A stretch of DNA of 64,000 nt from Pseudanabaena yagii GIHE-NHR1 (GTDB lineage Bacteria > Cyanobacteriota > Cyanobacteriia > Pseudanabaenales > Pseudanabaenaceae). The notes under the pieces were generated by a model. It was not told the DNA's origin. It worked only from the letters and a program-made list of their open reading frames with translations, and made no database searches. The position numbers were made by a program, and so were the translations under genes. Below are positions 1 to 64,000 of the stretch, piece after piece (the stretch's first letter is position 1; the number at the start of each line of letters is the position of its first letter). Location: the NCBI RefSeq assembly GCF_012863495.1, contig NZ_JAAVJL010000001.1:3281501-3345500 (forward strand), in the 5' to 3' direction.

Positions 1-2209
1 CCGCTTGTTCTTCCGTAAGTTCAGTGGTTTCGAGAATCTGTGCCATGCCAATCACACCATTCATCGGTGTACGAATTTCATGACTCATATTGGCAAGGAA
101 TGCACTCTTAGCCTTATTGGCATTGTCAGCAGCAATAGCCGCCTTTGCCAATGACATTTCTACCTGTTTGCGATCGGTAATATCTCTGGCGGCTGAATAA
201 ACAAGGTTGCCCACAGGAAAAGAGCGCCATTCAATCCAGCGATAGGAACCATCAAAACAACGATAACGATTAATAAAGTTTAAAGTGTTTTCCTGATGAG
301 ATAATTTAGTGAGTTCTTTAATCGTATCGTTGAGATCGTCTGGATGTACATAATCAAGGAATCTACGCCCTTCAAGATCTTCTAGGCGATAGCCGAGCGT
401 GTGTTCCCATTGACGATTGAGGCGGAGAAAATAACCATCAGTATTGGCAATACAGAGCAAATCTAGGGCAACTGAAAAGAAGCGATCTAACTCTTCCGTC
501 TTGTTCTTAAGATCAACTTCTGCTTGTTTGCGTTTAGCCTCAATCCGTGCCTTTTCGCTAATATCTCTACCAATAACAACTAGCCCTTTACGGCTACCAT
601 CGGGATTAAAAATGGGTAATTTGACGACATCAAAAATGCGAAATGTGCCATCACGTTGAGGAACTTGCTCTTCCACATAAGCGATCTCTTTCTGTTGCCA
701 AATAATTTCATCAGTGAGCGCACAGTAAATTAAAGCATCATGATAGAACGGATCTAACCTTGCCATATCCCCATCGGTTTTGCCAAAATAATCATCTGGA
801 AGCTCAAACAGATTTAGACCTTGACGATTAACGATTAAATATTTACCTTCACCATCCTTCATGAAAATCGCATCGGGAACAGCTTCCACTAGAGTATTTA
901 GCCAATAAGCTTTATCTTGCAATTCCACAGTTTTGATAGCTAGCGCCTGTCTCAATTGTTCAGCCATTTGATTAAAGGAGGCAGATAAAGAATTTATCTC
1001 CGCGATTAAACCATCTTCAGGTAAAGATTCTATCCATACGCCATCTGCCATTGCTTTACTAGATTGACGCATCCGCACAATCGGCGCTGTAATCCACTGA
1101 GTCGTAATAAGTCCAATCCCTGTAGCGATTAATAATGTGATCACAATCAAGTTAATTGATTGATTGGTACTCGCTCGCATTTCCGCCATAAACTCTGATT
1201 CGGGCACAACCGTCACAATCAGCCAATTCAAGCCTTGCCCATCCTGATAAGGAGTAATACTGACAAAATAATGTTCGTTATTACTAGAAAAATCAAGTCT
1301 TTCTGGTTTATGAATATTTGCCAAATCACCAAAGCGATCGCGTAAAAATTTAGCCGTATCACTGATCAAAAAACTGGGACTATTAAAAGCTTTGAGGAGC
1401 TTTTGTGCTTTGATGTTTGGAATAACTTGGTATGGCTTTTCTGCCGAGGTGGCGACTAAGGTTCCATCCCGTTCCATCATAAACACTGCCCCTGATTTGA
1501 TGTTAATGGTTCGCAAAAAACGACTCATATCTTCAAGGGAGCGTATGCCATAGGTAACACCTAACAAATCACCACTTTTTAGGTCATAGATCGGCTCCGC
1601 AAGCGCAACTAACAATTCTCCTGTATAGATGTGTGGATATACAATTGTCCATGCAGCTTTCTTGGCTTTGACTGCTACTTGGAACCAAGGACGCTGACGA
1701 GAATCAAAGTAAGTATTCGTTTGTGTAGATTGGGCTAATGAACCATCGGGATTAGTGGTAGAGCTAATATAGTCACCTCCTCCATTAGGAGCCGCCCGCA
1801 TTACCAAGGTTCCATTTTGCAAAAGCTCAACTGATCGATGTCCACCTAAAGGTGTGCCAAATCCAATGATCGTAATTTTGGCGAAGGCGCTAAGTTGCAT
1901 TTGTTCCCATGCCTGTCGCTCTTGGCTAGGAAAATCATTAAAGCTCCATTTACCAAGGCGAAGAGCACTGATATTGTTTTTATTAACTTGATCAATTGCC
2001 TGAAGATAGGTTGTTGTTTTTTCAACTACACGGGTACTAATTTCTGTTTGGAGCCTATTGGCGAGGCTATTCACTGCATTATGTCCACTGCGATAGGATA
2101 GGTAACTTACCAAACCCACGGCAACAACAATTTGCATCACAAAAGGAACTATTAAGATCCAGCGTAATGGAATATTTCGGAAAAACGATTGTTTGTGGGA
2201 AATGCTCAT
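1..2209 (-). CDS. Hybrid-type sensor histidine kinase (C-terminus beyond the window)
   Basis: Membrane sensor kinase of a two-component system; about 736 residues are visible and the reading frame runs off the left edge. The protein starts [17 protein letters not shown]. In order it has a TM helix (about 17-37), an extracellular Cache-type sensor region (to about 345, containing [17 protein letters not shown]), a second TM helix, HAMP, two PAS domains and the start of HisKA with the phospho-acceptor motif [14 protein letters not shown]. The ATPase and any receiver domain lie outside. The ATG at 2207-2209 is the first in-frame start before the TM helix. The N-terminus and Cache region closely resemble those of the kinase at 7537-12006, so the two are paralogues. 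The ligand is unknown. Confidence 0.9.
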
Positions 2210-2331
2210 TGAGACTAGCGGCAGACTTCTACCATATCAGCATAGTAATATTTTATACCAAAGCTAAAAATGGCATAGTCATTTTTAGCTTTGCAAAACC
2301 TTACTGGGCTTGGTTTTCAGGCAGTGCTAAA

Positions 2332-2374
2332 TTAGTAAGGATGGGCGGCGCGAAGCGCCGCCCATCCTTACTAA
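2332..2374. repeat. GC-clamped intergenic hairpin
   Basis: A 20-bp perfect stem (TTAGTAAGGATGGGCGGCGC and its complement) with a GAA loop. It lies between two reverse-strand genes and directly abuts the inverted-repeat element at 2373-2527. It belongs by style to the many GC-clamped triloop hairpins of this window. Confidence 0.8.
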
Positions 2375-2527
2375 CTGATGTTACGTGGAAGTCTTCTAAA
2401 GCCCTCACCCCTAGCCCCTCTCCCGCAGGAGAGGGGAACAAGAAAATAATTTAGGTTTTGCGCCCCTTCTCCTGCGGGAGAAGGGGTTGGGGATGAGGGG
2501 CGAGCCTAGTTCCACGTAACATCAGTT
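2373..2527. mobile_element. MITE-like element with 18-bp terminal inverted repeats
   Basis: Both ends carry AACTGATGTTACGTGGAA in inverted orientation (2373-2390 and 2510-2527), flanked by ACT on each side, which may be a target duplication. The inside contains a long imperfect inverted repeat built on CCCTCACCCCTAGCCCCTCT and its complement, plus smaller hairpins. There is no transposase, so this would be a non-autonomous element. An open frame crossing it is only a by-product of the repeats. Confidence 0.65.
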
Positions 2528-2568
2528 ACTAAAATAAATCCTTTCCTTACTTTCGTGAATTGGTATCG

Positions 2569-4896
2569 CTATTCCACAAATAGAACTGATCGATTCCTTC
2601 CTTGCTGTTTCGCTTCATAAAGGGCGTGATCAGCTTGACTAATCAATACATAAGGCGATCGCTCTAATTTCGGAAGATCGCAAGCAATTCCCATACTAAT
2701 TGTCACAATATCACTCACCGTAGAATCTTGATGAGGGATTTGCAGTTTTTGAATTGCCTGATGAACAAGCTCAGCAACAACGATCGCTCCCTCAGCTTTG
2801 GTATTAGGCAAAATTATGATAAATTCTTCGCCACCATAGCGAGCTACCAAGTCAGCGGGACGGCGCATTAAATCATCAACGGTTTGAGCAATTTTAATTA
2901 GACATTCATCCCCCATTTGATGCCCATAGCGATCGTTATAGAGCTTGAAATAATCCACATCAAACATCAATAGAGACAGTGGCTGGTGATCACGATGCAA
3001 TCTTTGCCATTCAAGAAGTATGCGATCGTTAAAACAGCGACGATTCGCAATTTGGGTGAGACCATCAAGATTAATTAATCTTTCTAGTTCTTGATTGATA
3101 TTTCGCAGATTGGATTCAGCCGATGCAAGGGCAATTTCTGTTTGTTTGCGCTCACTTACATCGATCGCAAAACCATACCAAGCAATATCACCATTTTCAC
3201 GACGTTCTGGACGAGCTTGAGACTTGACCCATTTAACTTGTTTTTGGGATGTGATAATGCGCCACTCATGGCGAAAAATATCCATGGTTTGCATACTATG
3301 GTTTAGTTCTCTCTCAAACGACTCGAAATCATCAGGGTGAAAAATGAATCTATGGATATTGGGCATAGACATGAAGTCTTCAATGCTCATTCCCAATAGT
3401 TCCTCGATCGCGGCATTCACATATTCAAAATTGATACTACCGTCACCATGTCGCACAACTATGTAGATGACTTCAGGAGAGATCGTCGTAATCCTCTGGA
3501 ATAAAGCTTCACTTTCTTTCAGAACAGTTTCTGCATATTTGCGATCGCTAATATCTGTGACACGAACTAGGTTGATTTCTTGAGAGGCAACTGTAATTCT
3601 TGTAACCGCGAGATTTCCCCAAAAATATCTCCCTTTTTTCGTGATGTATTCAACTTCGCGACTCCATACACCGAATGTCTCGACATCATCTGTAATGGCA
3701 TCGATTTCGGCATCAGTAAATTCACGCTTTTGTAAGGTTCTTCCTTCAATGCCTATTAGTTCTTGTTTACTATCGGCTTCAAACATGATGATTGCTTGTT
3801 GATTGCAATCAAACACCAGTAAACTCAAGGGATCGACTAAAAAAATAGCATCGGCAGAACCGTTGTAAATAGCAGCTTGCAGATCGCGACTATAGGCAAG
3901 TTCCATTTCTCCTTGTTTGCGATCGCTAATATCGAGATAAATCCCCGCTACTGCATACGGCTTATCATGAACATCCATAAGCGGGAACTTGGTGATGATG
4001 AAAGTGCGTTGACCATTAGGCAAATGCACAGTTTCTTCAAAACTAACCGCAATACCCTCAAAAATCGCTTGCAGTTCCATATCGCGAACTCTTTTTACTG
4101 AGTCGTGGGAAAAGATATCGTAGTCCTTTTTACCAATGACCGCTTCATAGGAAGTCTGCATCCAATAGGTAAATTCTTGGTTAACCGATAAGTAGGTTCC
4201 CTCCAAATCCTTGATCGCAATTGGGGTTGGAGCATTATCTAAAAAAGCCTGTAATCTTGCTTCACTTTGGCGCAGCGCTTCTTCAGTATGTTTGAGCACG
4301 CTGATATCCACATAGGCGATCGCTACTCCATAGCCCTCTAGATGAATTGGAGCTGCACTCACACTTAACCAACGCACATTACCATGATCATCGAACAGTC
4401 CCATCCGAACATTGTCGATTTCGCGATTTTCCGCTAAGGCTCTAACACTAGCATATTCATTACTAGGCATAGGTGAGCCATCAAACCTCACAATCTGCCA
4501 TTCAGGAGAATCATAGGTACGTGATGTTAGCTCTTGATTAGGAACTTTTAAAATCTTCTCCGATGCAAGATTACCTGCTATGAGGTTTCCTTCAGGATCG
4601 GTAATAGAAATTCCTATGGGTAAAAGCTCAAAGAGCGTCTTATATTTTTTGTGTGATGCCTTCAGAGAAATCTCAATATGCTCAATCTCTTGCCTAATCC
4701 ATCGGTTGGCGAAAACACCAAAAGCCATAGATAGCAGGAGCATTACGCCACAGATTAGAAATGTCCAGTAATAATTTCCTAGCGTTGTGAGTAAGGCAAT
4801 TGTCCCAATCAATTGCATCGCAAATGGAAGTAACAGGATCCATTGCAGAGGAATCTTACAATCACGCGATTGCCTTTCTTGTCGTTTGACTGCCAT
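2569..4896 (-). CDS. PAS-repeat diguanylate cyclase
   Basis: Predicted membrane-anchored enzyme making cyclic di-GMP from two GTP. Two TM helices lie near the N-terminus (ILLLPFAMQLIGTIALL and the following hydrophobic run). About five PAS/PAC modules follow, then a C-terminal GGDEF domain with the intact catalytic signature RYGGEEF. No EAL or HD-GYP domain is present, so synthesis rather than breakdown is expected. The frame is open up to 4938, but that codon is TTG; the ATG at 4896 (MAVKRQERQ) gives a clean start of about 775 residues. The N-terminal helix resembles those of the flanking hybrid kinases, but the Cache sensor is missing. The signal sensed by the PAS domains is unknown. Confidence 0.9.
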   Translation of the reverse strand: MAVKRQERQSRDCKIPLQWILLLPFAMQLIGTIALLTTLGNYYWTFLICGVMLLLSMAFGVFANRWIRQEIEHIEISLKASHKKYKTLFELLPIGISITDPEGNLIAGNLASEKILKVPNQELTSRTYDSPEWQIVRFDGSPMPSNEYASVRALAENREIDNVRMGLFDDHGNVRWLSVSAAPIHLEGYGVAIAYVDISVLKHTEEALRQSEARLQAFLDNAPTPIAIKDLEGTYLSVNQEFTYWMQTSYEAVIGKKDYDIFSHDSVKRVRDMELQAIFEGIAVSFEETVHLPNGQRTFIITKFPLMDVHDKPYAVAGIYLDISDRKQGEMELAYSRDLQAAIYNGSADAIFLVDPLSLLVFDCNQQAIIMFEADSKQELIGIEGRTLQKREFTDAEIDAITDDVETFGVWSREVEYITKKGRYFWGNLAVTRITVASQEINLVRVTDISDRKYAETVLKESEALFQRITTISPEVIYIVVRHGDGSINFEYVNAAIEELLGMSIEDFMSMPNIHRFIFHPDDFESFERELNHSMQTMDIFRHEWRIITSQKQVKWVKSQARPERRENGDIAWYGFAIDVSERKQTEIALASAESNLRNINQELERLINLDGLTQIANRRCFNDRILLEWQRLHRDHQPLSLLMFDVDYFKLYNDRYGHQMGDECLIKIAQTVDDLMRRPADLVARYGGEEFIIILPNTKAEGAIVVAELVHQAIQKLQIPHQDSTVSDIVTISMGIACDLPKLERSPYVLISQADHALYEAKQQGRNRSVLFVE

Positions 4897-4972
4897 ACAT
4901 GAAAGCCTTATTAAATAAGCAGATCGCCCGATTCTCAAGCATTATTTGAGGTTAGATTTTAATATTGCATTT

Positions 4973-5086
4973 AGGGACTTGCTATTAATTAAAGTACCTG
5001 CGGCTTCGACTCCGCTCAGCCAACGTTAGCTGAGCGAAGTCGAAGCTAGATAACTTTGGTGGGACATTTTTTATCCGCAAGAGCCT
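4973..5086. repeat. Dispersed 114-bp repeat, family A copy 1
   Basis: Almost identical in sequence and length to 20569-20682 (a handful of substitutions). It begins AGGGACTTGC and ends with the imperfect complement GCAAGAGCCT. The centre is a long hairpin, GGCTTCGACTCCGCTCAGCC against GCTGAGCGAAGTCGAAGC. It fits a non-autonomous mobile element of the MITE type. Confidence 0.8.
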
Positions 5087-5175
5087 TATCTAAAATTTAG
5101 TTTAAAGATAAATTTAAAATTAGATTAATGCAAATCTAGCCTATTTATTTAAATTTACCCATAATTATTTGAAAA

Positions 5176-6876
5176 TTAATTAAGATTAACAAAAAGTTCA
5201 CTATTCTCTATATTATTTGGAATACTATTGCTCGCAAAGCCTACCATTTCTATATGTTTAAAAATTGATGCAAGCGGAGAATGGCTGATCTTTGAAGAAA
5301 TTTCTTGAATTTTTATATCAGAAGAAATAGTCTCTAACCAATCCAAATTAACCTTCTGAGCAAGATATCCGTAGGCTTTATAATCGCGTGGTAATTTTGC
5401 TGTGATAGTTTTAAAGTTCTGAGACGAAGCGATCGCTTGGTTGTTTTTGAGAGTTAATGCTAATTCCAATGATGGAAGTGAATTAGATAGATAAATATAA
5501 TTGGAAGTTTGAGCATGGACTGCCACTACCTGTCCTGACACATCGGCATTGTTAGGAGAACCTGAAGAAGTATTGAGACTAGCACTCAGCTTTGTCCAGA
5601 CAGTAACTGGCTGATTTTTGAGGGTGATTTCACCCACAGTGAGTTGCTTTCTTGCCAGATCATCGAGAGAAGCGATCGCTGTTGCGGAGGCTTTGGCATC
5701 ATTCACCTTAGCCACTAGTAACCAGTCTGGGGTAATAGTAGGCTGAGCATTACGCTGAGGGAATAAAGTAATCGCAAAGTCATCCTGTGCCCATGCCACA
5801 GCATCTTGATTTAATGGAATAGGAGCGATCGCTTTGGTAATTACCTTGAGCCATTCTGGAGGAAGGGACGTTTGGAATCCTTTCAAAGTTTCACCTAGAT
5901 TTTTACCAATAATCACCGCATTTCCCGAAGGTAGGGCGGTCGCGATATTAGTACTAGATTTAGAGGAGGGCTTTGTCGCTGGTTTGGAGAGGGATGATGG
6001 TGCAGAGGCATTAGGCTCGGTAACATCTGCCACAGACTGAGGCGATCGCTCTTCATGCCATAGAGTTTTGGCTCTGATACCTGCCTTGTCTAAACCGAGG
6101 CTCATTAACAAACTTGCCTGTGGCAAATCTTCACCTAGCTCTCCTAAATTGGCATAAGCAACGGCAATTTTACCCTTATTGATTTGGGCAAGGCGATCGC
6201 GATAATGCTCAAGACTGGGCAACGCTAAACTAGGATCTTTCAAGTCATCGATCGCTTGGCGTAATACCCGCACATCATTCGCAAATAGTACAAATTTGTC
6301 TAAAATTGTCCCCGCGATCGCAGGTCGATTTTCCGCAAAACTCGTATTTAAAATCGATACACCCTGATATTGCTCAAATCCTAGATCGGAACCATTCACC
6401 GCCAACTCTTGCCAAAAAGCATCAATTGTCGTCTTCGCCAAATCAACATCTTTGGCTTTCAAAGCAAGCAGATATCCTATTTGTAAACCATTAGCAGACT
6501 GATGATCGAGATCAACATCGGTAACGGCTAGGGTGATCTCTTGATCCAGCCAAGGCTGAATATCGCGTTCATAGTCCAATAACCAGTTTTGTTGTAATTG
6601 CTGCTTGAGGTTTGCTAATTCATGACGCACATCGCCGCGATCGCTAGGTTTTGCCGCTAACTGTGTGAATAATCCTAATTTCTCTGGATTAGCCAAAAAT
6701 GAGACAAATAAAGGCGATCGCTTGGGCAATAGTTGTACCGCTTGAGGCTGAGTTTTGACTCCTGCTAATAGATCCCTTGGATTTGCTGCAAATACCTTAG
6801 CGATCGTCGTCAAACTTAAAACCAAGAGCAAAGCACCAAGTACAGCAATTCCCGCAAAAACAGGTTTGATTTTCAT
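5176..6876 (-). CDS. DUF3352 domain protein
   Basis: A 566-residue protein with one N-terminal hydrophobic helix (VFAGIAVLGALLLVLSLTTI) and a long extracytoplasmic part. It therefore looks membrane-anchored or exported. The body matches the pattern of the cyanobacterial DUF3352 family: FVSFLANPEKLGLFTQL near the start, then internal repeats of the type GYLLALKAKDVDLAKTTID and VVAVHAQTSNYIYLSNS. A Ser/Ala/Pro-rich linker lies near residues 280-310. The biochemical role of the family is not known. It starts 28 nt after the toxin stop codon on the same strand, so it may be co-transcribed with the toxin-antitoxin pair. Confidence 0.8.
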   Translation of the reverse strand: MKIKPVFAGIAVLGALLLVLSLTTIAKVFAANPRDLLAGVKTQPQAVQLLPKRSPLFVSFLANPEKLGLFTQLAAKPSDRGDVRHELANLKQQLQQNWLLDYERDIQPWLDQEITLAVTDVDLDHQSANGLQIGYLLALKAKDVDLAKTTIDAFWQELAVNGSDLGFEQYQGVSILNTSFAENRPAIAGTILDKFVLFANDVRVLRQAIDDLKDPSLALPSLEHYRDRLAQINKGKIAVAYANLGELGEDLPQASLLMSLGLDKAGIRAKTLWHEERSPQSVADVTEPNASAPSSLSKPATKPSSKSSTNIATALPSGNAVIIGKNLGETLKGFQTSLPPEWLKVITKAIAPIPLNQDAVAWAQDDFAITLFPQRNAQPTITPDWLLVAKVNDAKASATAIASLDDLARKQLTVGEITLKNQPVTVWTKLSASLNTSSGSPNNADVSGQVVAVHAQTSNYIYLSNSLPSLELALTLKNNQAIASSQNFKTITAKLPRDYKAYGYLAQKVNLDWLETISSDIKIQEISSKISHSPLASIFKHIEMVGFASNSIPNNIENSELFVNLN

Positions 6877-6904
6877 AAAAGCTCTAAATTCGCTATTAGT
6901 TTTT

Positions 6905-7264
6905 TCAATCTAGAAATCCTAGAACTATATTTAAAGATATCTGAATTGATTTCCAATATTCTGGTTCTAAAATTCCTACTAAACCCAAGATTCTTTGATG
7001 ATCAACAGAACGAATCTGCCCCACATCAATATAACGGTCTTGGTCTAAACCATTAATCTGTGAGGCTTTAACATTTACCACATAGGGGGCTTGTTTTTGT
7101 CCTGGGCGAAAGGGCATAACAATAGTTAGCAATCCGTACTGATTCATGATGTCATTCTGAAGAATTAGACAGGATCTTGTTTTTTGTGCCTCAGCACCTA
7201 CGGTTGGATCAAGTTTTACCCATCGAATCTCACCTCTTTGATAAGTAAGTTTACTTTGAGGCAT
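6905..7264 (-). CDS. MazF/PemK-family toxin
   Basis: A 119-residue toxin of a type II toxin-antitoxin module, expected to be an mRNA endoribonuclease. The MazF-fold features are visible: RGEIRWVKLDPTVGAEAQKTR (strand-loop with the conserved Gly and Arg), the CLILQNDIMN strand, and VMPF in place of the usual V-A-P-hydrophobic strand. Its start overlaps the antitoxin stop by 14 nt, a layout typical of such operons. The protein looks intact. Cleavage specificity cannot be read from sequence. Confidence 0.88.
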   Translation of the reverse strand: MPQSKLTYQRGEIRWVKLDPTVGAEAQKTRSCLILQNDIMNQYGLLTIVMPFRPGQKQAPYVVNVKASQINGLDQDRYIDVGQIRSVDHQRILGLVGILEPEYWKSIQISLNIVLGFLD

Positions 7265-7481
7265 CTATCCCATCTCCAGCAACATGATCCCACAGCTCAA
7301 TTTCTGCTAAATACTCTTGATCTTCTGCATCTTTTAGTAAAGCCGCGATCATTTCTGCTTTGATCGCTTGACGGCGTTGCTGTGCAAGTAAGGAATTTAT
7401 GTAGGCACTACGGTTTCCCTGCGCCAACTGATCTAGAAACTGAAGAATTTCTTCTTCTAAGGAAATTGTAATCTTAACCAT
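7251..7481 (-). CDS. Ribbon-helix-helix antitoxin of the MazF toxin
   Basis: A small acidic protein beginning MVKITISLEEEILQFLDQLA, the strand-plus-helix pattern of RHH/CopG-type DNA-binding antitoxins. An acidic C-terminal tail (DAEDQEYLAEIELWDH) is likely to wrap the toxin. It lies immediately upstream of and overlaps the toxin gene, and would be expected to repress its own promoter. The frame also allows TTG at 7496 and ATG at 7493, but neither has a convincing ribosome-binding site; the ATG at 7481 fits the usual family start. Confidence 0.85.
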   Translation of the reverse strand: MVKITISLEEEILQFLDQLAQGNRSAYINSLLAQQRRQAIKAEMIAALLKDAEDQEYLAEIELWDHVAGDGIDASK

Positions 7482-7536
7482 TGGTATTACCATCAAGGAT
7501 TACCATTTGATCATACCAATAAATGTAGGAGCAGAT

Positions 7537-10500
7537 TTATACATTGGAGATAATGCGAATAATTTCTTGCACATTAATGGGTTTGCTAATGTAATCATCC
7601 ATGCCCGCCTCTAAACAAGATTGCCGATCTTCAACCATCGCATTCGCAGTCATCGCCACAATTCTGACTTGCTTCGCATTTTGCTGATTATTGAGATATT
7701 CCCGAATTAACCTAGTTGCAGTCAATCCATTCATCTCAGGCATCTGTACATCCATGAGGATTAAGTCATAGTCCTGTTGTTGAACTGCCTGTAATGCTTC
7801 TAATCCATTGTTAACCACATTGATCTGATAGCCAAGTTTTTTGAGCAAAGCCCCCGCTACCATTTGATTTACGAGATTATCTTCGGCTAGCAAAATGTGT
7901 AAAGGAAATTTTTGAGCTATGGATTTGTCAATTAGGGTCTTACTAATTTTGTTGATCAATGCTTCGGGAGGTTTACGGCTCTCTAAATTTGTTGATATGC
8001 CTATGGTGAAATAGAAAGTTGAGCCTTGAGTGCTGAGGATGGGCTGCCAGCCTGAGGGAGGTCTGCCACCAATGGAACCACAACTATCAAACCAGATTGT
8101 TCCCCCCATCAACTCGACGAGGCGCTTACTAATAGCCAGTCCTAAACCAGTACCACCATATTGACGACTAATCGATGTATCCACTTGGGTAAAGGGTTGA
8201 AATAGTTGATCAATGCGATCGCTTTTAATACCAATGCCCGTATCTGAGACCGCGAAACTTAACTCATATTTATTGGCTATCACATGACCCTCGACAGCAA
8301 TTGATACCTGTCCCTGTGGTGTAAATTTCACCGCATTACCCACTAGATTGAGCAGGACTTGACGCAACCGATCTCGATCTCCGACGACATTAGTGGGAAC
8401 ATCAGGAGCAATGATGTATGTGAGATCAATATTTTTAGCGATCGCTTGATTACGAAGGATGTCACAAACTGCTTTGACCAAATCTTGCAGCACAAATTCC
8501 CTTGCTTCAATAGTGAGCATCCCTGATTCAATTTTTGAGAAGTCGAGAATATCATTGATTACCGCCAAAAGCGCTTCACCGCTATCAGCAATAGTTTTCA
8601 CAAAATCCTGTTGTTCTTCCGTCAGTTCAGTAGTTTCTAGCAGTTGTGTCATGCCAATCACGCCATTCATGGGGGTGCGGATTTCATGGCTCATATTTGC
8701 GAGAAATGCACTTTTAGCTCTTGTCGCTTCTTCTGCGGCTGCCTTTGCTTCAGCCAAGGCAAATTCTGTTTGCTTGCGAATGGTAATATCTGCGATGCGT
8801 GCCAAACTAAAATATCGTTCGCCAAACTCAATTCTCTTAAGCAAAAGATCTCCCCAAAAGTAATTCCCTTTGAAAGTGACATATTCCACCTCTAGGTTAC
8901 AGAAGCCTTTTTCAGCTATTTCTTGATTAATCCAAGCAAGTTCCTGAGCGGTCAGATCATTTTTGTGAAGAATGCGACCCACGATATTCAGTAACTGATT
9001 TTTACTATCGACTTCAAATAGTTTTATGGCTTGCTGATTGCAGTCAAATATTAGTGAAGTATGGCTATCGACTAGGAACAGTGCATCAGTGGATTCATTA
9101 AAAAGTAGTTCTCGTAAATCGTGGCTGTAGGTTAGCTCCTGTTCTAGTTGTTTGCGATCGCTCACATCTGAAGTTAGCATCGTAACAACATAGACATTTA
9201 GGGATGGATCCCAGCGAGAATTGTTGGTTTGCGAAATCCAACGGAGAGAGCCATCTTTATGTCGAAATCTATAGGTATAAGTCCCACCAAGCTCATTAAA
9301 AATATCTGCGTAAATTTGATCTCCCAGACTTTGCCAATCTTCAGGGTAAATTGAACTGAACCAAAGTGATTGATCGTCAATTAATTCCTGAGGACTATAG
9401 CCAGAGATTGCTTCACAGGCTCTAGAAACATACTTAATATTCCATGTGCCATCTCTCTTAATCTCCACCCTTGTAATTATTGCCGTAGCGCTATTTAAAA
9501 TATCGCTCAGATTTGTTTCGGAATCTTTTAAGGCAATTTCTAATGCTTTGCGATCGCTAATATCAAGCATCACGCCAATCATTTTCTCTGCTTGACCATC
9601 TTGGTTATAAATACCCTGCCCCTTGGTGAGTACCCATCGCAAAGTGCCGTCAGGATATAGAAGCCGATATTCGACATCTAGTAAGGAATGCGTCTCTAAA
9701 GCATGATTGAATGCTGCTTCAACCCATTCAAGATCTTCGGGATGAACGCGATCGCGCCATGTTTGGTAATTGCTAGATAGTTCATAGGGATTCAGTCCCA
9801 TCAACCGATAGTGAGTACCACTCCAAATCGCTTCACCCGTGGCAACATCAAATTCCCAACTTCCTGTATTAGTCAAACTAAGGGCTAGCTGTCTACGGTC
9901 TTCACTTTCCTGTAATGCGATTTCTGCTTGCTTGCGATCGGTAATATTACGAGCAACCCATAATACTGATTCTCGATCTAACGGTGACACGATGGTTGAG
10001 AACCAACGTTCTTTACCCATGATTTCCAAACTATATTCTAGATCGATGCTCTTTTGAGTTGTGAGAACCTGTTGAATGGCTTCTAAAAAGCGCTCAGCAG
10101 TTTGCTGCGGTAAGTGTTGATGGATAGTCTGATTTAATTTAACGTTAGCATTACTTTCAATATTGGCTTGAGTCGGAGCAACCTTAAGATATCTACCCTC
10201 ACCATTTAGCACAAAAATATAATCCTTCATCCCAGAGAAGAGATTACGAAGTTGCGTTTCACTTTCTTGCAGTGCTATTTCAGCCTGCTTGCGATCGCTA
10301 ATATCGGTAATCGTGCCAACTAATTTGGTTACCTGCCCCTGTTCGTTATAGACCGCTTCGCCTCGGCTGATGATATGACAAATCGAGCCATCAGGTCGAA
10401 TGATGCCATGTTCGACCATGTAGGGTGTACCATTTGCGATCGCCTCTTCTACTGCTGCACGTAGTTTGGGCTGATCCTCAAGAGGCAGTATATCGAAAAA

Positions 10501-12006
10501 GTTGGCATAGCTTGGTAAGGGTACATGAGGATCAAATCCGAGAATGAGAAATTGCTGCTCTGACCAAGTACTAACACCTGTTGCTACTTCAAACTCCCAA
10601 CTACCGATCCTTGCAATGCGTTGAGCTTCTCTAAGATCTGCGGTTTTCTGAGCAACCTGTTGTTCTAAATCACGTTCGTAATTTAAACGCATTTGATCGG
10701 CATCATGGAGATCAATCATCATCTGATGTAGAGATTCTTTCAAAACCTGAACTTCTGTAATGCGCGTATCAGGGATGGTTTGCTCAAGGCGATTCTCTGA
10801 GAAAGACTTGGTAGCTTGAGTGAGATGCGATAGCGATCGCCCAATACGGCGAGATGTCCAAATCCCGAGACAGATTGAAGTTAACAGCGCTAGTCCACAT
10901 AACAAAAATGTATGCCGTAAGTTCGCCTGAATCTCTCCGATAAAATCGGACTCAGGAATTATCGTGACCACTTGCCAATCCAAACCATATTTGTCCTGAT
11001 AGGGAGTGATCTGCACAAATTTCCTTTGACCAGCAACCATTACATCTAGTTGTTGTGGCTCCTTCAGATTCTCAAAATTGCCAAATTGCTGAATTAATTG
11101 TTGAGAAACTTGCCTTATAATCTCATTTTGGCTATCTGTAGCATATAGGCGAGAAAACTTTCCATTTATCCTTTTCAATCCTGCTGATTCTGCAGCTACA
11201 GATGTCGCGACCATCTCCCCCGACTTCTCAATCACAAATATCTTTCCAGTAGGCGTAAATTTTAACTGCGTGAGCAACAAACTAATGTCTGAGAGGAAAT
11301 AATTAGCCGTAAATAAAGCAGAAAATTTTCCATTCGCATCATATACAGGAGCGATCGCCACTGTTTGCAACAAGGGAAGAATTCTGCCTAAAGATATTGA
11401 TGTCCATGCTTGTTTTCCCAGATTTTTCGCTTGTCTATACCAATCAATTGTGCGGAAGTCATCATTTACTTGGATAAACAATTGATTCGGCTTGCCTTGA
11501 TCATCAACCCTATAGTATCGACGCTGATTGGGAATAATCTCTTGAAAGAAAATAGTGCCAATGGGAAGGCTTTTACCTGTTGCTTTTTCCGCGAGCTGTT
11601 GCATTTCCTTTGAGTTAACTCGCAAGTATCCAATTGAGTTGCCATCATCACTCCAAAACCCATTGGCAGGAAGCGCTGGATCTAATACGAGCTGTTGCCA
11701 AAGTTGTTGTCGCAATTGTTCTTTATCATCAAGATTGAGGGTTCCTTGCTGCACCGCCAAATGATTAGCTCCTACAATCTGTTGAGATCGCTGTAAGTAA
11801 TTATTGAGTTGATCGCTAACCCTTCCTGAAGTTTGTCTCAGTAATTGACTGGCTAAATTTTCTACAGCCTGCTGTCCACTTTTATAGGACAAATAGCCTA
11901 CTAGTCCCACAATCCCAAAGGTTTGAACCACAAACGGCACTACCACCACCCATTGCAAAGAGATGTTAAAAAATGGCGATCGCTTTGGTTGCCGCTTGTC
12001 TATCAT
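7537..12006 (-). CDS. Multi-PAS hybrid sensor histidine kinase
   Basis: A 1489-residue membrane sensor. Order: TM helix (about 17-37), extracellular double-Cache-like region (to about 350), second TM helix (about 365-383), HAMP, a coiled coil, five PAS/PAC modules, HisKA with [14 protein letters not shown], and a HATPase domain with the N-box NLVGNAVKF and SDTGIGI. A C-terminal receiver follows, with LAEDN, phospho-acceptor MDVQMPEMNG and conserved Lys in YISKPI. All catalytic motifs are intact. No separate response regulator gene is adjacent, so the output partner is unknown. It is a paralogue of the kinase cut by the left edge, and repeated PAS modules within it resemble each other, which suggests internal duplication. 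Confidence 0.93.
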   Translation of the reverse strand: MIDKRQPKRSPFFNISLQWVVVVPFVVQTFGIVGLVGYLSYKSGQQAVENLASQLLRQTSGRVSDQLNNYLQRSQQIVGANHLAVQQGTLNLDDKEQLRQQLWQQLVLDPALPANGFWSDDGNSIGYLRVNSKEMQQLAEKATGKSLPIGTIFFQEIIPNQRRYYRVDDQGKPNQLFIQVNDDFRTIDWYRQAKNLGKQAWTSISLGRILPLLQTVAIAPVYDANGKFSALFTANYFLSDISLLLTQLKFTPTGKIFVIEKSGEMVATSVAAESAGLKRINGKFSRLYATDSQNEIIRQVSQQLIQQFGNFENLKEPQQLDVMVAGQRKFVQITPYQDKYGLDWQVVTIIPESDFIGEIQANLRHTFLLCGLALLTSICLGIWTSRRIGRSLSHLTQATKSFSENRLEQTIPDTRITEVQVLKESLHQMMIDLHDADQMRLNYERDLEQQVAQKTADLREAQRIARIGSWEFEVATGVSTWSEQQFLILGFDPHVPLPSYANFFDILPLEDQPKLRAAVEEAIANGTPYMVEHGIIRPDGSICHIISRGEAVYNEQGQVTKLVGTITDISDRKQAEIALQESETQLRNLFSGMKDYIFVLNGEGRYLKVAPTQANIESNANVKLNQTIHQHLPQQTAERFLEAIQQVLTTQKSIDLEYSLEIMGKERWFSTIVSPLDRESVLWVARNITDRKQAEIALQESEDRRQLALSLTNTGSWEFDVATGEAIWSGTHYRLMGLNPYELSSNYQTWRDRVHPEDLEWVEAAFNHALETHSLLDVEYRLLYPDGTLRWVLTKGQGIYNQDGQAEKMIGVMLDISDRKALEIALKDSETNLSDILNSATAIITRVEIKRDGTWNIKYVSRACEAISGYSPQELIDDQSLWFSSIYPEDWQSLGDQIYADIFNELGGTYTYRFRHKDGSLRWISQTNNSRWDPSLNVYVVTMLTSDVSDRKQLEQELTYSHDLRELLFNESTDALFLVDSHTSLIFDCNQQAIKLFEVDSKNQLLNIVGRILHKNDLTAQELAWINQEIAEKGFCNLEVEYVTFKGNYFWGDLLLKRIEFGERYFSLARIADITIRKQTEFALAEAKAAAEEATRAKSAFLANMSHEIRTPMNGVIGMTQLLETTELTEEQQDFVKTIADSGEALLAVINDILDFSKIESGMLTIEAREFVLQDLVKAVCDILRNQAIAKNIDLTYIIAPDVPTNVVGDRDRLRQVLLNLVGNAVKFTPQGQVSIAVEGHVIANKYELSFAVSDTGIGIKSDRIDQLFQPFTQVDTSISRQYGGTGLGLAISKRLVELMGGTIWFDSCGSIGGRPPSGWQPILSTQGSTFYFTIGISTNLESRKPPEALINKISKTLIDKSIAQKFPLHILLAEDNLVNQMVAGALLKKLGYQINVVNNGLEALQAVQQQDYDLILMDVQMPEMNGLTATRLIREYLNNQQNAKQVRIVAMTANAMVEDRQSCLEAGMDDYISKPINVQEIIRIISNV

Positions 12007-12020
12007 GTGACGACTATATC

Positions 12021-12135
12021 AAAGGAAAAAGGAAAAAGGAAAAGGGAAAAAATAATTACCAATCACCAATTACCAATTACCACAAGCTAAAAGCTACTAG
12101 CTTTTGGCTAATAGCTAAAAACTAATAGCCAAAAG
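12021..12135. repeat. Simple-sequence and short palindromic repeats
   Basis: A G2A5-type run (GGAAAAAGGAAAAAGG), then repeats of ACCAATTACC, then a nested palindrome built on AGCTAAAAGCT and TAGCTTTTGGCT. The same G2A5 run is found inside recN at about 39868-39896. It lies between the start of the hybrid kinase and the end of the permease gene. Confidence 0.7.
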
Positions 12136-13164
12136 CTAATAACGAATCCTCGGATCAATCCAAGCATTTACAATATCTACGAGAATACTGGCGATCGTGA
12201 CGATTATTGCGAAAAATACGACAATGCCTTGAACTACGGGATAGTCTCGCCCAACGATCGCTTCAAATAAACGATTGGCTAGCCCTGGCCAAGAAAATGT
12301 CACTTCCGTTAGCACCGCACCACCAAGCATCGAAGCAAGGGTCAAACCAAGGATCGTAACTACAGGAATCATGGCATTTTTTAACGCATGGTTAAACAAA
12401 ATCGCACTTGGTTTAATCCCTCTTGCCTTAGCTGCTTCCACATAGTCAGACTGCAAGGTTTGACGCAAATTGACGCGCACAATTCGCTCAAAAATCCCAC
12501 TAATGACAATTCCTAAACTGGTAGCTGGCAAGATCAGATATTGAATGCTTGTCCAAAAGTTTTTCCAATCAGATTTGAGCAAAGCATCAATTGTGTATAG
12601 CCCAAACACTTGAACAGGCGGATCGACGCTAGCAGGAAATCTTGTACCAATGGGCAACCAACCTAGTTGCACCGAGAACACTAATTGCAGGATCATCCCA
12701 ACCCAAAAAAGTGGTAAGGAATAAGTAATAATGCCAAACAATCGACCACCCACATCCCATTTGGTGTTTGGACGCAGAGCCGCAATAATTCCCACAGTCA
12801 GCCCCACTACTAAAGCCACAATCAGGGCATAAATTGCCAATTCTGCGGTTGCGGGGAAAAAGTTTTTAATAATTTGCCAAACGGTTTGCTCACGGGTGCT
12901 GATCGATTTGCCAAGGTTAAAATGCAGCAAATCCTGCATATAGCCCCAATATTGCGAAAAGAGAGAACCTGTCAGTCCTACTTGCTCACGCAAGGCAACC
13001 TTGACCTCTTCAGGAGCACGAGGACCTAAAATTGCGTCGATAGGATCACCAGGGGTTGCCCGCATTAACAGAAATACGACTGAGGCGATCGCCCATAGCA
13101 TAATCGGTGCAAGCAGTAATCGCGCCGTAATGTAGTAGAACAGTGCTTTGAGGCGACTAGACAT
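12136..13164 (-). CDS. DppB-type ABC transporter permease
   Basis: Inner-membrane permease (342 residues) of the dipeptide/oligopeptide/nickel family. The N-terminal helix is followed by the diagnostic RATPGDPIDAILGPRAPEEV stretch. There are about six TM helices, and the BPD-type cytoplasmic loop EAAKARGIKPSAILFNHALKNA would contact the ATPase. The C-terminus NAWIDPRIRY is typical. No binding protein, second permease or ATPase is next to it, so its partners must be encoded elsewhere. The substrate is inferred only at family level. Confidence 0.92.
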   Translation of the reverse strand: MSSRLKALFYYITARLLLAPIMLWAIASVVFLLMRATPGDPIDAILGPRAPEEVKVALREQVGLTGSLFSQYWGYMQDLLHFNLGKSISTREQTVWQIIKNFFPATAELAIYALIVALVVGLTVGIIAALRPNTKWDVGGRLFGIITYSLPLFWVGMILQLVFSVQLGWLPIGTRFPASVDPPVQVFGLYTIDALLKSDWKNFWTSIQYLILPATSLGIVISGIFERIVRVNLRQTLQSDYVEAAKARGIKPSAILFNHALKNAMIPVVTILGLTLASMLGGAVLTEVTFSWPGLANRLFEAIVGRDYPVVQGIVVFFAIIVTIASILVDIVNAWIDPRIRY

Positions 13165-13268
13165 AGACAGGTTTACTAGGTTCTTACTGGACTAAACAAA
13201 TTTCTTAACTATAGCGCTTTGCGCCATCTTCTAGAGATATTCATTTTGCCTAAGAGTTTTGCGGAACT

Positions 13269-13309
13269 AAATTTTTTGTGGCACGGCGAAGCCGTGCCAC
13301 AAAAAATTT
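13269..13309 (-). terminator. Hairpin terminator downstream of pfkA
   Basis: A 19-bp perfect stem (AAATTTTTTGTGGCACGGC, GAA loop) beginning 6 nt after the pfkA stop codon. Its A/T-rich outer arms supply a U-run on transcripts of either strand. Confidence 0.7.
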
Positions 13310-13315
13310 GATTCT

Positions 13316-14410
13316 TTAAAGAAGTTGTTCAATTTCGCCCACATAAGTTCCTAAACCGACTGCCGTGCGAACCAATGTTCCATGTACATCAACGGCGCTA
13401 TATTTGGCGATCGCATCGGCAATGGGTACATCGATCACTTCGCGGTTTACCCATGCCACCATGCGATCGTATTTCTTCTCTGCAATCAAATCCACAGCCG
13501 CTACACCAAAGGCTGCCCCCAAAATGCGATCGAGTGGTGATGGTGTACTTCCTCTCTGCACATGACCCAAGATCGTGACGCGGCTTTCTAACCCTGTGCG
13601 GGTACTGATCTGATCGCCTAAATACTGCCCAATACCTCCATAGAGGGTTTGTCCAAGGCTATTGGTATATTTCACAGGTTCACCCGTTGGCGTTTTCACA
13701 GCTTCAGCAACGACCATGGTACTAAAAGGGAATCCTCGCAGGGCGCGATTCATTAAGCGATCGCATACTTCATCCAAATCATAGGGAATCTCTGGGATCA
13801 ATACCACATGAGCGCCCCCTGCAATCCCTGCACTCACTGCAATATGTCCTGCATCACGACCCATCACTTCTAAGATCATCACGCGACTATGGCTGATGGC
13901 AGTATAAGTTAGGCGATCGAGCGCTTCTACAGCCACACTCACTGCCGTATTAAAGCCAATCGAATTCTCCGTTGCCCCCAAATCGTTATCAATAGTTTTC
14001 GGAACTGCGACTAGATTCATATTGCCCTGCTGCGCTAGCCGTCTCAAAATGGCTAAACTGCCATCGCCGCCAATTCCAATTAGGGCATCCAGACCCAGTT
14101 TATGGTAGCCATCAATCACTTCCTCAGAGCGATCGACTAAAGTTCCATCAGGCATCGGATAGGAGAAGGGATTCCCTTTATTTACTGTTCCCAAAATCGT
14201 ACCGCCATAGCGTAAAATCCCTGAGACCCTTTTCATATCAAGTAATTCCGCTTCTACGGGACGATTCAGCAATCCTTGAGTTGCACCTTTAATTCCATAA
14301 ATTTCTATATCATAGTCGCGAGCGCGGCGCACAACAGCCCGAATGACAGCATTGAGTCCACCACAGTCTCCACCACTGGTCAAAATACCAACACGCTTAG
14401 GCTTTGTCAT
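13316..14410 (-). CDS. pfkA: 6-phosphofructokinase
   Basis: Glycolytic enzyme phosphorylating fructose 6-phosphate, cytoplasmic, 364 residues. Motifs: the nucleotide-binding GGDCGGLNAVIRA, GIGGDGSLAIL, substrate-binding PKTIDND, and the later EVMGRDAGHIA and LGHVQRGSTP. Gly in GGDGS (E. coli position 104) points to ATP as donor. Lys in PKTIDND (position 124) is more usual in pyrophosphate enzymes; the mixed Gly/Lys pattern is known from ATP-using members of the longer PFK clade. It is a single gene with its own downstream hairpin. Confidence 0.93.
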   Translation of the reverse strand: MTKPKRVGILTSGGDCGGLNAVIRAVVRRARDYDIEIYGIKGATQGLLNRPVEAELLDMKRVSGILRYGGTILGTVNKGNPFSYPMPDGTLVDRSEEVIDGYHKLGLDALIGIGGDGSLAILRRLAQQGNMNLVAVPKTIDNDLGATENSIGFNTAVSVAVEALDRLTYTAISHSRVMILEVMGRDAGHIAVSAGIAGGAHVVLIPEIPYDLDEVCDRLMNRALRGFPFSTMVVAEAVKTPTGEPVKYTNSLGQTLYGGIGQYLGDQISTRTGLESRVTILGHVQRGSTPSPLDRILGAAFGVAAVDLIAEKKYDRMVAWVNREVIDVPIADAIAKYSAVDVHGTLVRTAVGLGTYVGEIEQLL

Positions 14411-14610
14411 AAATCTTCAGATTCTCAATTTCCAAAATGACCTCTTTAGGACTTACGTATCAATCACCAAATGTAGGGACAATTCATGAATTGCGTAAGC
14501 CTATCTATTATCACGACTTATCGCAACAAGATATGGTTTGGATTTTTGAATATTTGTGAACTTCCCTTAGCATTGCCTAGATTTCCTAACATAACAATTC
14601 TTAACCACAT

Positions 14611-14647
14611 AAATAAAGGCTCGGAGCAATGCTCCAAGCCTTTATTT
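14611..14647. repeat. Hairpin upstream of pfkA
   Basis: Inverted repeat AAATAAAGGCTCGGAGC against its near-complement with an AAT loop and one mismatch. It stands between ycf46 and pfkA, both on the reverse strand. On that strand the arm ends in UUUAUUU, so it may stop transcription before pfkA. Confidence 0.6.
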
Positions 14648-14650
14648 GTA

Positions 14651-14790
14651 CGATTTTCAAATGAATAAGTAACTGGGTGCAATTAAGTATAAAAAACCAA
14701 AACCTATGGCGCACGCGCAGCGTGCGCCATAGGTTTTGGTTCTGCTTTTTAATTATGCCTAGCTACTTATATACTCATTTGAAAATCGCG
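14651..14790. repeat. Dispersed repeat, family C copy 1
   Basis: The core hairpin (14697-14739) pairs CCAAAACCTATGGCGCACGC around a GCA loop. The core is bounded by AACTGGGTGCAATTAAG on the left and AATTATGCCTAGCTACTTAT on the right, which are imperfect inverted repeats. Further out, CGATTTTCAAATGA is repeated inverted near 14777-14790. The same arrangement recurs at 16451-16562 and, reversed, at 57927-58033. Confidence 0.72.
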
Positions 14791-14817
14791 ATAAATCATT
14801 CTCCATAAGAGTTTTGG

Positions 14818-14848
14818 ATTGTCATTTTGCCTATAGCAAAATGACAAT
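14818..14848. repeat. Hairpin downstream of ycf46
   Basis: A 13-bp perfect stem, ATTGTCATTTTGC, with a five-base loop, 11 nt past the ycf46 stop codon. It lacks a strong U-run, so it may stabilise the 3' end rather than terminate. Confidence 0.5.
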
Positions 14849-14858
14849 CGCTACATAA

Positions 14859-16352
14859 CTATCTAAATACATTTTGCCGTGAAGCTAATCTTGCCTTACC
14901 TGATGCAGCCCATTCTTGGAGGACTTGAATTTCCTGCTGAGCCGTTTGCGCTAATGGCACAATTTGGCTAGCCGCTTCGAGAATGTCATCGGTGGTGAAG
15001 TCACGATTTTGACTGAAGCCAATGTGCATCGCTTCGATTATGCCCTGCTCGATTTCTGCACCTGAAAAATCGGGTGTTTCATAGGCAAGGCGATCGATAT
15101 CGTAGGCACGAGTATTGTGAGGACGGTATTTGCCTAGATGCACAGCAAATATCTGCGATCGCTCTTCTTGGTTGGGCAAACCCACAAAGAAAACTTCATC
15201 GAATCGACCTTTACGCAAAAGTTCAGGGGGCAATGCACGAATATTATTTGCCGTAGCTACTACAAATACGGGCGAAGTCTTTTCCGCCATCCATGTTAAG
15301 AAGGTTCCAAAAACACGGTTAGTCGTTCCTGAATCACCTCGACCTTCAATACCTGAGAAGGCTTTATCGATTTCATCAATCCATAATACGCAGGGAGAGA
15401 GCGCTTCTGCTAGCTGAATCATTTGCCTTGTGCGGGATTCACTCTCGCCAACTAGTCCTGCAAATAGACGACCGACATCGAGACGTAATAGGGGCAAATG
15501 CCAATGGTGAGAAATTGCCTTTGCAGTGAGGGATTTGCCTGTACCCTGAATTCCTGCTAATAGCAAGCCTCTGGGATGGGGTAAGCCATACTTACGGGCG
15601 CGATCGCTAAAGGCTCCACCTCTCCTTAATAACCATTCCTTGAGATTATCCAAACCACCGATATCACTAATTTCTGTAGTTGATGGATAGAATTCTAGAA
15701 TCTGGGTTTGGCGAATACTTTGACGTTTTTCTTCGAGAATTAGTTCGACATCTTCGGGACGCAAGCAGTTATTTTCAGCGATCGCTTTAGCTAGGACTCG
15801 TCGGATTCTCTCTAGAGATAAACCTTGGCTCGCACGGACTAAATCATCGATCGCCTGTTTATTTAATTGCAGATCATTGCCTGAGTTCGTGGAATTAGCA
15901 ATTTGTTCAATTTCTATTTTCAGTTCGCTAGGATTGGGAAGTGGAAATTCAAGAATTGAGAAAAATTCACTGAGGCTATCGGGAATACTAATCTGTGAAG
16001 CAAGCACAATGATGTTTTGCGCTTCGCTTTTGAGTTTACGGGAAAGATTTTTGAGCTTACGGGCGATCGCCACATCATCGAGAAAGCGATCAAAATCTCG
16101 TAACACAAACACTGCACCCTTAGGGATTTTATCCACAAATTCTAAAGCTTGGAGAGGATTGCGTTTACCAGCACCCGCATCGGTGGGATTGGACTGATAT
16201 CCATCGACAAAATCCCAAATAAATACGCTACGACCGAGGGATTTTGCCACATTGGTAATCACGGCTTCGACCCGTTCCTCTTCGGCTGAAGGTATATAAA
16301 TCAAGGGATAACGGGCACGCAGGGTCAGATTTAATTCAGCTTCAAAATTCAT
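14859..16352 (-). CDS. ycf46: Ycf46-type AAA ATPase
   Basis: A 497-residue AAA protein of the family also encoded in plastid genomes of red-lineage algae. The N-terminal domain begins MNFEAELNLTLRARYPLIYI, typical of Ycf46. The AAA domain lies at about 255-400, with Walker A GIQGTGKS, Walker B CVLWIDEIDK, and the sensor/arginine-finger region VFVVATANNIRALPPELLRKGRFDEVFF. There is no TM helix or protease domain. The family has been linked to carbon or CO2-dependent physiology in cyanobacteria, but its exact function is unsettled. Confidence 0.9.
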   Translation of the reverse strand: MNFEAELNLTLRARYPLIYIPSAEEERVEAVITNVAKSLGRSVFIWDFVDGYQSNPTDAGAGKRNPLQALEFVDKIPKGAVFVLRDFDRFLDDVAIARKLKNLSRKLKSEAQNIIVLASQISIPDSLSEFFSILEFPLPNPSELKIEIEQIANSTNSGNDLQLNKQAIDDLVRASQGLSLERIRRVLAKAIAENNCLRPEDVELILEEKRQSIRQTQILEFYPSTTEISDIGGLDNLKEWLLRRGGAFSDRARKYGLPHPRGLLLAGIQGTGKSLTAKAISHHWHLPLLRLDVGRLFAGLVGESESRTRQMIQLAEALSPCVLWIDEIDKAFSGIEGRGDSGTTNRVFGTFLTWMAEKTSPVFVVATANNIRALPPELLRKGRFDEVFFVGLPNQEERSQIFAVHLGKYRPHNTRAYDIDRLAYETPDFSGAEIEQGIIEAMHIGFSQNRDFTTDDILEAASQIVPLAQTAQQEIQVLQEWAASGKARLASRQNVFR

Positions 16353-16450
16353 TGATCAGTAAGCCGTGAGTAAAATGCTAGAATATCTACAGCCTATAAT
16401 CTACAGCAAACTAAAGCAATAGGGGGAATAGCATTAGATCACGAATGGGT

Positions 16451-16562
16451 TCTATAAGTATCTGGGTGCAACTAAATATAAAATCCCAAAACCTGTGGCA
16501 CACGCGCAGCGTGCGCCACAGGTTTTGGTTCTGTTTTTTAATTACGCCTAGCTACTTAGTAT
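16451..16562. repeat. Dispersed repeat, family C copy 2
   Basis: ATCTGGGTGCAACTAAATAT, then the hairpin CCAAAACCTGTGGCACACGC (16486-16528, GCA loop), then AATTACGCCTAGCTACTTAG. It matches the 14651-14790 copy almost base for base outside the stem. Where the copies differ (TATGG versus TGTGG, paired with CCATA or CCACA) the stem changes on both sides, so pairing is conserved. Confidence 0.72.
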
Positions 16563-16592
16563 TTCTCAAAGAAATTCTTTGTAGATTTTTGG

Positions 16593-16633
16593 GTTTGTGG
16601 AAGCGCACCCCGAAGAGGTGCGCTTCCACAAAC
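16593..16633. repeat. GC-clamped intergenic hairpin
   Basis: A 17-bp perfect stem GTTTGTGGAAGCGCACC with a seven-base loop, in the spacer before the manganese riboswitch. It belongs to the general hairpin class of the window. Confidence 0.7.
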
Positions 16634-16696
16634 GCTTTAGGATTACTATATGCTCGGATGATAAAGTGGCTTTTGTGTAGTAAAATAGAGACTATA

Positions 16697-16868
16697 TGAA
16701 AGGGAGTAGCTACTGACAGCTAATTCTAAATCTAACTAAAATCTAAATAAGTTAGAGCTTAAATTAGTCAATAGTCAGTCCACTTGAGTCAACATACTGT
16801 CTTAGCCGACTGGTTCAAGTGACAAGTTTTATTTAGAAATTTCTAAAATCTTGGCAGCGAGACTTTCA
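16697..16868 (+). promoter_or_regulatory. yybP-ykoY manganese riboswitch
   Basis: The conserved landmarks are present in order. A P1 5' strand TGAAAG runs into the invariant GGGAGTAGCTACTG. Then come the GTCAACATACTGTCTTAG segment and GCAGCGAGACTTTCA, whose CTTTCA closes P1. The middle arm (CACTTGA with TTCAAGTG) also pairs. The RNA sits directly before a UPF0016 manganese exporter, a classical target of this Mn(II)-sensing class, where ligand binding would switch expression on. About 90 nt separate it from the likely start codon. That space contains further short stems (TCACA with TGTGA; GAGCTTG with CAAGCTC) that could be the expression platform. Confidence 0.88.
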
Positions 16869-16960
16869 CTGAGTTCACACCTGATGTGAGCTTGGTGAGG
16901 TCTTTGCACATCTCTTCAAGCTCGCTCAGGACTTTTCAAAACCTGAAGGAGTTTGCCAGA

Positions 16961-17623
16961 GTGCTAACCGCTTTTACAGCAAGTTTATTATTAATTACGA
17001 TTTCTGAATTAGGCGATAAAACTTTTTTTATCGCTGTGATTTTGGCAATGCGTCATTCTCACCGCACAGTATTTTCATCGGTGTTGGCAGCCCTTGCTTT
17101 GATGACCGTACTATCAGTTTTATTGGGACAAGCCGTTGCTTTGTTACCAAAAGTCTATACGCACTATGGAGCGATCGCCTTATTCCTGATCTTTGGTATC
17201 AAATTAATTTACGACGCTTCCAAGATGCCAGCAAAATCGGAGGAGGCAGTAGTCAACGAAGCCGAAGAAGCTGTAGATACTCAAAATTCCCATCACTCCA
17301 TTTCTAAATTACCTATTATCGGTAAATTTTTGAGTAGCATTGCCTCGCGCTATCCTTGGCTAGGAGTATGGACTCAAGCCTTTGTGATGACCTTTGTAGC
17401 GGAATGGGGTGATCGCACTCAAATTAGTACGATCGCTTTAGCGGCAGCCTATAATCCATTTTTTGTAACCCTCGGCGCGATTTTAGGTCATGCTATTTGC
17501 ACTGCGATCGCGGTGATAGGTGGTCGCTTAATTGCAGGCAGAATTTCTGAACGAGTGATTACAGCGATCGGGGGCGTTTTATTTATCATTTTTGGTATAA
17601 CTGCCTATTTTCAAGGAGTCTAG
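16961..17623 (+). CDS. mnx: UPF0016 (GDT1/TMEM165) manganese exporter
   Basis: Integral membrane cation exporter of about 220 residues in two homologous halves, each with the family signature: SELGDKT in the first and AEWGDRTQ in the second. There are about six TM helices and a soluble middle loop (EEAVVNEAEEAVDT). The cyanobacterial homologue Mnx moves manganese out of the cytoplasm, probably into the thylakoid lumen. A longer frame opens at GTG 16886, but GTG 16961 is preceded by AAGGAG at a 9-nt spacing and begins MLTAFTASLLLITISELGDK, as in the family. The riboswitch upstream supports manganese as the substrate. Confidence 0.9.
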   Translation: MLTAFTASLLLITISELGDKTFFIAVILAMRHSHRTVFSSVLAALALMTVLSVLLGQAVALLPKVYTHYGAIALFLIFGIKLIYDASKMPAKSEEAVVNEAEEAVDTQNSHHSISKLPIIGKFLSSIASRYPWLGVWTQAFVMTFVAEWGDRTQISTIALAAAYNPFFVTLGAILGHAICTAIAVIGGRLIAGRISERVITAIGGVLFIIFGITAYFQGV

Positions 17624-17705
17624 ACTTGAGAGAGTGGAATGGGGAGCTTTATGTTGCTCTCTACTTTGGTCTTGTAAGTTGCAATATTGCGTTTTCGTCA
17701 AAATT

Positions 17706-17759
17706 GAGTTACAGAAGTTTGGGAAACGCCTTCGGCGGGAAAACAAACTTCTGTAACTC
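17706..17759. repeat. Hairpin with nested small stem
   Basis: A 16-bp outer stem GAGTTACAGAAGTTTG enclosing a small GCC-TTC-GGC stem, between the manganese exporter and tlyA. It may end exporter transcripts, but no U-run follows. Confidence 0.6.
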
Positions 17760-17811
17760 GTCTGGGAAACGCTATAAAGTAGTTAGATATGTTAAGTGAG
17801 TTTGATCAGGT

Positions 17812-18609
17812 TTGAAAAAGCGTTTAGATGTTTTATTAGTTGACCTAGAGCTTGCACCATCACGGGAGCAGGCTCAAAAGTTTATTCGGGCTGGCTGGGT
17901 ACAGGTCAATCAACAGGTGATTGATAAACCGGGAACGGAAGTTAAGGAAGATGCGGCAATTTTGGTGAAGCAACAATCGCCTTTTGTGTCCCGTGGTGGT
18001 GAGAAGCTAGCGGGAGCCTTGGCTAAGTTTGGCATGGACTTACGTGATCGCACCTGCTTTGATGGTGGGATCTCAACGGGTGGATTTACGGACTGTATGC
18101 TCAAGCAGGGTGCGGCAAAGGTTTATGGCATTGATGTGGGCTATGGTCAGGTAGCTTGGGAAATCCGTAGTGATGAGAGGGTAGTATTGCGCGAGCGGAC
18201 TAATTTGCGGCATCTCACCCCCGATGATTTGTATGGTGATAGTGATATTGTTCCTGACTTTGCTGTTTTGGACTTGTCGTTTATTTCTCTAACTAAAATT
18301 TTGCCTGCGTTGTGGAATTTGTTGCGATCGCCCCGCGAAACTTTACTGCTTGTCAAACCACAATTTGAGGCAGGTAAAGGACAAGTGGGCAAAAATGGCA
18401 TTGTGCGCGAACCCAAAATTAGGGCTGAGGCTATCGCCAATGTTTTAGCCACTGCCCAAGGTTTAGGATGGCAATTTCAAGGTTTAATACCTTCACCAAT
18501 TCAAGGTCGCACGGGTAATTATGAATATTGGCTCTGGCTCAGTGAGCAATCTTCAGAAATCACTCCACCTAATTTTGATGAGATTCTTGAAATTACAACC
18601 TGTGTATAG
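17812..18609 (+). CDS. tlyA: TlyA-family rRNA 2'-O-methyltransferase
   Basis: A 265-residue protein with an N-terminal S4 RNA-binding domain (RLDVLLVDLELAPSREQAQ) and a C-terminal FtsJ/RrmJ-like SAM methyltransferase domain. The SAM loop is DGGISTGGFTDCMLKQGA, and the catalytic-region segments VLDLSFISLTKILPAL and LVKPQFEAGKGQVGKNG follow. The family methylates ribose in 16S and/or 23S rRNA; the haemolysin name is historical. The start is TTG at 17812, the only in-frame initiator after the stop at 17803. The SAM loop normally reads D-V-G-A-S, here D-G-G-I-S, a mild deviation. Confidence 0.88.
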   Translation: MKKRLDVLLVDLELAPSREQAQKFIRAGWVQVNQQVIDKPGTEVKEDAAILVKQQSPFVSRGGEKLAGALAKFGMDLRDRTCFDGGISTGGFTDCMLKQGAAKVYGIDVGYGQVAWEIRSDERVVLRERTNLRHLTPDDLYGDSDIVPDFAVLDLSFISLTKILPALWNLLRSPRETLLLVKPQFEAGKGQVGKNGIVREPKIRAEAIANVLATAQGLGWQFQGLIPSPIQGRTGNYEYWLWLSEQSSEITPPNFDEILEITTCV

Positions 18610-18614
18610 TCAAG

Positions 18615-18989
18615 TCAGTTTTTATATAATTTCCAAAGATGATAAGACTCAAGGATAAGTGCTGAAGCCCATACAAAGATACTGACACCAGCCGCTGCTG
18701 CCGCAATATCCTTAATAATGCCAATTCGCATATCCTCTCTTGGTTGTACAAAGTCGCACAAAATTTCGATCGCGCTGTTAAATAACTCCGAAACTAACAT
18801 CATTCCTGTTGCTAGCAAAATTAAAGTAACATCAACCCATTGCTGAACAATAAACGACAAAATAAAGACTGGAACTGATAAAACAAGTTTATAAGCAACA
18901 CTAAAATCAGATACTGCAAAATGAAGCCCTGAAAATATAACTTTTAACTTTCTGATTGGATCGTAGTTTGATTTGGTGGGCTTAGACAT
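18615..18989 (-). CDS. dgkA: Diacylglycerol kinase family protein (DgkA)
   Basis: A 124-residue membrane protein with three predicted TM helices. Signature segment: SELFNSAIEILCDFVQ followed by IKDIAAAAAGVSIFVW, corresponding to the E-x5-AIE and KD-x-A-x-A active-site motifs of prokaryotic DgkA. It phosphorylates diacylglycerol or undecaprenol in lipid and cell-envelope recycling; which one cannot be told here. It converges with tlyA with only about 5 nt between stop codons. Confidence 0.88.
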   Translation of the reverse strand: MSKPTKSNYDPIRKLKVIFSGLHFAVSDFSVAYKLVLSVPVFILSFIVQQWVDVTLILLATGMMLVSELFNSAIEILCDFVQPREDMRIGIIKDIAAAAAGVSIFVWASALILESYHLWKLYKN

Positions 18990-18992
18990 AAA

Positions 18993-19098
18993 TATAGTTG
19001 TTTTAAATAATTTGCAGAGGGGCTTCGACTCCGCTCAGCCATCGGTGTAAGCTAGCTGAGCGAAGTCGAAGCTGTAGTTCTTATTTGAATTATCTATA
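18993..19098. repeat. Dispersed repeat, family B copy 1
   Basis: Starts TATAGTTGTTTTAAATAA and ends TTATTTGAATTATCTATA, an imperfect inverted pair. The centre is the hairpin GGCTTCGACTCCGCTCAGCC with GCTGAGCGAAGTCGAAGC. The ends match 60483-60592; the core hairpin is the same as in family A (4973-5086, 20569-20682). Confidence 0.78.
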
Positions 19099-19150
19099 CA
19101 TAAATAAGTGAATTAGAAAAAGTTACCTCAATACCAGTCTTTAATGGTAT

Positions 19151-19957
19151 TTACAGTTGTGATGGTATTGGGAAAGTAGCACCCTGAGAATAAGCTTCAA
19201 AATGCTGTTTAAAGTATTCCCATGAGGTCATTTCTGCACCTTCAATTTTTTCTGCTGGAGCATCTTTAAACAGTGGAATACGAGTTTCAATTTCCTTCTT
19301 TAAAATTGGAGGTAAGGCATTAAAGTCCTTGACCTTTTTACCATGAGCGCTATAAATCAAATTGCCACTGCGTTGTCCCATTTTCATCCAAGGTAGCCAA
19401 GGCCCAACACGATTCCAAGAGAGAGTTAATTTGGAAACAGTGGTAGTACTAGGATCTTCAAGATCGGCAGTGGGGACTGAGAGTTTGAACAATTCCACAG
19501 CGCTATAGATCGGGCGATCGCAATATTCGGCAAATTGAGGCTCGTCCGCAAGGGGATTAGGATATTGAGCAAAGAGATCGAAAATAAAGGTAGTCGTATC
19601 CCCATCAACCTCAGCAGGAATATTGCGGCGAAATGTGCCTTGAATGGGACTGTTTGCCACATGCATCACTGGCAACATTTCCCCTGTCCAAGGATTTTGC
19701 CAATGACGTAGCATCTCGCCAGTTTCAGGATCAAGATATAGCAATACTTCCCGCGATGTAAAATCCCAAGCCCCCTCGCCTTTATCAATACAGCGCCCCA
19801 CGCTCATGCCAAGGATTTTAAATAGCTTGCGCTTTGGCTCATCGGGCATAAATGAATAGAGGTGGCCACTCCAAGCTAAATATGAGGCTGTACCATCGGT
19901 CGTACATCTGGTTTTAGCAAACTGCGTAGCCGAAAATTCTCTCGTTTCTGCAAACAT
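19151..19957 (-). CDS. DUF1838 family protein
   Basis: A 268-residue soluble-looking protein recognised by the DUF1838 pattern. Residues about 38-110 read SFMPDEPKRKLFKILGMSVG, then the aromatic GEGAWDFTSREVLLYLDPET and MLRHWQNPWTGEMLPVMHVA. A later segment, SWNRVGPWLPWMKMGQRSGN, is also characteristic. No signal peptide is evident. The function of the family is unknown. The gene lies alone between a family B repeat and a DUF2358 gene on the same strand. Confidence 0.8.
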   Translation of the reverse strand: MFAETREFSATQFAKTRCTTDGTASYLAWSGHLYSFMPDEPKRKLFKILGMSVGRCIDKGEGAWDFTSREVLLYLDPETGEMLRHWQNPWTGEMLPVMHVANSPIQGTFRRNIPAEVDGDTTTFIFDLFAQYPNPLADEPQFAEYCDRPIYSAVELFKLSVPTADLEDPSTTTVSKLTLSWNRVGPWLPWMKMGQRSGNLIYSAHGKKVKDFNALPPILKKEIETRIPLFKDAPAEKIEGAEMTSWEYFKQHFEAYSQGATFPIPSQL

Positions 19958-20060
19958 TGCTTTTCTCGCTATTTATTAGATTTTAATCGCTGGTAGCTAG
20001 ATTCAGTGTACAGAATTTATGCAAAGTGAGAAGTACATAAGATAAACCCTTTACTTAAAG

Positions 20061-20105
20061 TTAAAAGCCTGTGGTACACGCAAAGCGTGCGCTACAGGCT
20101 TTTAA
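20061..20105. terminator. Hairpin at the end of the DUF2358 gene
   Basis: Near-perfect stem TTAAAAGCCTGTGGTACACGC with an AAA loop. It overlaps the stop codon of the DUF2358 gene (20102-20104), so it forms in that transcript's 3' end. The core resembles family C hairpins, but the family C ends are missing. Confidence 0.6.
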
Positions 20106-20524
20106 TCATGCCCTTTAAAGACGAAATGTTGCTTGATTACATCTAATTTGCTGCATTTCCAATAATCGATGTGGGAAATGATTAATTCGCGATCGCCAGA
20201 TTGATCGGCTTGATCGGCAAAATTGCCAAGGGTTAGATCACTCCATCCCGTCACACTAATGCGTGGTTTCCAAGGGAATGGGGCATCCCAACTCATTGTC
20301 CAATTTGCGGTGATCAGGTTGTCAGTGCGGGCAATGTCATGGAGGTCGAGCTTGAGATTTTTAAACCAAAAGGTAATAAACCCAATCATCTTTTGATATT
20401 GCTTAATCCCGCGAAAGTTATAGACAGGATCTTTAAAATAGACATCTTCGCTATAGATGCTATAGGTTTGCGCTTCGGGAAATTTGGCGTAATCCGCCTT
20501 AATGATGTCAAGAATATTAGTCAT
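20102..20524 (-). CDS. DUF2358 family protein
   Basis: About 140 residues, beginning MTNILDIIKADYAKFPEAQT. The pattern SIYSEDVYFKDPVYNFRGIKQYQKMIGFI followed by WTMSWDAPFPWKPRISVTGW is typical of DUF2358, a SnoaL/NTF2-like small fold common in cyanobacteria and plastids. There is no signal peptide. The function is unknown. The frame extends to a GTG at 20536 (four residues more), which has GGCGAT-rich sequence upstream; the ATG at 20524 fits the family start better. Confidence 0.8.
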   Translation of the reverse strand: MTNILDIIKADYAKFPEAQTYSIYSEDVYFKDPVYNFRGIKQYQKMIGFITFWFKNLKLDLHDIARTDNLITANWTMSWDAPFPWKPRISVTGWSDLTLGNFADQADQSGDRELIISHIDYWKCSKLDVIKQHFVFKGHD

Positions 20525-20568
20525 TGATGTGGTCACTGGCGATCGCCTTTTAAAAATAAGTACACTTA

Positions 20569-20682
20569 AGGGACTTGCTATTTATTAAAGTACCTATGGC
20601 TTCGACTCCGCTCAGCCAACGTTAGCTGAGCGAAGTCGAAGCTAGATAACTTTGGTGGGACATTTTTTATCCGTAAGAGCCT
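20569..20682. repeat. Dispersed 114-bp repeat, family A copy 2
   Basis: Same length as 4973-5086 and nearly identical, including the flank AGGGACTTGCTAT, the central CTTCGACTCCGCTCAGCC hairpin and the tail CATTTTTTATCCG. It separates the DUF2358 gene from the nuclease-like gene. Confidence 0.8.
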
Positions 20683-20706
20683 AACTTTGTGAAAAATAGG
20701 ATAAAT

Positions 20707-21927
20707 CTAAATTCTATAGCGCCAAGCTCGAATTGCTAAATCTACAAACCAGCCTAACTTATCAGTTTCTTGTTTTTGAAATTCTTCCCACCAGCCTTGA
20801 GGGTTTTTAGAGACTAATTCGGGATAAAGTTCTTCAAAAACAGATTGGTTATTGTAAGCAAAACTTAGCTGTGCAAAATACCCTTTACCCGTACACCATT
20901 TAGGCATACAGTCTCTACCATGAATTAAGCTGTTTTTTTCAAAGTTTGCAGATAAATTTTCTCGTTCTTTTGAACTTATGCCACGAGTCGAACTTAATGC
21001 TACATATTGAACAACACTTTCAAGTTTAAACAGATCTTCTAATTCAGAAAAAATAATCTCAAATCTCTTCAACTTTACAGGATTACCTGTTGTGTAGTTG
21101 AAACTCATAGAAGTATGTTTACTTGGAAGGTACAAGAAGAAAGAGATCTGTTTATCTGAAATACAAATCTCAGCCAGATTTTTACTACCTTTCCTGTCAC
21201 TTGTGGCGTAAAAAGCACGAGTACCCAAAGAGTTAACTATTTCTTTGACTTTAGGTTGAGCTAAAAAGAGTTTTCGTAAGTTCCAAAAACCTTCTCTGTT
21301 TTTGTCAGAGATATTGTAGGTTAAAGCTGCTAGGTTGGGTACTGTTTCACGCATTACACTCCATTTTGGAACAGAATCACACACAAGCTCATTAGACAAG
21401 CCAGCTATAGAGTATGGAATTACATGGTTTCGTTTTTCAATTTGAAAAGTTTTCGTTTCAACTAGGAAATTAAATTTCAGTAGTTTGATATTTTCTTCAA
21501 ACTTACAGGCTTCTTGGTCTACCAGACTATCCTCATGAAAAGAAGGTGCGATCGCAATTAACTCAATAGGAAGTGAATAATTTATTTGATCTGAGAATGG
21601 ACGCTCAGTAATAATTAGTTTCCTATATCTAACTAGTTGCCAAATAATACTGCGATCTTCTTCATTTTTTAATTCTAAAATGACTGCTTGATGAGTATGT
21701 TTATGACGACATAGCAAATCATAACGATTAGTTTTTAATCGAAATTGACGTTGCAATAACTCTAAATCAGGAAAAAGCTCATCAAAGTGATTTTCAATAT
21801 AAATCTCTAGATCTTCCTCTGATTGAAACCGCAGAGCATTAGCTGTGTATGCAATTCTAGGAATTTTGTCAGAAACTCCCCCCTGACCAAAATACTTAGG
21901 CGTTATAGATTTTTTCCGAGGAGGCAT
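20707..21927 (-). CDS. Predicted PD-(D/E)XK nuclease-like protein
   Basis: A 406-residue protein. The N-terminal part (about 40-125) has an endonuclease-like core: EEDLEIYIENHFDELFPDLE, then the NRYDLLC strand carrying the Asp, then AVILELKNEED carrying the E-x-K, and a helix with QLVRYRKL. This is the layout of NucS/DUF91-type restriction-endonuclease folds. The remaining 280 residues match nothing I recognise; they contain SLGTRAFYATS and a Trp-rich C-terminus (WWEEFQKQETDKLGWFVDLA). There is no methyltransferase or helicase neighbour. It could act in repair or defence, but that is inference. Confidence 0.6.
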   Translation of the reverse strand: MPPRKKSITPKYFGQGGVSDKIPRIAYTANALRFQSEEDLEIYIENHFDELFPDLELLQRQFRLKTNRYDLLCRHKHTHQAVILELKNEEDRSIIWQLVRYRKLIITERPFSDQINYSLPIELIAIAPSFHEDSLVDQEACKFEENIKLLKFNFLVETKTFQIEKRNHVIPYSIAGLSNELVCDSVPKWSVMRETVPNLAALTYNISDKNREGFWNLRKLFLAQPKVKEIVNSLGTRAFYATSDRKGSKNLAEICISDKQISFFLYLPSKHTSMSFNYTTGNPVKLKRFEIIFSELEDLFKLESVVQYVALSSTRGISSKERENLSANFEKNSLIHGRDCMPKWCTGKGYFAQLSFAYNNQSVFEELYPELVSKNPQGWWEEFQKQETDKLGWFVDLAIRAWRYRI

Positions 21928-22099
21928 ATCAAACCATTAATTAGGCTTAAAGTTGTAATTGAGTGATTATATTATAAATAAAATCAAAATTCTACAGATT
22001 TTCGCCAACATCACAGGTTATCATCATAATCTGGCATCAATCGTGATAATGCTCAATTGTAATGATAATCTTGAGACTGTTGACTAGAGGAAAATCTTA

Positions 22100-22558
22100 A
22101 TGTGGGCTAATGCGATCGCTGCCTATTTGCATTATTTAAGTTTGGGGCTAATCTTTGCATCCTTATCTACAGAATTGTTTACGCTAAAACAGGACTTAAC
22201 CAATAAAGAGGGATGGCGAATTTTGATTGCTGATAGTATTTATGGAATTGCAGGAATTACTATCTTAACAACAGGAATTTTAAGGGTTTTATATTTTGAG
22301 AAAGGAGCCGATTACTATACACATCAGCCTGTTTTCTGGATGAAAATATCGGTATTTATTGTCGTTGGTCTATTGTCTTTGTATCCTACCTTTTCATTTC
22401 TGATGTGGATTAAAAATCTACGTGCTGAGAAGCCACCAGAAGTCAGTCCAGAGAAAATTAAAACCCTTAGAACGATCATTCATTTAGAGCTATTGGGTTT
22501 TAGTTTAATTCCACTTTTAGCTTCAATGATGGCAAGAGGTATTAGGTTAGGCTTATAA
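22100..22558 (+). CDS. DUF2214 family membrane protein
   Basis: A 152-residue protein with four predicted TM helices: AIAAYLHYLSLGLIFASLS, IYGIAGITILTTGILRVLYF, WMKISVFIVVGLLSLYPTF, and a C-terminal LLGFSLIPLLASMMARGI. The conserved His in the first helix and the FEKGADYYTHQPVFW loop are typical of the DUF2214 family. The function is unknown. It is transcribed alone and followed by a clear terminator. Confidence 0.82.
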   Translation: MWANAIAAYLHYLSLGLIFASLSTELFTLKQDLTNKEGWRILIADSIYGIAGITILTTGILRVLYFEKGADYYTHQPVFWMKISVFIVVGLLSLYPTFSFLMWIKNLRAEKPPEVSPEKIKTLRTIIHLELLGFSLIPLLASMMARGIRLGL

Positions 22559-22585
22559 CAAAAGGACGCTTTGCGTCCTTTTGTT
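22557..22585 (+). terminator. Rho-independent terminator
   Basis: AACAAAAGGACGC, TTT loop, GCGTCCTTTTGTT: a 13-bp perfect stem immediately at the stop codon of the DUF2214 gene, with the T-run in its 3' arm. Confidence 0.8.
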
Positions 22586-22659
22586 AGGCATTAGTTAAGT
22601 TAAGCGTGAGATGTAAAATAAAGGGGAAGGGGCGGGAGCATGTCACTTTTGCAAAGCAA

Positions 22660-23069
22660 ATGTAGGCTGGCTGTTAATAGACCTCTTGCAGAACTGAGGT
22701 CAAGTTAAGAGAGATAGATGAATTGGTGGAAGAAAGACGACCCCCAAAGTTAGAAATACCAGTAATCAAATTACAACGCAAGCCAAAACGAAGATGACGG
22801 TTCACGATAAGACAAAGAGAGAGTCTTGACAGTCTCAACTCGATTTCCATTTTAATGCTTGTCTCAAAGCTTTAAATCTTGCTAAGTTTGGCGCGATTCA
22901 ACTCAATCAATCTCCTCAACCTTTTGTTTTATCTATTGCTAGTTATAAACGTCTGGCTCTAAATCACCATTTACTAGAGCAATTTATTTCCTTATTAGAC
23001 TTGGATTCCACTTTAAATCTCATCCTATATTCCCATACCTTTGTTACTTACGTCTCTATTGCTTACTAA
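22660..23069 (+). pseudogene. Decayed transposase / insertion sequence remnant
   Basis: At 22833-23069 an open frame without a start reads SQLDFHFNACLKALNLAKFG, then SIASYKRLALNHHLLEQFIS to a stop. This is the C-terminal pattern of DDE transposases common in cyanobacteria. Upstream, a second piece in another phase reads EIDELVEERRPPKLEIPVIK and stops near 22797. Near 22680-22710 a small inverted repeat, GACCTC with GAGGTC, may be an IS end. The region has no intact gene. Confidence 0.6.
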
Positions 23070-23152
23070 TTTTGTCTGGAGTATTGTCAAACAAAAGTCT
23101 GAATTAATAAAAGCTGATAATATGACTGAAAGTATCAAGACTTCAGATAAAT

Positions 23153-23881
23153 ATGCAGGCATTAGAACTGAATGGTGGGAAATTTCGGGCAGAAATATTA
23201 GTTGAGAAATTGGTTTCCTATGGTATGATGCCGCAGCTGGTCAGGGAAATGACTCTCGATCGCGTGACATCGGATATATCCCTGACTCCTGAAGAACAAA
23301 AAACTGCCAATCAACAGGCTTTGCAACAGTTAGGAATTGACTCAGAGGAAAAATTGCGTGCATGGCTAAAACAGCAGGGAATGACGAGCGCAGATTTAGA
23401 GAAACGTGCTGAAAAATCACTAAAGCTGGCAAAATTTAAACAGGCAACATGGGGATCAAAAGTTAATTCTGTTTTTTTGGAACGCAAAAAACAATTAGAT
23501 CGTGTTATTTATTCCTTGATTTGTACTAAAGATTTTTGTATTGCTCAAGAACTATATTTTCGGATTAAAGAAGGGGAACAATCATTTGATGAATTAGCAA
23601 GGGAATATTCTCAAGGACCAGAGTCTCAAACAGGAGGATTAATTGGTCCTGTAGAAGTTGGTTCAATTCATCCTGATTTAGCCAAAATGTTAATAGCTAG
23701 TGATGTTGGGCAGGTACAAACGCCAACTGTAATTGGCGACTGGATTGTAGTAGTCAGACTAGAAAAATTTCTGCCAGTAAGTCTTGATGAAGGTATCCAA
23801 CGGCGTTTAATTGATGAGAGCTTCGCTAAATGGTTAGAAGAAAATGTGGCGCAACAGATGGCAACATTTGTGAGGGGATAA
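23153..23881 (+). CDS. Parvulin-type peptidylprolyl isomerase of a secretion operon
   Basis: A 242-residue protein without signal peptide. An N-terminal SurA-like helical part (LVEKLVSYGMMPQLVREMT and following) precedes a parvulin domain at about 120-210, with FDELAREYSQGPESQTGGLIGPVEVGSIHPDLAKML and the closing DWIVVVRLEKF. Cyanobacterial parvulins of this kind commonly sit before HlyB/HlyD secretion genes and probably help fold or present the exported substrate. The ATG at 23153 gives the full family length. It is separated from the ABC gene by 126 nt containing a strong hairpin. Confidence 0.82.
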   Translation: MQALELNGGKFRAEILVEKLVSYGMMPQLVREMTLDRVTSDISLTPEEQKTANQQALQQLGIDSEEKLRAWLKQQGMTSADLEKRAEKSLKLAKFKQATWGSKVNSVFLERKKQLDRVIYSLICTKDFCIAQELYFRIKEGEQSFDELAREYSQGPESQTGGLIGPVEVGSIHPDLAKMLIASDVGQVQTPTVIGDWIVVVRLEKFLPVSLDEGIQRRLIDESFAKWLEENVAQQMATFVRG

Positions 23882-23943
23882 ATTCATTCATGGGTCATAC
23901 TTATTTAACAATAATTTACGCCAAAATATGGCAGGATTAGGGC

Positions 23944-23981
23944 GTAATTCTCAACCTTCTCTTAGAAAGGTTGAGAATTAC
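23944..23981 (+). repeat. 15-bp hairpin inside the secretion operon
   Basis: GTAATTCTCAACCTT, eight-base loop, AAGGTTGAGAATTAC: a perfect stem between the isomerase and the HlyB-like gene, 26 nt before the next start codon. No U-run follows, so it could be a processing or mRNA-stability site, or a weak attenuator. Confidence 0.6.
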
Positions 23982-24007
23982 CTCAAAATCGTTTCACCAA
24001 GGTTTGT

Positions 24008-26959
24008 ATGATCTCTACAATCCCAGCTATTCAAGAGTTTCTCTCACTTGTTCCAGAGTTACAGAATATTGATCTTGTCACTTTAAAAGAAATAAGCGAA
24101 AGAGTACAACCCTTGCGCTATCGGATGGGTCAAGTAATTTTGCGCCGAGAAACGATGCCAGCGCAGATTTTATTTTTGATGGAGGGGCAAGCGCGACTAT
24201 TGGGGCAGATTCCTAGGGCAACAGCGCCAGTGACTGTAGACATTCTCAAGCCTAATGCCGTAATGGGTTGGGTGAGTCTAATTCGTAATGTACCTTGTGA
24301 AACGGTAATTGCTTCGGTAGAGAGTACTTGTCTTGCCTTGGAAGCATCTGATTTTTGGCAATTGTGCGATCGCAATCCTACTTTAAAGGAAGTTTTTACA
24401 AACAAGGTTGGCTTGATTGAAGTATTTGATCTATTGGCGGCGGAAATGGATCGGCGAGCGCAAGCTCCCGCCAATTTAGCGCAGTTGGCACGTGAGATGA
24501 TGTCTGGTGCACTAGTCATGAATTTAGGTGCAGGTAAATTGCCCTTATCTAAGCTCGATCGCGATTTTGTATGGCTAGTGAGTGGGGGTGAAAATTTTGC
24601 GGCTCCCGTTGGTAGTCGAATTGAGGCTATCAATGAGAGCGATATCATTGAAGTTCTACCAGATGGTCAGGCCCGTCTAATCGGTTTGCGAGATAACTTT
24701 GCAATCAAAGCCGAAGTAGTGGAGGAAGCACCAGTATTAACTGCATTAGATATTCCCTATGCGCCTGAATTGCCTATGGTAGGAGAGCGTTCTGAACGGA
24801 AAGGAACTGATTATCCACATTTTTATGGTAGGGGACCTGTGGATGCTTCCCTTGCTTGTTTCCAAATGTTAGCCAGATATTGGCAGATGCCTTTTTATCG
24901 CCATGTAGTCAAGCGGGCAATCGATAACCAATTTGCCCGATCGCCTAAATTGTCATTACAACTCTGTGGGGCGATCGCGGAGCTGATGGGTCTAAATGGA
25001 CAGTTACTATCGATTCCCGCTAGCGCGATCGCCCAAGTGCCGACTCCTGCTTTGTTAAATTGGCAGGATACTTTTGTAGTGCTATATAAGGCTAGCGATC
25101 GCGAATTAGTTTTAGGAATTCCAGAACAGGGCATCGTTACTAAAAAAACAGCTCAATTCGCTGATCTCTGGGGTGAGTCGGGTCAGATTTTACTAGTAAA
25201 ACCAACTAAGGATACGCCCAAACAAAAGTTCGGTTTATCGTGGTTTTTGCCATCCCTCAAACGCTATCAAAATACTTTAATTACGGTACTGATTGCCTCT
25301 TTCTTTGTGCAATTGTTAGGACTAGCAAATCCTTTAATCACACAGGTAATTATTGACAAGGTGATCATTCAAAATGCACCTGCGACGCTGAATACGCTGG
25401 GCATTCTCTTGGTGACGATTTCCATTTTTGAAGCAGTGATTAGTGCTTTACGCACTTATTTATTTGTTAATACCACCAATCGCATTGATTTGACCCTTGG
25501 CTCGGAAACAATCGACCACCTTGTGCGCCTACCTTTACGCTATTTTGAAAAGCGATCGGTTGGAGAATTATCTAGCCGCATTGGTGAATTAGAAAACATT
25601 CGTCAATTCCTAACAGGAACTGCCCTGACCGTAGTGCTAGATGCGGTTTTCTCATTGATTTATATCATTGTGATGATCTGCTATAGCTGGCTACTGACCT
25701 TAGTTGCCCTTGGCACAGTTCCCTTATTTGCCTTGCTCACATTTATTGTTGCTCCGATTATTCGCGGACAGTTACGGACTAAAGCTGAGCGCAACGCCAC
25801 CACGCAATCCTATCTCGTGGAAGTTGTGTCAGGAATTCAGACCGTAAAAGCACAAAATATTGAATTAAAGTCGCGGTGGGAATGGCAACGTCGCTATGCA
25901 CGCTATGTTTCTGAAGGATTTAAAACCGTTGTCACTTCCACTACCGCAGGATCAACTAGTCAATTTTTAAATCAATTATCAAACTTATTGTTACTTTGGG
26001 TGGGCGCATATTTAGTACTTGGTAATCATTTGAGCCTTGGACAGTTAATTGCCTTTCGGATTATTGCAGGATACACAACTACTCCCCTATTACGATTAAT
26101 TCAGCTTTGGCAAAACTTCCAAGAGACAGCACTCTCCCTTGAGCGTCTGAGCGATATTATCAATCATCCACAGGAACAAGAAGAAGCAGGTCGGCGCAAT
26201 ATTCCCATGCCTGCTATTGTCGGGGCTGTCAGATATGAAAATGTACATTTTCGCTTTGTGCCTAATGGTAATTTGCAACTAAATAATGTCAGTTTAGAAG
26301 TTCCTGCGGGGCAATTTGTGGGTGTGGTGGGAGCCAGTGGTGCAGGTAAGAGTACACTCACCAAGCTACTCTCACGTCTCTATGAGCCAGAATCAGGGCG
26401 CATTCTCATTGATGACTATGATGTAAGTAAAGTGGAACTTTATTCGCTCCGTCGTCAGATTGGCGTGGTATTGCAAGATACTTTGCTATTCGATGGCACG
26501 GTTCAGGAAAATATTGCCCTCACTAATCCTGATGCGACACCCGAAGAAATTACAGAAGCAGCAAGGATTGCTTGTGCCCATGATTTCATCATGCAATTGC
26601 CTCAAGGTTATGAGTCACGGGTTGGCGAGAGGGGTTCAGCACTCTCTGGAGGTCAGAGACAGAGAATTGCGATCGCCCGCACAGTATTGCAAAAGCCACA
26701 ATTACTAATCTTAGATGAAGCGACGAGCGCTTTAGACTACAATACCGAGCGTCAAGTCTGTCTAAATCTTGCCGAAGAATTTCGTGGTCGTACTGTCTTT
26801 TTTATCACCCATCGTCTTGCTACAATTCACAACGCTGACTTGATCTTGGTAATGGATAGTGGCAGGGTTGGCGAGCAAGGGACACATGTTGACTTGATGG
26901 CAAAACGTGAAAGGTATTACACGCTATATCGCCAACAGGAAGCAGCAGGAGAATCATAA
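24008..26959 (+). CDS. HlyB-like type I secretion ABC protein with CNB and inactive C39 domains
   Basis: A 983-residue inner-membrane exporter. Order: a cyclic-nucleotide-binding-like domain (about 10-140), a linker, a C39-like domain (about 270-395), the six-helix ABC membrane domain (about 420-710), and an ATPase domain. The ATPase carries GASGAGKST, the signature LSGGQRQRIAIAR, LLILDEATSALD and the H-loop THRLAT. In the C39 region the usual D-C-G-x-A-C reads DASLAC, and the His and Asp positions read TFVVLY and VLGIPE. All three catalytic residues are therefore missing, and it should act as a substrate-docking domain rather than a leader peptidase. It pairs with the HlyD adaptor downstream. 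Confidence 0.9.
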   Translation: MISTIPAIQEFLSLVPELQNIDLVTLKEISERVQPLRYRMGQVILRRETMPAQILFLMEGQARLLGQIPRATAPVTVDILKPNAVMGWVSLIRNVPCETVIASVESTCLALEASDFWQLCDRNPTLKEVFTNKVGLIEVFDLLAAEMDRRAQAPANLAQLAREMMSGALVMNLGAGKLPLSKLDRDFVWLVSGGENFAAPVGSRIEAINESDIIEVLPDGQARLIGLRDNFAIKAEVVEEAPVLTALDIPYAPELPMVGERSERKGTDYPHFYGRGPVDASLACFQMLARYWQMPFYRHVVKRAIDNQFARSPKLSLQLCGAIAELMGLNGQLLSIPASAIAQVPTPALLNWQDTFVVLYKASDRELVLGIPEQGIVTKKTAQFADLWGESGQILLVKPTKDTPKQKFGLSWFLPSLKRYQNTLITVLIASFFVQLLGLANPLITQVIIDKVIIQNAPATLNTLGILLVTISIFEAVISALRTYLFVNTTNRIDLTLGSETIDHLVRLPLRYFEKRSVGELSSRIGELENIRQFLTGTALTVVLDAVFSLIYIIVMICYSWLLTLVALGTVPLFALLTFIVAPIIRGQLRTKAERNATTQSYLVEVVSGIQTVKAQNIELKSRWEWQRRYARYVSEGFKTVVTSTTAGSTSQFLNQLSNLLLLWVGAYLVLGNHLSLGQLIAFRIIAGYTTTPLLRLIQLWQNFQETALSLERLSDIINHPQEQEEAGRRNIPMPAIVGAVRYENVHFRFVPNGNLQLNNVSLEVPAGQFVGVVGASGAGKSTLTKLLSRLYEPESGRILIDDYDVSKVELYSLRRQIGVVLQDTLLFDGTVQENIALTNPDATPEEITEAARIACAHDFIMQLPQGYESRVGERGSALSGGQRQRIAIARTVLQKPQLLILDEATSALDYNTERQVCLNLAEEFRGRTVFFITHRLATIHNADLILVMDSGRVGEQGTHVDLMAKRERYYTLYRQQEAAGES

Positions 26960-27024
26960 TAGATGCCTACTTTTAAGAATTCCTTAGCTACATTAATTAC
27001 ATTTTTTAGACACAGGTGAATGAT

Positions 27025-28602
27025 ATGACCGATGCTAATGTAAAGCCTCTCAATAATGAATCAACTTCAGAAACTAAGTTAATCCCATCTGAGAAAGAAG
27101 CATCTCCAAATCTGAATGGTAAGCCTAACGCCGATGCTCCTGAAGAGAAAATTCCTGAGGTAACGCAGACCTTTGATCAACCATTAGTATTACGTCAATC
27201 ACCAAAATGGACTCAGGCAATTTTATGGACTCTGCTAGGTTCTGTTACCTTTGGACTAATTTGGGCTTCATTTGCCAAAATCGAAGAGTCCGTACCTGCC
27301 CAAGGCAAATTAGAACCACAGGGTACGGTTAAAGAGGTGAAAGCACCTGCTAGTGGTGTACTTAAGGAAATTTTGGTCAAAGATGGGGATCGGGTAGCCA
27401 AGGATCAAGTATTGCTGCGGATTGATGCGACTGCGGCAAAAGCACAGCTTGATTCACTGAAAAAATTACGTCAAAATCTGCAAGAAGAAAATCAGTTTTA
27501 TCGATCTGTTCTCAATGGTAATCGTCCCACAATCAACCCTAAGAAAGCGATCGCTATTCCTGCGGAGCTAATGGCACTTGCCCGTAATCGTGAGGCACTG
27601 ATGTCAGAGTCACAACTCTATCGCATTCAGATTAATGGTGGGGGTGCAGATCTCTCTAGCGATCAACAGGATCGACTTAGAGCAAATCAAGCGGAACTAG
27701 GTTCGCGATCGCAAGCAGCAGAGGCAAACATCGCGCAAACGATCGAACAACTTAATCAAACTCGGTTGAAGCGGATTGGACGGCAAGAATCTTTGGTGAT
27801 TAATAAGCAGATTCTGGATGGTATAAAAGAAGCTGTTAAGGAGGGAGCCATTGCAAGGGTGCAATATCTCAAACAACAGGAAGAAGTCAAAAATACTGAG
27901 TCAGAAATTCGACAATTGCAACAGGAGGAATTGCGTCTTCAGGCGGCGATCGCTGAAGCGCGATCGCGTCTTAATAACACCTTTGACACCACGCGCAAAG
28001 AGTTAACATCCCAAATCGCCGATAACACAAAGCGGATTGCCGAAATCGATAGCCAATTTACAAAGGCACTTGTTGATAACAGCAAAAGGCTTTCGGAAAT
28101 AGAAGGGCAAATCAGTCAAGCTGAAGTTACCTTGAAGTATCAAGAGTTACGTGCTCCCATAGCAGGTACAGTCTTTGAACTGAAGGCAGGTTTAGGTTAT
28201 GTGGCTAACACGAATGCACCTGAAAGTGTGTTGAAGATTGTGCCTGACGATCAATTGGTTGCGAAGATATTTATCACGAACCAAGATATCGGTTTTGTCA
28301 GAGAGGGAATGCCCGTTGATGTCCGCTTAGATTCTTTCCCTTTCAGTGAATTTGGTGATATCAAAGGAACATTAGTTTGGATTGGTTCTGATGCCATACC
28401 GCCTGATCAAGCTAACCCCACCTATCGCTTTCCTGCCAAGGTCAAAATCGAGAAGCAAGCTATTCAGGTGAACAATCGTCCCATTAATTTGCAGTCTGGA
28501 ATGTCACTGAGTGCCAATATCAAAATTCGCGATCGCACGGTTATTAGCCTCTTTACTGATTTCTTCTTCAAGAATACAGAAAGCCTAAAATATGTCCGCT
28601 AA
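27025..28602 (+). CDS. HlyD-family secretion adaptor
   Basis: Periplasmic adaptor linking the ABC exporter to an outer-membrane channel, about 525 residues. An acidic, disordered cytoplasmic N-terminus of about 60 residues precedes one TM helix (AILWTLLGSVTFGLIWASF). A biotinyl-lipoyl half (PAQGKLEPQGTVKEVKAPAS), a long coiled coil (about 145-385), the second lipoyl half (ELRAPIAGTVFELKAGLGYV) and a beta-barrel complete it. The frame opens at GTG 27016, but ATG 27025 has AGGTG at 6 nt and is preferred. No TolC-like gene or RTX substrate is adjacent. Confidence 0.9.
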   Translation: MTDANVKPLNNESTSETKLIPSEKEASPNLNGKPNADAPEEKIPEVTQTFDQPLVLRQSPKWTQAILWTLLGSVTFGLIWASFAKIEESVPAQGKLEPQGTVKEVKAPASGVLKEILVKDGDRVAKDQVLLRIDATAAKAQLDSLKKLRQNLQEENQFYRSVLNGNRPTINPKKAIAIPAELMALARNREALMSESQLYRIQINGGGADLSSDQQDRLRANQAELGSRSQAAEANIAQTIEQLNQTRLKRIGRQESLVINKQILDGIKEAVKEGAIARVQYLKQQEEVKNTESEIRQLQQEELRLQAAIAEARSRLNNTFDTTRKELTSQIADNTKRIAEIDSQFTKALVDNSKRLSEIEGQISQAEVTLKYQELRAPIAGTVFELKAGLGYVANTNAPESVLKIVPDDQLVAKIFITNQDIGFVREGMPVDVRLDSFPFSEFGDIKGTLVWIGSDAIPPDQANPTYRFPAKVKIEKQAIQVNNRPINLQSGMSLSANIKIRDRTVISLFTDFFFKNTESLKYVR

Positions 28603-28635
28603 AAGAAAAGAGTTGCATTGCAACTCTTTTCTTTT
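28601..28635 (+). terminator. Rho-independent terminator of the secretion operon
   Basis: AAAAGAAAAGAGTTGC, ATT loop and the perfect complement ending CTTTTCTTTT, starting at the hlyD stop codon. It is symmetrical enough to serve the converging SOUL gene as well. Confidence 0.8.
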
Positions 28636-28658
28636 GTATGTACCGCATAACCTAAATG

Positions 28659-29180
28659 TTAAATAGAACGAATGGGAATTTGGACTTCGCGCCGCTTGAG
28701 TGGTGCTGGCGTATAGGGAGAATCATAGAGAAATTCCCTTGGTTGCCCTGCGATCGCATATTCGGGATGGTTGGCTAGCCATTCCTTCAACTTGGCGATA
28801 TGTCCTTGATAGCTTTCATAGCCATAGGCTCCCTGCAAACCCAAACTCACAACTAACATTGGTGGATGATCTTCCACTTGAATATCTGGCGATATTTGCT
28901 GGGGACTAATGCCACTATTGTTGTACAAAAAAGATACCTTTGCTTTGCCGCTTTGCACTGGCTGATCGATGGTCTCAATGGGATAGCGAGCTTCTACAGG
29001 TGTTGTCATCGCAATATTGTTACTACTAATATGCCGAAATAGTGGATTGAAAGCATAACCAGTTGCTTCACGCAAATTGCCCTCATAGGTATATGTCCCT
29101 GAGCGATAGGCAGGATATTGCTTTACTTCGATGATGCCGTGAGGTGTGGGGGCGGGAAAGCCGACGGGTAGAGAAGACAT
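28659..29180 (-). CDS. SOUL family haem-binding-like protein
   Basis: A 173-residue soluble protein. Family features: GIIEVKQYPAYRSGTYTYEG at the start, FNPLFRHISSNNIAMTTPVE (the I-A-M-T-T-P-V motif), VSFLYN, and the C-terminal EWLANHPEYAIAGQPREFLYDSPYTP. SOUL proteins bind haem or porphyrins; haem ligation by this copy is not demonstrable from sequence. It begins 1 nt after the dnaA stop codon, so it is translated from the dnaA transcript. Confidence 0.85.
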   Translation of the reverse strand: MSSLPVGFPAPTPHGIIEVKQYPAYRSGTYTYEGNLREATGYAFNPLFRHISSNNIAMTTPVEARYPIETIDQPVQSGKAKVSFLYNNSGISPQQISPDIQVEDHPPMLVVSLGLQGAYGYESYQGHIAKLKEWLANHPEYAIAGQPREFLYDSPYTPAPLKRREVQIPIRSI

Positions 29181-29181
29181 A

Positions 29182-30645
29182 TTAATTTTTTGATTGGGCT
29201 ATGAAGTAAATGCGATCGCTTAACTGTCTTAATAACTGAGCAACATCACCATCAGTGGATTGTAGTTGTGCGACCTTTTCGCAGCTATACATCACCGTTG
29301 TATGGTCTTTACCTCCCACAGCTTCACCAATTTTGGGAAGGCTGAGATTGGTATGTTGGCGCATTAAGTACATTACATATTGACGCGCTTGGCTAATTTC
29401 GCGGCGGCGGGAATTACCTAAGAGATCGGCTAAATCAATATTTAGCATTTCCGTCACCACACTCAAAACCATTTCGGCGGAGACTTCTACAGGTTCCTTG
29501 GGAGGATTGAGAACGGGCGCGACATTTTCTACCGTCATCGGTAAGCCTGAGATGGAAATATAGGCAACGGTTCTTACTAAAGCTCCCTCTAATTCACGAA
29601 TGTTGGAGGTATAGCTAGCAGCAATGTAATGCAGCACATCGGCAGGAATTTTGAGATTGTCGTATTCGGCTTTTTTCTGCAAAATTGCCATGCGGGTTTC
29701 TAAATCGGGAACCTGAATATCGGCAATTAAACCCATCGAGAAGCGCGAACATAGACGCTCTTGTAAACGAGGTATTTGAGCAGGTGGGCGATCGCTTGCC
29801 AGCACAATTTGTTTACCCGCTTCATAGAGGGTGTTAAAGGTGTGAAAAAACTCCTCTTGGGTATATTCCTTGCCCTCAATGAATTGAATATCATCGACGA
29901 TCAGCATATCGATCTCGCGGTATAACTCCCGAAATCTCTGCATACTATCTTTGCGAATTGCGGCAATCAGATCATTAGTGAATTGCTCTGTGGACACATA
30001 GGCAATGCGTGCCCTCGGTTCGATTTCCAGATGATAATGGGCGATCGCTTGCATAAGGTGAGTTTTGCCTAAGCCCACACCACCGCAAAGAAATAAGGGA
30101 TTAAATTCGCGTCCGGGGGACTCAGATACGGCTAAGGCAGCAGCATGAGCCATCCGATTGGTTGCTCCAACCACAAAGCGGTTGAAATTGTATTTAGGAT
30201 TGAGATTATTGTGCCTTGGTGAACTATGGCTATTCTCAACCTGTGGGTCACTCTGTATATTCGTAGCAGGGAGCGAAGCTGCCATCGCCTGTACTGCCTC
30301 ATTGGCGATCGCTGTTTCTAAAAGTCCCTCTTGACCACCTTCGTCCTCAGTAACATCCTCATCGGGTTGTCCACTGGGAGGTTCACCACTGGGAGCCGCC
30401 ACAATATACACTTCGACGGGATAACCTAAAATTTCAGTGACAGCATCCGTAATGTTTTGAAAATAATATTTATGTAGCCAATTCTTGGCAAAAAGTGATG
30501 GGGTGCGAATCGTCAAGCGATCGGCTGTAAGCTCGTCAGCCACAACAGTCTTAATCCATCCTTCGTATGTAGGGCGGCTCAGTTGGCTTTCAAGAAGTTC
30601 AAGGACTTGATTCCAGAGGGTTTCTAAGGAAATATCAACAGACAT
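29182..30645 (-). CDS. dnaA: Chromosomal replication initiator DnaA
   Basis: A 487-residue initiator. Domain I begins [20 protein letters not shown]. An acidic linker (about 90-140: [11 protein letters not shown]) precedes the AAA domain with Walker [10 protein letters not shown], Walker [14 protein letters not shown], and sensor segment [11 protein letters not shown]. Domain IV carries the DNA-binding signature [16 protein letters not shown]. It is intact and of normal length. No cluster of DnaA boxes (TTATCCACA-like) was seen beside it, consistent with cyanobacteria where the origin lies elsewhere. It is divergent from pdxA across a 76-nt spacer. Confidence 0.97.
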
Positions 30646-30721
30646 TGTTGGTGGTGGTCAAGAGGGCTAACAGCGAATTACGATCTTATCGTGTGTACTA
30701 AATTTTTGGAGAATTACTTAA

Positions 30722-31786
30722 ATGAACATTCTGCGGCATTCATCTTGGCAATCTAAACCTCGAATAGCTCTCACTATAGGCGATCCCGCAGGAATTGGAA
30801 CGGAAATCATTCTAAAATCTCTTGCCGATCGCGATTTACGAACTCTAGATGCTGAGTTCACCATATTTGGTGATCGGCGGTATCTTGAGTCAAATTATCA
30901 ATTATTAAAAAATTTAAAAACTACCAATATCCAAATTGCCGATCCTGCGAGTTTAGGGATATTTGATATTCGCATTGATGGGGAAATTACGCTAGGAGTT
31001 GGCAACCGCGGAAGTGGAGCCGCGAGTTTTGCCTATTTAGATCAGGCGATCGCCCAAACTCTAGCGGGTAAATTCGATGGGATCGTCACTGCACCTATTG
31101 CCAAATCAGCATGGAAACAAGCAGGACATGACTATGCAGGGCAAACTGAGTTATTGGCTGAGCGTAGTCACATCGATGATTTTGGGATGCTATTTGTCGG
31201 CAAATCGCCATATACGGACTGGATTTTGCGAGCTTTGCTAGCAACGGTGCATATTCCTTTGAGCGAAGTTACTAGACAGCTTACACCTGAACTGATCGAG
31301 CAAAAATTAGAATTATTGCGCCGATCGCTATTACAGGACTTTGGGATCACCCATCCACGAATTGCGATCGCGGGGATCAATCCCCATAGCGGTGAACAAG
31401 GACAATTGGGGATCGAGGAACGCGACTGGCTTCAACCATTAATTGATCGCTATCGCCAGCAACACCCCAACGTCCAGATTACTAATCCAATCCCACCAGA
31501 CACCATGTGGGTCAATCCTGCCAAAGCTTGGAAAGATAGAGATCGGATATTTCTTGGCTATGATGCTTATCTTGCCATGTATCACGATCAAGGTTTAATA
31601 CCAGTTAAGCTCTTAGCCTTTGATCGAGCAGTGAATACGACAATTGGACTACCCTTTGTGCGAACATCACCCGATCACGGTACTGCCTTTGATATTGCAG
31701 GCAAGGGGATCGCTGATCCCGCAAGTACGATTGAGGCGATCAAATTAGCCGTAGAGCTTGTCCAAATCAGGCAAGAAACGTCATAA
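30722..31786 (+). CDS. pdxA: 4-hydroxythreonine-4-phosphate dehydrogenase
   Basis: Enzyme of pyridoxal 5'-phosphate synthesis (DXP-dependent route), cytoplasmic, 354 residues. Motifs: [14 protein letters not shown], the metal- and substrate-binding [31 protein letters not shown], and [20 protein letters not shown] with the metal-ligand His, then [15 protein letters not shown]. All key segments are present. It is transcribed away from dnaA and followed by a hairpin that contains its stop codon. Confidence 0.95.
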
Positions 31787-31810
31787 TTCATTTGCATTAT
31801 GAATTATGAC
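31780..31810 (+). repeat. Hairpin spanning the pdxA stop codon
   Basis: GTCATAATTCA, nine-base loop, TGAATTATGAC. The stop TAA of pdxA lies in the 5' arm. The T-content is low, so it may protect the mRNA 3' end rather than terminate. Confidence 0.5.
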
Positions 31811-31928
31811 GAAGATCTACAAGTTCCTATTGCTGATAAGTCAGAATGAATAACTGATTAAATTACAATATTTTTATATACCTAATCTATAGGTTTATTA
31901 TGCTGAAAATGAGATTGCCCTAAGCACA

Positions 31929-32680
31929 ATGACTCAAAAAAATGAGATCAATAGTATTGCAGCGCGATTACATCACTAACAAAAGTGCGTCAAGAAGTTA
32001 TGGTGGAGCAGAAAGGTGGCTTTTGGAGTATGAGTAAAAAACTTGTTCCCAGATTATGTTGAGTCTTAGTTTAAATAAAATTCCTAACGATCAGCAGACT
32101 CAAAAAGAAGTCCTAGAGAATATGGTTAAAAAGCTGTCAGAACAGAAAATAGCCTATGAAGTGCATTTGAAAATTAATTGCTTGCAACATGAGACAAATG
32201 ATCTAGCTAATTATAGCCGTCAACTTTGAAGACTACATGAAAAAGTTTATGGGTTCTTTTCAAACCTTGTTAGTTAGCATTGTCAATGTGGACAAGGAAT
32301 TTTCTGGAGCCGTACAGGAGATTAAACAGATTGCCTAAATGACGATGAGTCCAGCAGTTTGTTACCCCAACAATTAATGATCGCGCTTCTCAAAAAATTC
32401 TTGATTTTCTTGTGGCTAGGGATTTGAAAAAGGATCGTTTAATCAATGCTTTAGAACAAGACAAGAATTTACAATAGTCAAGTCGATTTCGATCAACGCC
32501 TTAAATAGGCTTCACCAAGCCTATCTCTAGTTGATTGTTTAGACAATATCCAAACCTACATTCAGTACAAAATCACACCAATTTTAGCTATTCGGGAAGA
32601 AAAGCAACAAACACCGTAAACAAGAGGTTAGAGAGACAGAAGAAAGAAAAGGCTGCAAACAAGAAGATATAAAGGAAAAA
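31929..32680 (+). pseudogene. Decayed 5' part of a GUN4-domain gene
   Basis: From an ATG at 31929 (MTQKNEINSIAARLHH, then a stop) onward, short open stretches in changing phases read as protein. One near 32055-32228 is LSLNKIPNDQQTQKEVLENM and following; another near 32235-32338 ends in FSGAVQEIKQIA. Around 32560-32680 the sequence encodes an acidic/basic coiled coil that runs in frame into the GUN4 domain but is broken upstream by a phase change. I infer one larger ancestral gene split by frameshifts and stops. The original N-terminal domain is not recognised. Confidence 0.5.
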
Positions 32681-33199
32681 GTGAGGTTAGAAGTGCTAGA
32701 AAAACTACCAAGCGCCAAAGGGATTAATTATCGAGAGTTGGAGAAATTTCTAAAGAATCAGGAATGGCAAAAGGCGGATGGACTGACGACTAAACTGATA
32801 AGTCAGTTTGCCAATCAAGAAAAAGAGGGTTGGCCATATTATGAACATATTCCAGATTTTCCCGATGAAGATTTGCGGACGATCGATCAGTTGTGGGTGC
32901 ATTACAGTAATAACAAGTTTGGCTTTAGCATTCAGAAAAAGCTTTGGTTAGACTGCGGCGGCGAGCTTGGTAAATATGATGATAAAGTGTGGGAAAAATT
33001 TGCGACAAAAGTTGGTTGGTATTGTCCACAAAATGATCGTTGGAGGACATATACTGAATTTATGAATGATTCCCCAAACTCACTTCCAGCAAGCCTTCCG
33101 TATACTGTGTGTTCTTTTTGGGTGGTTTGGATGTTTAGTGATGATGTTTGGGGATTTTTGATGTTTTTTGATTTCCTCTTCGCTCGCTCAGAGACTTGA
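32681..33199 (+). CDS. GUN4 domain protein, probable fragment of a larger gene
   Basis: The 172-residue frame contains a GUN4 domain. NYRELEKFLKNQEWQKADGL is the helical start, EKEGWPYYEHIPDFPDEDL the middle, and RTIDQLWVHYSNNKFGFSIQ the tetrapyrrole-binding core; TKVGWYCPQNDRWRTYTEF is near the end. GUN4 proteins bind porphyrins and stimulate Mg-chelatase, but stand-alone or fused GUN4 paralogues in cyanobacteria often have unknown roles. The GTG start is doubtful because in-frame coding continues upstream. The hydrophobic C-terminal tail looks like the tails often seen on such paralogues. Confidence 0.6.
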   Translation: MRLEVLEKLPSAKGINYRELEKFLKNQEWQKADGLTTKLISQFANQEKEGWPYYEHIPDFPDEDLRTIDQLWVHYSNNKFGFSIQKKLWLDCGGELGKYDDKVWEKFATKVGWYCPQNDRWRTYTEFMNDSPNSLPASLPYTVCSFWVVWMFSDDVWGFLMFFDFLFARSET

Positions 33200-33393
33200 G
33201 AACTTTAGCAGATAAAGATTACAGTCTAAATATCAAGAAATCTTTACAAACCTATTTCTACAACACAATAGGCTTTTCAGTACTTTTGAAATTTTGTTAC
33301 ATATCACTCTAACCTTACCAGCCGATATAAGGGACTCACTCGAAGCGAGATCGCAAATTGAAGCCATCTTATCTATCGAACTTAACTTTAGTA

Positions 33394-33426
33394 CAAAAAA
33401 AGCGGCGCAACGCGCCGCTTTTTTGT
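33394..33426. terminator. Terminator downstream of rplI
   Basis: A-run, AGCGGCGC, AAC loop, GCGCCGCT, T-run: a textbook bidirectional terminator 3 nt past the rplI stop codon. Confidence 0.85.
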
Positions 33427-33428
33427 AA

Positions 33429-33890
33429 TTATTCAGGAACGACTTGGATTTTGATTGTTGCAGTGACTTCAGCATGAAGCTTAATCGAAACCTCGTAAGT
33501 ACCTGTTTGATTAATTTCAGGAATTGTAATATCGCGGTGATCGATTTCTAACATCGACTTTGCGGTAATCAATTGAGCAACTTCGCGATCGGTGACAGTA
33601 CCGAAAATTGCATTACCTTCGCCAACTTTTTTCTTAATAATAAAGCCGCCAATAGTTGCGAGAGCGGTCTTACGGCTTTCAGCTTCCTGACGAATAGCGA
33701 TTAAACGTTGACGCTCAACTTCTTTGCGTCTTTCAACTTCTTTAACAACACCTGCGGTTGCACGAATAGCTAAACCTTGAGGTATGAGGAAATTTTGAGC
33801 ATAACCAGGCTTTACAGCTACTAAATCGCCAAGTTTACCTAATTTTGTAACATTTTTGGTCAGCATGACCTGCAAATTACTCTTTGCCAT
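33429..33890 (-). CDS. rplI: 50S ribosomal protein L9
   Basis: A 153-residue ribosomal protein binding 23S rRNA. The N-terminal domain shows QVMLTKNVTKLGKLGDLVAV and PGYAQNFLIPQGLAIRAT, then the long connecting helix (KEVERRKEVERQRLIAIRQE) and the C-terminal domain with GEGNAIFGTVTDREVAQLI. Normal length and intact. It appears monocistronic. A TATACT-like -10 box lies on the reverse strand near 34060-34065, about 170 nt upstream of the ATG. Confidence 0.96.
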   Translation of the reverse strand: MAKSNLQVMLTKNVTKLGKLGDLVAVKPGYAQNFLIPQGLAIRATAGVVKEVERRKEVERQRLIAIRQEAESRKTALATIGGFIIKKKVGEGNAIFGTVTDREVAQLITAKSMLEIDHRDITIPEINQTGTYEVSIKLHAEVTATIKIQVVPE

Positions 33891-34105
33891 GTGCTTTTGA
33901 CTCTTACTCGTTTAAAGATAGATTTACATCTACAGGGGCATGCACCCTTAGGTACAATCCCTCATAGATAATAATGAGAATTGCGGCTAACTATGGTCAA
34001 ACAACAATGTTAGACCTAATATAGATACATTAGGATTTACGGTTTTAACCAGACTTCCTAGTATAGCGAAAAAACTGGCTTTGTAGACTCTACAAAAAAT
34101 TTACG

Positions 34106-35239
34106 ATGCAGCGTTGGCAGTTACTAAAAATTTCTAGGCACTTTTGCAAGCATTATGTGCCTCTTCTGGTCTTATTCCTAACAGCCACAACGCTGCCTAG
34201 TTGTACGATCAGTCAGCCCGCTAAACCTTTTAGCTCTGAGGCTTTACCGACTGAAGCGATCGCCGAAATTAGCGAAATTCGTAGCTATCCAGTCCGAGTT
34301 AAATATATTAACTCCACCACCGCCAGACCTGCTACCGTTGGTGTGCCTCTAAAAGTAAATGAAAGCGTAAGCACTGACGAATCTTCAACTGCTCAAATCA
34401 CGCTGAGAACGGGGACAATTTTTCGCATTGGTGGTACTGCCAATCTCATCCTCAGACCCCAAAACCAAGTAGAAATCGAGTCGGGCAAATTGGTCGCATG
34501 GGCGGCAAAGGATAGTAAATCACCTGCTCAAATTAAGACCTCTTTTGGCGAAATATCTAGCAATGATGGGACGTTATATCTAGAAATTCCTGCGAAAGCG
34601 GCTGAAGAACGGCGGATCATTTCCCTAGATGGAACTGTTACCGTCTTACTAAAAAGCACATCGGAAATTGTCACCCTAGGTAAAGGTGAAGAAATTAGAA
34701 TTAAAGCTGATGGCAAAGCTACTGCGCCCAAACGGATCGACAAGGAGAGTATTGATAAAAAAATTGCCAATAATTCTTTGATTTTTGGATTTAGTACCCA
34801 GCTCGCCAGTTTGCCTCAAATCACATCAGAATTTGGTGTTACCGCAACAGTCAAAGAGGCAAGTACGATCCAATTCCGTCGTTCGGATTTGCCGAATAAG
34901 CCTGATGCTAATAAGTCTAAAGTTACCTATACCTCAGGTACAGCCAATAGCGATCGCCGCGATGAACCAGTTGACCGCAAGCGCGACGATCCTTCCACTA
35001 ATAAACCCCCTGAGCCTGTAAATACAAGTAAACCAACCTCAGAGCCTTCTTCCGCACCCAATAATGCACCTACGTCAACACCAACTACGCCTCAACCAAC
35101 ACCCATCACTACGAATCCTTCCCCCAAACCTATAGAACCTGCCCCACAACCAGCACCTTTAGAGCCACCACCACAGCCTGTGCAACCTGAAATCCCCGCC
35201 CCTGAGCCACCACCAACTACTCCCAAGCCCAAAAACTAA
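34106..35239 (+). CDS. FecR-domain lipoprotein with Pro-rich tail
   Basis: A 377-residue exported protein. The N-terminal hydrophobic segment (YVPLLVLFLTATTLPSC) ends in a Cys compatible with a lipobox. A FecR-type beta domain follows (about 70-205), with ITLRTGTIFRIGGTANLILR, VEIESGKLVAWAAKD and TKGEEIRIKADGKA-like strands. The last 100 residues are Pro/Thr/Ser-rich and probably span or bind the cell wall. No sigma factor or TonB receptor is nearby, so iron signalling is not implied. It lies 197 nt upstream of a beta-propeller gene on the same strand, with a terminator between. Confidence 0.75.
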   Translation: MQRWQLLKISRHFCKHYVPLLVLFLTATTLPSCTISQPAKPFSSEALPTEAIAEISEIRSYPVRVKYINSTTARPATVGVPLKVNESVSTDESSTAQITLRTGTIFRIGGTANLILRPQNQVEIESGKLVAWAAKDSKSPAQIKTSFGEISSNDGTLYLEIPAKAAEERRIISLDGTVTVLLKSTSEIVTLGKGEEIRIKADGKATAPKRIDKESIDKKIANNSLIFGFSTQLASLPQITSEFGVTATVKEASTIQFRRSDLPNKPDANKSKVTYTSGTANSDRRDEPVDRKRDDPSTNKPPEPVNTSKPTSEPSSAPNNAPTSTPTTPQPTPITTNPSPKPIEPAPQPAPLEPPPQPVQPEIPAPEPPPTTPKPKN

Positions 35240-35273
35240 AGAGAAGGCGCATTGCGCCTTCTCTTTAGTTTTT
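35231..35273 (+). terminator. Terminator overlapping the FecR gene end
   Basis: A 20-bp perfect stem, AAAAACTAAAGAGAAGGCGC with an ATT loop, whose 5' arm contains the stop codon (35237-35239) and whose 3' arm ends TAGTTTTT. Confidence 0.85.
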
Positions 35274-35436
35274 GGAGCTTACAACCTATTGAGTCTAGAC
35301 AATGGTTTTAATAGGTATATTGCTGCTTTAAATTTAAAATGACAATTTCTTGCAATTTCTAGTAATTTTGATGCATCGATCGCAATTTCTTGTGTTAACA
35401 TCTGACGCTTAAAAGAGTTTTACACCGCGTCTAGGG

Positions 35437-36540
35437 ATGATGGTCAAGATGTTTGCAGCTAACAAAATGCCACAATTAAATGCTTCAAAAGCGATCGCTA
35501 AAACTGCATTAGCAATAACTGCTAACATAGCCAGCTTATTTGTGGTTAGCTATGGACTCAATAATGCCGAAGCTATCAATATTAACAACCCAACACCTCA
35601 GCAGGAGACAACTACAGGAGGTAGCAAGGCACTAGTTACCGTCAGACCATCATCCAATTTTGATAGTCGGATTAGTGCCACATTATTGGACAGCCGCGAT
35701 CGCCTGTGGCTAGGTACTTGGCAAGGCTTAATTCAAATTGATCAACTCACGGGTAAAGCGATCTCTTCAATATCCTTACCCAACTCCACCGTCACTGCCT
35801 TACTTGAAGACAATAGGGGCTTCTTTTGGGTTGGCACAACTTCAGGGCTGTATCAAATCAGCCCTAGTTCAGGCAAAATTGAAAATATTGCGATCCAACT
35901 ATCCTCTAGCCGCATTTTGAGTCTAGCTATGGATCGGGCAGGCTTTATTTGGGTGGGAACCGATCAAGGCATTACTCGCATCAGTCCCTATAATGCTGAG
36001 ACCTATGCTCGGTTGCCTAATATTCCAGGGACAGCCGCTAATGTGATGCAAATTGACAATGCTGGTAATATTTGGGTCGGTACATTAAATGGACTGTTTA
36101 AGATTAATCCGGGGACAGCGAAAATTACTGCACGAATTCCCTTTGTCTCGGGACAAATTGTACAGGCTCTGACTGTTGATCCATCGGGAACAGTTTGGGC
36201 AGGTACGCCACGCAATGTGATCGAAATTAATCCCAAAACGAATAAAGCGATCGCCAGAATTAACACTGTCACAGGACGCGATATTGTTGCCCTAGCTAGC
36301 GACAAAAGTGGAGAGTTATGGATTGGCATGAGGGATGGTTTGGTACTTGCCAATACTTACAATGGCGAAATTACATCATTCATCAGTAACCTCCCCCATA
36401 GTTCTGTTGTCAATTTGCTCATTAGCGAGCACCAATTATGGATTGGCACGATGGGGGGATTGGGCAAAATCAATGCAAAACTGAAAAAATCAGAAATTCC
36501 AAACGCAACTGCGACAGTAATTTATACAATACAGAAGTAG
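35437..36540 (+). CDS. Exported beta-propeller protein
   Basis: A 367-residue protein with an N-terminal signal-like segment (about 20-48: AIAKTALAITANIASLFVVS) and about seven repeats of roughly 40 residues. Each contains a W-x-G-T pattern: LWLGTWQGLIQID, FFWVGTTSGLYQISP, FIWVGTDQGITRISP, IWVGTLNGLFKINP, VWAGTPRNVIEIN, LWIGMRDGLVLAN and LWIGTMGGLGKIN. These match two-component-regulator-type propeller blades (reg_prop), here without any kinase or transcription domain. The likely role is a periplasmic scaffold or lyase-like propeller; no catalytic site was recognised. The upstream AGGG leaves several nearby ATG codons possible as starts. Confidence 0.75.
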   Translation: MMVKMFAANKMPQLNASKAIAKTALAITANIASLFVVSYGLNNAEAININNPTPQQETTTGGSKALVTVRPSSNFDSRISATLLDSRDRLWLGTWQGLIQIDQLTGKAISSISLPNSTVTALLEDNRGFFWVGTTSGLYQISPSSGKIENIAIQLSSSRILSLAMDRAGFIWVGTDQGITRISPYNAETYARLPNIPGTAANVMQIDNAGNIWVGTLNGLFKINPGTAKITARIPFVSGQIVQALTVDPSGTVWAGTPRNVIEINPKTNKAIARINTVTGRDIVALASDKSGELWIGMRDGLVLANTYNGEITSFISNLPHSSVVNLLISEHQLWIGTMGGLGKINAKLKKSEIPNATATVIYTIQK

Positions 36541-36649
36541 ATACTAAGCTAAAGCATTTTGCCAGATTGTCAATGTCAGATTAATTTGTTGTAGCGATTT
36601 TCTTGTACACATTAGAAAATTGCTATATAGGGACGCACAGTAAAATAAG

Positions 36650-36698
36650 GAATTGATTTTTTGTGGAGTGGCTTCGCTGCTCTACAAAAAATCAATTC
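36650..36698. repeat. GC-clamped intergenic hairpin
   Basis: GAATTGATTTTTTGTGGAG pairs with CTCTACAAAAAATCAATTC around a small TGGC-TTC-GCTG head. It lies between the propeller and channel genes. Confidence 0.7.
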
Positions 36699-36767
36699 TT
36701 TGCATCCAATTTGTTTGACTTTGTTAGAGGCTGTTAATTGCTATAGGGTTGTGGAGAGAGAAACAAA

Positions 36768-38249
36768 ATGGATGTTTGGTTAGCCAAGTTTTATGACATC
36801 TTCACGGCTCAGATTTTAGATATTGGTGGAACTAAATTTTCGATCGCCTCGATCTCACTGTTGCTAGGACTGCTGATCTTAGCTTTTTTCCTATCCAAAT
36901 TAATTAGTGAAACTATCAGACGTGCCTTCCTATCTCGATTTCGCATCAATCGAGGATTACAGGAAGCAATTACTGTATTTATAAAATACTTTTTGATTAC
37001 CCTGAGCTGCACAATTATCTTGCAAACAGCAGGAGTTAACCTCAGTTCTTTAGCAGTAGTTGCAGGGGTAATCGGTATTGGTATTGGCTTTGGCTTACAA
37101 AATCTTTCGAGCAATTTTATTAGTGGTGTTGTCCTACTATTTGAGCAGACCCTCAAAGTTGGCGATTATATTGAAATCGGTGAACTAAAGGGAGTTATTG
37201 AAAAAATTTCCATTCGTTCCACTATCCTGCGTACCGATGATGATCTCTTTGTAATTGTTCCTAATCAGCGTCTCATTGAACACAATACTGTCAATTGGAG
37301 TTATAGAGGACATACCTGCCGAATTCATATTCCAATTACAGTGGCTCCAGATACTGATTTACTAGTCTTGACAGAAGCTTTGCTGACGGCAGCACGTCAT
37401 GAACCCTATGTATTACAAAATCCATCATCAGAAGTTAGATTCCAAAAATTTAATCGCGATGCCCTTGAGTTTGAATTACTAGTTTGGATTAATGATCCCA
37501 ATGAAAATGAAACCATTCGTAGCTCTTTGAACTTTCGGATTGCCTATGAATTTAAGGAAAGAGGAATCAAAGTTCCATTACCTACACGCGATATTATTCT
37601 TCGTAATCCTGAATCTGTTCCCTATGTGATGAATGCCTTACAGTCGCAAAGTGAGAATTTGCAACTCCCAAATCTAGCAAAATCAAGTGCTGTTAATTCT
37701 TTTTCTACTCCTAGTGATTTCAGTTCTGGCAATCTCCGTGATTTATTGCGAAAAATATCCTACTTTGAAAGATGTACAGAAGTAGAACTCTTTGCCTTAA
37801 TTGCAAGGGGATATCGTAAGCATTTTGATATTTGCGAAGTAATTTGCCAAGAGAATGAACCCAGCGAAGAGTTCTATATTATTTTGTCTGGGGCTGTAGA
37901 GGTTTTTTCGGAACGGAATAATCAAGCGATCGCGACATTAAGAGAGGGAGAGTTTTTTGGTGAGATTTCTCTGCTAATTGGTACACCTCGGACGGCAACT
38001 GTGCGTGCTCTGACTGCGGATACAGTTCTCTTTGTAGTTGAGCGTCAGCAGTTGCAAAAGCTCCTTAGCGAACATAAGGAATTAGGAGAGCAAATAGCAG
38101 TTAAACTATCGGAACGTCAGCAGGTTCTTGTTAGCCTTGGGCTGCTAAATGAAGAGGAATTGCAGAGATCGCAATATGCTGCCCTATCATGGGTACGCGA
38201 TCGCCTCAATGCTATTTTCGGGATTAGCTTGGGCAAAAATGTCGCTTAG
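36768..38249 (+). CDS. MscS-type channel with cyclic-nucleotide-binding domain
   Basis: A 493-residue inner-membrane channel. Three TM helices come first. The pore-lining TM3 region reads LSSLAVVAGVIGIGIGFGLQ, and the MscS beta domain contains FEQTLKVGDYIEIGELKGVI and IVPNQRLIEHNTVNWSY. The alpha/beta vestibule follows to about 290. The C-terminus (about 330-450) is a CNB domain with the phosphate-binding-cassette-like FFGEISLLIGTPRTATVRA. This is the architecture of bacterial cyclic-nucleotide-gated MscS relatives, in which cAMP rather than stretch may gate the pore. GGAGAG lies 7 nt before the ATG. Confidence 0.9.
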   Translation: MDVWLAKFYDIFTAQILDIGGTKFSIASISLLLGLLILAFFLSKLISETIRRAFLSRFRINRGLQEAITVFIKYFLITLSCTIILQTAGVNLSSLAVVAGVIGIGIGFGLQNLSSNFISGVVLLFEQTLKVGDYIEIGELKGVIEKISIRSTILRTDDDLFVIVPNQRLIEHNTVNWSYRGHTCRIHIPITVAPDTDLLVLTEALLTAARHEPYVLQNPSSEVRFQKFNRDALEFELLVWINDPNENETIRSSLNFRIAYEFKERGIKVPLPTRDIILRNPESVPYVMNALQSQSENLQLPNLAKSSAVNSFSTPSDFSSGNLRDLLRKISYFERCTEVELFALIARGYRKHFDICEVICQENEPSEEFYIILSGAVEVFSERNNQAIATLREGEFFGEISLLIGTPRTATVRALTADTVLFVVERQQLQKLLSEHKELGEQIAVKLSERQQVLVSLGLLNEEELQRSQYAALSWVRDRLNAIFGISLGKNVA

Positions 38250-38308
38250 AAATGTGACGTAATTTTTTGTAGCGCTATTTTGCCATGCCCTAGAAAATCT
38301 GGTTCTTG

Positions 38309-38758
38309 TTAGAACTGTTGCTGGAAAATTGTGGGAGCATTGACACGAAATGGCTCTGCACCTAAAGATGTAGGATCGATCCGCCAACGTTCTTCCTGAG
38401 TGCTATATTCTGCAAGCTTCTGATCGCGTCGATTGTGTAGTAACACATTAAAATTTTGTTTTTGGGCTTCTGTTCCTAACTTAAATAGAAAACTAAATCT
38501 TGTTAAATAATCAGAAGCTGCCCATCTGGTCGTATTAACGGTGACGATCGCTTTTTTGGTTTCAGGATCAATTGTAATTTTCTCGACCCAACCTTCTTCT
38601 AACCGTTGGGTTTTCCACCAGAGACTGGGTTCGACTAGCTGCTGTGGAATATTAATATTCTCTTCTGCGGATGCTGAGGAACTAGCGATCGCGATCGGGG
38701 CGATCGCGCTAACTGCAAGTCCTAAGAGAATGTGATTGATAACTGGTTTGGCAACCAT
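38309..38758 (-). CDS. Exported protein of unknown function
   Basis: About 149 residues, beginning MVAKPVINHILLGLAVSAIA, a signal peptide ending near ASSSASAEE. The mature part has WWKTQRLEEGWVEKITIDPE, VNTTRWAASDYLTRFSFLFK and LLHNRRDQKLAEYSTQEERW. I do not recognise the family; it may be a cyanobacterial periplasmic protein. ATG 38758 has GAGG 6 nt upstream and gives a clean signal peptide; the frame extends to ATG 38788, whose AGGTG is too close. Confidence 0.65.
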   Translation of the reverse strand: MVAKPVINHILLGLAVSAIAPIAIASSSASAEENINIPQQLVEPSLWWKTQRLEEGWVEKITIDPETKKAIVTVNTTRWAASDYLTRFSFLFKLGTEAQKQNFNVLLHNRRDQKLAEYSTQEERWRIDPTSLGAEPFRVNAPTIFQQQF

Positions 38759-38850
38759 CCTGAACCTCAATAATACGATCTTCAGCATTCACCTGATTAT
38801 ATAGCAATCATCAATGATTCGAGAGAGGGTTCGATTTCACTGGAGTAGTA

Positions 38851-38901
38851 CAGAGAAATTTTTGAAAGCGCGGCGAAGCCGCGCTTTCAAAAATTTCTCT
38901 G
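38851..38901. repeat. Long perfect GC-clamped hairpin
   Basis: A 24-bp perfect stem (CAGAGAAATTTTTGAAAGCG continuing to CGGC) with a GAA loop. A nearby segment, CACTCATTTGAAAACCGCTA (38932-38951), resembles the outer arm of the family C copy at 14651-14790, so this may be a degenerate member. Confidence 0.75.
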
Positions 38902-39014
38902 GGTTTCAAGTCCGCGCAAAGCGCTGTAAGCACTCATTTGAAAACCGCTATAAATAATTAAGATGGGGGGCAGAGATTTAGACGGTCTTCTGGCGATATT
39001 TGTTCCTAATAAAC

Positions 39015-39052
39015 AGAGTTTTGTGGGAGGCTTTGCCTCACCACAAAACTCT
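39015..39052 (-). terminator. Hairpin at the 3' end of the 39052-39627 gene
   Basis: AGAGTTTTGTGGGAGGC, TTT loop, GCCTCACCACAAAACTCT, touching the stop codon of the gene. One mismatch. Confidence 0.65.
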
Positions 39053-39627
39053 TATTTGACTCGCTCAATGCCGCGATCTAGCACTTCATAGTAAAGGGGC
39101 AAATATCCTGATTTAATGCCGCCATCTTCCTTGGCTTTGTCCAAATTGCCACTGAGGGTATGACTATTATGAACACTGTAAATTTCATAGCGATCGCCAA
39201 TAAATACATAGTCCGCAACATCGGTAAACTCTTCACCCTTGACCAGTTGCCAATGATCATCAGCATAGACAAAGTGGTAATCGGCTAAGTCAGGGCTTGC
39301 GGATGGGCGCTCAACAGCAGCAGAGATTTCGGCAGTGTAATGGGGATTTTTGTCGCTGGGAGGAATAATTTTACTGGTGACGTTGCGATAGAAACAACTC
39401 TCGTTGTAGCAAAATCTCAGTTTTGCCATTTTGTTTTTGATAATTTCAAAACGATCAATGATTTGGCTAGAGTCGGGTTCTCTTGCGGCGGAGACATTAT
39501 TGCTCAGGGAATTAGCAAAGGTAATTGCCAAACAAATGACGCAGATCAAAAAAATATTGACTAGCGATCGCCATTGTTTCCTGATCGGAAAATTGTTGAT
39601 TGAAAAATTGCTGGCTATAAAACTCAT
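39052..39627 (-). CDS. Membrane-anchored or exported protein of unknown function
   Basis: A 191-residue protein. One hydrophobic segment (about 22-42: LVNIFLICVICLAITFANSL) follows a basic N-terminus, so it is either a signal peptide or an anchor. The rest includes two Cys (RFCYNESCFYR), VYADDHWQLVKGEEFTDVAD and a C-terminal YLPLYYEVLDRGIERVK. The two closely spaced Cys could form a disulphide in the periplasm. No family was recognised. Confidence 0.6.
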   Translation of the reverse strand: MSFIASNFSINNFPIRKQWRSLVNIFLICVICLAITFANSLSNNVSAAREPDSSQIIDRFEIIKNKMAKLRFCYNESCFYRNVTSKIIPPSDKNPHYTAEISAAVERPSASPDLADYHFVYADDHWQLVKGEEFTDVADYVFIGDRYEIYSVHNSHTLSGNLDKAKEDGGIKSGYLPLYYEVLDRGIERVK

Positions 39628-39731
39628 ATTTATATAACTTAATATAATTTAATAATATTCCTTTGATTCTAGCGATTTGGTCGAGCTTTGGATATAGCCA
39701 GCGCGATCATTTCCAGATTCTGTATGTACTA

Positions 39732-39780
39732 AAAAAACCAAAAATAGTCGGCGCAAAGCGCCGACTATTTTTGGTTTTTA
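39732..39780 (-). terminator. Hairpin overlapping the recN stop codon
   Basis: Arms AAAAACCAAAAATAGTCGGC and GCCGACTATTTTTGGTTTTT, continued by GCGC with an AAA loop. The recN stop (39765-39767) lies inside the 5' arm as transcribed, so the last residues KNQK are encoded by the repeat. Confidence 0.75.
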
Positions 39781-41570
39781 ATAGCTGCTGCTTGCTCTAG
39801 TAAAGACTCGGCAAAGGCGATCGCCTGACTTAGAGCAGGATCATCCGTACCTTGTTGAAGTACAGCTTTTCCTTTTTCCTTTTTCCTTTTTCCTTGCTCA
39901 GCACTTTTCCCTGAAGCGATTTGAGCCAACTCCTGTTTGCGATCTTCTAGTTCTAATAAACGAATTTGCACTTTTGTGCGATCGCCAACTACTTCCTTGC
40001 TGACATGAAAATGACGATCCGCGATCGCCGCAATTAGGGGTTGGTGCGTCACACAGAGGATTTGTGAACTACGGCTCAATTGCCAGAGTTGCGTGGCGAT
40101 CGCTTGAGCAACTCGACCTGATACACCTGTATCAATTTCATCAAATACCATTGTCCCAACCTTGGCATGGCTAGATTCTGCATCGGCTTGGCTCTCCTGC
40201 CTAGTTTTCTGTTGCACAAAACAAGTTTTTAATGCTAGCAAAAAGCGGCTCATTTCCCCACCTGAGGCTGTTTCCGCCAGTGGCTGTAATGGTTCACCAA
40301 GGTTAGGACTAAATTCAAACACAATGTGATCGCTACCTAAAGCAGTTGGCTCAACTGGATAAAGACCAACTTGAAAGCGGACTTTTTCCATAGCTAACAT
40401 TTTTAGTGCCTCGATTTGGGCTTTCTCAAGGGCGATCGCAGTTTGCCGCCGCAATTCTGTCAGTTTTTTGCAAGCCTTGAGTAAGCTCTGTAAATCCGAC
40501 TCGGCTTTGCGCTCTAAGTCTTCAATAGAAATACTTTGATCGGTCAATTCTGCCAATTCATTTTGCAGTTTTTCCATATAGGCGATCGCTTCGGGGAGCG
40601 TGCCATATTTACGGCAAATTTGCTTGATTTGATTAATTCTCTGCTCAATGGTTTCCAACTGTTCTGGATCAGAATCAAGACGATTAGCGTAATTATTAAT
40701 CTGTCGCCCTGCTTCTTCTACTTGGGCAAGGGCACTAGATACTAATTCTAGAATTCCTTCTGCTTCGCGATCAAGCAATACCATCTCTGTGAGAATCGAT
40801 TCTGCTTGCCCTAGGAGATCAGCACAGGCATTACCACTATCATTCTGATAGAGCGCTTCATACACTGCATAGCCTTGCTTTTGCAATTCGACGCTATGGG
40901 CTAGGCGATTGCGATCGCTTTCGAGTTGTTCCAATTCATCGGGATCTTCAAGGTTTGCGGCGGCAAGTTCCTTGAGTTGATAGCGCAACATATCCAAATG
41001 CTGCAAACGGTTACGCTCATTTTGTTGACGCTCAAACAGTGCCTTGCGTGATCGCTCCTTTGTCTCAAATAATTTTGCGACCTTTTGACGTTGTAATGAG
41101 ATTGCCTGATTAAAGGCTTGGTCACCAAAACTATCGAGCAGTTCCCTCTGCTGAGCGGATTGACTCAGTAAAATTGTCTGACCTTGAGCCGTAATCTCAA
41201 CAAGGCGATCGCGTAATTCTTGAATTTGTTGTTTATTAACTACCACACCGTTAACACGGGTGCGATTGCTCTTGATGGTAATCTCCCGACTGCAAATTAA
41301 AGTTTCCGCGTCAATGGCATCAATTTCTTGAGATTCTAACCATTGAGCGATCGCCTGATTTGTGGAAAAAGTTGCCTCAATATTGGCACGCTCTGCGCCA
41401 TTACGAATTACTCGCGCAGATACTTTACCTCCAAGTGCTGCATCAAGAGCATCTAATACAATCGATTTGCCTGCTCCAGTTTCGCCTGTCAGAATATTTA
41501 GCCCTGCATAAAGATCTAGTTCTAAGCGATCGATCAGTGCAAAATTTTCAATTTTAAGACTCAGCAGCAT
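39765..41570 (-). CDS. recN: DNA repair protein RecN
   Basis: SMC-like ATPase of double-strand-break repair, 601 residues. Walker A is in ILTGETGAGKSIVLDALDAA, with a long central coiled coil (about 155-360). The ABC signature region reads TASGGEMSRFLLALK, and Walker B is in MVFDEIDTGVSGRVAQAIA, followed by QILCVTHQPLIAA. Near the C-terminus a Lys/Gly-rich insert (EQGKRKKEKGKA) is encoded by a G2A5 simple repeat also seen in a spacer at 12021. The last residues come from the terminator hairpin. It is 45 nt downstream of the CheA-like gene and may share its transcript. Confidence 0.95.
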   Translation of the reverse strand: MLLSLKIENFALIDRLELDLYAGLNILTGETGAGKSIVLDALDAALGGKVSARVIRNGAERANIEATFSTNQAIAQWLESQEIDAIDAETLICSREITIKSNRTRVNGVVVNKQQIQELRDRLVEITAQGQTILLSQSAQQRELLDSFGDQAFNQAISLQRQKVAKLFETKERSRKALFERQQNERNRLQHLDMLRYQLKELAAANLEDPDELEQLESDRNRLAHSVELQKQGYAVYEALYQNDSGNACADLLGQAESILTEMVLLDREAEGILELVSSALAQVEEAGRQINNYANRLDSDPEQLETIEQRINQIKQICRKYGTLPEAIAYMEKLQNELAELTDQSISIEDLERKAESDLQSLLKACKKLTELRRQTAIALEKAQIEALKMLAMEKVRFQVGLYPVEPTALGSDHIVFEFSPNLGEPLQPLAETASGGEMSRFLLALKTCFVQQKTRQESQADAESSHAKVGTMVFDEIDTGVSGRVAQAIATQLWQLSRSSQILCVTHQPLIAAIADRHFHVSKEVVGDRTKVQIRLLELEDRKQELAQIASGKSAEQGKRKKEKGKAVLQQGTDDPALSQAIAFAESLLEQAAAIKNQK

Positions 41571-41583
41571 AGTTTTTTCTAGA

Positions 41584-41612
41584 TTCAGGAATGTGCACTA
41601 CACATTCCTGAA
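41584..41612 (-). repeat. Hairpin between the CheA-like gene and recN
   Basis: TTCAGGAATGTG, five-base loop, CACATTCCTGAA, directly after the CheA-like stop codon. No U-run, so read-through into recN is possible. Confidence 0.55.
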
Positions 41613-41615
41613 TTG

Positions 41616-44600
41616 TTAAATCGGCAAGGTTTCTCCATTGAGGAGACGCTTCGAGGCGCTCAGCAATTCTTCTTCAAGATAGGGCTTAGTGAAATAGCCT
41701 TTTGCTCCCAGTTGAATTGCGGTTTGACGATGGCGATCAGCTCCACGAGAAGTTAACATCGCCACAGGAATTTCTTTGAGTCGAGAATCCTTTTGTAATC
41801 TCGATAAGAGATCTAATCCATCCATCCGTGGCATTTCAATATCGCAGAAGATCATATCGCAAGGCAGTCCTGCACGGAGTTTTTCCCATGCATCCTGTCC
41901 ATCCTTTGCTTGCTCGACGCGGTATCCCACTTTGGCAAAGGTCAATGACAATAGTTCACGTACCGTAATCGAGTCGTCCACAATCAGCACCGTTGGATCG
42001 ACAGCAATATCTTCTTCAATAGGTGGTTGCAGCGTGACTCCAGAAGTAGAAGGACGGAGTCTACCACTAGCGATGTCAAACAGTTCTAAAACGTTAGCGA
42101 TCGCCATGACGCGACCATCCCCTAGCACCGTTGCTCCCGCAATACCCGCAGGCTGAGGGATTGGTCCTTCTAACTGCTTGATTACAATTTCGTACTCGCC
42201 GAGGAACTGATCAACCTGTAGGGCAAGGTAACTAGTATCGTTACGCAGAATAATGATGCAGAGTTCATCGTTATCCTGCTTACCATAGATATTGCTACGG
42301 CTGAGATGGCGGCTATAGGAAAGTAAATTGGAGAGATGTTGGAATGGCAACACCGTATCGCGCCAAGGTAAGCATGGCTGACCTTTTTCGTTAAGCACGA
42401 TTTGACTTTGAGGAACCTCTACCATGTCTTCAAAGCCGTCAACGGGGAAGGCAATACGAGCGCGATCGCTAATGCAGAACATCGCCTTAGAAATACTGAG
42501 CGTAAGTGGTAAGCGGATTGTAAAGGTGGTTCCTTTACCAACTAACGATTCCACAATAATTACGCCGCGAATTTCATCGAGACAGGTTTTGACCACATCC
42601 AGACCAACGCCACGTCCTTTAAACTCATCAGCCTCTGCTGCCGTGCTAAATCCTGCTTCAAATAATAGCGAGTAAACCTCGGTATCATTAAGGCGATCAA
42701 CTTCCGATTGCGAACGTACACCTTTGGCGACTGCACTTTTCTTCACTTTTTCAGTGCTAATACCTGCACCATCATCACTGATTGAGATGACGGTCTGGTT
42801 ACCTTGGTGATATGCCCGCACTGTGAGTTTACCTGCCGCAGATTTACCCGCTGCTTGGCGGGTTGCAGGATCTTCTAAGCCGTGATCGATCGCGTTGTTG
42901 ACAAGGTGTGTGAGTGGATCGGTGAGAGATTCCAAAATAGCTTTGTCGATGAGAGTCTCGCGACCAAACACCTCCAAGTCAGCCTGCTTGCCACTCTTCA
43001 GTGCGCGATCGCGAATACCTCTAGGCAAGCGATCGGCAATCTGAGCAAAGGGAACCATGCGTGATTGTTTCAAGTCATCCTGCACTTGAGTAGTAATCGT
43101 TCCCAACTGACGAGTTACCTGATCGGTTTCACCCACCACAAACTCAATATCCGAAGCTGACTCACGAACTTTGACAATTAGCTCGATGATTTCCTGTGAC
43201 AGAACGTGGAAGGTATTGTATCGGTCAAATTCAATCCCTTCAAATTCGCTACTAACAGCACTACTCGTACTTGCCCCATCACTAGAATAACCAGATTCAA
43301 AATTATTATATGAACGCCCGCGACCTGCGGTTAGAGATGCCTCTAGCAAAGAGCGATCGTACTGATCGCGCATCCTTTGGGATACATCACTAAGTAGCTG
43401 CACTTGATGCAATAGATTAGTAATAAACTGTTGTAGCCTTTCCTGCTCCTGTTCTAACAAGTTGCGGTTAACAACAAGTTCCCCAACTAAGTTATTTAAA
43501 CTATCAAGGTATTTGACATCTACACGCATCGTTGAATCGGACAACTTAGGCTTACGGGTAGTGACAGGAGGACGCACAGGTGTTTTAGTCTTGATCGGTC
43601 CAACATCTGGAGCAAATCTTGACTGAAGCATACTTTCCAATTCGTCAAAGTCATCCTTCGGTTTGGTCGTTGAGGTAGATGGGAGAGTAGTAACCTCACG
43701 TTCTTTTGGTTTTGCAGCTACATTTGTCTCAAAACTTCCAGTATCACCTAATAGAGCTTCTAATTCGTCAAAATTCATATCATCAGAATTAATAGACTGC
43801 TGTCCATTGTCATGATTACTATGATGATTAGGGCTGGCAACTTCGTCGTTATTAGAGGTAATGAAATTATCTGATAAGCTACTAGCATCGCCAATCATGG
43901 CTTCTAAATCATCAAAATCAAAATTATCATCAATCCCATTTAACTCCTCTACTACTGATTGATTATCAATTGCCAAATTTTGCATTTCCACATAATCTGT
44001 CTCAGAATTTATAGAGTCTTGTAGGCTGGAACCATTTAGATCAGACATCTCATCAAACCCACCAAAATCTAAATTTTGGTTGTCATCAAAGCTATCGTTA
44101 TTAATATTAGTTAATGACTCAGATGTAGTTAAGTCAGTAATATCGGAATCATCACCTTGAAAAAAGTCCACTAGGCTGTCGATCGTACTACCAGATGTAA
44201 TATCTTCATGATCGTCGTCAAAGTTTATATCATCTTGTTGATCTTGTTGGATACTCGTTAGAGGTTCATCATTTGATTGCAGAGAATCCGATCTCAAATC
44301 ATCAATAGCATTGAAAAAATTATTCTCCTCAAAATCATCTGCTAGACTACTCGCGTCACTTTGTGTAAGCGATCGCTCTTCATTAAAGTCAAATTCATTG
44401 TCTAGATCATTACCAAAATCATTAAAGTTATTCTCTAATATAGTCAGATCATCTTCATTCGCATTAGCAAATAAATTGACTAAATTATCAGATTTGTTTG
44501 CAGGTTCAGGCTCTTCAATTTGATTAAACAATTCGTCATTGATGTTTTCTAGAGAGCTTTCTAGAGAATTCGATGCAGCAGATATATCTGCAAAAGCGGA

Positions 44601-47600
44601 ATTAAGATTTTCCTCAGTAAATGAATCAATAGTCTCATCTGCGACATCACCATTGATATTTACATCGTCGCTAATGCCTAAATCACTCCAATTATCATCA
44701 ATCAATTTCTCGGCTAGATCTTCGGGCGATTCAGATGCATTAAAGAAATCACCTAATCCATCAATATCATCAGTAGTACTTAAATTATTTGATTCATTTT
44801 TACTGTAAACAGAATCAAGATTAGGTTCTTCCACATCCGCAAAGAAATCTCCTAATTCATCAGTGTTACTAATATCATGAGTACCAATATTTTGAATTGA
44901 ATTGTCATTATCAGTGATATCACTAACAGCGCTATTAGAAATATCGTTAGACAAGCTAAAATCTGATGCCTCTACATCATCAAAGAAACCGCCTAACTCA
45001 TCATCGCTAGTATTAATTTCTTGACTAATCTCTTCCTCATTACCAAAGAAATCACCTAAATCATCAGTAGTACTTAGTTCCTGCTCAACGCTTTCCTCAT
45101 TACCAAAGAAATCACCTAAATCATCAGTGCTACTTAGTTCCTGCTCAACGCTTTCCTCATCACCAAAGAAATCGCCTAAATCATCAGTGGTACTTAGTTC
45201 TTGTTCAATACTGGTTGTATTAGAACTATCTTCGCCGAAAAATTGTAGATCTTCGGCACTGTCAATTATTTCAGAGGGGCTACTTGTCTCTGGAGCATCA
45301 GCAAACAAATCATCAATCTCATCAGTCTGCTCATTAATAGGTTGCTCATTAATATTGATTATGTCATCACTACTAATAGAGTTAGCAATTTCATCAAATT
45401 CATTGTTATCTGGAAATGCTGGCTCTTCACCCTGATGATCATTTTGATCAGTTACTGGGTGATCAATTACTGGTGATGCTGCTTCCTGTTCAAAGTCATC
45501 ATTATCAAAGCCTAGCTCATCAAATATATTTAGTCCCGAAGTATCATTGGTATCAAAGTCTTCGCTACTTTCTATGGGCAGAGTATAGCTCTCTATAACA
45601 TCTTTTTTGGGAGATGGGGTGTTTGCAAAATCTTCTATATCAGAAAGGTCAAAATCATTTTGATCTTCATTGCTAATGTTTAATGGTGTTTCTAGTAAAT
45701 CGGCATCAATGTTGTCATTAATAGCAAAAGGATCTTCCTCTAACAATGGCATGTCTTCCTCTGAGATCGTTAAGGCAAATGGTTCATGGTTGTTAGTATC
45801 TGGAGCTTCTTCATCTTCATGCAAACTATTGATAGCATTCTCTTGTCTTGCTAATTCAGCGAAATATTCCTCACTAGATAGAGAGTTATCATCTTGAGCA
45901 TCACTCAATATGCTTTCTGAGAATAATTCAGAAGATTCCTGTGGGCTACCTTCAGAGAAATCAAGGTCATCAATATTAATGCCTTCGGCATTTTCAGTAT
46001 TAATATCACTGATTTGATCAATGATATCGATCCCTAAGTCAAAGTCGTCAAATTCTGTATCTATGGATTCCTCTTTAACCAAATCATCGATCGCTAAATC
46101 TTCTAGAATATCTGGAGTATTTTGTGTGATTAATTGATCCGTTGGATTGGATGTAATATCCATATCATCTGGGAATAAACCTTGAGAATCTTGATCCTTT
46201 GGAAATAAACCTTGAGAATCTTTACTTATGGTGCTAGCCTGCTCGCTAGTAGGAACCTCACCGAATAATTCCGCCAGATTAGAATCCTCTAATCCACGAT
46301 TGCTAGCAGGATTATTGAGGTCTGTAGAGGTGTTGTCGAGTAAATCAGCAAATTCATCATGATTGTTGTTGAAGTTCTGTTCATTGCCATGCTTTGCTAG
46401 ATTACTCTCGTTAGATTCGATGTCTTCCCAAGCAGAATCAAAGTCAATATCATCATTCTCAAATAAAGTGGCTAGGGACTTTAACTCTGATGCTCCAACC
46501 TTGGGACCATCAATATGTTGATTTTCAGTGATTTCATACTCACTGTCCATCCAATCCATTTGATCGATTTGTTCTTGAGGTATTTCTAATAGATCAAAGG
46601 CTTCTTCTTGTTCATTTTGATCACTAAATAGATCAATCTCATGTGCGCTGGAAGACTGTTGATCAACTGGATTCATAGAAGCCAAATCTAAGGCTTCATA
46701 TTCTTCAGTTCCTAAGGCATCAAGTTGTAAGTCTTCTTCGATATCTATCGCTTTTGGAGATATATCAGGTGCGGTGGTAAAGATTGTGCTGACATCATCA
46801 TCTTCTGATTCAGAAAAACGATAGGGTAAGAGGTTTTGAATTTGAGGTGATATGGCAATCTCAGCTTCTCGATTTGCCAAAACTAAGTCCTGAGCATCCT
46901 TTAGTTCGCGAATTACAATAGGCGCAAGAGTACGGTATGAGTTAATGGGATATGCGATCGCATTTTTGATCTGAGTAGCTAAATTCGTCCAATTGCTGAG
47001 TTCAAATCTGTCACCAACTTCTTGGAAGTAATTGCAAATTTCCTGTAACTGCGATCGACTATCCTGTGAATCTGTGCCGCGAAATAATTGCAGCATGTCG
47101 CGCATTTTATTAGTAACTTCTTCTTGAAAGATCGTCTTTTGAGAAGTAACTGGTTTAGATTCGACAATGCGCTGTTCTGATCTTTGTTCAACAAGAACAG
47201 GGGTAACTAATTCTTCATTAGAATTAGAAGTTAATTGATTAAGATAGGATTCCAATTCTGCAAAGACAGGCTTAACACGGTTACTGGTTTCTAGTGTTAA
47301 TTCGTCAGATATACGAAACCCAATCTGTAATTCATCAAGCAATTCAGCTAGGGGATCAAATCCAGCTAATAGCAGGCTTTTTAGCCGCTCATCAACGTTT
47401 ATTTTGGGATTCTCTTTGAGGATTTTAAAAAAGTCTTCTAATCGGTGAGCAACATGCTGAATACTCCCCACACCTAGCATCGCCGCCCCACCTTTAATCG
47501 AGTGAGCCGCACGAAAAAGCTCATTAATTGACTCAGGTTCATCTAAGATGTCCTGCAAGTTTAATACACCTTGCTCGATTGTCTGGAGATGTTCACGGGC

Positions 47601-47651
47601 TTCTTCAATGAAATAACCCATGATGCGCTGCTGTTGTTGTTCCGAGTTCAT
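41616..47651 (-). CDS. pilL: Giant CheA/PilL-type hybrid histidine kinase
   Basis: Core kinase of a chemotaxis-like system, 2011 residues. An N-terminal Hpt domain carries RAAHSIKGGAAMLG. A helical segment at about 170-270 precedes a low-complexity Asp/Ser/Asn/Glu-rich linker (about 280-1360). Then come the CheA dimerisation helices (VDVKYLDSLNNLVGELVVNR), the ATPase (LVNNAIDHGLEDP, DDGAGIS, GRGVGLDVV), a CheW-like domain and a C-terminal receiver with VDDSITVREL and IFCDIEMPRMDG. Homologues in cyanobacteria control type IV pilus motility and phototaxis. The linker of about 1,080 residues is far longer than usual. It is preceded in the operon by MCP, CheW and CheY genes. Confidence 0.92.
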   Translation of the reverse strand: MNSEQQQQRIMGYFIEEAREHLQTIEQGVLNLQDILDEPESINELFRAAHSIKGGAAMLGVGSIQHVAHRLEDFFKILKENPKINVDERLKSLLLAGFDPLAELLDELQIGFRISDELTLETSNRVKPVFAELESYLNQLTSNSNEELVTPVLVEQRSEQRIVESKPVTSQKTIFQEEVTNKMRDMLQLFRGTDSQDSRSQLQEICNYFQEVGDRFELSNWTNLATQIKNAIAYPINSYRTLAPIVIRELKDAQDLVLANREAEIAISPQIQNLLPYRFSESEDDDVSTIFTTAPDISPKAIDIEEDLQLDALGTEEYEALDLASMNPVDQQSSSAHEIDLFSDQNEQEEAFDLLEIPQEQIDQMDWMDSEYEITENQHIDGPKVGASELKSLATLFENDDIDFDSAWEDIESNESNLAKHGNEQNFNNNHDEFADLLDNTSTDLNNPASNRGLEDSNLAELFGEVPTSEQASTISKDSQGLFPKDQDSQGLFPDDMDITSNPTDQLITQNTPDILEDLAIDDLVKEESIDTEFDDFDLGIDIIDQISDINTENAEGINIDDLDFSEGSPQESSELFSESILSDAQDDNSLSSEEYFAELARQENAINSLHEDEEAPDTNNHEPFALTISEEDMPLLEEDPFAINDNIDADLLETPLNISNEDQNDFDLSDIEDFANTPSPKKDVIESYTLPIESSEDFDTNDTSGLNIFDELGFDNDDFEQEAASPVIDHPVTDQNDHQGEEPAFPDNNEFDEIANSISSDDIININEQPINEQTDEIDDLFADAPETSSPSEIIDSAEDLQFFGEDSSNTTSIEQELSTTDDLGDFFGDEESVEQELSSTDDLGDFFGNEESVEQELSTTDDLGDFFGNEEEISQEINTSDDELGGFFDDVEASDFSLSNDISNSAVSDITDNDNSIQNIGTHDISNTDELGDFFADVEEPNLDSVYSKNESNNLSTTDDIDGLGDFFNASESPEDLAEKLIDDNWSDLGISDDVNINGDVADETIDSFTEENLNSAFADISAASNSLESSLENINDELFNQIEEPEPANKSDNLVNLFANANEDDLTILENNFNDFGNDLDNEFDFNEERSLTQSDASSLADDFEENNFFNAIDDLRSDSLQSNDEPLTSIQQDQQDDINFDDDHEDITSGSTIDSLVDFFQGDDSDITDLTTSESLTNINNDSFDDNQNLDFGGFDEMSDLNGSSLQDSINSETDYVEMQNLAIDNQSVVEELNGIDDNFDFDDLEAMIGDASSLSDNFITSNNDEVASPNHHSNHDNGQQSINSDDMNFDELEALLGDTGSFETNVAAKPKEREVTTLPSTSTTKPKDDFDELESMLQSRFAPDVGPIKTKTPVRPPVTTRKPKLSDSTMRVDVKYLDSLNNLVGELVVNRNLLEQEQERLQQFITNLLHQVQLLSDVSQRMRDQYDRSLLEASLTAGRGRSYNNFESGYSSDGASTSSAVSSEFEGIEFDRYNTFHVLSQEIIELIVKVRESASDIEFVVGETDQVTRQLGTITTQVQDDLKQSRMVPFAQIADRLPRGIRDRALKSGKQADLEVFGRETLIDKAILESLTDPLTHLVNNAIDHGLEDPATRQAAGKSAAGKLTVRAYHQGNQTVISISDDGAGISTEKVKKSAVAKGVRSQSEVDRLNDTEVYSLLFEAGFSTAAEADEFKGRGVGLDVVKTCLDEIRGVIIVESLVGKGTTFTIRLPLTLSISKAMFCISDRARIAFPVDGFEDMVEVPQSQIVLNEKGQPCLPWRDTVLPFQHLSNLLSYSRHLSRSNIYGKQDNDELCIIILRNDTSYLALQVDQFLGEYEIVIKQLEGPIPQPAGIAGATVLGDGRVMAIANVLELFDIASGRLRPSTSGVTLQPPIEEDIAVDPTVLIVDDSITVRELLSLTFAKVGYRVEQAKDGQDAWEKLRAGLPCDMIFCDIEMPRMDGLDLLSRLQKDSRLKEIPVAMLTSRGADRHRQTAIQLGAKGYFTKPYLEEELLSASKRLLNGETLPI
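45001..45210 (-). repeat. Tandem 60-bp coding repeats in the pilL linker
   Basis: About three and a half copies of a 60-bp unit, phased to codons, encode STDDLGDFFGNEESVEQEL-type 20-residue repeats. Copies 45061-45120 and 45121-45180 differ at only a few bases. Older, diverged versions of the same motif (DELGDFFADVEE, DGLGDFFNASE) lie on either side, so the linker grew by repeated duplication. Confidence 0.9.
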
Positions 47652-47704
47652 GACAGAATCCTCTCAAAGATTAGGGTATGAGTAGCTAGCTAAAGGCAAT
47701 AGGA

Positions 47705-50062
47705 CTAACGACCTCCCGTTTTATCACCTGAGTCAACGCGGAATCGTTCCACAGAATCTTGGAGGCTACGGGCAACACCTACAAGGTTTTGTAGTGAAGC
47801 AGACACTCTTTGAGATTCTTGGGATGTTTCTTGGGCGGTTAACTCAACTGACTGCATAACCTGTGATACGGTGCGTGAAGTCTCGGTTTGTTTAACGGTA
47901 TCTTCGGTAATGGATAGTACTAGAGTTTCAATGCGGTGGGACACTTGGATAATATCGGTTAGGGACTGGCGAGCTTGTTCAGCGCGTTTAGTACCATCGA
48001 TAACCTGTTGTGTGCCGACTTCCATCGCTTGTTGCACATTACTGGTTTCACTCTGAATTTGCAATACGATTTGTTCGATTTCCTTCGATGCTTTGGCAGC
48101 GCGATCGGCTAGCTGGCGAACTTCATCAGCAACGATCGCAAAACCACGACCTGCATCACCCGCTCTTGCTGCTTCAATACTAGCGTTAAGTGCGAGTAAG
48201 TTAGTACGCGAAGCAATCTGGGAAATCAAACCAACGATCTTAGAAATTTCTTGGGACGACTCACCTAGTCGTTTTACCTTACGAGTGGTTTCCGCAACCG
48301 TTTCGCGAATGTCGAGAATACCAGCTACGGTGCGTTCTACGGCTTCACCACCCTTAATCGCGGTTTCCGACGCAAGTTTTGCCACCTGATCCGCTTCACG
48401 GGCGCTTTCAGCTACACGCTGAATCGATTCCGTCATCATTTGCACTGAATTTAAGGTAACGCTTAGCTCTTCTGCTTGGCGTAATGCGTCTGATGACAAG
48501 CTGCGGGCAAATGCTTCATTTTCGCGAGAGCTTTCGTTTACCTGACGCGCCGCGATTTTTACTTGGTTAACAATTTCGCGCAGGTTTTGAATGGTGAGGT
48601 TAAAGGAGTCAGCAACCGCACCGAGGACATCGGCTGTTACCTCTGCCTGTACCGTCAAGTCACCACGCGCCGCACCTTCTACGTCGTCGAGTAAGCGGAT
48701 TACCTGACGTTGGAGATCCTCTTTTGCCTGTTCTTGTTCGGCGGCTTTACGCTGTGCTTCGTTGGTGTTAGATACGATTGACTGAATCATCTGGTTAAAA
48801 CTTGCGGCGAGTCTACCAAATTCATCTTCGCTATAAATAGAAGCCCTTGGAGTCATATCACCACGGATGACTGACTCAAACTGAGATTGTAAGTTTTCGG
48901 TTGATTGTTCGATCAGTCTCGATGAGCGTTTGCCCAATCCCCATGCCATCGAGCCACTAGCGATCGCTGCCGCCCCTGCCATCATCCAACCCGTATTTCT
49001 TACCTGTTCACGGGTTGAATTATCTTTGATTGAGCCGATCGCAAAGTTAGTTACTATACCTGCCGCTACCATTGCCACTACGCCTGAAGCGATCGCTGTG
49101 ATCAGGGTCTTGGTTTTCAAAGGCATATTGTCAAAGGGAGAAAATAGCCCACCTTGCTCGGAGGCTTCGGCGGTGACATCCACACCACGCTTTGTGCCTA
49201 CGGGGGAATTAATTGCTCCCAACCCAAATAGCTCTGCTTCATTGCCAGTTTGATTAAATCGTCCTGCTGAGATATCTGAGCCAACGACTGCTGTCGTATT
49301 AGTAGACCTGACTGAGGTAGCAAAGTCTTGACTACCAAAATCAGATATGGAGCGATCCGAAGCCATTTGGGTTGCGTCGGAATCACTGAACGAATTAGAA
49401 AAAGATGATTCACTAATGTCTTCAAAATCATCAAACTCATCCATGAACACAACATCAGTATCTGAGTTCAAGTTCCCAGATGTATTGTTGCTAGAAGATT
49501 TATAGTTGGAATTAAAGCTCCCTGAACCTGTGATTTGTGTCTCGGCACTATAGCCATAATCACTAGAGCCATTCATTGAAACATCAGAATTAAAATCATC
49601 AAAATCAAAATCGTTGGTGGTATGGCTATGTCCACCACTATCACCTGAAGACCAAGACCCCTGCATATAAGTTGATTGAGCGTTATAGCTATTGTCATTG
49701 TCATAAGCATATTGCTTATTTCTAAACTCGTCGTTTGACGAGCTAACCATATCCGCTAAGTTATTGTCACTATAACTATCATCGATATCTAATCTTTCCT
49801 TGGCAGCAGCAATGCCACTATGAGCATATTCAAGAATTGAATTGTCATCAGTTAGTTGTAAAACGGTTTCATATTCACCGATTGAATCTTGATAGCGTTC
49901 TAGGGCGAGATTAATATGAGCATGAAGTAACCGATACATAGGCTCACTAGGACATGCTTGGACAAGCTCCTGTGTTAATTTTGCAGCTTGATTGTAATCT
50001 CCTTGCATGTAGGCTAAGGAAGCCTTTTCGTATTCTTTTTGGTGCTGTGTACTTGATGCCAT
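47705..50062 (-). CDS. pilJ: Methyl-accepting chemotaxis protein with TPR-like N-terminus
   Basis: A 785-residue receptor. Residues 1-100 form TPR-like helices ([20 protein letters not shown] and following). Then comes a Ser/Asn/Asp-rich disordered stretch (about 110-300), and two closely spaced TM helices (about 322-345 and 357-375) with almost no extracellular loop. HAMP repeats follow, then an MCP signalling domain whose hairpin tip reads [20 protein letters not shown] and [19 protein letters not shown]. With no periplasmic sensor domain, it probably senses cytoplasmic input or partner proteins. Homologues in Pil/Tax systems set motility bias. Confidence 0.9.
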
Positions 50063-50122
50063 GTGCCTTCTCCTAAAATCCCTAAAATCTCTGCCATTTG
50101 CCCGAAACTATCTTGAAATCAT

Positions 50123-50650
50123 CTATGATGCCCACCGTGCCGATCGCAAAATATTGACTTGATCTAGCAACTTTAGAGGCTCACTGCCTTCCATTATCCA
50201 TTCACCTTTGATAAATGGAGCCATACTGTCAGTGCTGTTTCTAGAAACGGTTAGCTGGGAAGGGTCAAGCCAAGCCATGACACCAATTTGTTCTACTGCT
50301 AAACCTAACATCATGCCTTGATCCTCGATCGCAATGATAGAAATTTCTGCCCGATCTGTATTGACAGGAGGCACTTCTCCCAAAAACTGCCCGAGATCAC
50401 CTACCCAGATAACTCTACCCCGAATATTAACTGTACCTAGCAGTAGGGGGGAGACATTTGGCATAGGGTTAATTCGATCTGGAGCAAATTCTAAAACTTG
50501 ACTAACTCCAATTGCAGGCAAGGCAAATTCAATCCCAGAAGCTACAAAAAACCTTAAATGCAGCTCACCTTCTGGTGCTTCGATACCTTGGTCAAAGTCA
50601 GTCGCCTGATCTTGTCCGATGCCGGGGAAGAAATCTTGGTTTCCAACCAT
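50123..50650 (-). CDS. pilI: CheW-like coupling protein (PilI type)
   Basis: About 175 residues. The CheW fold is seen from about residue 27 on (LRFFVASGIEFALPAIGVSQ). The core strand PLLLGTVNIRGRVIWVGDLG contains the typical N-I-R-G-x-V-I/L motif, and SIIAIEDQGMMLGLAVEQIG follows. It would link the MCP to the CheA-like kinase. The frame opens with a TTG at 50674; ATG 50650 (MVGNQDFFPG) is more likely. It lies 60 nt upstream of the MCP gene in the same operon. Confidence 0.87.
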   Translation of the reverse strand: MVGNQDFFPGIGQDQATDFDQGIEAPEGELHLRFFVASGIEFALPAIGVSQVLEFAPDRINPMPNVSPLLLGTVNIRGRVIWVGDLGQFLGEVPPVNTDRAEISIIAIEDQGMMLGLAVEQIGVMAWLDPSQLTVSRNSTDSMAPFIKGEWIMEGSEPLKLLDQVNILRSARWAS

Positions 50651-50814
50651 AATTTGGGAAGCTCTACCTTGCAAAATTGCAACTTTTGATGTCTTGAATT
50701 TTATAAGTTTTAAGCTTTAGAAAATCTTAAAGTATTGATGTTAATGAACCATCCCTGAATAATCAAGAATTGATTCAAGAATTGTTCAAGGTTTTAGCAC
50801 TTGTACTGAAATTC

Positions 50815-51183
50815 TTAAGCTTTTCTAAGTAACTGTTTGACAGTCCCAACTAACTCTTGAGGCTGAAATGGCTTGGCAATATAGGCATCAGCGCCTTGCT
50901 TCATTCCCCAGTAGCGATCAAATTCTTCACCTTTAGATGAGCACATTACGACGGGAACGCGCTCAGTTTTAGGATCGGTTTTGATGCGACGGCATAGTTC
51001 ATAGCCATTCATGCGGGGCATGACAATGTCCATAACTACGATATCTGGGCAACTGCCTTGCATTTGCTCTAGTGCTTCTATGCCGTCACCTGCTGTTTTG
51101 ACGATTAAACCACTACCCTTAAGTAAGTCTTCAATCATTTCTCTCTGTGTGACACTATCTTCAACCACCAGAACTGTACTCAT
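50815..51183 (-). CDS. pilH: CheY-like response regulator (PilH type)
   Basis: A 122-residue single receiver domain. Acidic pocket VVEDSVTQREM, phospho-acceptor Asp in VVMDIVMPRMNG, Ser in VMCSSKGEE and Lys in YIAKPFQP. There is no output domain, so it acts by protein contact. It is the first gene of the pilH-pilI-pilJ-pilL set here. The PatA-type PilG regulator that usually precedes it in cyanobacteria is absent from the window; the next upstream gene is yifB. Confidence 0.9.
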   Translation of the reverse strand: MSTVLVVEDSVTQREMIEDLLKGSGLIVKTAGDGIEALEQMQGSCPDIVVMDIVMPRMNGYELCRRIKTDPKTERVPVVMCSSKGEEFDRYWGMKQGADAYIAKPFQPQELVGTVKQLLRKA

Positions 51184-51567
51184 ACATGAATGCCCCGATA
51201 GGATTCTTCCACTAGCAACTCACTCAACAACATATTAGTTAGGCTTATGTCAGGCAGTACAAAGATCTACCTACCATAGCTTCTAGATTACTATTTATTA
51301 AGTTAACGTTTAATTATTCATTAAACTGCTCATATTTTAGTCTCATTTGATAAAGACAATTCATTTAGAGCTGAAAGTCAAGACACAAAATAGCATGTAT
51401 GGTGCTATGTGCTTGCATGAAAAACAAATAATTTACTGAAAATACCATAAAAACACAGGCTCAGAATAATTTAAAACTATAGGAGAGGGTTTGCTACGCA
51501 AACCCTCTCCTATAGTTTTAAAAGCCAGCCTAACCATAACATCAGGATTGGACTTGGACGCTACGAT
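51184..51567. other. Intergenic region between comM/yifB and pilH
   Basis: 384 bp. Apart from the hairpin at 51470-51522 I see no gene. The A/T-rich part just upstream of pilH is the expected place for the chemotaxis operon promoter, but no convincing -35/-10 pair stands out. Confidence 0.5.
51470..51522. terminator. Hairpin downstream of comM/yifB
   Basis: A 25-bp perfect stem, TTTAAAACTATAGGAGAGGG continuing into TTTGC, with a TAC loop, 46 nt past the yifB stop. On the reverse strand its 3' arm ends in AUAGUUUUAAA. Confidence 0.65.
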
Positions 51568-53091
51568 TTAGGTAGCTCGATCTAGCGTGCGGTATTGCAC
51601 TGCTTCTGCCACATGCACTACTTGAATATTTTCAGTATTCGCTAAATCAGCGATCGTGCGCGATACCTTAAGAATGCGATCAGTGGCACGAGCCGATAAG
51701 CCTAGTCGTTTAATGGCTGCTTCTAAGAGTTCCCGAGAAGGATCATCTAATTTGCACCATTGGCGCAAGTGCCTTGATTGCATCTGAGCATTACAGTTAA
51801 CCCTAGCCTCGCTTTGAAAGCGGTTTTGTTGGATTTTGCGAGATGCCTGTACTCTTTTTTTGACTGCACTAGAGTCTTCTCCCTCAGTTGATCGCGTCAT
51901 TTCATCGGGCTTTAAGCGGGCGACAGTTACTTGGAGATCAATACGATCCATTAAAGGTCCTGATAGCTTTGCCCAATATTGCTCACGCTGACGTGGTGTG
52001 CAGGTACAGGGTTGGACAGCATCGCCATAGTAACCACATTGACATGGGTTTGTACTCGCGACTAACGTGAACTGTGCTGGGAAGGTAACAGATTGACGGG
52101 TACGGGAAATGCTCACAAATCCATCTTCGAGGGGTTGGCGCAAAAATTCCAATACGTCCCTTTTAAACTCAGTCAGCTCATCCAAAAAAAGCACCCCATT
52201 TGTTGCAAGTGTTATTTCTCCTGGGCGGGGAAAGCTGCCACCACCTACAAGTGAGGGACCTGAGGCGGAATGGTGGGGGCTACGAAAAGGGCGATCGCTA
52301 ACTAAGCCCTTACCTTTTAATAATCCTGCGACTGAATGGATTCTGGTTACTTCTAGAGCCTCGTCGAAATTCATATTGGGCAAAATGCTAGGCAAGCGTC
52401 TTGCTAATAGAGTTTTGCCAGAACCAGGGGGACCAACAAAAATCAGGTTGTGTCCACCTGCGGCAGCGATTTCTAGGGCGCGGCGAGCATGTTGTTGACC
52501 TTTGACATCTTTTAGATCTAGCTTAAATTCGCTGTCATTCCATTTCATTTCAGGGTTAGCGACTACGGGTTGATATTTTTCGGGATGCGCCAGAAAATCA
52601 CCAACCTCAGTAATACTTTGCAATCCATACACTGCTAAATCTTTGACAAGTGCTGCTTCTTGGGCATTTTCCTTAGGCACAACGATCCCAACCATGCCTA
52701 ATCGTTTAGCCGCCGCTGTGATCGGTAGTACACCTGACACAGGTCGTAGGGAACCATCAAGGGAGACTTCGCCTAAGAATAAGTGATCACCTAATAACTG
52801 TGGATCAACTTGCTCGGAGGCAGCCAAAATACCAATGCTAATAGGTAAATCGAAAATTGGTCCCTCTTTGCGGAGATCGGCAGGGGTGAGATTAATCACG
52901 ATTTTTCGCATTGGGAAAGCGTATCCTGCGTTTTTGATAGCAGCTTTCACCCGTTCTCGACTTTCTTGAACAGCAGTATCAGGTAATCCTACTAAGGTGA
53001 TTCCGGGCAGTCCTCCAGATACATCTACCTCTACCCCTACCTGAATCGCGTCAATGCCTAAAATTGTTGCGCTCCAAACCCTTGCTAGCAC
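51568..53091 (-). CDS. comM: YifB/ComM family Mg-chelatase-like AAA protein
   Basis: A 507-residue protein. The N-terminal Lon-protease-like fold without active residues (VGLPDTAVQESRERVKAAIK, LPISIGILAAS, FLGEVSLDGSLRPVSGVLPI) precedes an Mg-chelatase-type AAA domain. That domain has GPPGSGKTLLARRLPSILP, Walker B GVLFLDELTEF, and the Cys-rich STNPCQCGYYGD/CTCTPRQ insertion. In competent bacteria ComM is a helicase promoting branch migration during natural transformation; linkage to a pilus-motility operon is suggestive but may be chance. The start is GTG at 53091. Confidence 0.92.
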   Translation of the reverse strand: MLARVWSATILGIDAIQVGVEVDVSGGLPGITLVGLPDTAVQESRERVKAAIKNAGYAFPMRKIVINLTPADLRKEGPIFDLPISIGILAASEQVDPQLLGDHLFLGEVSLDGSLRPVSGVLPITAAAKRLGMVGIVVPKENAQEAALVKDLAVYGLQSITEVGDFLAHPEKYQPVVANPEMKWNDSEFKLDLKDVKGQQHARRALEIAAAGGHNLIFVGPPGSGKTLLARRLPSILPNMNFDEALEVTRIHSVAGLLKGKGLVSDRPFRSPHHSASGPSLVGGGSFPRPGEITLATNGVLFLDELTEFKRDVLEFLRQPLEDGFVSISRTRQSVTFPAQFTLVASTNPCQCGYYGDAVQPCTCTPRQREQYWAKLSGPLMDRIDLQVTVARLKPDEMTRSTEGEDSSAVKKRVQASRKIQQNRFQSEARVNCNAQMQSRHLRQWCKLDDPSRELLEAAIKRLGLSARATDRILKVSRTIADLANTENIQVVHVAEAVQYRTLDRAT

Positions 53092-53504
53092 TTTGTCCTA
53101 TAAAACTAATTTTTATAAAATATTATTGATTTAGCGTAACATACAGAGCTTTGTCCGACTAGTAAAACCTTATCCTTCCTGAATTTATGCACCGTACAAA
53201 TTGTGATAGCTAGCTAAGAGCGATAACTACAACATGTTGCACTGAATTAAAAAACAGAGAAAAGTTTGAGAGTGTGGCAAAGCCACACTCTCAAACTTTT
53301 CTTCAAACTTCAACAGTTTGTAATACAAATATAGCCATTAGAACTAGTAAAAATGGCTGGAATAAATATTTACAGCAAGCATTATTTATTCAATATTATA
53401 GGTATACATAGTTTAGATGTGGCTAAAACTATGTACTAGTAATACGTACTAATACCTAATCTAAATCCTTAGAAACAACTTAATAAATAATAATATGTAC
53501 TCAA
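53092..53504. other. Intergenic region
   Basis: 413 bp without a gene. It holds the hairpin at 53258-53302 and a second palindrome, TACATAGTTT with AAACTATGTA (53405-53414 and 53426-53435). The rest is A/T-rich. Confidence 0.6.
53258..53302. repeat. GC-clamped intergenic hairpin
   Basis: AGAAAAGTTTGAGAGTGTGGC, AAA loop, perfect complement. 21-bp stem. Confidence 0.75.
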
Positions 53505-53789
53505 TTAATATTCTGAAAAGCTAAGCGATCGCATAGACATCTCCTGCATTTCTGGCATTTCTGCATGATGGCTAATTGCCAGAGTGTCATTGAGAGCGTC
53601 ATGTAAAAGTGAGCTAAAGTCGTCATTAGGTTGCCAAGATGGCTCAAAAGGATGAGCTGCTAAACTACATGCCTCCCATGTAGCACTGACGGGAACAGCT
53701 AATCTTCCACAAAAACCACCCCTTCTTCCTTCAGGATTGTAATGCTGACACAATTTACAAGCTGTAATGGAGTTACCTGAAGAGTCCAT
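53505..53789 (-). CDS. Small Cys-rich cyanobacterial protein
   Basis: A 94-residue protein of unknown function. The N-terminal 50 residues carry four Cys in the order C-x2-C, then RRGGFCGRLAVPV, then WEACSLAAHPFEPSW. I recognise this CxxC-x-PEGRRGGxC-WxACxLA pattern as typical of a small conserved cyanobacterial family. The spacing could bind a metal or an Fe-S cluster. The C-terminus is Met/Ser-rich (MPEMQEMSMRSLSF). There is no signal peptide, and the gene is isolated with long A/T-rich flanks. Confidence 0.7.
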   Translation of the reverse strand: MDSSGNSITACKLCQHYNPEGRRGGFCGRLAVPVSATWEACSLAAHPFEPSWQPNDDFSSLLHDALNDTLAISHHAEMPEMQEMSMRSLSFSEY

Positions 53790-54134
53790 ATATCTTATTT
53801 GGCTTTGCCAAAATTACTAAAAGCAATTTATTAATTACTTCAATTATCAAGGGTAGCTTTTTGAAGTAAATTAGCTTATACATTAAGCAGGGAAAGAGTT
53901 ATAGCGATCCCGAATAAAATATTAACTTAACAATGTCTTAACTGATTCCTGTAATGCTTCTATAACAATCTTCTTGAAGATTTTGCTGATAAAAATCGCG
54001 AAAATCAATCATTAAGAAAATATATAGATATTTTCAACAGTGAATTTGACTGAGTATTTCTACTTTGAATCTCAAAAAATATAGCAATATGTTGTTTATT
54101 TAAAGTGAAAACCCCTACCACTCCAACGCATTCT
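53790..54134. other. Intergenic A/T-rich region
   Basis: 345 bp upstream of the small Cys-rich gene. I see no gene or convincing repeat; the promoter of that gene should lie here. Confidence 0.4.
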
Positions 54135-54317
54135 TTATTCGACTTGGAGAATTAGTTCCGCAGCAGTAAGATCTGTTTCTTTGACAATTTCGCTGCTGGG
54201 TAAGGCTTTTAAAATATCTATGGTGGAGCGATACATTTTGAAGGTGTGATCGCTTTTTCTGTAATACATATCACCAAGGGTAAGGTAAGCGGCGATAAAG
54301 CACAGATGTACTGACAT
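54135..54317 (-). CDS. Short hypothetical protein or gene remnant
   Basis: A 60-residue frame, MSVHLCFIAAYLTLGDMYYR at the start and AAELILQVE at the end. The composition looks protein-like, and LTLGDMYYR resembles one TPR helix. Coding-like sequence also exists just upstream in another phase (KQQKLPSQEMVTK), so it may be the end of a frameshifted gene. Low confidence. Confidence 0.3.
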   Translation of the reverse strand: MSVHLCFIAAYLTLGDMYYRKSDHTFKMYRSTIDILKALPSSEIVKETDLTAAELILQVE

Positions 54318-54391
54318 TGGACTTTCGTTACCATTTCTTGACTTGGTAATTTCTGTTGCTTAAGAGTTTGGGCAATAAGGTTTGGATTAAT

Positions 54392-54448
54392 AAAGAAACA
54401 AGTTTTTTGTGGAACAGCAAAGCCGCTCTATAAAAAACTTGTTTCTTT
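54392..54448. terminator. Hairpin downstream of the pgpH-like gene
   Basis: AAAGAAACAAGTTTTTTGTG pairs imperfectly with CTATAAAAAACTTGTTTCTTT around an AGC-AAA-GCC head. It lies about 33 nt past the stop codon of the HD-domain gene. Confidence 0.6.
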
Positions 54449-54480
54449 TTGCCGAGCTATTTAGCGCGATCGCCAAATTT

Positions 54481-56919
54481 CTATTTCAAGGCAATCTCTT
54501 TTGATGCTACGGTTTGTTCTGCTAATGGTTCCGCAGATTTACTTGGTTTGCATTTATCAGTTTTGCAGAGATGATCGGGCAAGGCTGAACCAGAGGGATC
54601 AAGCTTTTCGGCAAGATGGGGATATTTAATTCTGCCGTGGTTCCGCTCCTGCCATACTTTAATGAACACAGGTGCAATCCGATCTAAGTCTTCCCAACTT
54701 AAGGAGCAATCTTTGAGTTGTCCGTCATCCCATCTTGCTTTAAAGATCCGCATAAGCAAAGTTTTAGCTGCTTCTAAAGTGGTTTCTGTTCCGAGCGATC
54801 GCAGAGCCGCCTCACAGGCATCTGCCAACATCACAATGCCAGTCTCACGGGATTGGGGAATGGGTCCTGCATAGCGAAACTCTGACTCAATGGCATAGTT
54901 CGATCGCTTTTGGGCTTGACAATAAAAATAGGAAATGGTGATCGTGCCCTGATGTTCGGGGATGAAAGCCTGCAGCATTTTAGGAAGATGATATTTTTGA
55001 GCTAACTTGATACCACCTGACACATGCTCTTTAACAATTTGAGCACTGAGCCAAGGATCGTTCAGAATATCGTGGGGATTGGGCTGTCCCATTTGATTTT
55101 CGATGAAATACTCAGGCTTGAGGGTCTTACCAATGTCGTGATAGAGCGTCCCTGTTCGTACCAAAGTTGTATCAGCACCTAGTTCACGGGCAGCCGCTTC
55201 TGCGAGGTTGGCAACAAATAGGGTGTGCTGAAAAGTACCGGGGGTTTCCGTGACTAAACGGCGCAGTAGGGGACGGTCAAGGTTAGCAAGTTCTGCGAGT
55301 CGGAATGGGGTCAAAGCATAGGAGAGATGCTCTAGGTAAGGGATCGCACCCAAAGCTGCGATCGCTGAAATGAGTCCGCCTGATGCATATTTCAGGGCTG
55401 TAATTAAAATTAGTACAGGTGGCGTTGCACCTCCTAAAATAGCGATCGCTGTATATACTGCTGCTTGGACAACCGCAACTAGTAAGCCTGTTGCGGCGAG
55501 GTGTGAGCGAGTTAAAGGGCGATCAGTAATGGCTGCGGCAATAATCGCACCAATTAATACAGGCGATAGAGCTAGCAGATCGCTACTAATAGCAATTCCT
55601 ATCAATATTGAGGTTAAGGAGGTAATTAGTAGTGCTAGCCGAGAACTATAAAAACTGCCAATGATTAGCCCCATACTTGCCAATGGCACAAAGAAAAACA
55701 TATGGGGAGCCATCAACACTGCGGCAAGTGCATTGCCAGCGCAAACGATGCCAAGGTTTAAAAAATCTTTAGTATGTAATTTAACTTTGAGGAAATATTG
55801 CCATCGTCGATGGGCATAGCCAAGAATGGCAAAGGCGATCGCTGTAGAGCCAACCATCAAGGATACGCCCATCAGATTGACTTGCCTTTGAGTCAATTTT
55901 AGTTCGTCCAAAATGACAAACTGTCGCTCCGTAATTTTTTCGCCTCCTTTAACGATGAGATCTCCTGCTCTGAGGAAAATTTTCTGAGTCTGAACAGATT
56001 CTGAGGCTTTGATTGCTCTTTCGGTTGTCCCCACATAATCAATGGTCAGATTCGGCTGTACAGTAGCACTTAGAATCGAGATCGCCATAGCCCGATGTTC
56101 TTCATTAGTGGGTAGATTCCTGAGGTTGACAATCCTTTGTCGCAACATACTATCGGGTAATCCGATCACGATTCCTGAGGCTTGAAGATCGAGCAAACCC
56201 TGTCGAATTAATTTCTTGTTATTTTCCCAATCCTCATTAGTCATTTCTAAGAGGCGATCGCGAAACATAGCTGGACCCTTAGCAACTTTCTCTTGGGTCA
56301 TCGCATAGGCACGCCGAATATCTGTAATCCTGTTAATGAGACTTTGGTAGTCTGAGGCTGGCGCACTGATTTTATAGAGAGATAGTTCAATAATTGCTAA
56401 GGCGGCTATATCTTGTTCTTTGTTAACGGAAGATATAGAGTTCTGATTATTAGAATTATTTGCTAGCCTATAGGCTTTATCCTGCAATTGCGCCCATTCT
56501 GGATCGGACAATCGGCGTAAATATCGCTGTACCTCATCACTTAAGATTTTGCGATCGACATAGGGCAGATTGCCAGAAGATATGCGTAAATCATCACCAA
56601 CTCGTAACAATTCCTCTAGATGTTTGACCGCATTATTGTCCATCTCAGGATTACTGCGATAAATTGGTACTACCTGCTGTTTAGCTTGTTCCTGAGCCTG
56701 CTTAGTTGCCTCAATATCAGTAGCAGTAAATGTCTTAGGCGAACGCAAATCTTGGTCAACAAATGTACCAATTGTTAAGCGCGGCTCCGCATAAAAACGA
56801 ATACTCAGGGTAGAAACGATACAAACAAAGGTAATTCCGATAATCGCTCTACCAGACCACTTGCGAGATGGACGATTAGTTTCAGGGAGCGATGATAGTT
56901 GATTGGGAATAATTCCCAT
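54481..56919 (-). CDS. pgpH: 7TM-HD phosphohydrolase (PgpH type)
   Basis: An 812-residue membrane enzyme. Order: N-terminal TM helix, extracellular 7TMR-HDED domain (about 45-345: FVDQDLRSPKTFTATDIEAT), about seven TM helices (345-535) and a cytoplasmic HD domain. The HD domain has GTFQHTLFVANLAEAAAREL, GTLYHDIGKTLKPEYFIENQ (HD dyad) and IPEHQGT; the fold ends near residue 765. PgpH in Firmicutes degrades cyclic di-AMP, so this is the probable cyanobacterial c-di-AMP phosphodiesterase. The C-terminal Lys/Cys-containing tail (LCKTDKCKPSKSAEP) is outside the domain. Confidence 0.9.
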   Translation of the reverse strand: MGIIPNQLSSLPETNRPSRKWSGRAIIGITFVCIVSTLSIRFYAEPRLTIGTFVDQDLRSPKTFTATDIEATKQAQEQAKQQVVPIYRSNPEMDNNAVKHLEELLRVGDDLRISSGNLPYVDRKILSDEVQRYLRRLSDPEWAQLQDKAYRLANNSNNQNSISSVNKEQDIAALAIIELSLYKISAPASDYQSLINRITDIRRAYAMTQEKVAKGPAMFRDRLLEMTNEDWENNKKLIRQGLLDLQASGIVIGLPDSMLRQRIVNLRNLPTNEEHRAMAISILSATVQPNLTIDYVGTTERAIKASESVQTQKIFLRAGDLIVKGGEKITERQFVILDELKLTQRQVNLMGVSLMVGSTAIAFAILGYAHRRWQYFLKVKLHTKDFLNLGIVCAGNALAAVLMAPHMFFFVPLASMGLIIGSFYSSRLALLITSLTSILIGIAISSDLLALSPVLIGAIIAAAITDRPLTRSHLAATGLLVAVVQAAVYTAIAILGGATPPVLILITALKYASGGLISAIAALGAIPYLEHLSYALTPFRLAELANLDRPLLRRLVTETPGTFQHTLFVANLAEAAARELGADTTLVRTGTLYHDIGKTLKPEYFIENQMGQPNPHDILNDPWLSAQIVKEHVSGGIKLAQKYHLPKMLQAFIPEHQGTITISYFYCQAQKRSNYAIESEFRYAGPIPQSRETGIVMLADACEAALRSLGTETTLEAAKTLLMRIFKARWDDGQLKDCSLSWEDLDRIAPVFIKVWQERNHGRIKYPHLAEKLDPSGSALPDHLCKTDKCKPSKSAEPLAEQTVASKEIALK

Positions 56920-57448
56920 AGTTTAATTACTCTAGTAAAAGGTGATTTGCTAAAAACAAAGTCAACAAATGCAGCAATGTTTACAATCTGAGGTTGGCAA
57001 GTTCAGGAAATGCAGAGACCAGATCTAGATTTACCAGATTTCCATCAAAAAAACAAAAAATCTGCTTTTAGTTTCTTTGAGGTGGCTATAACTATCCTAA
57101 ATGATTTTGTAATAGACGTACCTTAAAGAGAACATCCATTAACAAATCCCAAAAAATCACGACTAATTGGGGATTTCTAAGCTAACACAGGCAAAGTAGC
57201 CAATTGCCCGACGAACTTATTTTGTTAGCATTTCAACCAATTTTTTGCTTCTAGACTTTGATAGAGGGTTTGCTCAGCAAACCCTCTATCAAAAACAATG
57301 GTATGGCGCTTAAAAAATCCATGAGTTATAAATTCTACTTAACTCCAGTCAAGAATTTGTGTTACTGGCTAAAAACAATGCTTGACTTTACAGTGTCTAT
57401 TGATTAGGTGATAAGGGTGTAGGGCATAAATTTATAGAAATTTTTATA
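56920..57448. other. Intergenic region between rnpB and the pgpH-like gene
   Basis: 529 bp. It holds the hairpin at 57258-57292 and otherwise no gene. Promoter elements for pgpH should lie near 56950-57000 on the reverse strand, but none is clear. Confidence 0.5.
57258..57292. repeat. GC-clamped intergenic hairpin
   Basis: TTGATAGAGGGTTTGC, TCA loop, GCAAACCCTCTATCAA. The GAGGGTTTGC head is shared with the hairpin at 51470-51522. Confidence 0.75.
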
Positions 57449-57910
57449 GGAAGAGCAAGACATAAGCCGGGTTCTGTTTCAGGAGTTTTATCAACTGCCT
57501 TAGCGGTTATCTATCTGGGATATTTGTTACCAAATACCTCATGCGGCACACACTTAAATGCAATCGCTTAGCGTTCGCCCAACAATCACCTTAAGCAACG
57601 GATTTAAGAGCAATTTGAAGATCGATACTCATAAATCCTCTCGCCTTGCTTCCAACTGGGGTTTACCGAGCCAGAGCCTCACGACTCTGCTGGTGCGCTC
57701 TTAACACACCTTTGCACCCTTACTAATTATGTAAATATCGCTTTGCGATATTTACATAATTAGCGGTATCTTTCTGTGGCACTATCCTCACGATCGCTCG
57801 CACTGGGCATTATCCAGCAGCCTGATCTTCATGGAAGCCCGGACTTTCCTCAAAATCTATACTCAAAACAAGTTTTGAGATAAATTTCGCAACCGCACGC
57901 TTACTCTTCC
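57449..57910 (-). ncRNA. rnpB: RNase P RNA (bacterial type A)
   Basis: Catalytic RNA that matures tRNA 5' ends, about 462 nt. The 5' end GGAAGAGTAAG pairs with the 3' end CTTGCTCTTCC (P1). The universal segments are present in order: GAGGAAAGTCCGGGCTTCC, GTGCCACAGAAAGATACCGC, AAGGGTGCAAAGGTG, GTAAGAGCGCACC, GGTAAACCCC and ACAGAACCCGGCTTATG. P12 (57723-57763) is an unusual 19-bp A/T-rich perfect stem with a TTT loop on the + strand (AAA in the RNA) and GC clamp. It is like the intergenic hairpins of this genome. Confidence 0.95.
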
Positions 57911-57926
57911 TTATTTCTATTATGAA

Positions 57927-58033
57927 CTAAGTAGCTAAGCACAATCAAACCTCAAAACCTGTAATGCATGTACAGCATGCATTACAGGTTTTGAGGTTTG
58001 ATATTTAATTGCATCCAACTATGTTTATATGGT
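57927..58033. repeat. Dispersed repeat, family C copy 3 (reverse orientation)
   Basis: Relative to the 14651 and 16451 copies it is inverted: it starts ACTAAGTAGCTAAGCACAAT and ends TTTAATTGCATCCAACTATG. The core (57945-58001) is a long stem, TCAAACCTCAAAACCTGTAA continuing through TGCATG. It lies just upstream of rnpB as transcribed, only about 17 bp from its 5' end, so rnpB promoter elements must lie in or beyond the repeat. Confidence 0.7.
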
Positions 58034-58270
58034 GATCGCCATGTGATGGGTACAACTTGATATTCCCCATCACATAATGATTTTTACCAATTTAGTGACA
58101 ATTTGATGTACTTGCGATAAAAATGTCTGTAAGTAAAAGAAAAAATAATGTTTATCAAAATTGAATTGTTTTGCTAAACTATCTGGTTATTCGAGGCATC
58201 CCCCAAATGTCTCAAAACGGATTAAATAATTTTTTACATTCTTGGCTCATAGGTGTGAGTGACTAACTAA

Positions 58271-59080
58271 ATGATGAAACACTTCTCCAAAGGGATGTAT
58301 ACGCTATTTTTGTCCTTAGTCTTAGTACTTGTTGCTGGCGTATCTCAAGCAGCAGCAGCAAACCTCTTGAGGGTTTTGGTTAGAGAGGAAAATAGCTCTA
58401 AGATGTCTGTCGCAGTGACACAACCTGCTACTTTACAAATTGCAGGACAGGCGAGCCGCCGTCTTGATCCTGGTAAGTGGTACACATTACCCCTGACATC
58501 TGCTTATCGTATTACTCCTAGTAATAATGGATTGGTGCAAGTCGGCAGCAATCTCTACCCCGGTGAAATCGAATTACGCGCTTGGAATAACAAGGCGATC
58601 GCCGTTAACGTTTTGTCCCTTGAGGAATATCTGCGCAGCGTTGTTCCTAGCGAAATGCCCGCCAGTTGGCATATGGACGCATTAATGGCGCAAGCAGTTG
58701 CTGCTCGTAGTTATGCTGTCAATACTCAGCGTCAGCGTAAATGGGGCGAGGCTCCCTACGATCTAGTCAGTGATACTCGTGATCAGGTATACAAAGGTTT
58801 TTATCGCTACGATCCTCAGACTGGGCAAGCGATCGCTCTAATTCATAGCCGCAGTGATCAAGCCGTTGCCTCAACCGCAGGCTATATGCTTAAACCCGGT
58901 TTTAATGGTTATTATCGTGCCCGCCTACCTCGCAACTGGATTAGCTGGGGTGGTGGCTATATGCCCGTTTCCGATGGTCAGCACCTCGATCAGGAAATGA
59001 CTCAGCAAATGGCACAAAAGGGCTGGAATTGGATGCAAATTTTGGCTTGGTGGTATCGGGATCAACCCGTCAAAAACTAA
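58271..59080 (+). CDS. SpoIID/LytB domain protein
   Basis: A 269-residue exported protein. The signal peptide (about 1-30: MYTLFLSLVLVLVAGVSQAA) is followed by a domain with LSLEEYLRSVVPSEMPASWH, then DALMAQAVAARSYAVNTQRQ and YDLVSDTRDQVYKGF. These match the SpoIID/LytB family of lytic transglycosylases, including the catalytic Glu region (V-P-S-E-M). In non-sporulating cyanobacteria it probably remodels peptidoglycan or assists an amidase. The C-terminal part (GYYRARLPRNWISWGGGYMP) lacks the usual GGR-WxY ending, suggesting a shortened version. Confidence 0.85.
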   Translation: MMKHFSKGMYTLFLSLVLVLVAGVSQAAAANLLRVLVREENSSKMSVAVTQPATLQIAGQASRRLDPGKWYTLPLTSAYRITPSNNGLVQVGSNLYPGEIELRAWNNKAIAVNVLSLEEYLRSVVPSEMPASWHMDALMAQAVAARSYAVNTQRQRKWGEAPYDLVSDTRDQVYKGFYRYDPQTGQAIALIHSRSDQAVASTAGYMLKPGFNGYYRARLPRNWISWGGGYMPVSDGQHLDQEMTQQMAQKGWNWMQILAWWYRDQPVKN

Positions 59081-59123
59081 AAAATAAAGGCGGTACTTAG
59101 TACCGCCTTTATTTTTTAGTTTT
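59073..59123 (+). terminator. Terminator of the SpoIID gene
   Basis: AAAACTAAAAAATAAAGGCG continuing to GTAC, TTA loop, complementary arm ending in ATTTTTTAGTTTT. 24-bp perfect stem overlapping the stop codon. Confidence 0.85.
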
Positions 59124-59161
59124 GTGTAAATATAGGTTTATTCTTGTATCTAGTGAAACCT

Positions 59162-59446
59162 ATGGCTATTCAAAAATTATCTGAAGTGGAAATTTCTTCA
59201 GCGATCGCTCAATTAGCAGGTTGGGCAGTGGTCGATCAAAAACTCCAAAAAAACTTTAAATTTAGTAATTTTGTTGAAGCTTTTGGCTTTATCAGCAAAG
59301 TGGCGATCGTTGCCGAAAAAATGGGACATCATCCTGAACTATTCAATGTGTATAACAAGGTCAGAATCGATCTCACAACCCATGATGCTGATGGTATAAG
59401 CGCCCTTGATTTTGAACTAGCCCAAAAAATTGATAAGCTCCTCTAA
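59162..59446 (+). CDS. Pterin-4a-carbinolamine dehydratase
   Basis: About 94 residues, beginning [20 protein letters not shown]. It has the pterin-site signature [20 protein letters not shown] and the later [18 protein letters not shown]. It dehydrates 4a-hydroxytetrahydrobiopterin; in bacteria lacking aromatic amino-acid hydroxylases, members can act in molybdopterin or as accessory proteins. The frame opens at TTG 59144 and offers GTG 59153; the ATG at 59162 matches the usual start. Confidence 0.88.
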
Positions 59447-59478
59447 ACAAGGCTCGCGCTTTACGCGAGCCTTGTTTA
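59444..59478. terminator. Bidirectional terminator between converging genes
   Basis: TAAACAAGGCTCGCG, five-base loop, CGCGAGCCTTGTTTA, sandwiched between the stop codons of the pterin dehydratase gene and galE. Confidence 0.85.
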
Positions 59479-59480
59479 AT

Positions 59481-60470
59481 TTAGGCATGGCGTTTTTGAT
59501 GCCATTGCCATGCGTGCTGCAAAATCAACTTAATATCAGCATATTTAGGCTGCCAATTTAAGATATTTCTCGCTTTCTCACTACTACCGACTAAAGCTGG
59601 TGGATCACCTGCACGGCGATCGCCAAATATTACATTGATCGACTTACCTGTAATTTCCTGAGCCGTATCGATCACTTCCTTTACTGAGAAGCCATTACCA
59701 TTACCAAGGTTAAAAATCTCACTCTTATTGCCTTGGAGTAAATATTGCAAGCCCAACACATGGGCATCAGCAAGATCATTTACATGGATATAGTCACGGA
59801 TGCAGGTTCCATCGGCGGTGGGATAGTCAGTCCCATAAACGGTAATTGCCTCACGCTTGCCCAAAGCCGTTTGTAAAACTAAGGGGATCAAGTGGGTTTC
59901 AGGGTTGTGATCTTCGCCGATCGCGCCATCTGGATCAGCTCCTGCGGCATTAAAATATCGAAAGATTACTGACTTTAAGCCATAGGCAACATCAAAATCC
60001 TGCAAAATTCGCTCGACCATCAACTTAGTTGCCCCATAGGGATTAATCGGTGCTTGGGGATGATCTTCAGTCATCGGTATTTGCTGCGGTATGCCGTACG
60101 TGGCGCAGGTGGAAGAAAACACAAAAGCTTTGATATTAGCGGCAACCATTGCTTCCAATAGGGTCAAAGTCCCAACTACATTGTTGCGGTAATACTTGTC
60201 AGGTTGAGTGACGGATTCACCCACATAGGCATAAGCCGCAAAGTGCATAACTGCGCTAATTTGGCGATCGCGAAATAACTGGTCGAGTAAAGCGCGATCA
60301 TTAGTATCACCAACAATCAATTCTGCTCCTAGGGTTTCGGCGACATCTTGGTGACCATAGACAAGATTGTCTAAAATCAAAACCTGATAGCCCTCCTGCT
60401 GTAGCGCTTTTACTGCATGGGAGCCGATATAACCAGCGCCACCTGTAACGAGGACTGTTTGCTTACTCAT
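59481..60470 (-). CDS. galE: UDP-glucose 4-epimerase
   Basis: A 329-residue short-chain dehydrogenase-fold enzyme interconverting UDP-glucose and UDP-galactose. NAD-binding VTGGAGYIGSHAVKAL at the N-terminus, MHFAAYAYVGESVTQP, the catalytic YGATKLMVE (Tyr-x3-Lys) and FRYFNAAGADPDG, then GTCIRDYIHVNDLADAHVLG. All are typical of GalE. Sugars made feed extracellular polysaccharide and galactolipid pathways. It lies on its own, with a family B repeat upstream. Confidence 0.94.
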   Translation of the reverse strand: MSKQTVLVTGGAGYIGSHAVKALQQEGYQVLILDNLVYGHQDVAETLGAELIVGDTNDRALLDQLFRDRQISAVMHFAAYAYVGESVTQPDKYYRNNVVGTLTLLEAMVAANIKAFVFSSTCATYGIPQQIPMTEDHPQAPINPYGATKLMVERILQDFDVAYGLKSVIFRYFNAAGADPDGAIGEDHNPETHLIPLVLQTALGKREAITVYGTDYPTADGTCIRDYIHVNDLADAHVLGLQYLLQGNKSEIFNLGNGNGFSVKEVIDTAQEITGKSINVIFGDRRAGDPPALVGSSEKARNILNWQPKYADIKLILQHAWQWHQKRHA

Positions 60471-60482
60471 AACTTGGCTATA

Positions 60483-60592
60483 TATAGTTGTTTTAAATAA
60501 CTTGCAGATGGGCTTCGACTTCGCTCAGCCCTCGTCGGTGTAAGCTAGCTGAGCGAAGTCGAAGCTTTAGTTTTTATTTGAATTACCTATAT
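60483..60592. repeat. Dispersed repeat, family B copy 2
   Basis: Begins TATAGTTGTTTTAAATAA and ends TTATTTGAATTACCTATA, as in 18993-19098. The core hairpin, GGCTTCGACTTCGCTCAGCC with GCTGAGCGAAGTCGAAGC, is the one also found in family A. It starts 13 nt upstream of the galE ATG, so it separates galE from its promoter region. Confidence 0.78.
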
Positions 60593-60616
60593 GTCTATAG
60601 ATCTAAGACTTGTTTT

Positions 60617-60943
60617 TTAATTCACAAAAATGTTGTCATATTTTTGTGAATTGGTAGAACTTAAGCGTGATTTGAGAATGTCGAAAATTTCAGAGGGAAT
60701 CTGGGTACGGAGCGATCGCCCTAAGCGATTTTTTTTCTGAGCTATTTGTAAACACTCCAGTTTTTTACACAAATAGGCTGATCGCCCCATTCCATCATCA
60801 AGTTGGATTTGAAATTGCTGGGGATTACCATCTGTTCTATGAATGTCAGCTTGAGCGATCGGTACACGTACCACTCGCCAAAAATTGTCTCGCATAGCGA
60901 TACATTGGCAACTAACACAACGGCGGTGGAGCTTCAAAGCCAA
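60617..60943 (-). CDS. ylxR: YlxR family (DUF448) RNA-binding protein
   Basis: A 108-residue protein with RRCVSCQCIAMRDNFWRVVR at the start (the R-x-C-x-x-C motif), then DDGMGRSAYLCKKLECLQIA and RLGRSLRTQIP. It belongs to the YlxR family, found between nusA and infB in many bacteria; here infB is not the next gene. It is thought to bind RNA or RNase P. The start is TTG with AGAGGT 8 nt upstream, 29 nt after the nusA stop codon. Confidence 0.88.
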   Translation of the reverse strand: MALKLHRRCVSCQCIAMRDNFWRVVRVPIAQADIHRTDGNPQQFQIQLDDGMGRSAYLCKKLECLQIAQKKNRLGRSLRTQIPSEIFDILKSRLSSTNSQKYDNIFVN

Positions 60944-60972
60944 ACGAGTTTACCTCTGTTATTCCTGATTAT

Positions 60973-62217
60973 CTATTCCTGATCATCTGCATAATCATTC
61001 TCCTCCTCATCCTGATCAGATGGCTCAAGATTTTCGGTAAACCTTGCACTACTTTCTTGAATCTTCCGATCCTCTTCCTCGTAATCGTATTTTGCCAAAT
61101 TTTTAATATCAATCTTCCAACCAGTCAATCGCGCAGCCAAACGTACATTTTGACCTTCCTTACCGATCGCCAAACTAAGCTGATCCTCAGGAACCAGAAC
61201 ATGAGCAATTCTTTCATTGGCATTAATCAAACGCACTTCATGAATGCGGGCAGGGCTAAGAGAATTAGCGATATAGGTTGAAGGATCTGGCGACCAACGG
61301 ATCACATCAATCTTTTCCCCACGTAACTCTGATACAACAGCTTGAATGCGCGCACCTCTAGCACCGATGCAAGCACCAACAGGATCAACATCTCGCTCAA
61401 GGGTATCTACAGCAATTTTCGTGCGGGGACCTACCGCAGGAGATGGGGGGTTAGCTTCTCTAGCAACAGCAACGATCCGTACAATTTCTTCCTCAATTTC
61501 AGGTACTTCATTAGCAAATAAATAGACTACTAAGCCTGCATCTGCTCGTGAAACCAAAAGTTGAGGACCACGACGTGACCCTTCAAATACTTTCTTGAGA
61601 TAAACCTTCAGCGTCATATTCGGACGATAGGGTCTTTCTCCCGCTAGTTGCTCACGCTTAGGTAACTCTGCCTCTACTTCAGGTTGACCAAATCCGCTAC
61701 TGACAGCAACGATCACAGAGGTATTTTCAAAACGAAGGACTCGACCTTGCAAGACAGTACCTTCAACATCTTGAAATTCCTCTTGAATGATTTTGCGTTG
61801 TTGATCTCGTAGTTTTTGAGCGAGTACTTGCTTGGTTTGGATGGCAGCCATTCGTCCAAAGTCCCCCTGCTCAGGGGTCACATCAACGACCACCGTGCCA
61901 CCTGCTTGCGCTTCAGGCGCAACTTCACGTACTTCCGACAAGCCAATTTCATGATCTGCGTCTTTAACTTCATCGACGATCATCTTCGTGGCTAAGACGC
62001 GAAAACCTTCTCCTTCGATATCCAGCTCTACATCAAAGTTATTAAAATACTCTTCTTCAAAGGTGATTCCCTCGGAGCGATAAGTCTTACGAAAACGCTC
62101 ATATCCCTTTAGTAAAGCTTCACGTAAGGCATTTTGGACGGCGTGTTTGGGGAGATTACGCTCTTTGCTAATCACTTCTACCATCTGTCCCAAACCAGGC
62201 AAATTCAACAATGACAT
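60973..62217 (-). CDS. nusA: Transcription factor NusA
   Basis: A 414-residue elongation/termination factor acting on RNA polymerase. An N-terminal RNAP-binding domain (MSLLNLPGLGQMVEVISKER; YERFRKTYRSEGITFEEEYF) precedes the S1 domain (VEGTVLQGRVLRFENTSVIV) and two KH domains. KH1 contains DPVGACIGARGARIQAVVSE, and KH2 contains LSLAIGKEGQNVRLAARLTG. The acidic repeats found at the E. coli C-terminus are missing, as in other cyanobacteria; a short acidic tail remains. It is the middle gene of rimP-nusA-ylxR. Confidence 0.96.
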   Translation of the reverse strand: MSLLNLPGLGQMVEVISKERNLPKHAVQNALREALLKGYERFRKTYRSEGITFEEEYFNNFDVELDIEGEGFRVLATKMIVDEVKDADHEIGLSEVREVAPEAQAGGTVVVDVTPEQGDFGRMAAIQTKQVLAQKLRDQQRKIIQEEFQDVEGTVLQGRVLRFENTSVIVAVSSGFGQPEVEAELPKREQLAGERPYRPNMTLKVYLKKVFEGSRRGPQLLVSRADAGLVVYLFANEVPEIEEEIVRIVAVAREANPPSPAVGPRTKIAVDTLERDVDPVGACIGARGARIQAVVSELRGEKIDVIRWSPDPSTYIANSLSPARIHEVRLINANERIAHVLVPEDQLSLAIGKEGQNVRLAARLTGWKIDIKNLAKYDYEEEDRKIQESSARFTENLEPSDQDEEENDYADDQE

Positions 62218-62247
62218 AATTTTTCTCGCTTTTATTCTATTTAGTTT

Positions 62248-62709
62248 TTATTCTGTTTTTGCTAATTCCACCCGATCAACAAGTTCGCGGGGAATATTGA
62301 TCAGGCGACCTTTGATGCTGATCGTGACTTGCGTTTCATTTCGAGAGACCAGATGCCCAACCCAACTTTGTTTACCTTCATGGGGAACTTTCGTGCTGAC
62401 TGTCACCATAAAGCCCTTGAAAGCAATAAACTCGCGATCACCCTGTAACTGACGTTCGGCACCAGGGCTAGAAATTTCCAACACGTAGGCATGGGGAATG
62501 ATATCAATTGCATCAAGGGTTGGTTCTAGTGCACGGCTCATGCGTTCGCAGTCGTCTAGCCCTGTATTTTGCTCAGGATTACGAATATCGACCCGCAACA
62601 CTACAGGGTTTTTATTGGTATGTAGCACGACATCAACAACCTCCAACCCAAGGGGAGAGGCAACTTCTTCAGCAATTTGAAAAATTTGCGGAATTAGAGG
62701 ATGACTCAT
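62248..62709 (-). CDS. rimP: Ribosome maturation factor RimP
   Basis: A 153-residue protein helping 30S subunit assembly. Features: QIAEEVASPLGLEVVDVVLH, VLRVDIRNPEQNTGLDDCER, LEISSPGAERQLQGDREFIA and ISIKGRLINIPRELVDRVEL. These are typical of the two-domain RimP fold. It lies 30 nt upstream of nusA, with which it forms a conserved operon. Confidence 0.93.
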   Translation of the reverse strand: MSHPLIPQIFQIAEEVASPLGLEVVDVVLHTNKNPVVLRVDIRNPEQNTGLDDCERMSRALEPTLDAIDIIPHAYVLEISSPGAERQLQGDREFIAFKGFMVTVSTKVPHEGKQSWVGHLVSRNETQVTISIKGRLINIPRELVDRVELAKTE

Positions 62710-62820
62710 AGATTTACAATTTGAGCTTCTTAGCGTGTGGGCTTCGCGAGTTATATAGTTGAGAGTTTTTGCGTCAAGCTTTTAAAAGCGCTGCTTAAAA
62801 ACAGGCTTGAAAACTAGCTT

Positions 62821-62850
62821 AAAAACAAAAAAGTGGGACAATTGCCCACT
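62821..62850 (-). terminator. Rho-independent terminator of the candidate RNA
   Basis: On the reverse strand AGTGGG, seven-base loop, CCCACT is followed by TTTTTTGTTTTT. No protein gene ends nearby (ferredoxin stops about 300 nt before), so it most likely ends a non-coding transcript. Confidence 0.7.
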
Positions 62851-63009
62851 CTTTGAGTGCTTTTATCTAATAACCGATCACAGTTAAGCACATCACAATT
62901 GCGATGTCTTAGCTGATATAGACTCAGATGCTACTTGTAAAACATGCAACAAGTAAAATTTGAGTTCCTCTCTATCGGAGCTTGCGTACCGTAGGTACAA
63001 CACTAAAAG
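62851..63009 (-). ncRNA. Candidate structured RNA (6S-like shape, unassigned)
   Basis: Read on the reverse strand, CTTTTAGTGTT at the 5' end pairs with AGCACTCAAAG at the 3' end (one mismatch). Inside are GTACC/GGTAC; ACTCA plus ACTTGT paired with ACAAGT plus TGAGT; and a bulged stem around ACATC/GATGT and TAAG/CTTA. A strong terminator follows. The size (about 160 nt), closing stem, open centre and terminal hairpin recall 6S RNA, but I do not recognise a primary-sequence signature. A TATACT-like box lies about 35-40 nt upstream. No ORF occupies the region. Confidence 0.45.
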
Positions 63010-63151
63010 ACGAAAAAATACTTAAACAGATTTTAAGTATATCTAAACTATTCAGTGCTTACTTTTGACTACTTGCCTACTAGTCCTGAGATTTATACTA
63101 TCACGACCATCCCAGATCGAGAAAAATAAACGACATAAAACGACATTCTGC

Positions 63152-63370
63152 CTAGATCACTAATTCTGGTCGCTCCTCAGGCAAGATTGCTCCTTGGATG
63201 GGGCATACCTCTAAGCAAACCCCACAATCGATACAGATTGAGGCATCAATCTTAAACCAAATTGTGCCTTTACTATTTGCGCCCTGTCCCTGTTCGATAC
63301 AAGCTACGGGACAAGCAGGTACACAATCTGCTACACCTTCACATATGTTTGATGCGATCGTATAAGCCAT
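63152..63370 (-). CDS. Small two-cluster Fe-S ferredoxin
   Basis: A 72-residue electron carrier beginning MAYTIASNICEGVADCVPAC. The first site reads C-x5-C-x3-CPVAC, and the second DASICIDCGVCLEVCPIQGA with C-x2-C-x2-C-x3-CP. The second will hold [4Fe-4S]. The first has the wider spacing seen in 7Fe ferredoxins, so it could be [3Fe-4S] or [4Fe-4S]. ATG 63370 is preferred to the TTG at 63376. The redox partner cannot be told from context. Confidence 0.9.
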   Translation of the reverse strand: MAYTIASNICEGVADCVPACPVACIEQGQGANSKGTIWFKIDASICIDCGVCLEVCPIQGAILPEERPELVI

Positions 63371-63543
63371 ATTCAATCTGAATTTTACAAAAACTGTAAT
63401 GAATTATAGCGATCGCTTCAGTAGTTTAGAGATTTCTGCCCAAAATCATTATTAGATTGTTTGAAATGGTGTTTGAGATGGTTGTATATAACCAAGATAT
63501 AACCTAAACATAACTTTTTGGCGAAGAAAGATGCGATTTAGTA

Positions 63544-63575
63544 GTTGTGTATTAAATTTTTTCGTGTATTATACA
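63544..63575 (+). promoter_or_regulatory. Possible promoter for the right-end RNA array
   Basis: TTGTGT, then 16 bases, then TATTATACA in an A/T-rich stretch. It has the spacing of a housekeeping promoter pointing toward the tandem structured units, but it is only a pattern match. Confidence 0.3.
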
Positions 63576-63757
63576 TACATTGCAGACAGACCGTAGGAAG
63601 TCAACTGCGATTAATCTAACTATATTTTCATCTTTTTTAAAATAAACCAAACAAATATTGATGAAAAAAATTTAGTTAGTTAGTTTTCTAAGTGTGACTC
63701 AGATAGGGCAAGTTGGTCTACTTAGAGAAAGAAATATGCAATCTCTAGCAATAAGCA

Positions 63758-64000
63758 ACTTAGTTAAGACAAAACTAAGTGGTGATGGTTCAGACAAGAC
63801 CATGCTTACTACTAGCTAGTCAGCCTAGTATTAATGTAGCTTGATATCGGGCGAATTCAAGCGGTGATGGAGTCGATAAAATCCATACTTTTTACTAGTT
63901 GAGTCCAAATGCATCTATAAATCTTTATCTGTCTAGTAATTACGTAACTTAACTTTGACGAAGTTAAGTGGTGATGGTACTGGGTAAAACCATGCTAATT
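63758..64000 (+). ncRNA. Tandem array of structured RNA-like units (incomplete)
   Basis: Three units begin at 63758, 63839 and 63947. Each has hairpin A: ACTTAGTT/AACTAAGT, GCTTGA/TCAAGC, and ACTTAACTT/AAGTTAAGT. An invariant GGTG follows, then hairpin B: ATGGT/ACCAT, ATGGA/TCCAT, and ATGGT/ACCAT, each with a 9-10 nt A-rich loop. In units 1 and 2 a third stem follows (TACTAG/CTAGTA and TTACTAG/CTAGTAA). Stems differ between units but keep pairing. The third unit runs off the window. There is no ORF. An additional stem TCTAAGT/ACTTAGA lies upstream (63687-63726). The strand could be either; + is chosen from the possible promoter. I cannot place it in a known class. Confidence 0.55.

Follow-up and report, generated by a model that had tools for sequence, protein, structure and literature searches.

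Gene-end hairpins in Pseudanabaena: putative terminators whose arms appear to change together and whose loops invert between relatives

The stop codon of recN in Pseudanabaena yagii GIHE-NHR1 (39765-39767, minus strand) lies within a perfect palindrome, and the locus raises the question of what such gene-end hairpins are and how their arms stay matched while their sequence changes. The window is the whole 64,000-nt stretch of DNA that was analyzed, and coordinates refer to it unless another source is named. The recN hairpin (39733-39779) features a 22-bp perfect stem, with the loop AAA on the plus strand (TTT in the sense of recN) and thus an apex of GC-AAA-GC. NCBIfam model TIGR00634, which the gene matched at 507.5 bits (cut-off 407.85), identifies it as recN. 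The predicted RNA fold was -37.5 kcal/mol (z of -7.9) and the predicted DNA fold was -27.4; each was better than those of 200 out of 200 shuffles. In a scan of positions 28001-48000, the hairpin headed the list of 14 terminator-like sites, tying with 36653-36695 at the scan maximum of 20 pairs; this generic scan showed no excess of sites in that segment over shuffles (14 vs. 15.8). The recN hairpin looks like a putative intrinsic terminator.

A sequence-only reading of the window had placed five stop codons inside hairpins of a single type, with a GC-rich clamp and a three-base loop. The identities of the FecR, PdxA, DUF2358, and SpoIID genes were confirmed with Pfam, and the description fits three of the five gene ends fully (recN, FecR, and SpoIID) but not the other two. 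The FecR-domain gene ends in a perfect hairpin (35229-35275, apex GC-ATT-GC) that contains the stop codon at 35237-35239; its orthologue in the related genome G007 has the loop GTT, one paired change (C to T and G to A), and one unpaired change. The perfect hairpin at the end of the SpoIID-domain gene (59073-59123) comprises 24 bp and the loop TTA (apex AC-TTA-GT), with the stop codon (59078-59080) inside and several paired changes in the G007 orthologue. At the end of pdxA (31779-31811, stop codon 31784-31786 inside), a stem of 13 bp, rich in A/T and lacking a GC clamp, encloses a 7-nt loop; it is not of the GC-clamped triloop type. The DUF2358 gene end (20061-20105, stop codon 20102-20104 inside) has imperfect 21-nt arms that are 86% complementary and that, as judged by eye, resemble the dispersed family GTGGCGCACGC.

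Other gene ends in the window have similar structures. The TAA stop codon of a DUF2214 gene forms the outer end of the left arm of a hairpin at 22556-22586 (apex GC-TTT-GC), and a hairpin at 28601-28635 (apex GC-ATT-GC) overlaps the second and third bases of the stop codon of an HlyD-like gene that ends at 28602 (both genes assigned by Pfam). Between two convergent ORFs, a 15-bp hairpin with a 5-nt loop (59444-59478) includes the stop codon of the ORF at 59144-59446 (plus strand), and that of the ORF at 59481-60470 (minus strand) falls just outside. A hairpin composed of an A-tract, a GC core, and a T-tract (33396-33424, apex GC-AAC-GC) lies 4 nt from the 3' end of the minus-strand gene at 33429-33890. 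In all, the window contains 23 perfect hairpins (stem of at least 12 bp, loop of at most 10 nt), 13 of which have the apex GC-NNN-GC. Two perfect hairpins with 5-nt loops, at 14817-14849 (14 bp) and 57944-58002 (27 bp), lack this apex and are outside the main type. The RNase P RNA gene (57447-57908, minus strand), the only family detected in an Rfam scan of the window at gathering thresholds, contains a perfect 19-bp hairpin (57723-57763, apex GC-TTT-GC); the same kind of palindrome may therefore have inserted into a structured RNA helix or enlarged it.

It had also been proposed that the hairpins occasionally alter protein C-termini, and RecN sequences were compared across the genus. RecN is conserved to about ...LLEQAAAIK, beyond which a few residues differ whether or not a hairpin is present; the hairpins thus touch at most the last residues. 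The protein ends in KNQK in P. yagii and in KTQS, at the same alignment position, in G006 and G007, both of which have a degenerate version of the recN hairpin in the same place. A GC-NNN-GC hairpin was found by eye within 150 nt of the recN end in 10 of 25 genus members (two of them nearly identical), and the stems were largely unrelated. No clear hairpin-encoded extension of RecN was seen among the genus members compared, and the proposal is weak. At best, a hairpin-encoded tail is possible in G022 (locus L145): directly ahead of the stop codon, a short palindrome, GCAC-TTT-GTGC, codes for the RecN tail residues STLC.

Abundance was determined in the P. yagii genome (5.57 Mb, 9 contigs) from the window together with 40 stretches of 20 kb each, i.e. 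864 kb. This sample held 294 perfect hairpins with stems of at least 12 bp, or one per 2.9 kb, compared to 0 in one order-1 Markov shuffle; the estimate of one hairpin about every 3 kb made from the window was borne out in the genome. The apex was GC-NNN-GC in 164 of the 294. Stop codons were located inside 29 of these 164 hairpins (33 stop codons in total) and start codons inside none, confirming a non-random placement relative to stop codons. The hairpins occupied tandem (102), convergent (38), and divergent (19) intergenic gaps; four were centered in a called gene, and one was at an edge. Per kb of intergenic DNA (gaps of at least 40 bp), their densities were 2.29 in convergent, 1.25 in tandem, and 0.51 in divergent gaps, and the median distance past the upstream stop codon in tandem pairs was 23.5 nt. 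When the analysis was repeated with G007, the hairpins contained 17 stop codons and 1 start codon, the densities were 1.98, 0.82, and 0.32 per kb, respectively, and the median distance was 47.5 nt. In enlarged samples (1.264 Mb of P. yagii and 1.160 Mb of G007), a stop codon was inside 37/249 and 22/169 hairpins and a start codon inside 0 and 1, respectively; both stop codons were inside 6/64 and 3/49 of the hairpins between convergent genes.

Stems of at least 8 bp located from -20 to +60 of the stop codon were counted at called gene ends; a single hairpin can serve two convergent ends in these counts, and the ends were taken from a simple in-house gene caller. They occurred at 354 of 1109 ends in P. 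yagii (32%) and 213 of 1060 in G007 (20%), compared to 65 of 905 (7%) in 70 recN-region loci of other cyanobacteria, for which the caller was trained on a mixture and called fewer ends per Mb. Triloops accounted for 232/354, 115/213, and 15/65 of these stems, respectively. Across 185 kb, the 10 nearest recN loci (nine from Pseudanabaena and one from Oscillatoriales) contained 21 GC-NNN-GC hairpins; eight of these loci had one or more, and such hairpins are thus common in the part of the genus that was sampled rather than confined to one genome. The 70 loci of other cyanobacteria contained eight in 1.18 Mb, three of them in one Leptolyngbya.

The hairpins share a consistent anatomy. In P. yagii and G007 together, 514 of 530 triloop stems of at least 12 bp were closed by C-G, and in 147 stop-linked, low-copy hairpins the GC content fell from 70% in the inner 8 bp to 22% in the following 8 bp. 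For 103 tandem hairpins placed in the transcript orientation, the fraction of T was 0.50-0.51 at 10-18 nt past the apex and 0.41-0.45 at 18-26 nt, compared to 0.32 at 32-40 nt; the U-tract thus sits within the 3' arm. Among 212 hairpins of P. yagii found under relaxed conditions, 163 were perfect over 10 pairs outside the GC apex. The common loops among 177 singletons were GAA/TTC (37, with 13.9 expected from base frequencies) and AAA/TTT (57, with 25.0 expected). The oligonucleotide d(GCGAAGC) is a stable DNA mini-hairpin, and the C-G closing pair with these loops would suit such a structure.

On position and anatomy, the gene-end hairpins are likely to be intrinsic terminators. Like Rho-independent terminators, they have a GC-rich stem, a short loop, and a U-rich 3' side, occur at the 3' ends of genes, and are densest between convergent genes. 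They differ in that their stems are unusually perfect, long (median 17 bp), and symmetric, the triloop is nearly always closed by C-G, stop codons are often inside, and change in both arms and loop apparently comes about by template switching. Bidirectional termination was considered as a cause of the symmetric arms and was not supported, as stems in tandem and convergent contexts were equally long (median 17 bp in both, P = 0.94). PMC13289151 reports that cyanobacteria lack Rho and that canonical intrinsic terminators end only 22% of the transcription units of Synechococcus elongatus; given that figure, a hairpin by itself is not sufficient ground for assuming terminator function. In PMC12306157, which counts REPs and terminators in other cyanobacteria, no mention of Pseudanabaena was found.

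The evolution of the hairpins was followed between P. yagii and G007 using 298 orthologues (mean gene identity 89.3%, i.e. about 11% diverged) and 197 intergenic pairs. In 34 hairpins, 331 arm pairs were unchanged, 31 were changed on both sides, 31 were changed on one side, and 15 were unpaired in both species. The equal numbers of two-sided and one-sided changes are suggestive of arms changing together; the hairpins had been preselected for good pairing in both species, so fewer one-sided changes were counted. The one-sided changes comprised 14 A-C, 13 G-T, and 4 other mismatches. Near the apices, in the transcript sense, 27 mismatches were G-U vs. 18 A-C (P = 0.23); this slight lean is of the sort that additional selection on RNA pairing would produce. 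Among 99 classified hairpins, one (oC1_3180001 14573) was a candidate for de novo birth from one arm; relative to it, G007 reads as having one arm rewritten and the loop inverted.

For the comparison of loops, intergenic pairs shorter than 80 nt or longer than 1200 nt were left out (an earlier pass left out those shorter than 80 nt), and a hairpin was kept only when at least 13 of 20 arm bases matched, a filter that removed 2 of 25 from a strict set and 3 of 37 from the main set. Of the 34 shared triloop hairpins that were retained in the main set, 12 had the same loop in both species, 9 had exact reverse complements, and 13 differed otherwise. All three bases were changed in eight of the nine; TTT/AAA, TTC/GAA, and GTA/TAC are examples. 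When loops were dealt at random among the hairpins, a procedure that ignores phylogeny, the mean number of inversions was 2.03, and none of 20,000 permutations reached 9. The strict set gave 6 inversions in 23 loops (P = 0.0007). Exact inversions made up 8 of the 12 triple changes (P = 1.5e-9 against 1/27), and three of the remaining four were one base away from inversion. The claim that the hairpins "changed sequence" was upheld for this pair of species, in which arms appear to change together and loops invert.

A few other comparisons yielded inversions as well. Between G006 and G007, the aligned blocks of which are 99.1-99.9% identical, one of seven loops was inverted, in the 99.1% block. 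Two of six were inverted between G007 and G015, one of them needing three changes, and one of six among the named relatives themselves; neither exceeded permutation (P = 0.13 and 0.17, respectively). None of the 11 hairpins shared by P. yagii and G015 had an exact inversion, and both of the triple changes there were, by eye, one base from inversion. Given G015 and these small sets, the statistical case for inversion rests on one species pair. The orientation of loops in the transcript sense was T-rich in one count (TTT, TTC, TTA, and TAC 49, vs. 25 for their complements) and nearly even in another (59 vs. 54).

Exact three-base inversions are not expected from point mutation at such a rate, and template switching gives both them and the homogenization of arms. 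We therefore favor a reading in which the gene-end hairpins are intrinsic terminators rewritten by template switching during replication and separate dispersed families share their apex; we regard it as probable, its termination, replication mechanism, and rate being inferred. The terminator, in a build typical of the lineage, would have a three-base loop on a GC-rich core with a closing C-G pair, and arms that are A-rich at the 5' end and U-rich at the 3' end. Near-perfect arms and a tiny spacer would let the replication machinery switch template between the arms. An intramolecular switch would copy one arm onto the other, so that mismatches would be repaired and a new mutation in one arm would reach the other; if the switch is instead intermolecular and crosses the apex, the loop would be inverted. 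Terminators would in this way stay where they are, and stay paired, even as their sequence drifts quickly. Dispersed repeat families with the same apex would gain and lose copies between species, and some copies near gene ends may serve as terminators.

Quasipalindrome correction is a related template-switch process. Small loop inversions are also found in the 3' hairpins of chloroplasts, the descendants of cyanobacteria, often just after stop codons; the inverted loops there are usually longer. The hairpins are also like inverted repeats in which arms become identical and short spacers are inverted (PMC8604942, PMC8794818). According to PMC8604942, arm homogenization and spacer inversion occur in yeast genes, including the same ttc/gaa loops, and spacer inversion is attributed to an intermolecular switch; PMC8794818 describes both outcomes for RNA genes and lists loop inversions there, bacterial examples included. 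Compared to these cases in yeast coding genes and rRNA, the Pseudanabaena hairpins are a genome-wide set at bacterial gene ends. The changes fit template switching during replication, a process known from yeast genes and rRNA. Loop inversion is the part worth following; among the titles listed in the literature searched, which covered few subscription journals, no report of it in bacterial terminators was found, nor any paper on terminator hairpins in Pseudanabaena. Loss of SbcCD was rejected as a cause of the many palindromes: SbcD scored over the cut-off in 25 of the 25 genus genomes searched and in 41 of 79 genomes of a phylum sample.

The pairing could instead be maintained by selection on RNA alone, through point mutation and compensatory substitution and without any special DNA mechanism. 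The gene-end position of the hairpins, the stable RNA fold at recN, and the slight excess of G-U over A-C are what such selection would leave. It does not, however, yield the exact inversions that make up two thirds of the triple loop changes, and it is at odds with perfect palindromy that is equally long in tandem and convergent contexts and that, in 163 of the 212 relaxed hairpins, extends over 10 pairs outside the apex. We consider this explanation unlikely.

The template-switching reading treats the dispersed families as separate, and two populations were in fact observed to share the GC-NNN-GC apex: low-copy, stop-linked hairpins that are mostly kept in place, and dispersed families that are gained and lost. 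At a threshold of at most 2 mismatches in 16 nt, 89 of the 164 hairpins fell into families, compared to 4.35 expected when columns were permuted; the null climbed quickly once the threshold was relaxed (120 vs. 32 at up to 3 mismatches and 138 vs. 96 at up to 4). Counting only GC-NNN-GC hairpins with a called gene on both sides, 63/111 singletons in P. yagii were within 20 nt of a stop codon vs. 39/110 members of families of four or more; in G007 these numbers were 41/66 and 8/94. Synteny was classified in 197 of 198 intergenic pairs (one of over 900 nt was left out), giving 126 hairpins, of which 68 were shared, 35 absent, and 23 ambiguous. For the 63 GC-NNN-GC hairpins on the P. yagii side, with absent and ambiguous pooled, 22 of 25 stop-linked low-copy hairpins were shared with G007, compared to 10 of 23 family hairpins (Fisher P = 0.0018) and 9 of 15 of the rest; the remaining 13 family hairpins were absent or unalignable in G007.

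Several family members lie in the window. A dispersed repeat of about 85 bp (38843-38930), which has many copies in the genus and is absent at this site in G007, holds a hairpin at 38851-38901 (apex GC-GAA-GC). The TTTTTTGTGGCRCGGC family is represented at 13264-13314 (apex GC-GAA-GC), where G007 has the hairpin with two paired changes. Two hairpins belong to the GTGGCGCACGC family, one at 14695-14741 (apex GC-GCA-GC) and one at 16486-16528, the arms of which are 95% complementary. At up to 3 mismatches, a 25-bp hairpin at 51470-51522 (apex GC-TAC-GC, absent at the site in G007) and a hairpin at 57257-57293 (apex GC-TCA-GC) join the GAGAGGGTTTGC group, and a 21-bp hairpin at 53258-53302 (apex GC-AAA-GC) groups with TTTTTGAAAGYGYGGC hairpins. 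A 20-bp hairpin at 2332-2374 (apex GC-GAA-GC) is like one at L029:5855 (AAGGATGGGCGGCGC). Other dispersed repeats, each about 100-170 bp long and represented in G007 by many partial copies, were noted at 4971-5089, 20567-20684, 18990-19098, 2370-2540, and 16540-16650; some of them are built on GCTTCGACTCCGCTCAGC or GCTGAGCGAAGTCGAAGC inverted repeats. Matches to a Y1-transposase domain (Y1_Tnp) are located in the genome at G000:C2:207919-208293, C2:266619-266762, and C1:1369435-1369698, and these are candidate movers of palindromic families.

A single mobile palindromic repeat of the REP or MITE kind could have moved to gene ends and later given rise, by divergence, to all of the hairpins, much as the window had been read at first, i.e. 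as one system that multiplied. Family membership far above the null, presence and absence between species, the three Y1 domain matches, and the 104 genome matches of one 18-nt arm (53 forward and 51 reverse at up to 2 mismatches; 0 for a reversed-pattern control) all speak for mobility, and multiplication stands for the dispersed families. It does not stand for the stop-linked hairpins, which more often belong to no family and are mostly retained at their sites, and the recN ends of the genus bear largely unrelated stems; one mobile repeat as the source of everything is very unlikely. The dispersed families do resemble REP/REPIN and other bacterial palindromic repeats in being short, mostly intergenic palindromes with many copies, a likeness drawn from the repeats themselves; they differ in that several of the families have mainly the apex in common. 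That the loop inversions are sequencing or assembly artefacts is unlikely. Palindromes can confuse library preparation and graph assembly, and one flip separates G006 from its near-identical relative G007. Against this, the final k-mers that assemblers generally use exceed most of the stems in length, inversions turn up in comparisons that span several assemblies, and loops are near 50:50 by strand in one of the two counts, as flipping predicts.

The sequence-only reading was thus confirmed in its observation and supported in part in its interpretation. A broader version of the template-switching reading, which we put forward tentatively and think somewhat less probable than its negation, is that terminator evolution in Pseudanabaena is driven mainly by template switching. 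In that case about a thousand apex hairpins per genome (from 164 in 864 kb), many of them at gene ends, would continually homogenize their arms and flip their loops, so quickly that loop orientation would be near equilibrium between species and might even be mixed within a culture. If the template-switching reading is true, a class of regulatory RNA hairpins would be kept perfectly paired by an error of DNA copying rather than by slow compensatory mutation, and the hairpins would report naturally on template switching across a bacterial genome. Compensatory changes in such stems should then not be taken to prove selection on RNA. The finding would also bear on how cyanobacteria, which according to PMC13289151 are without Rho, end their transcripts.
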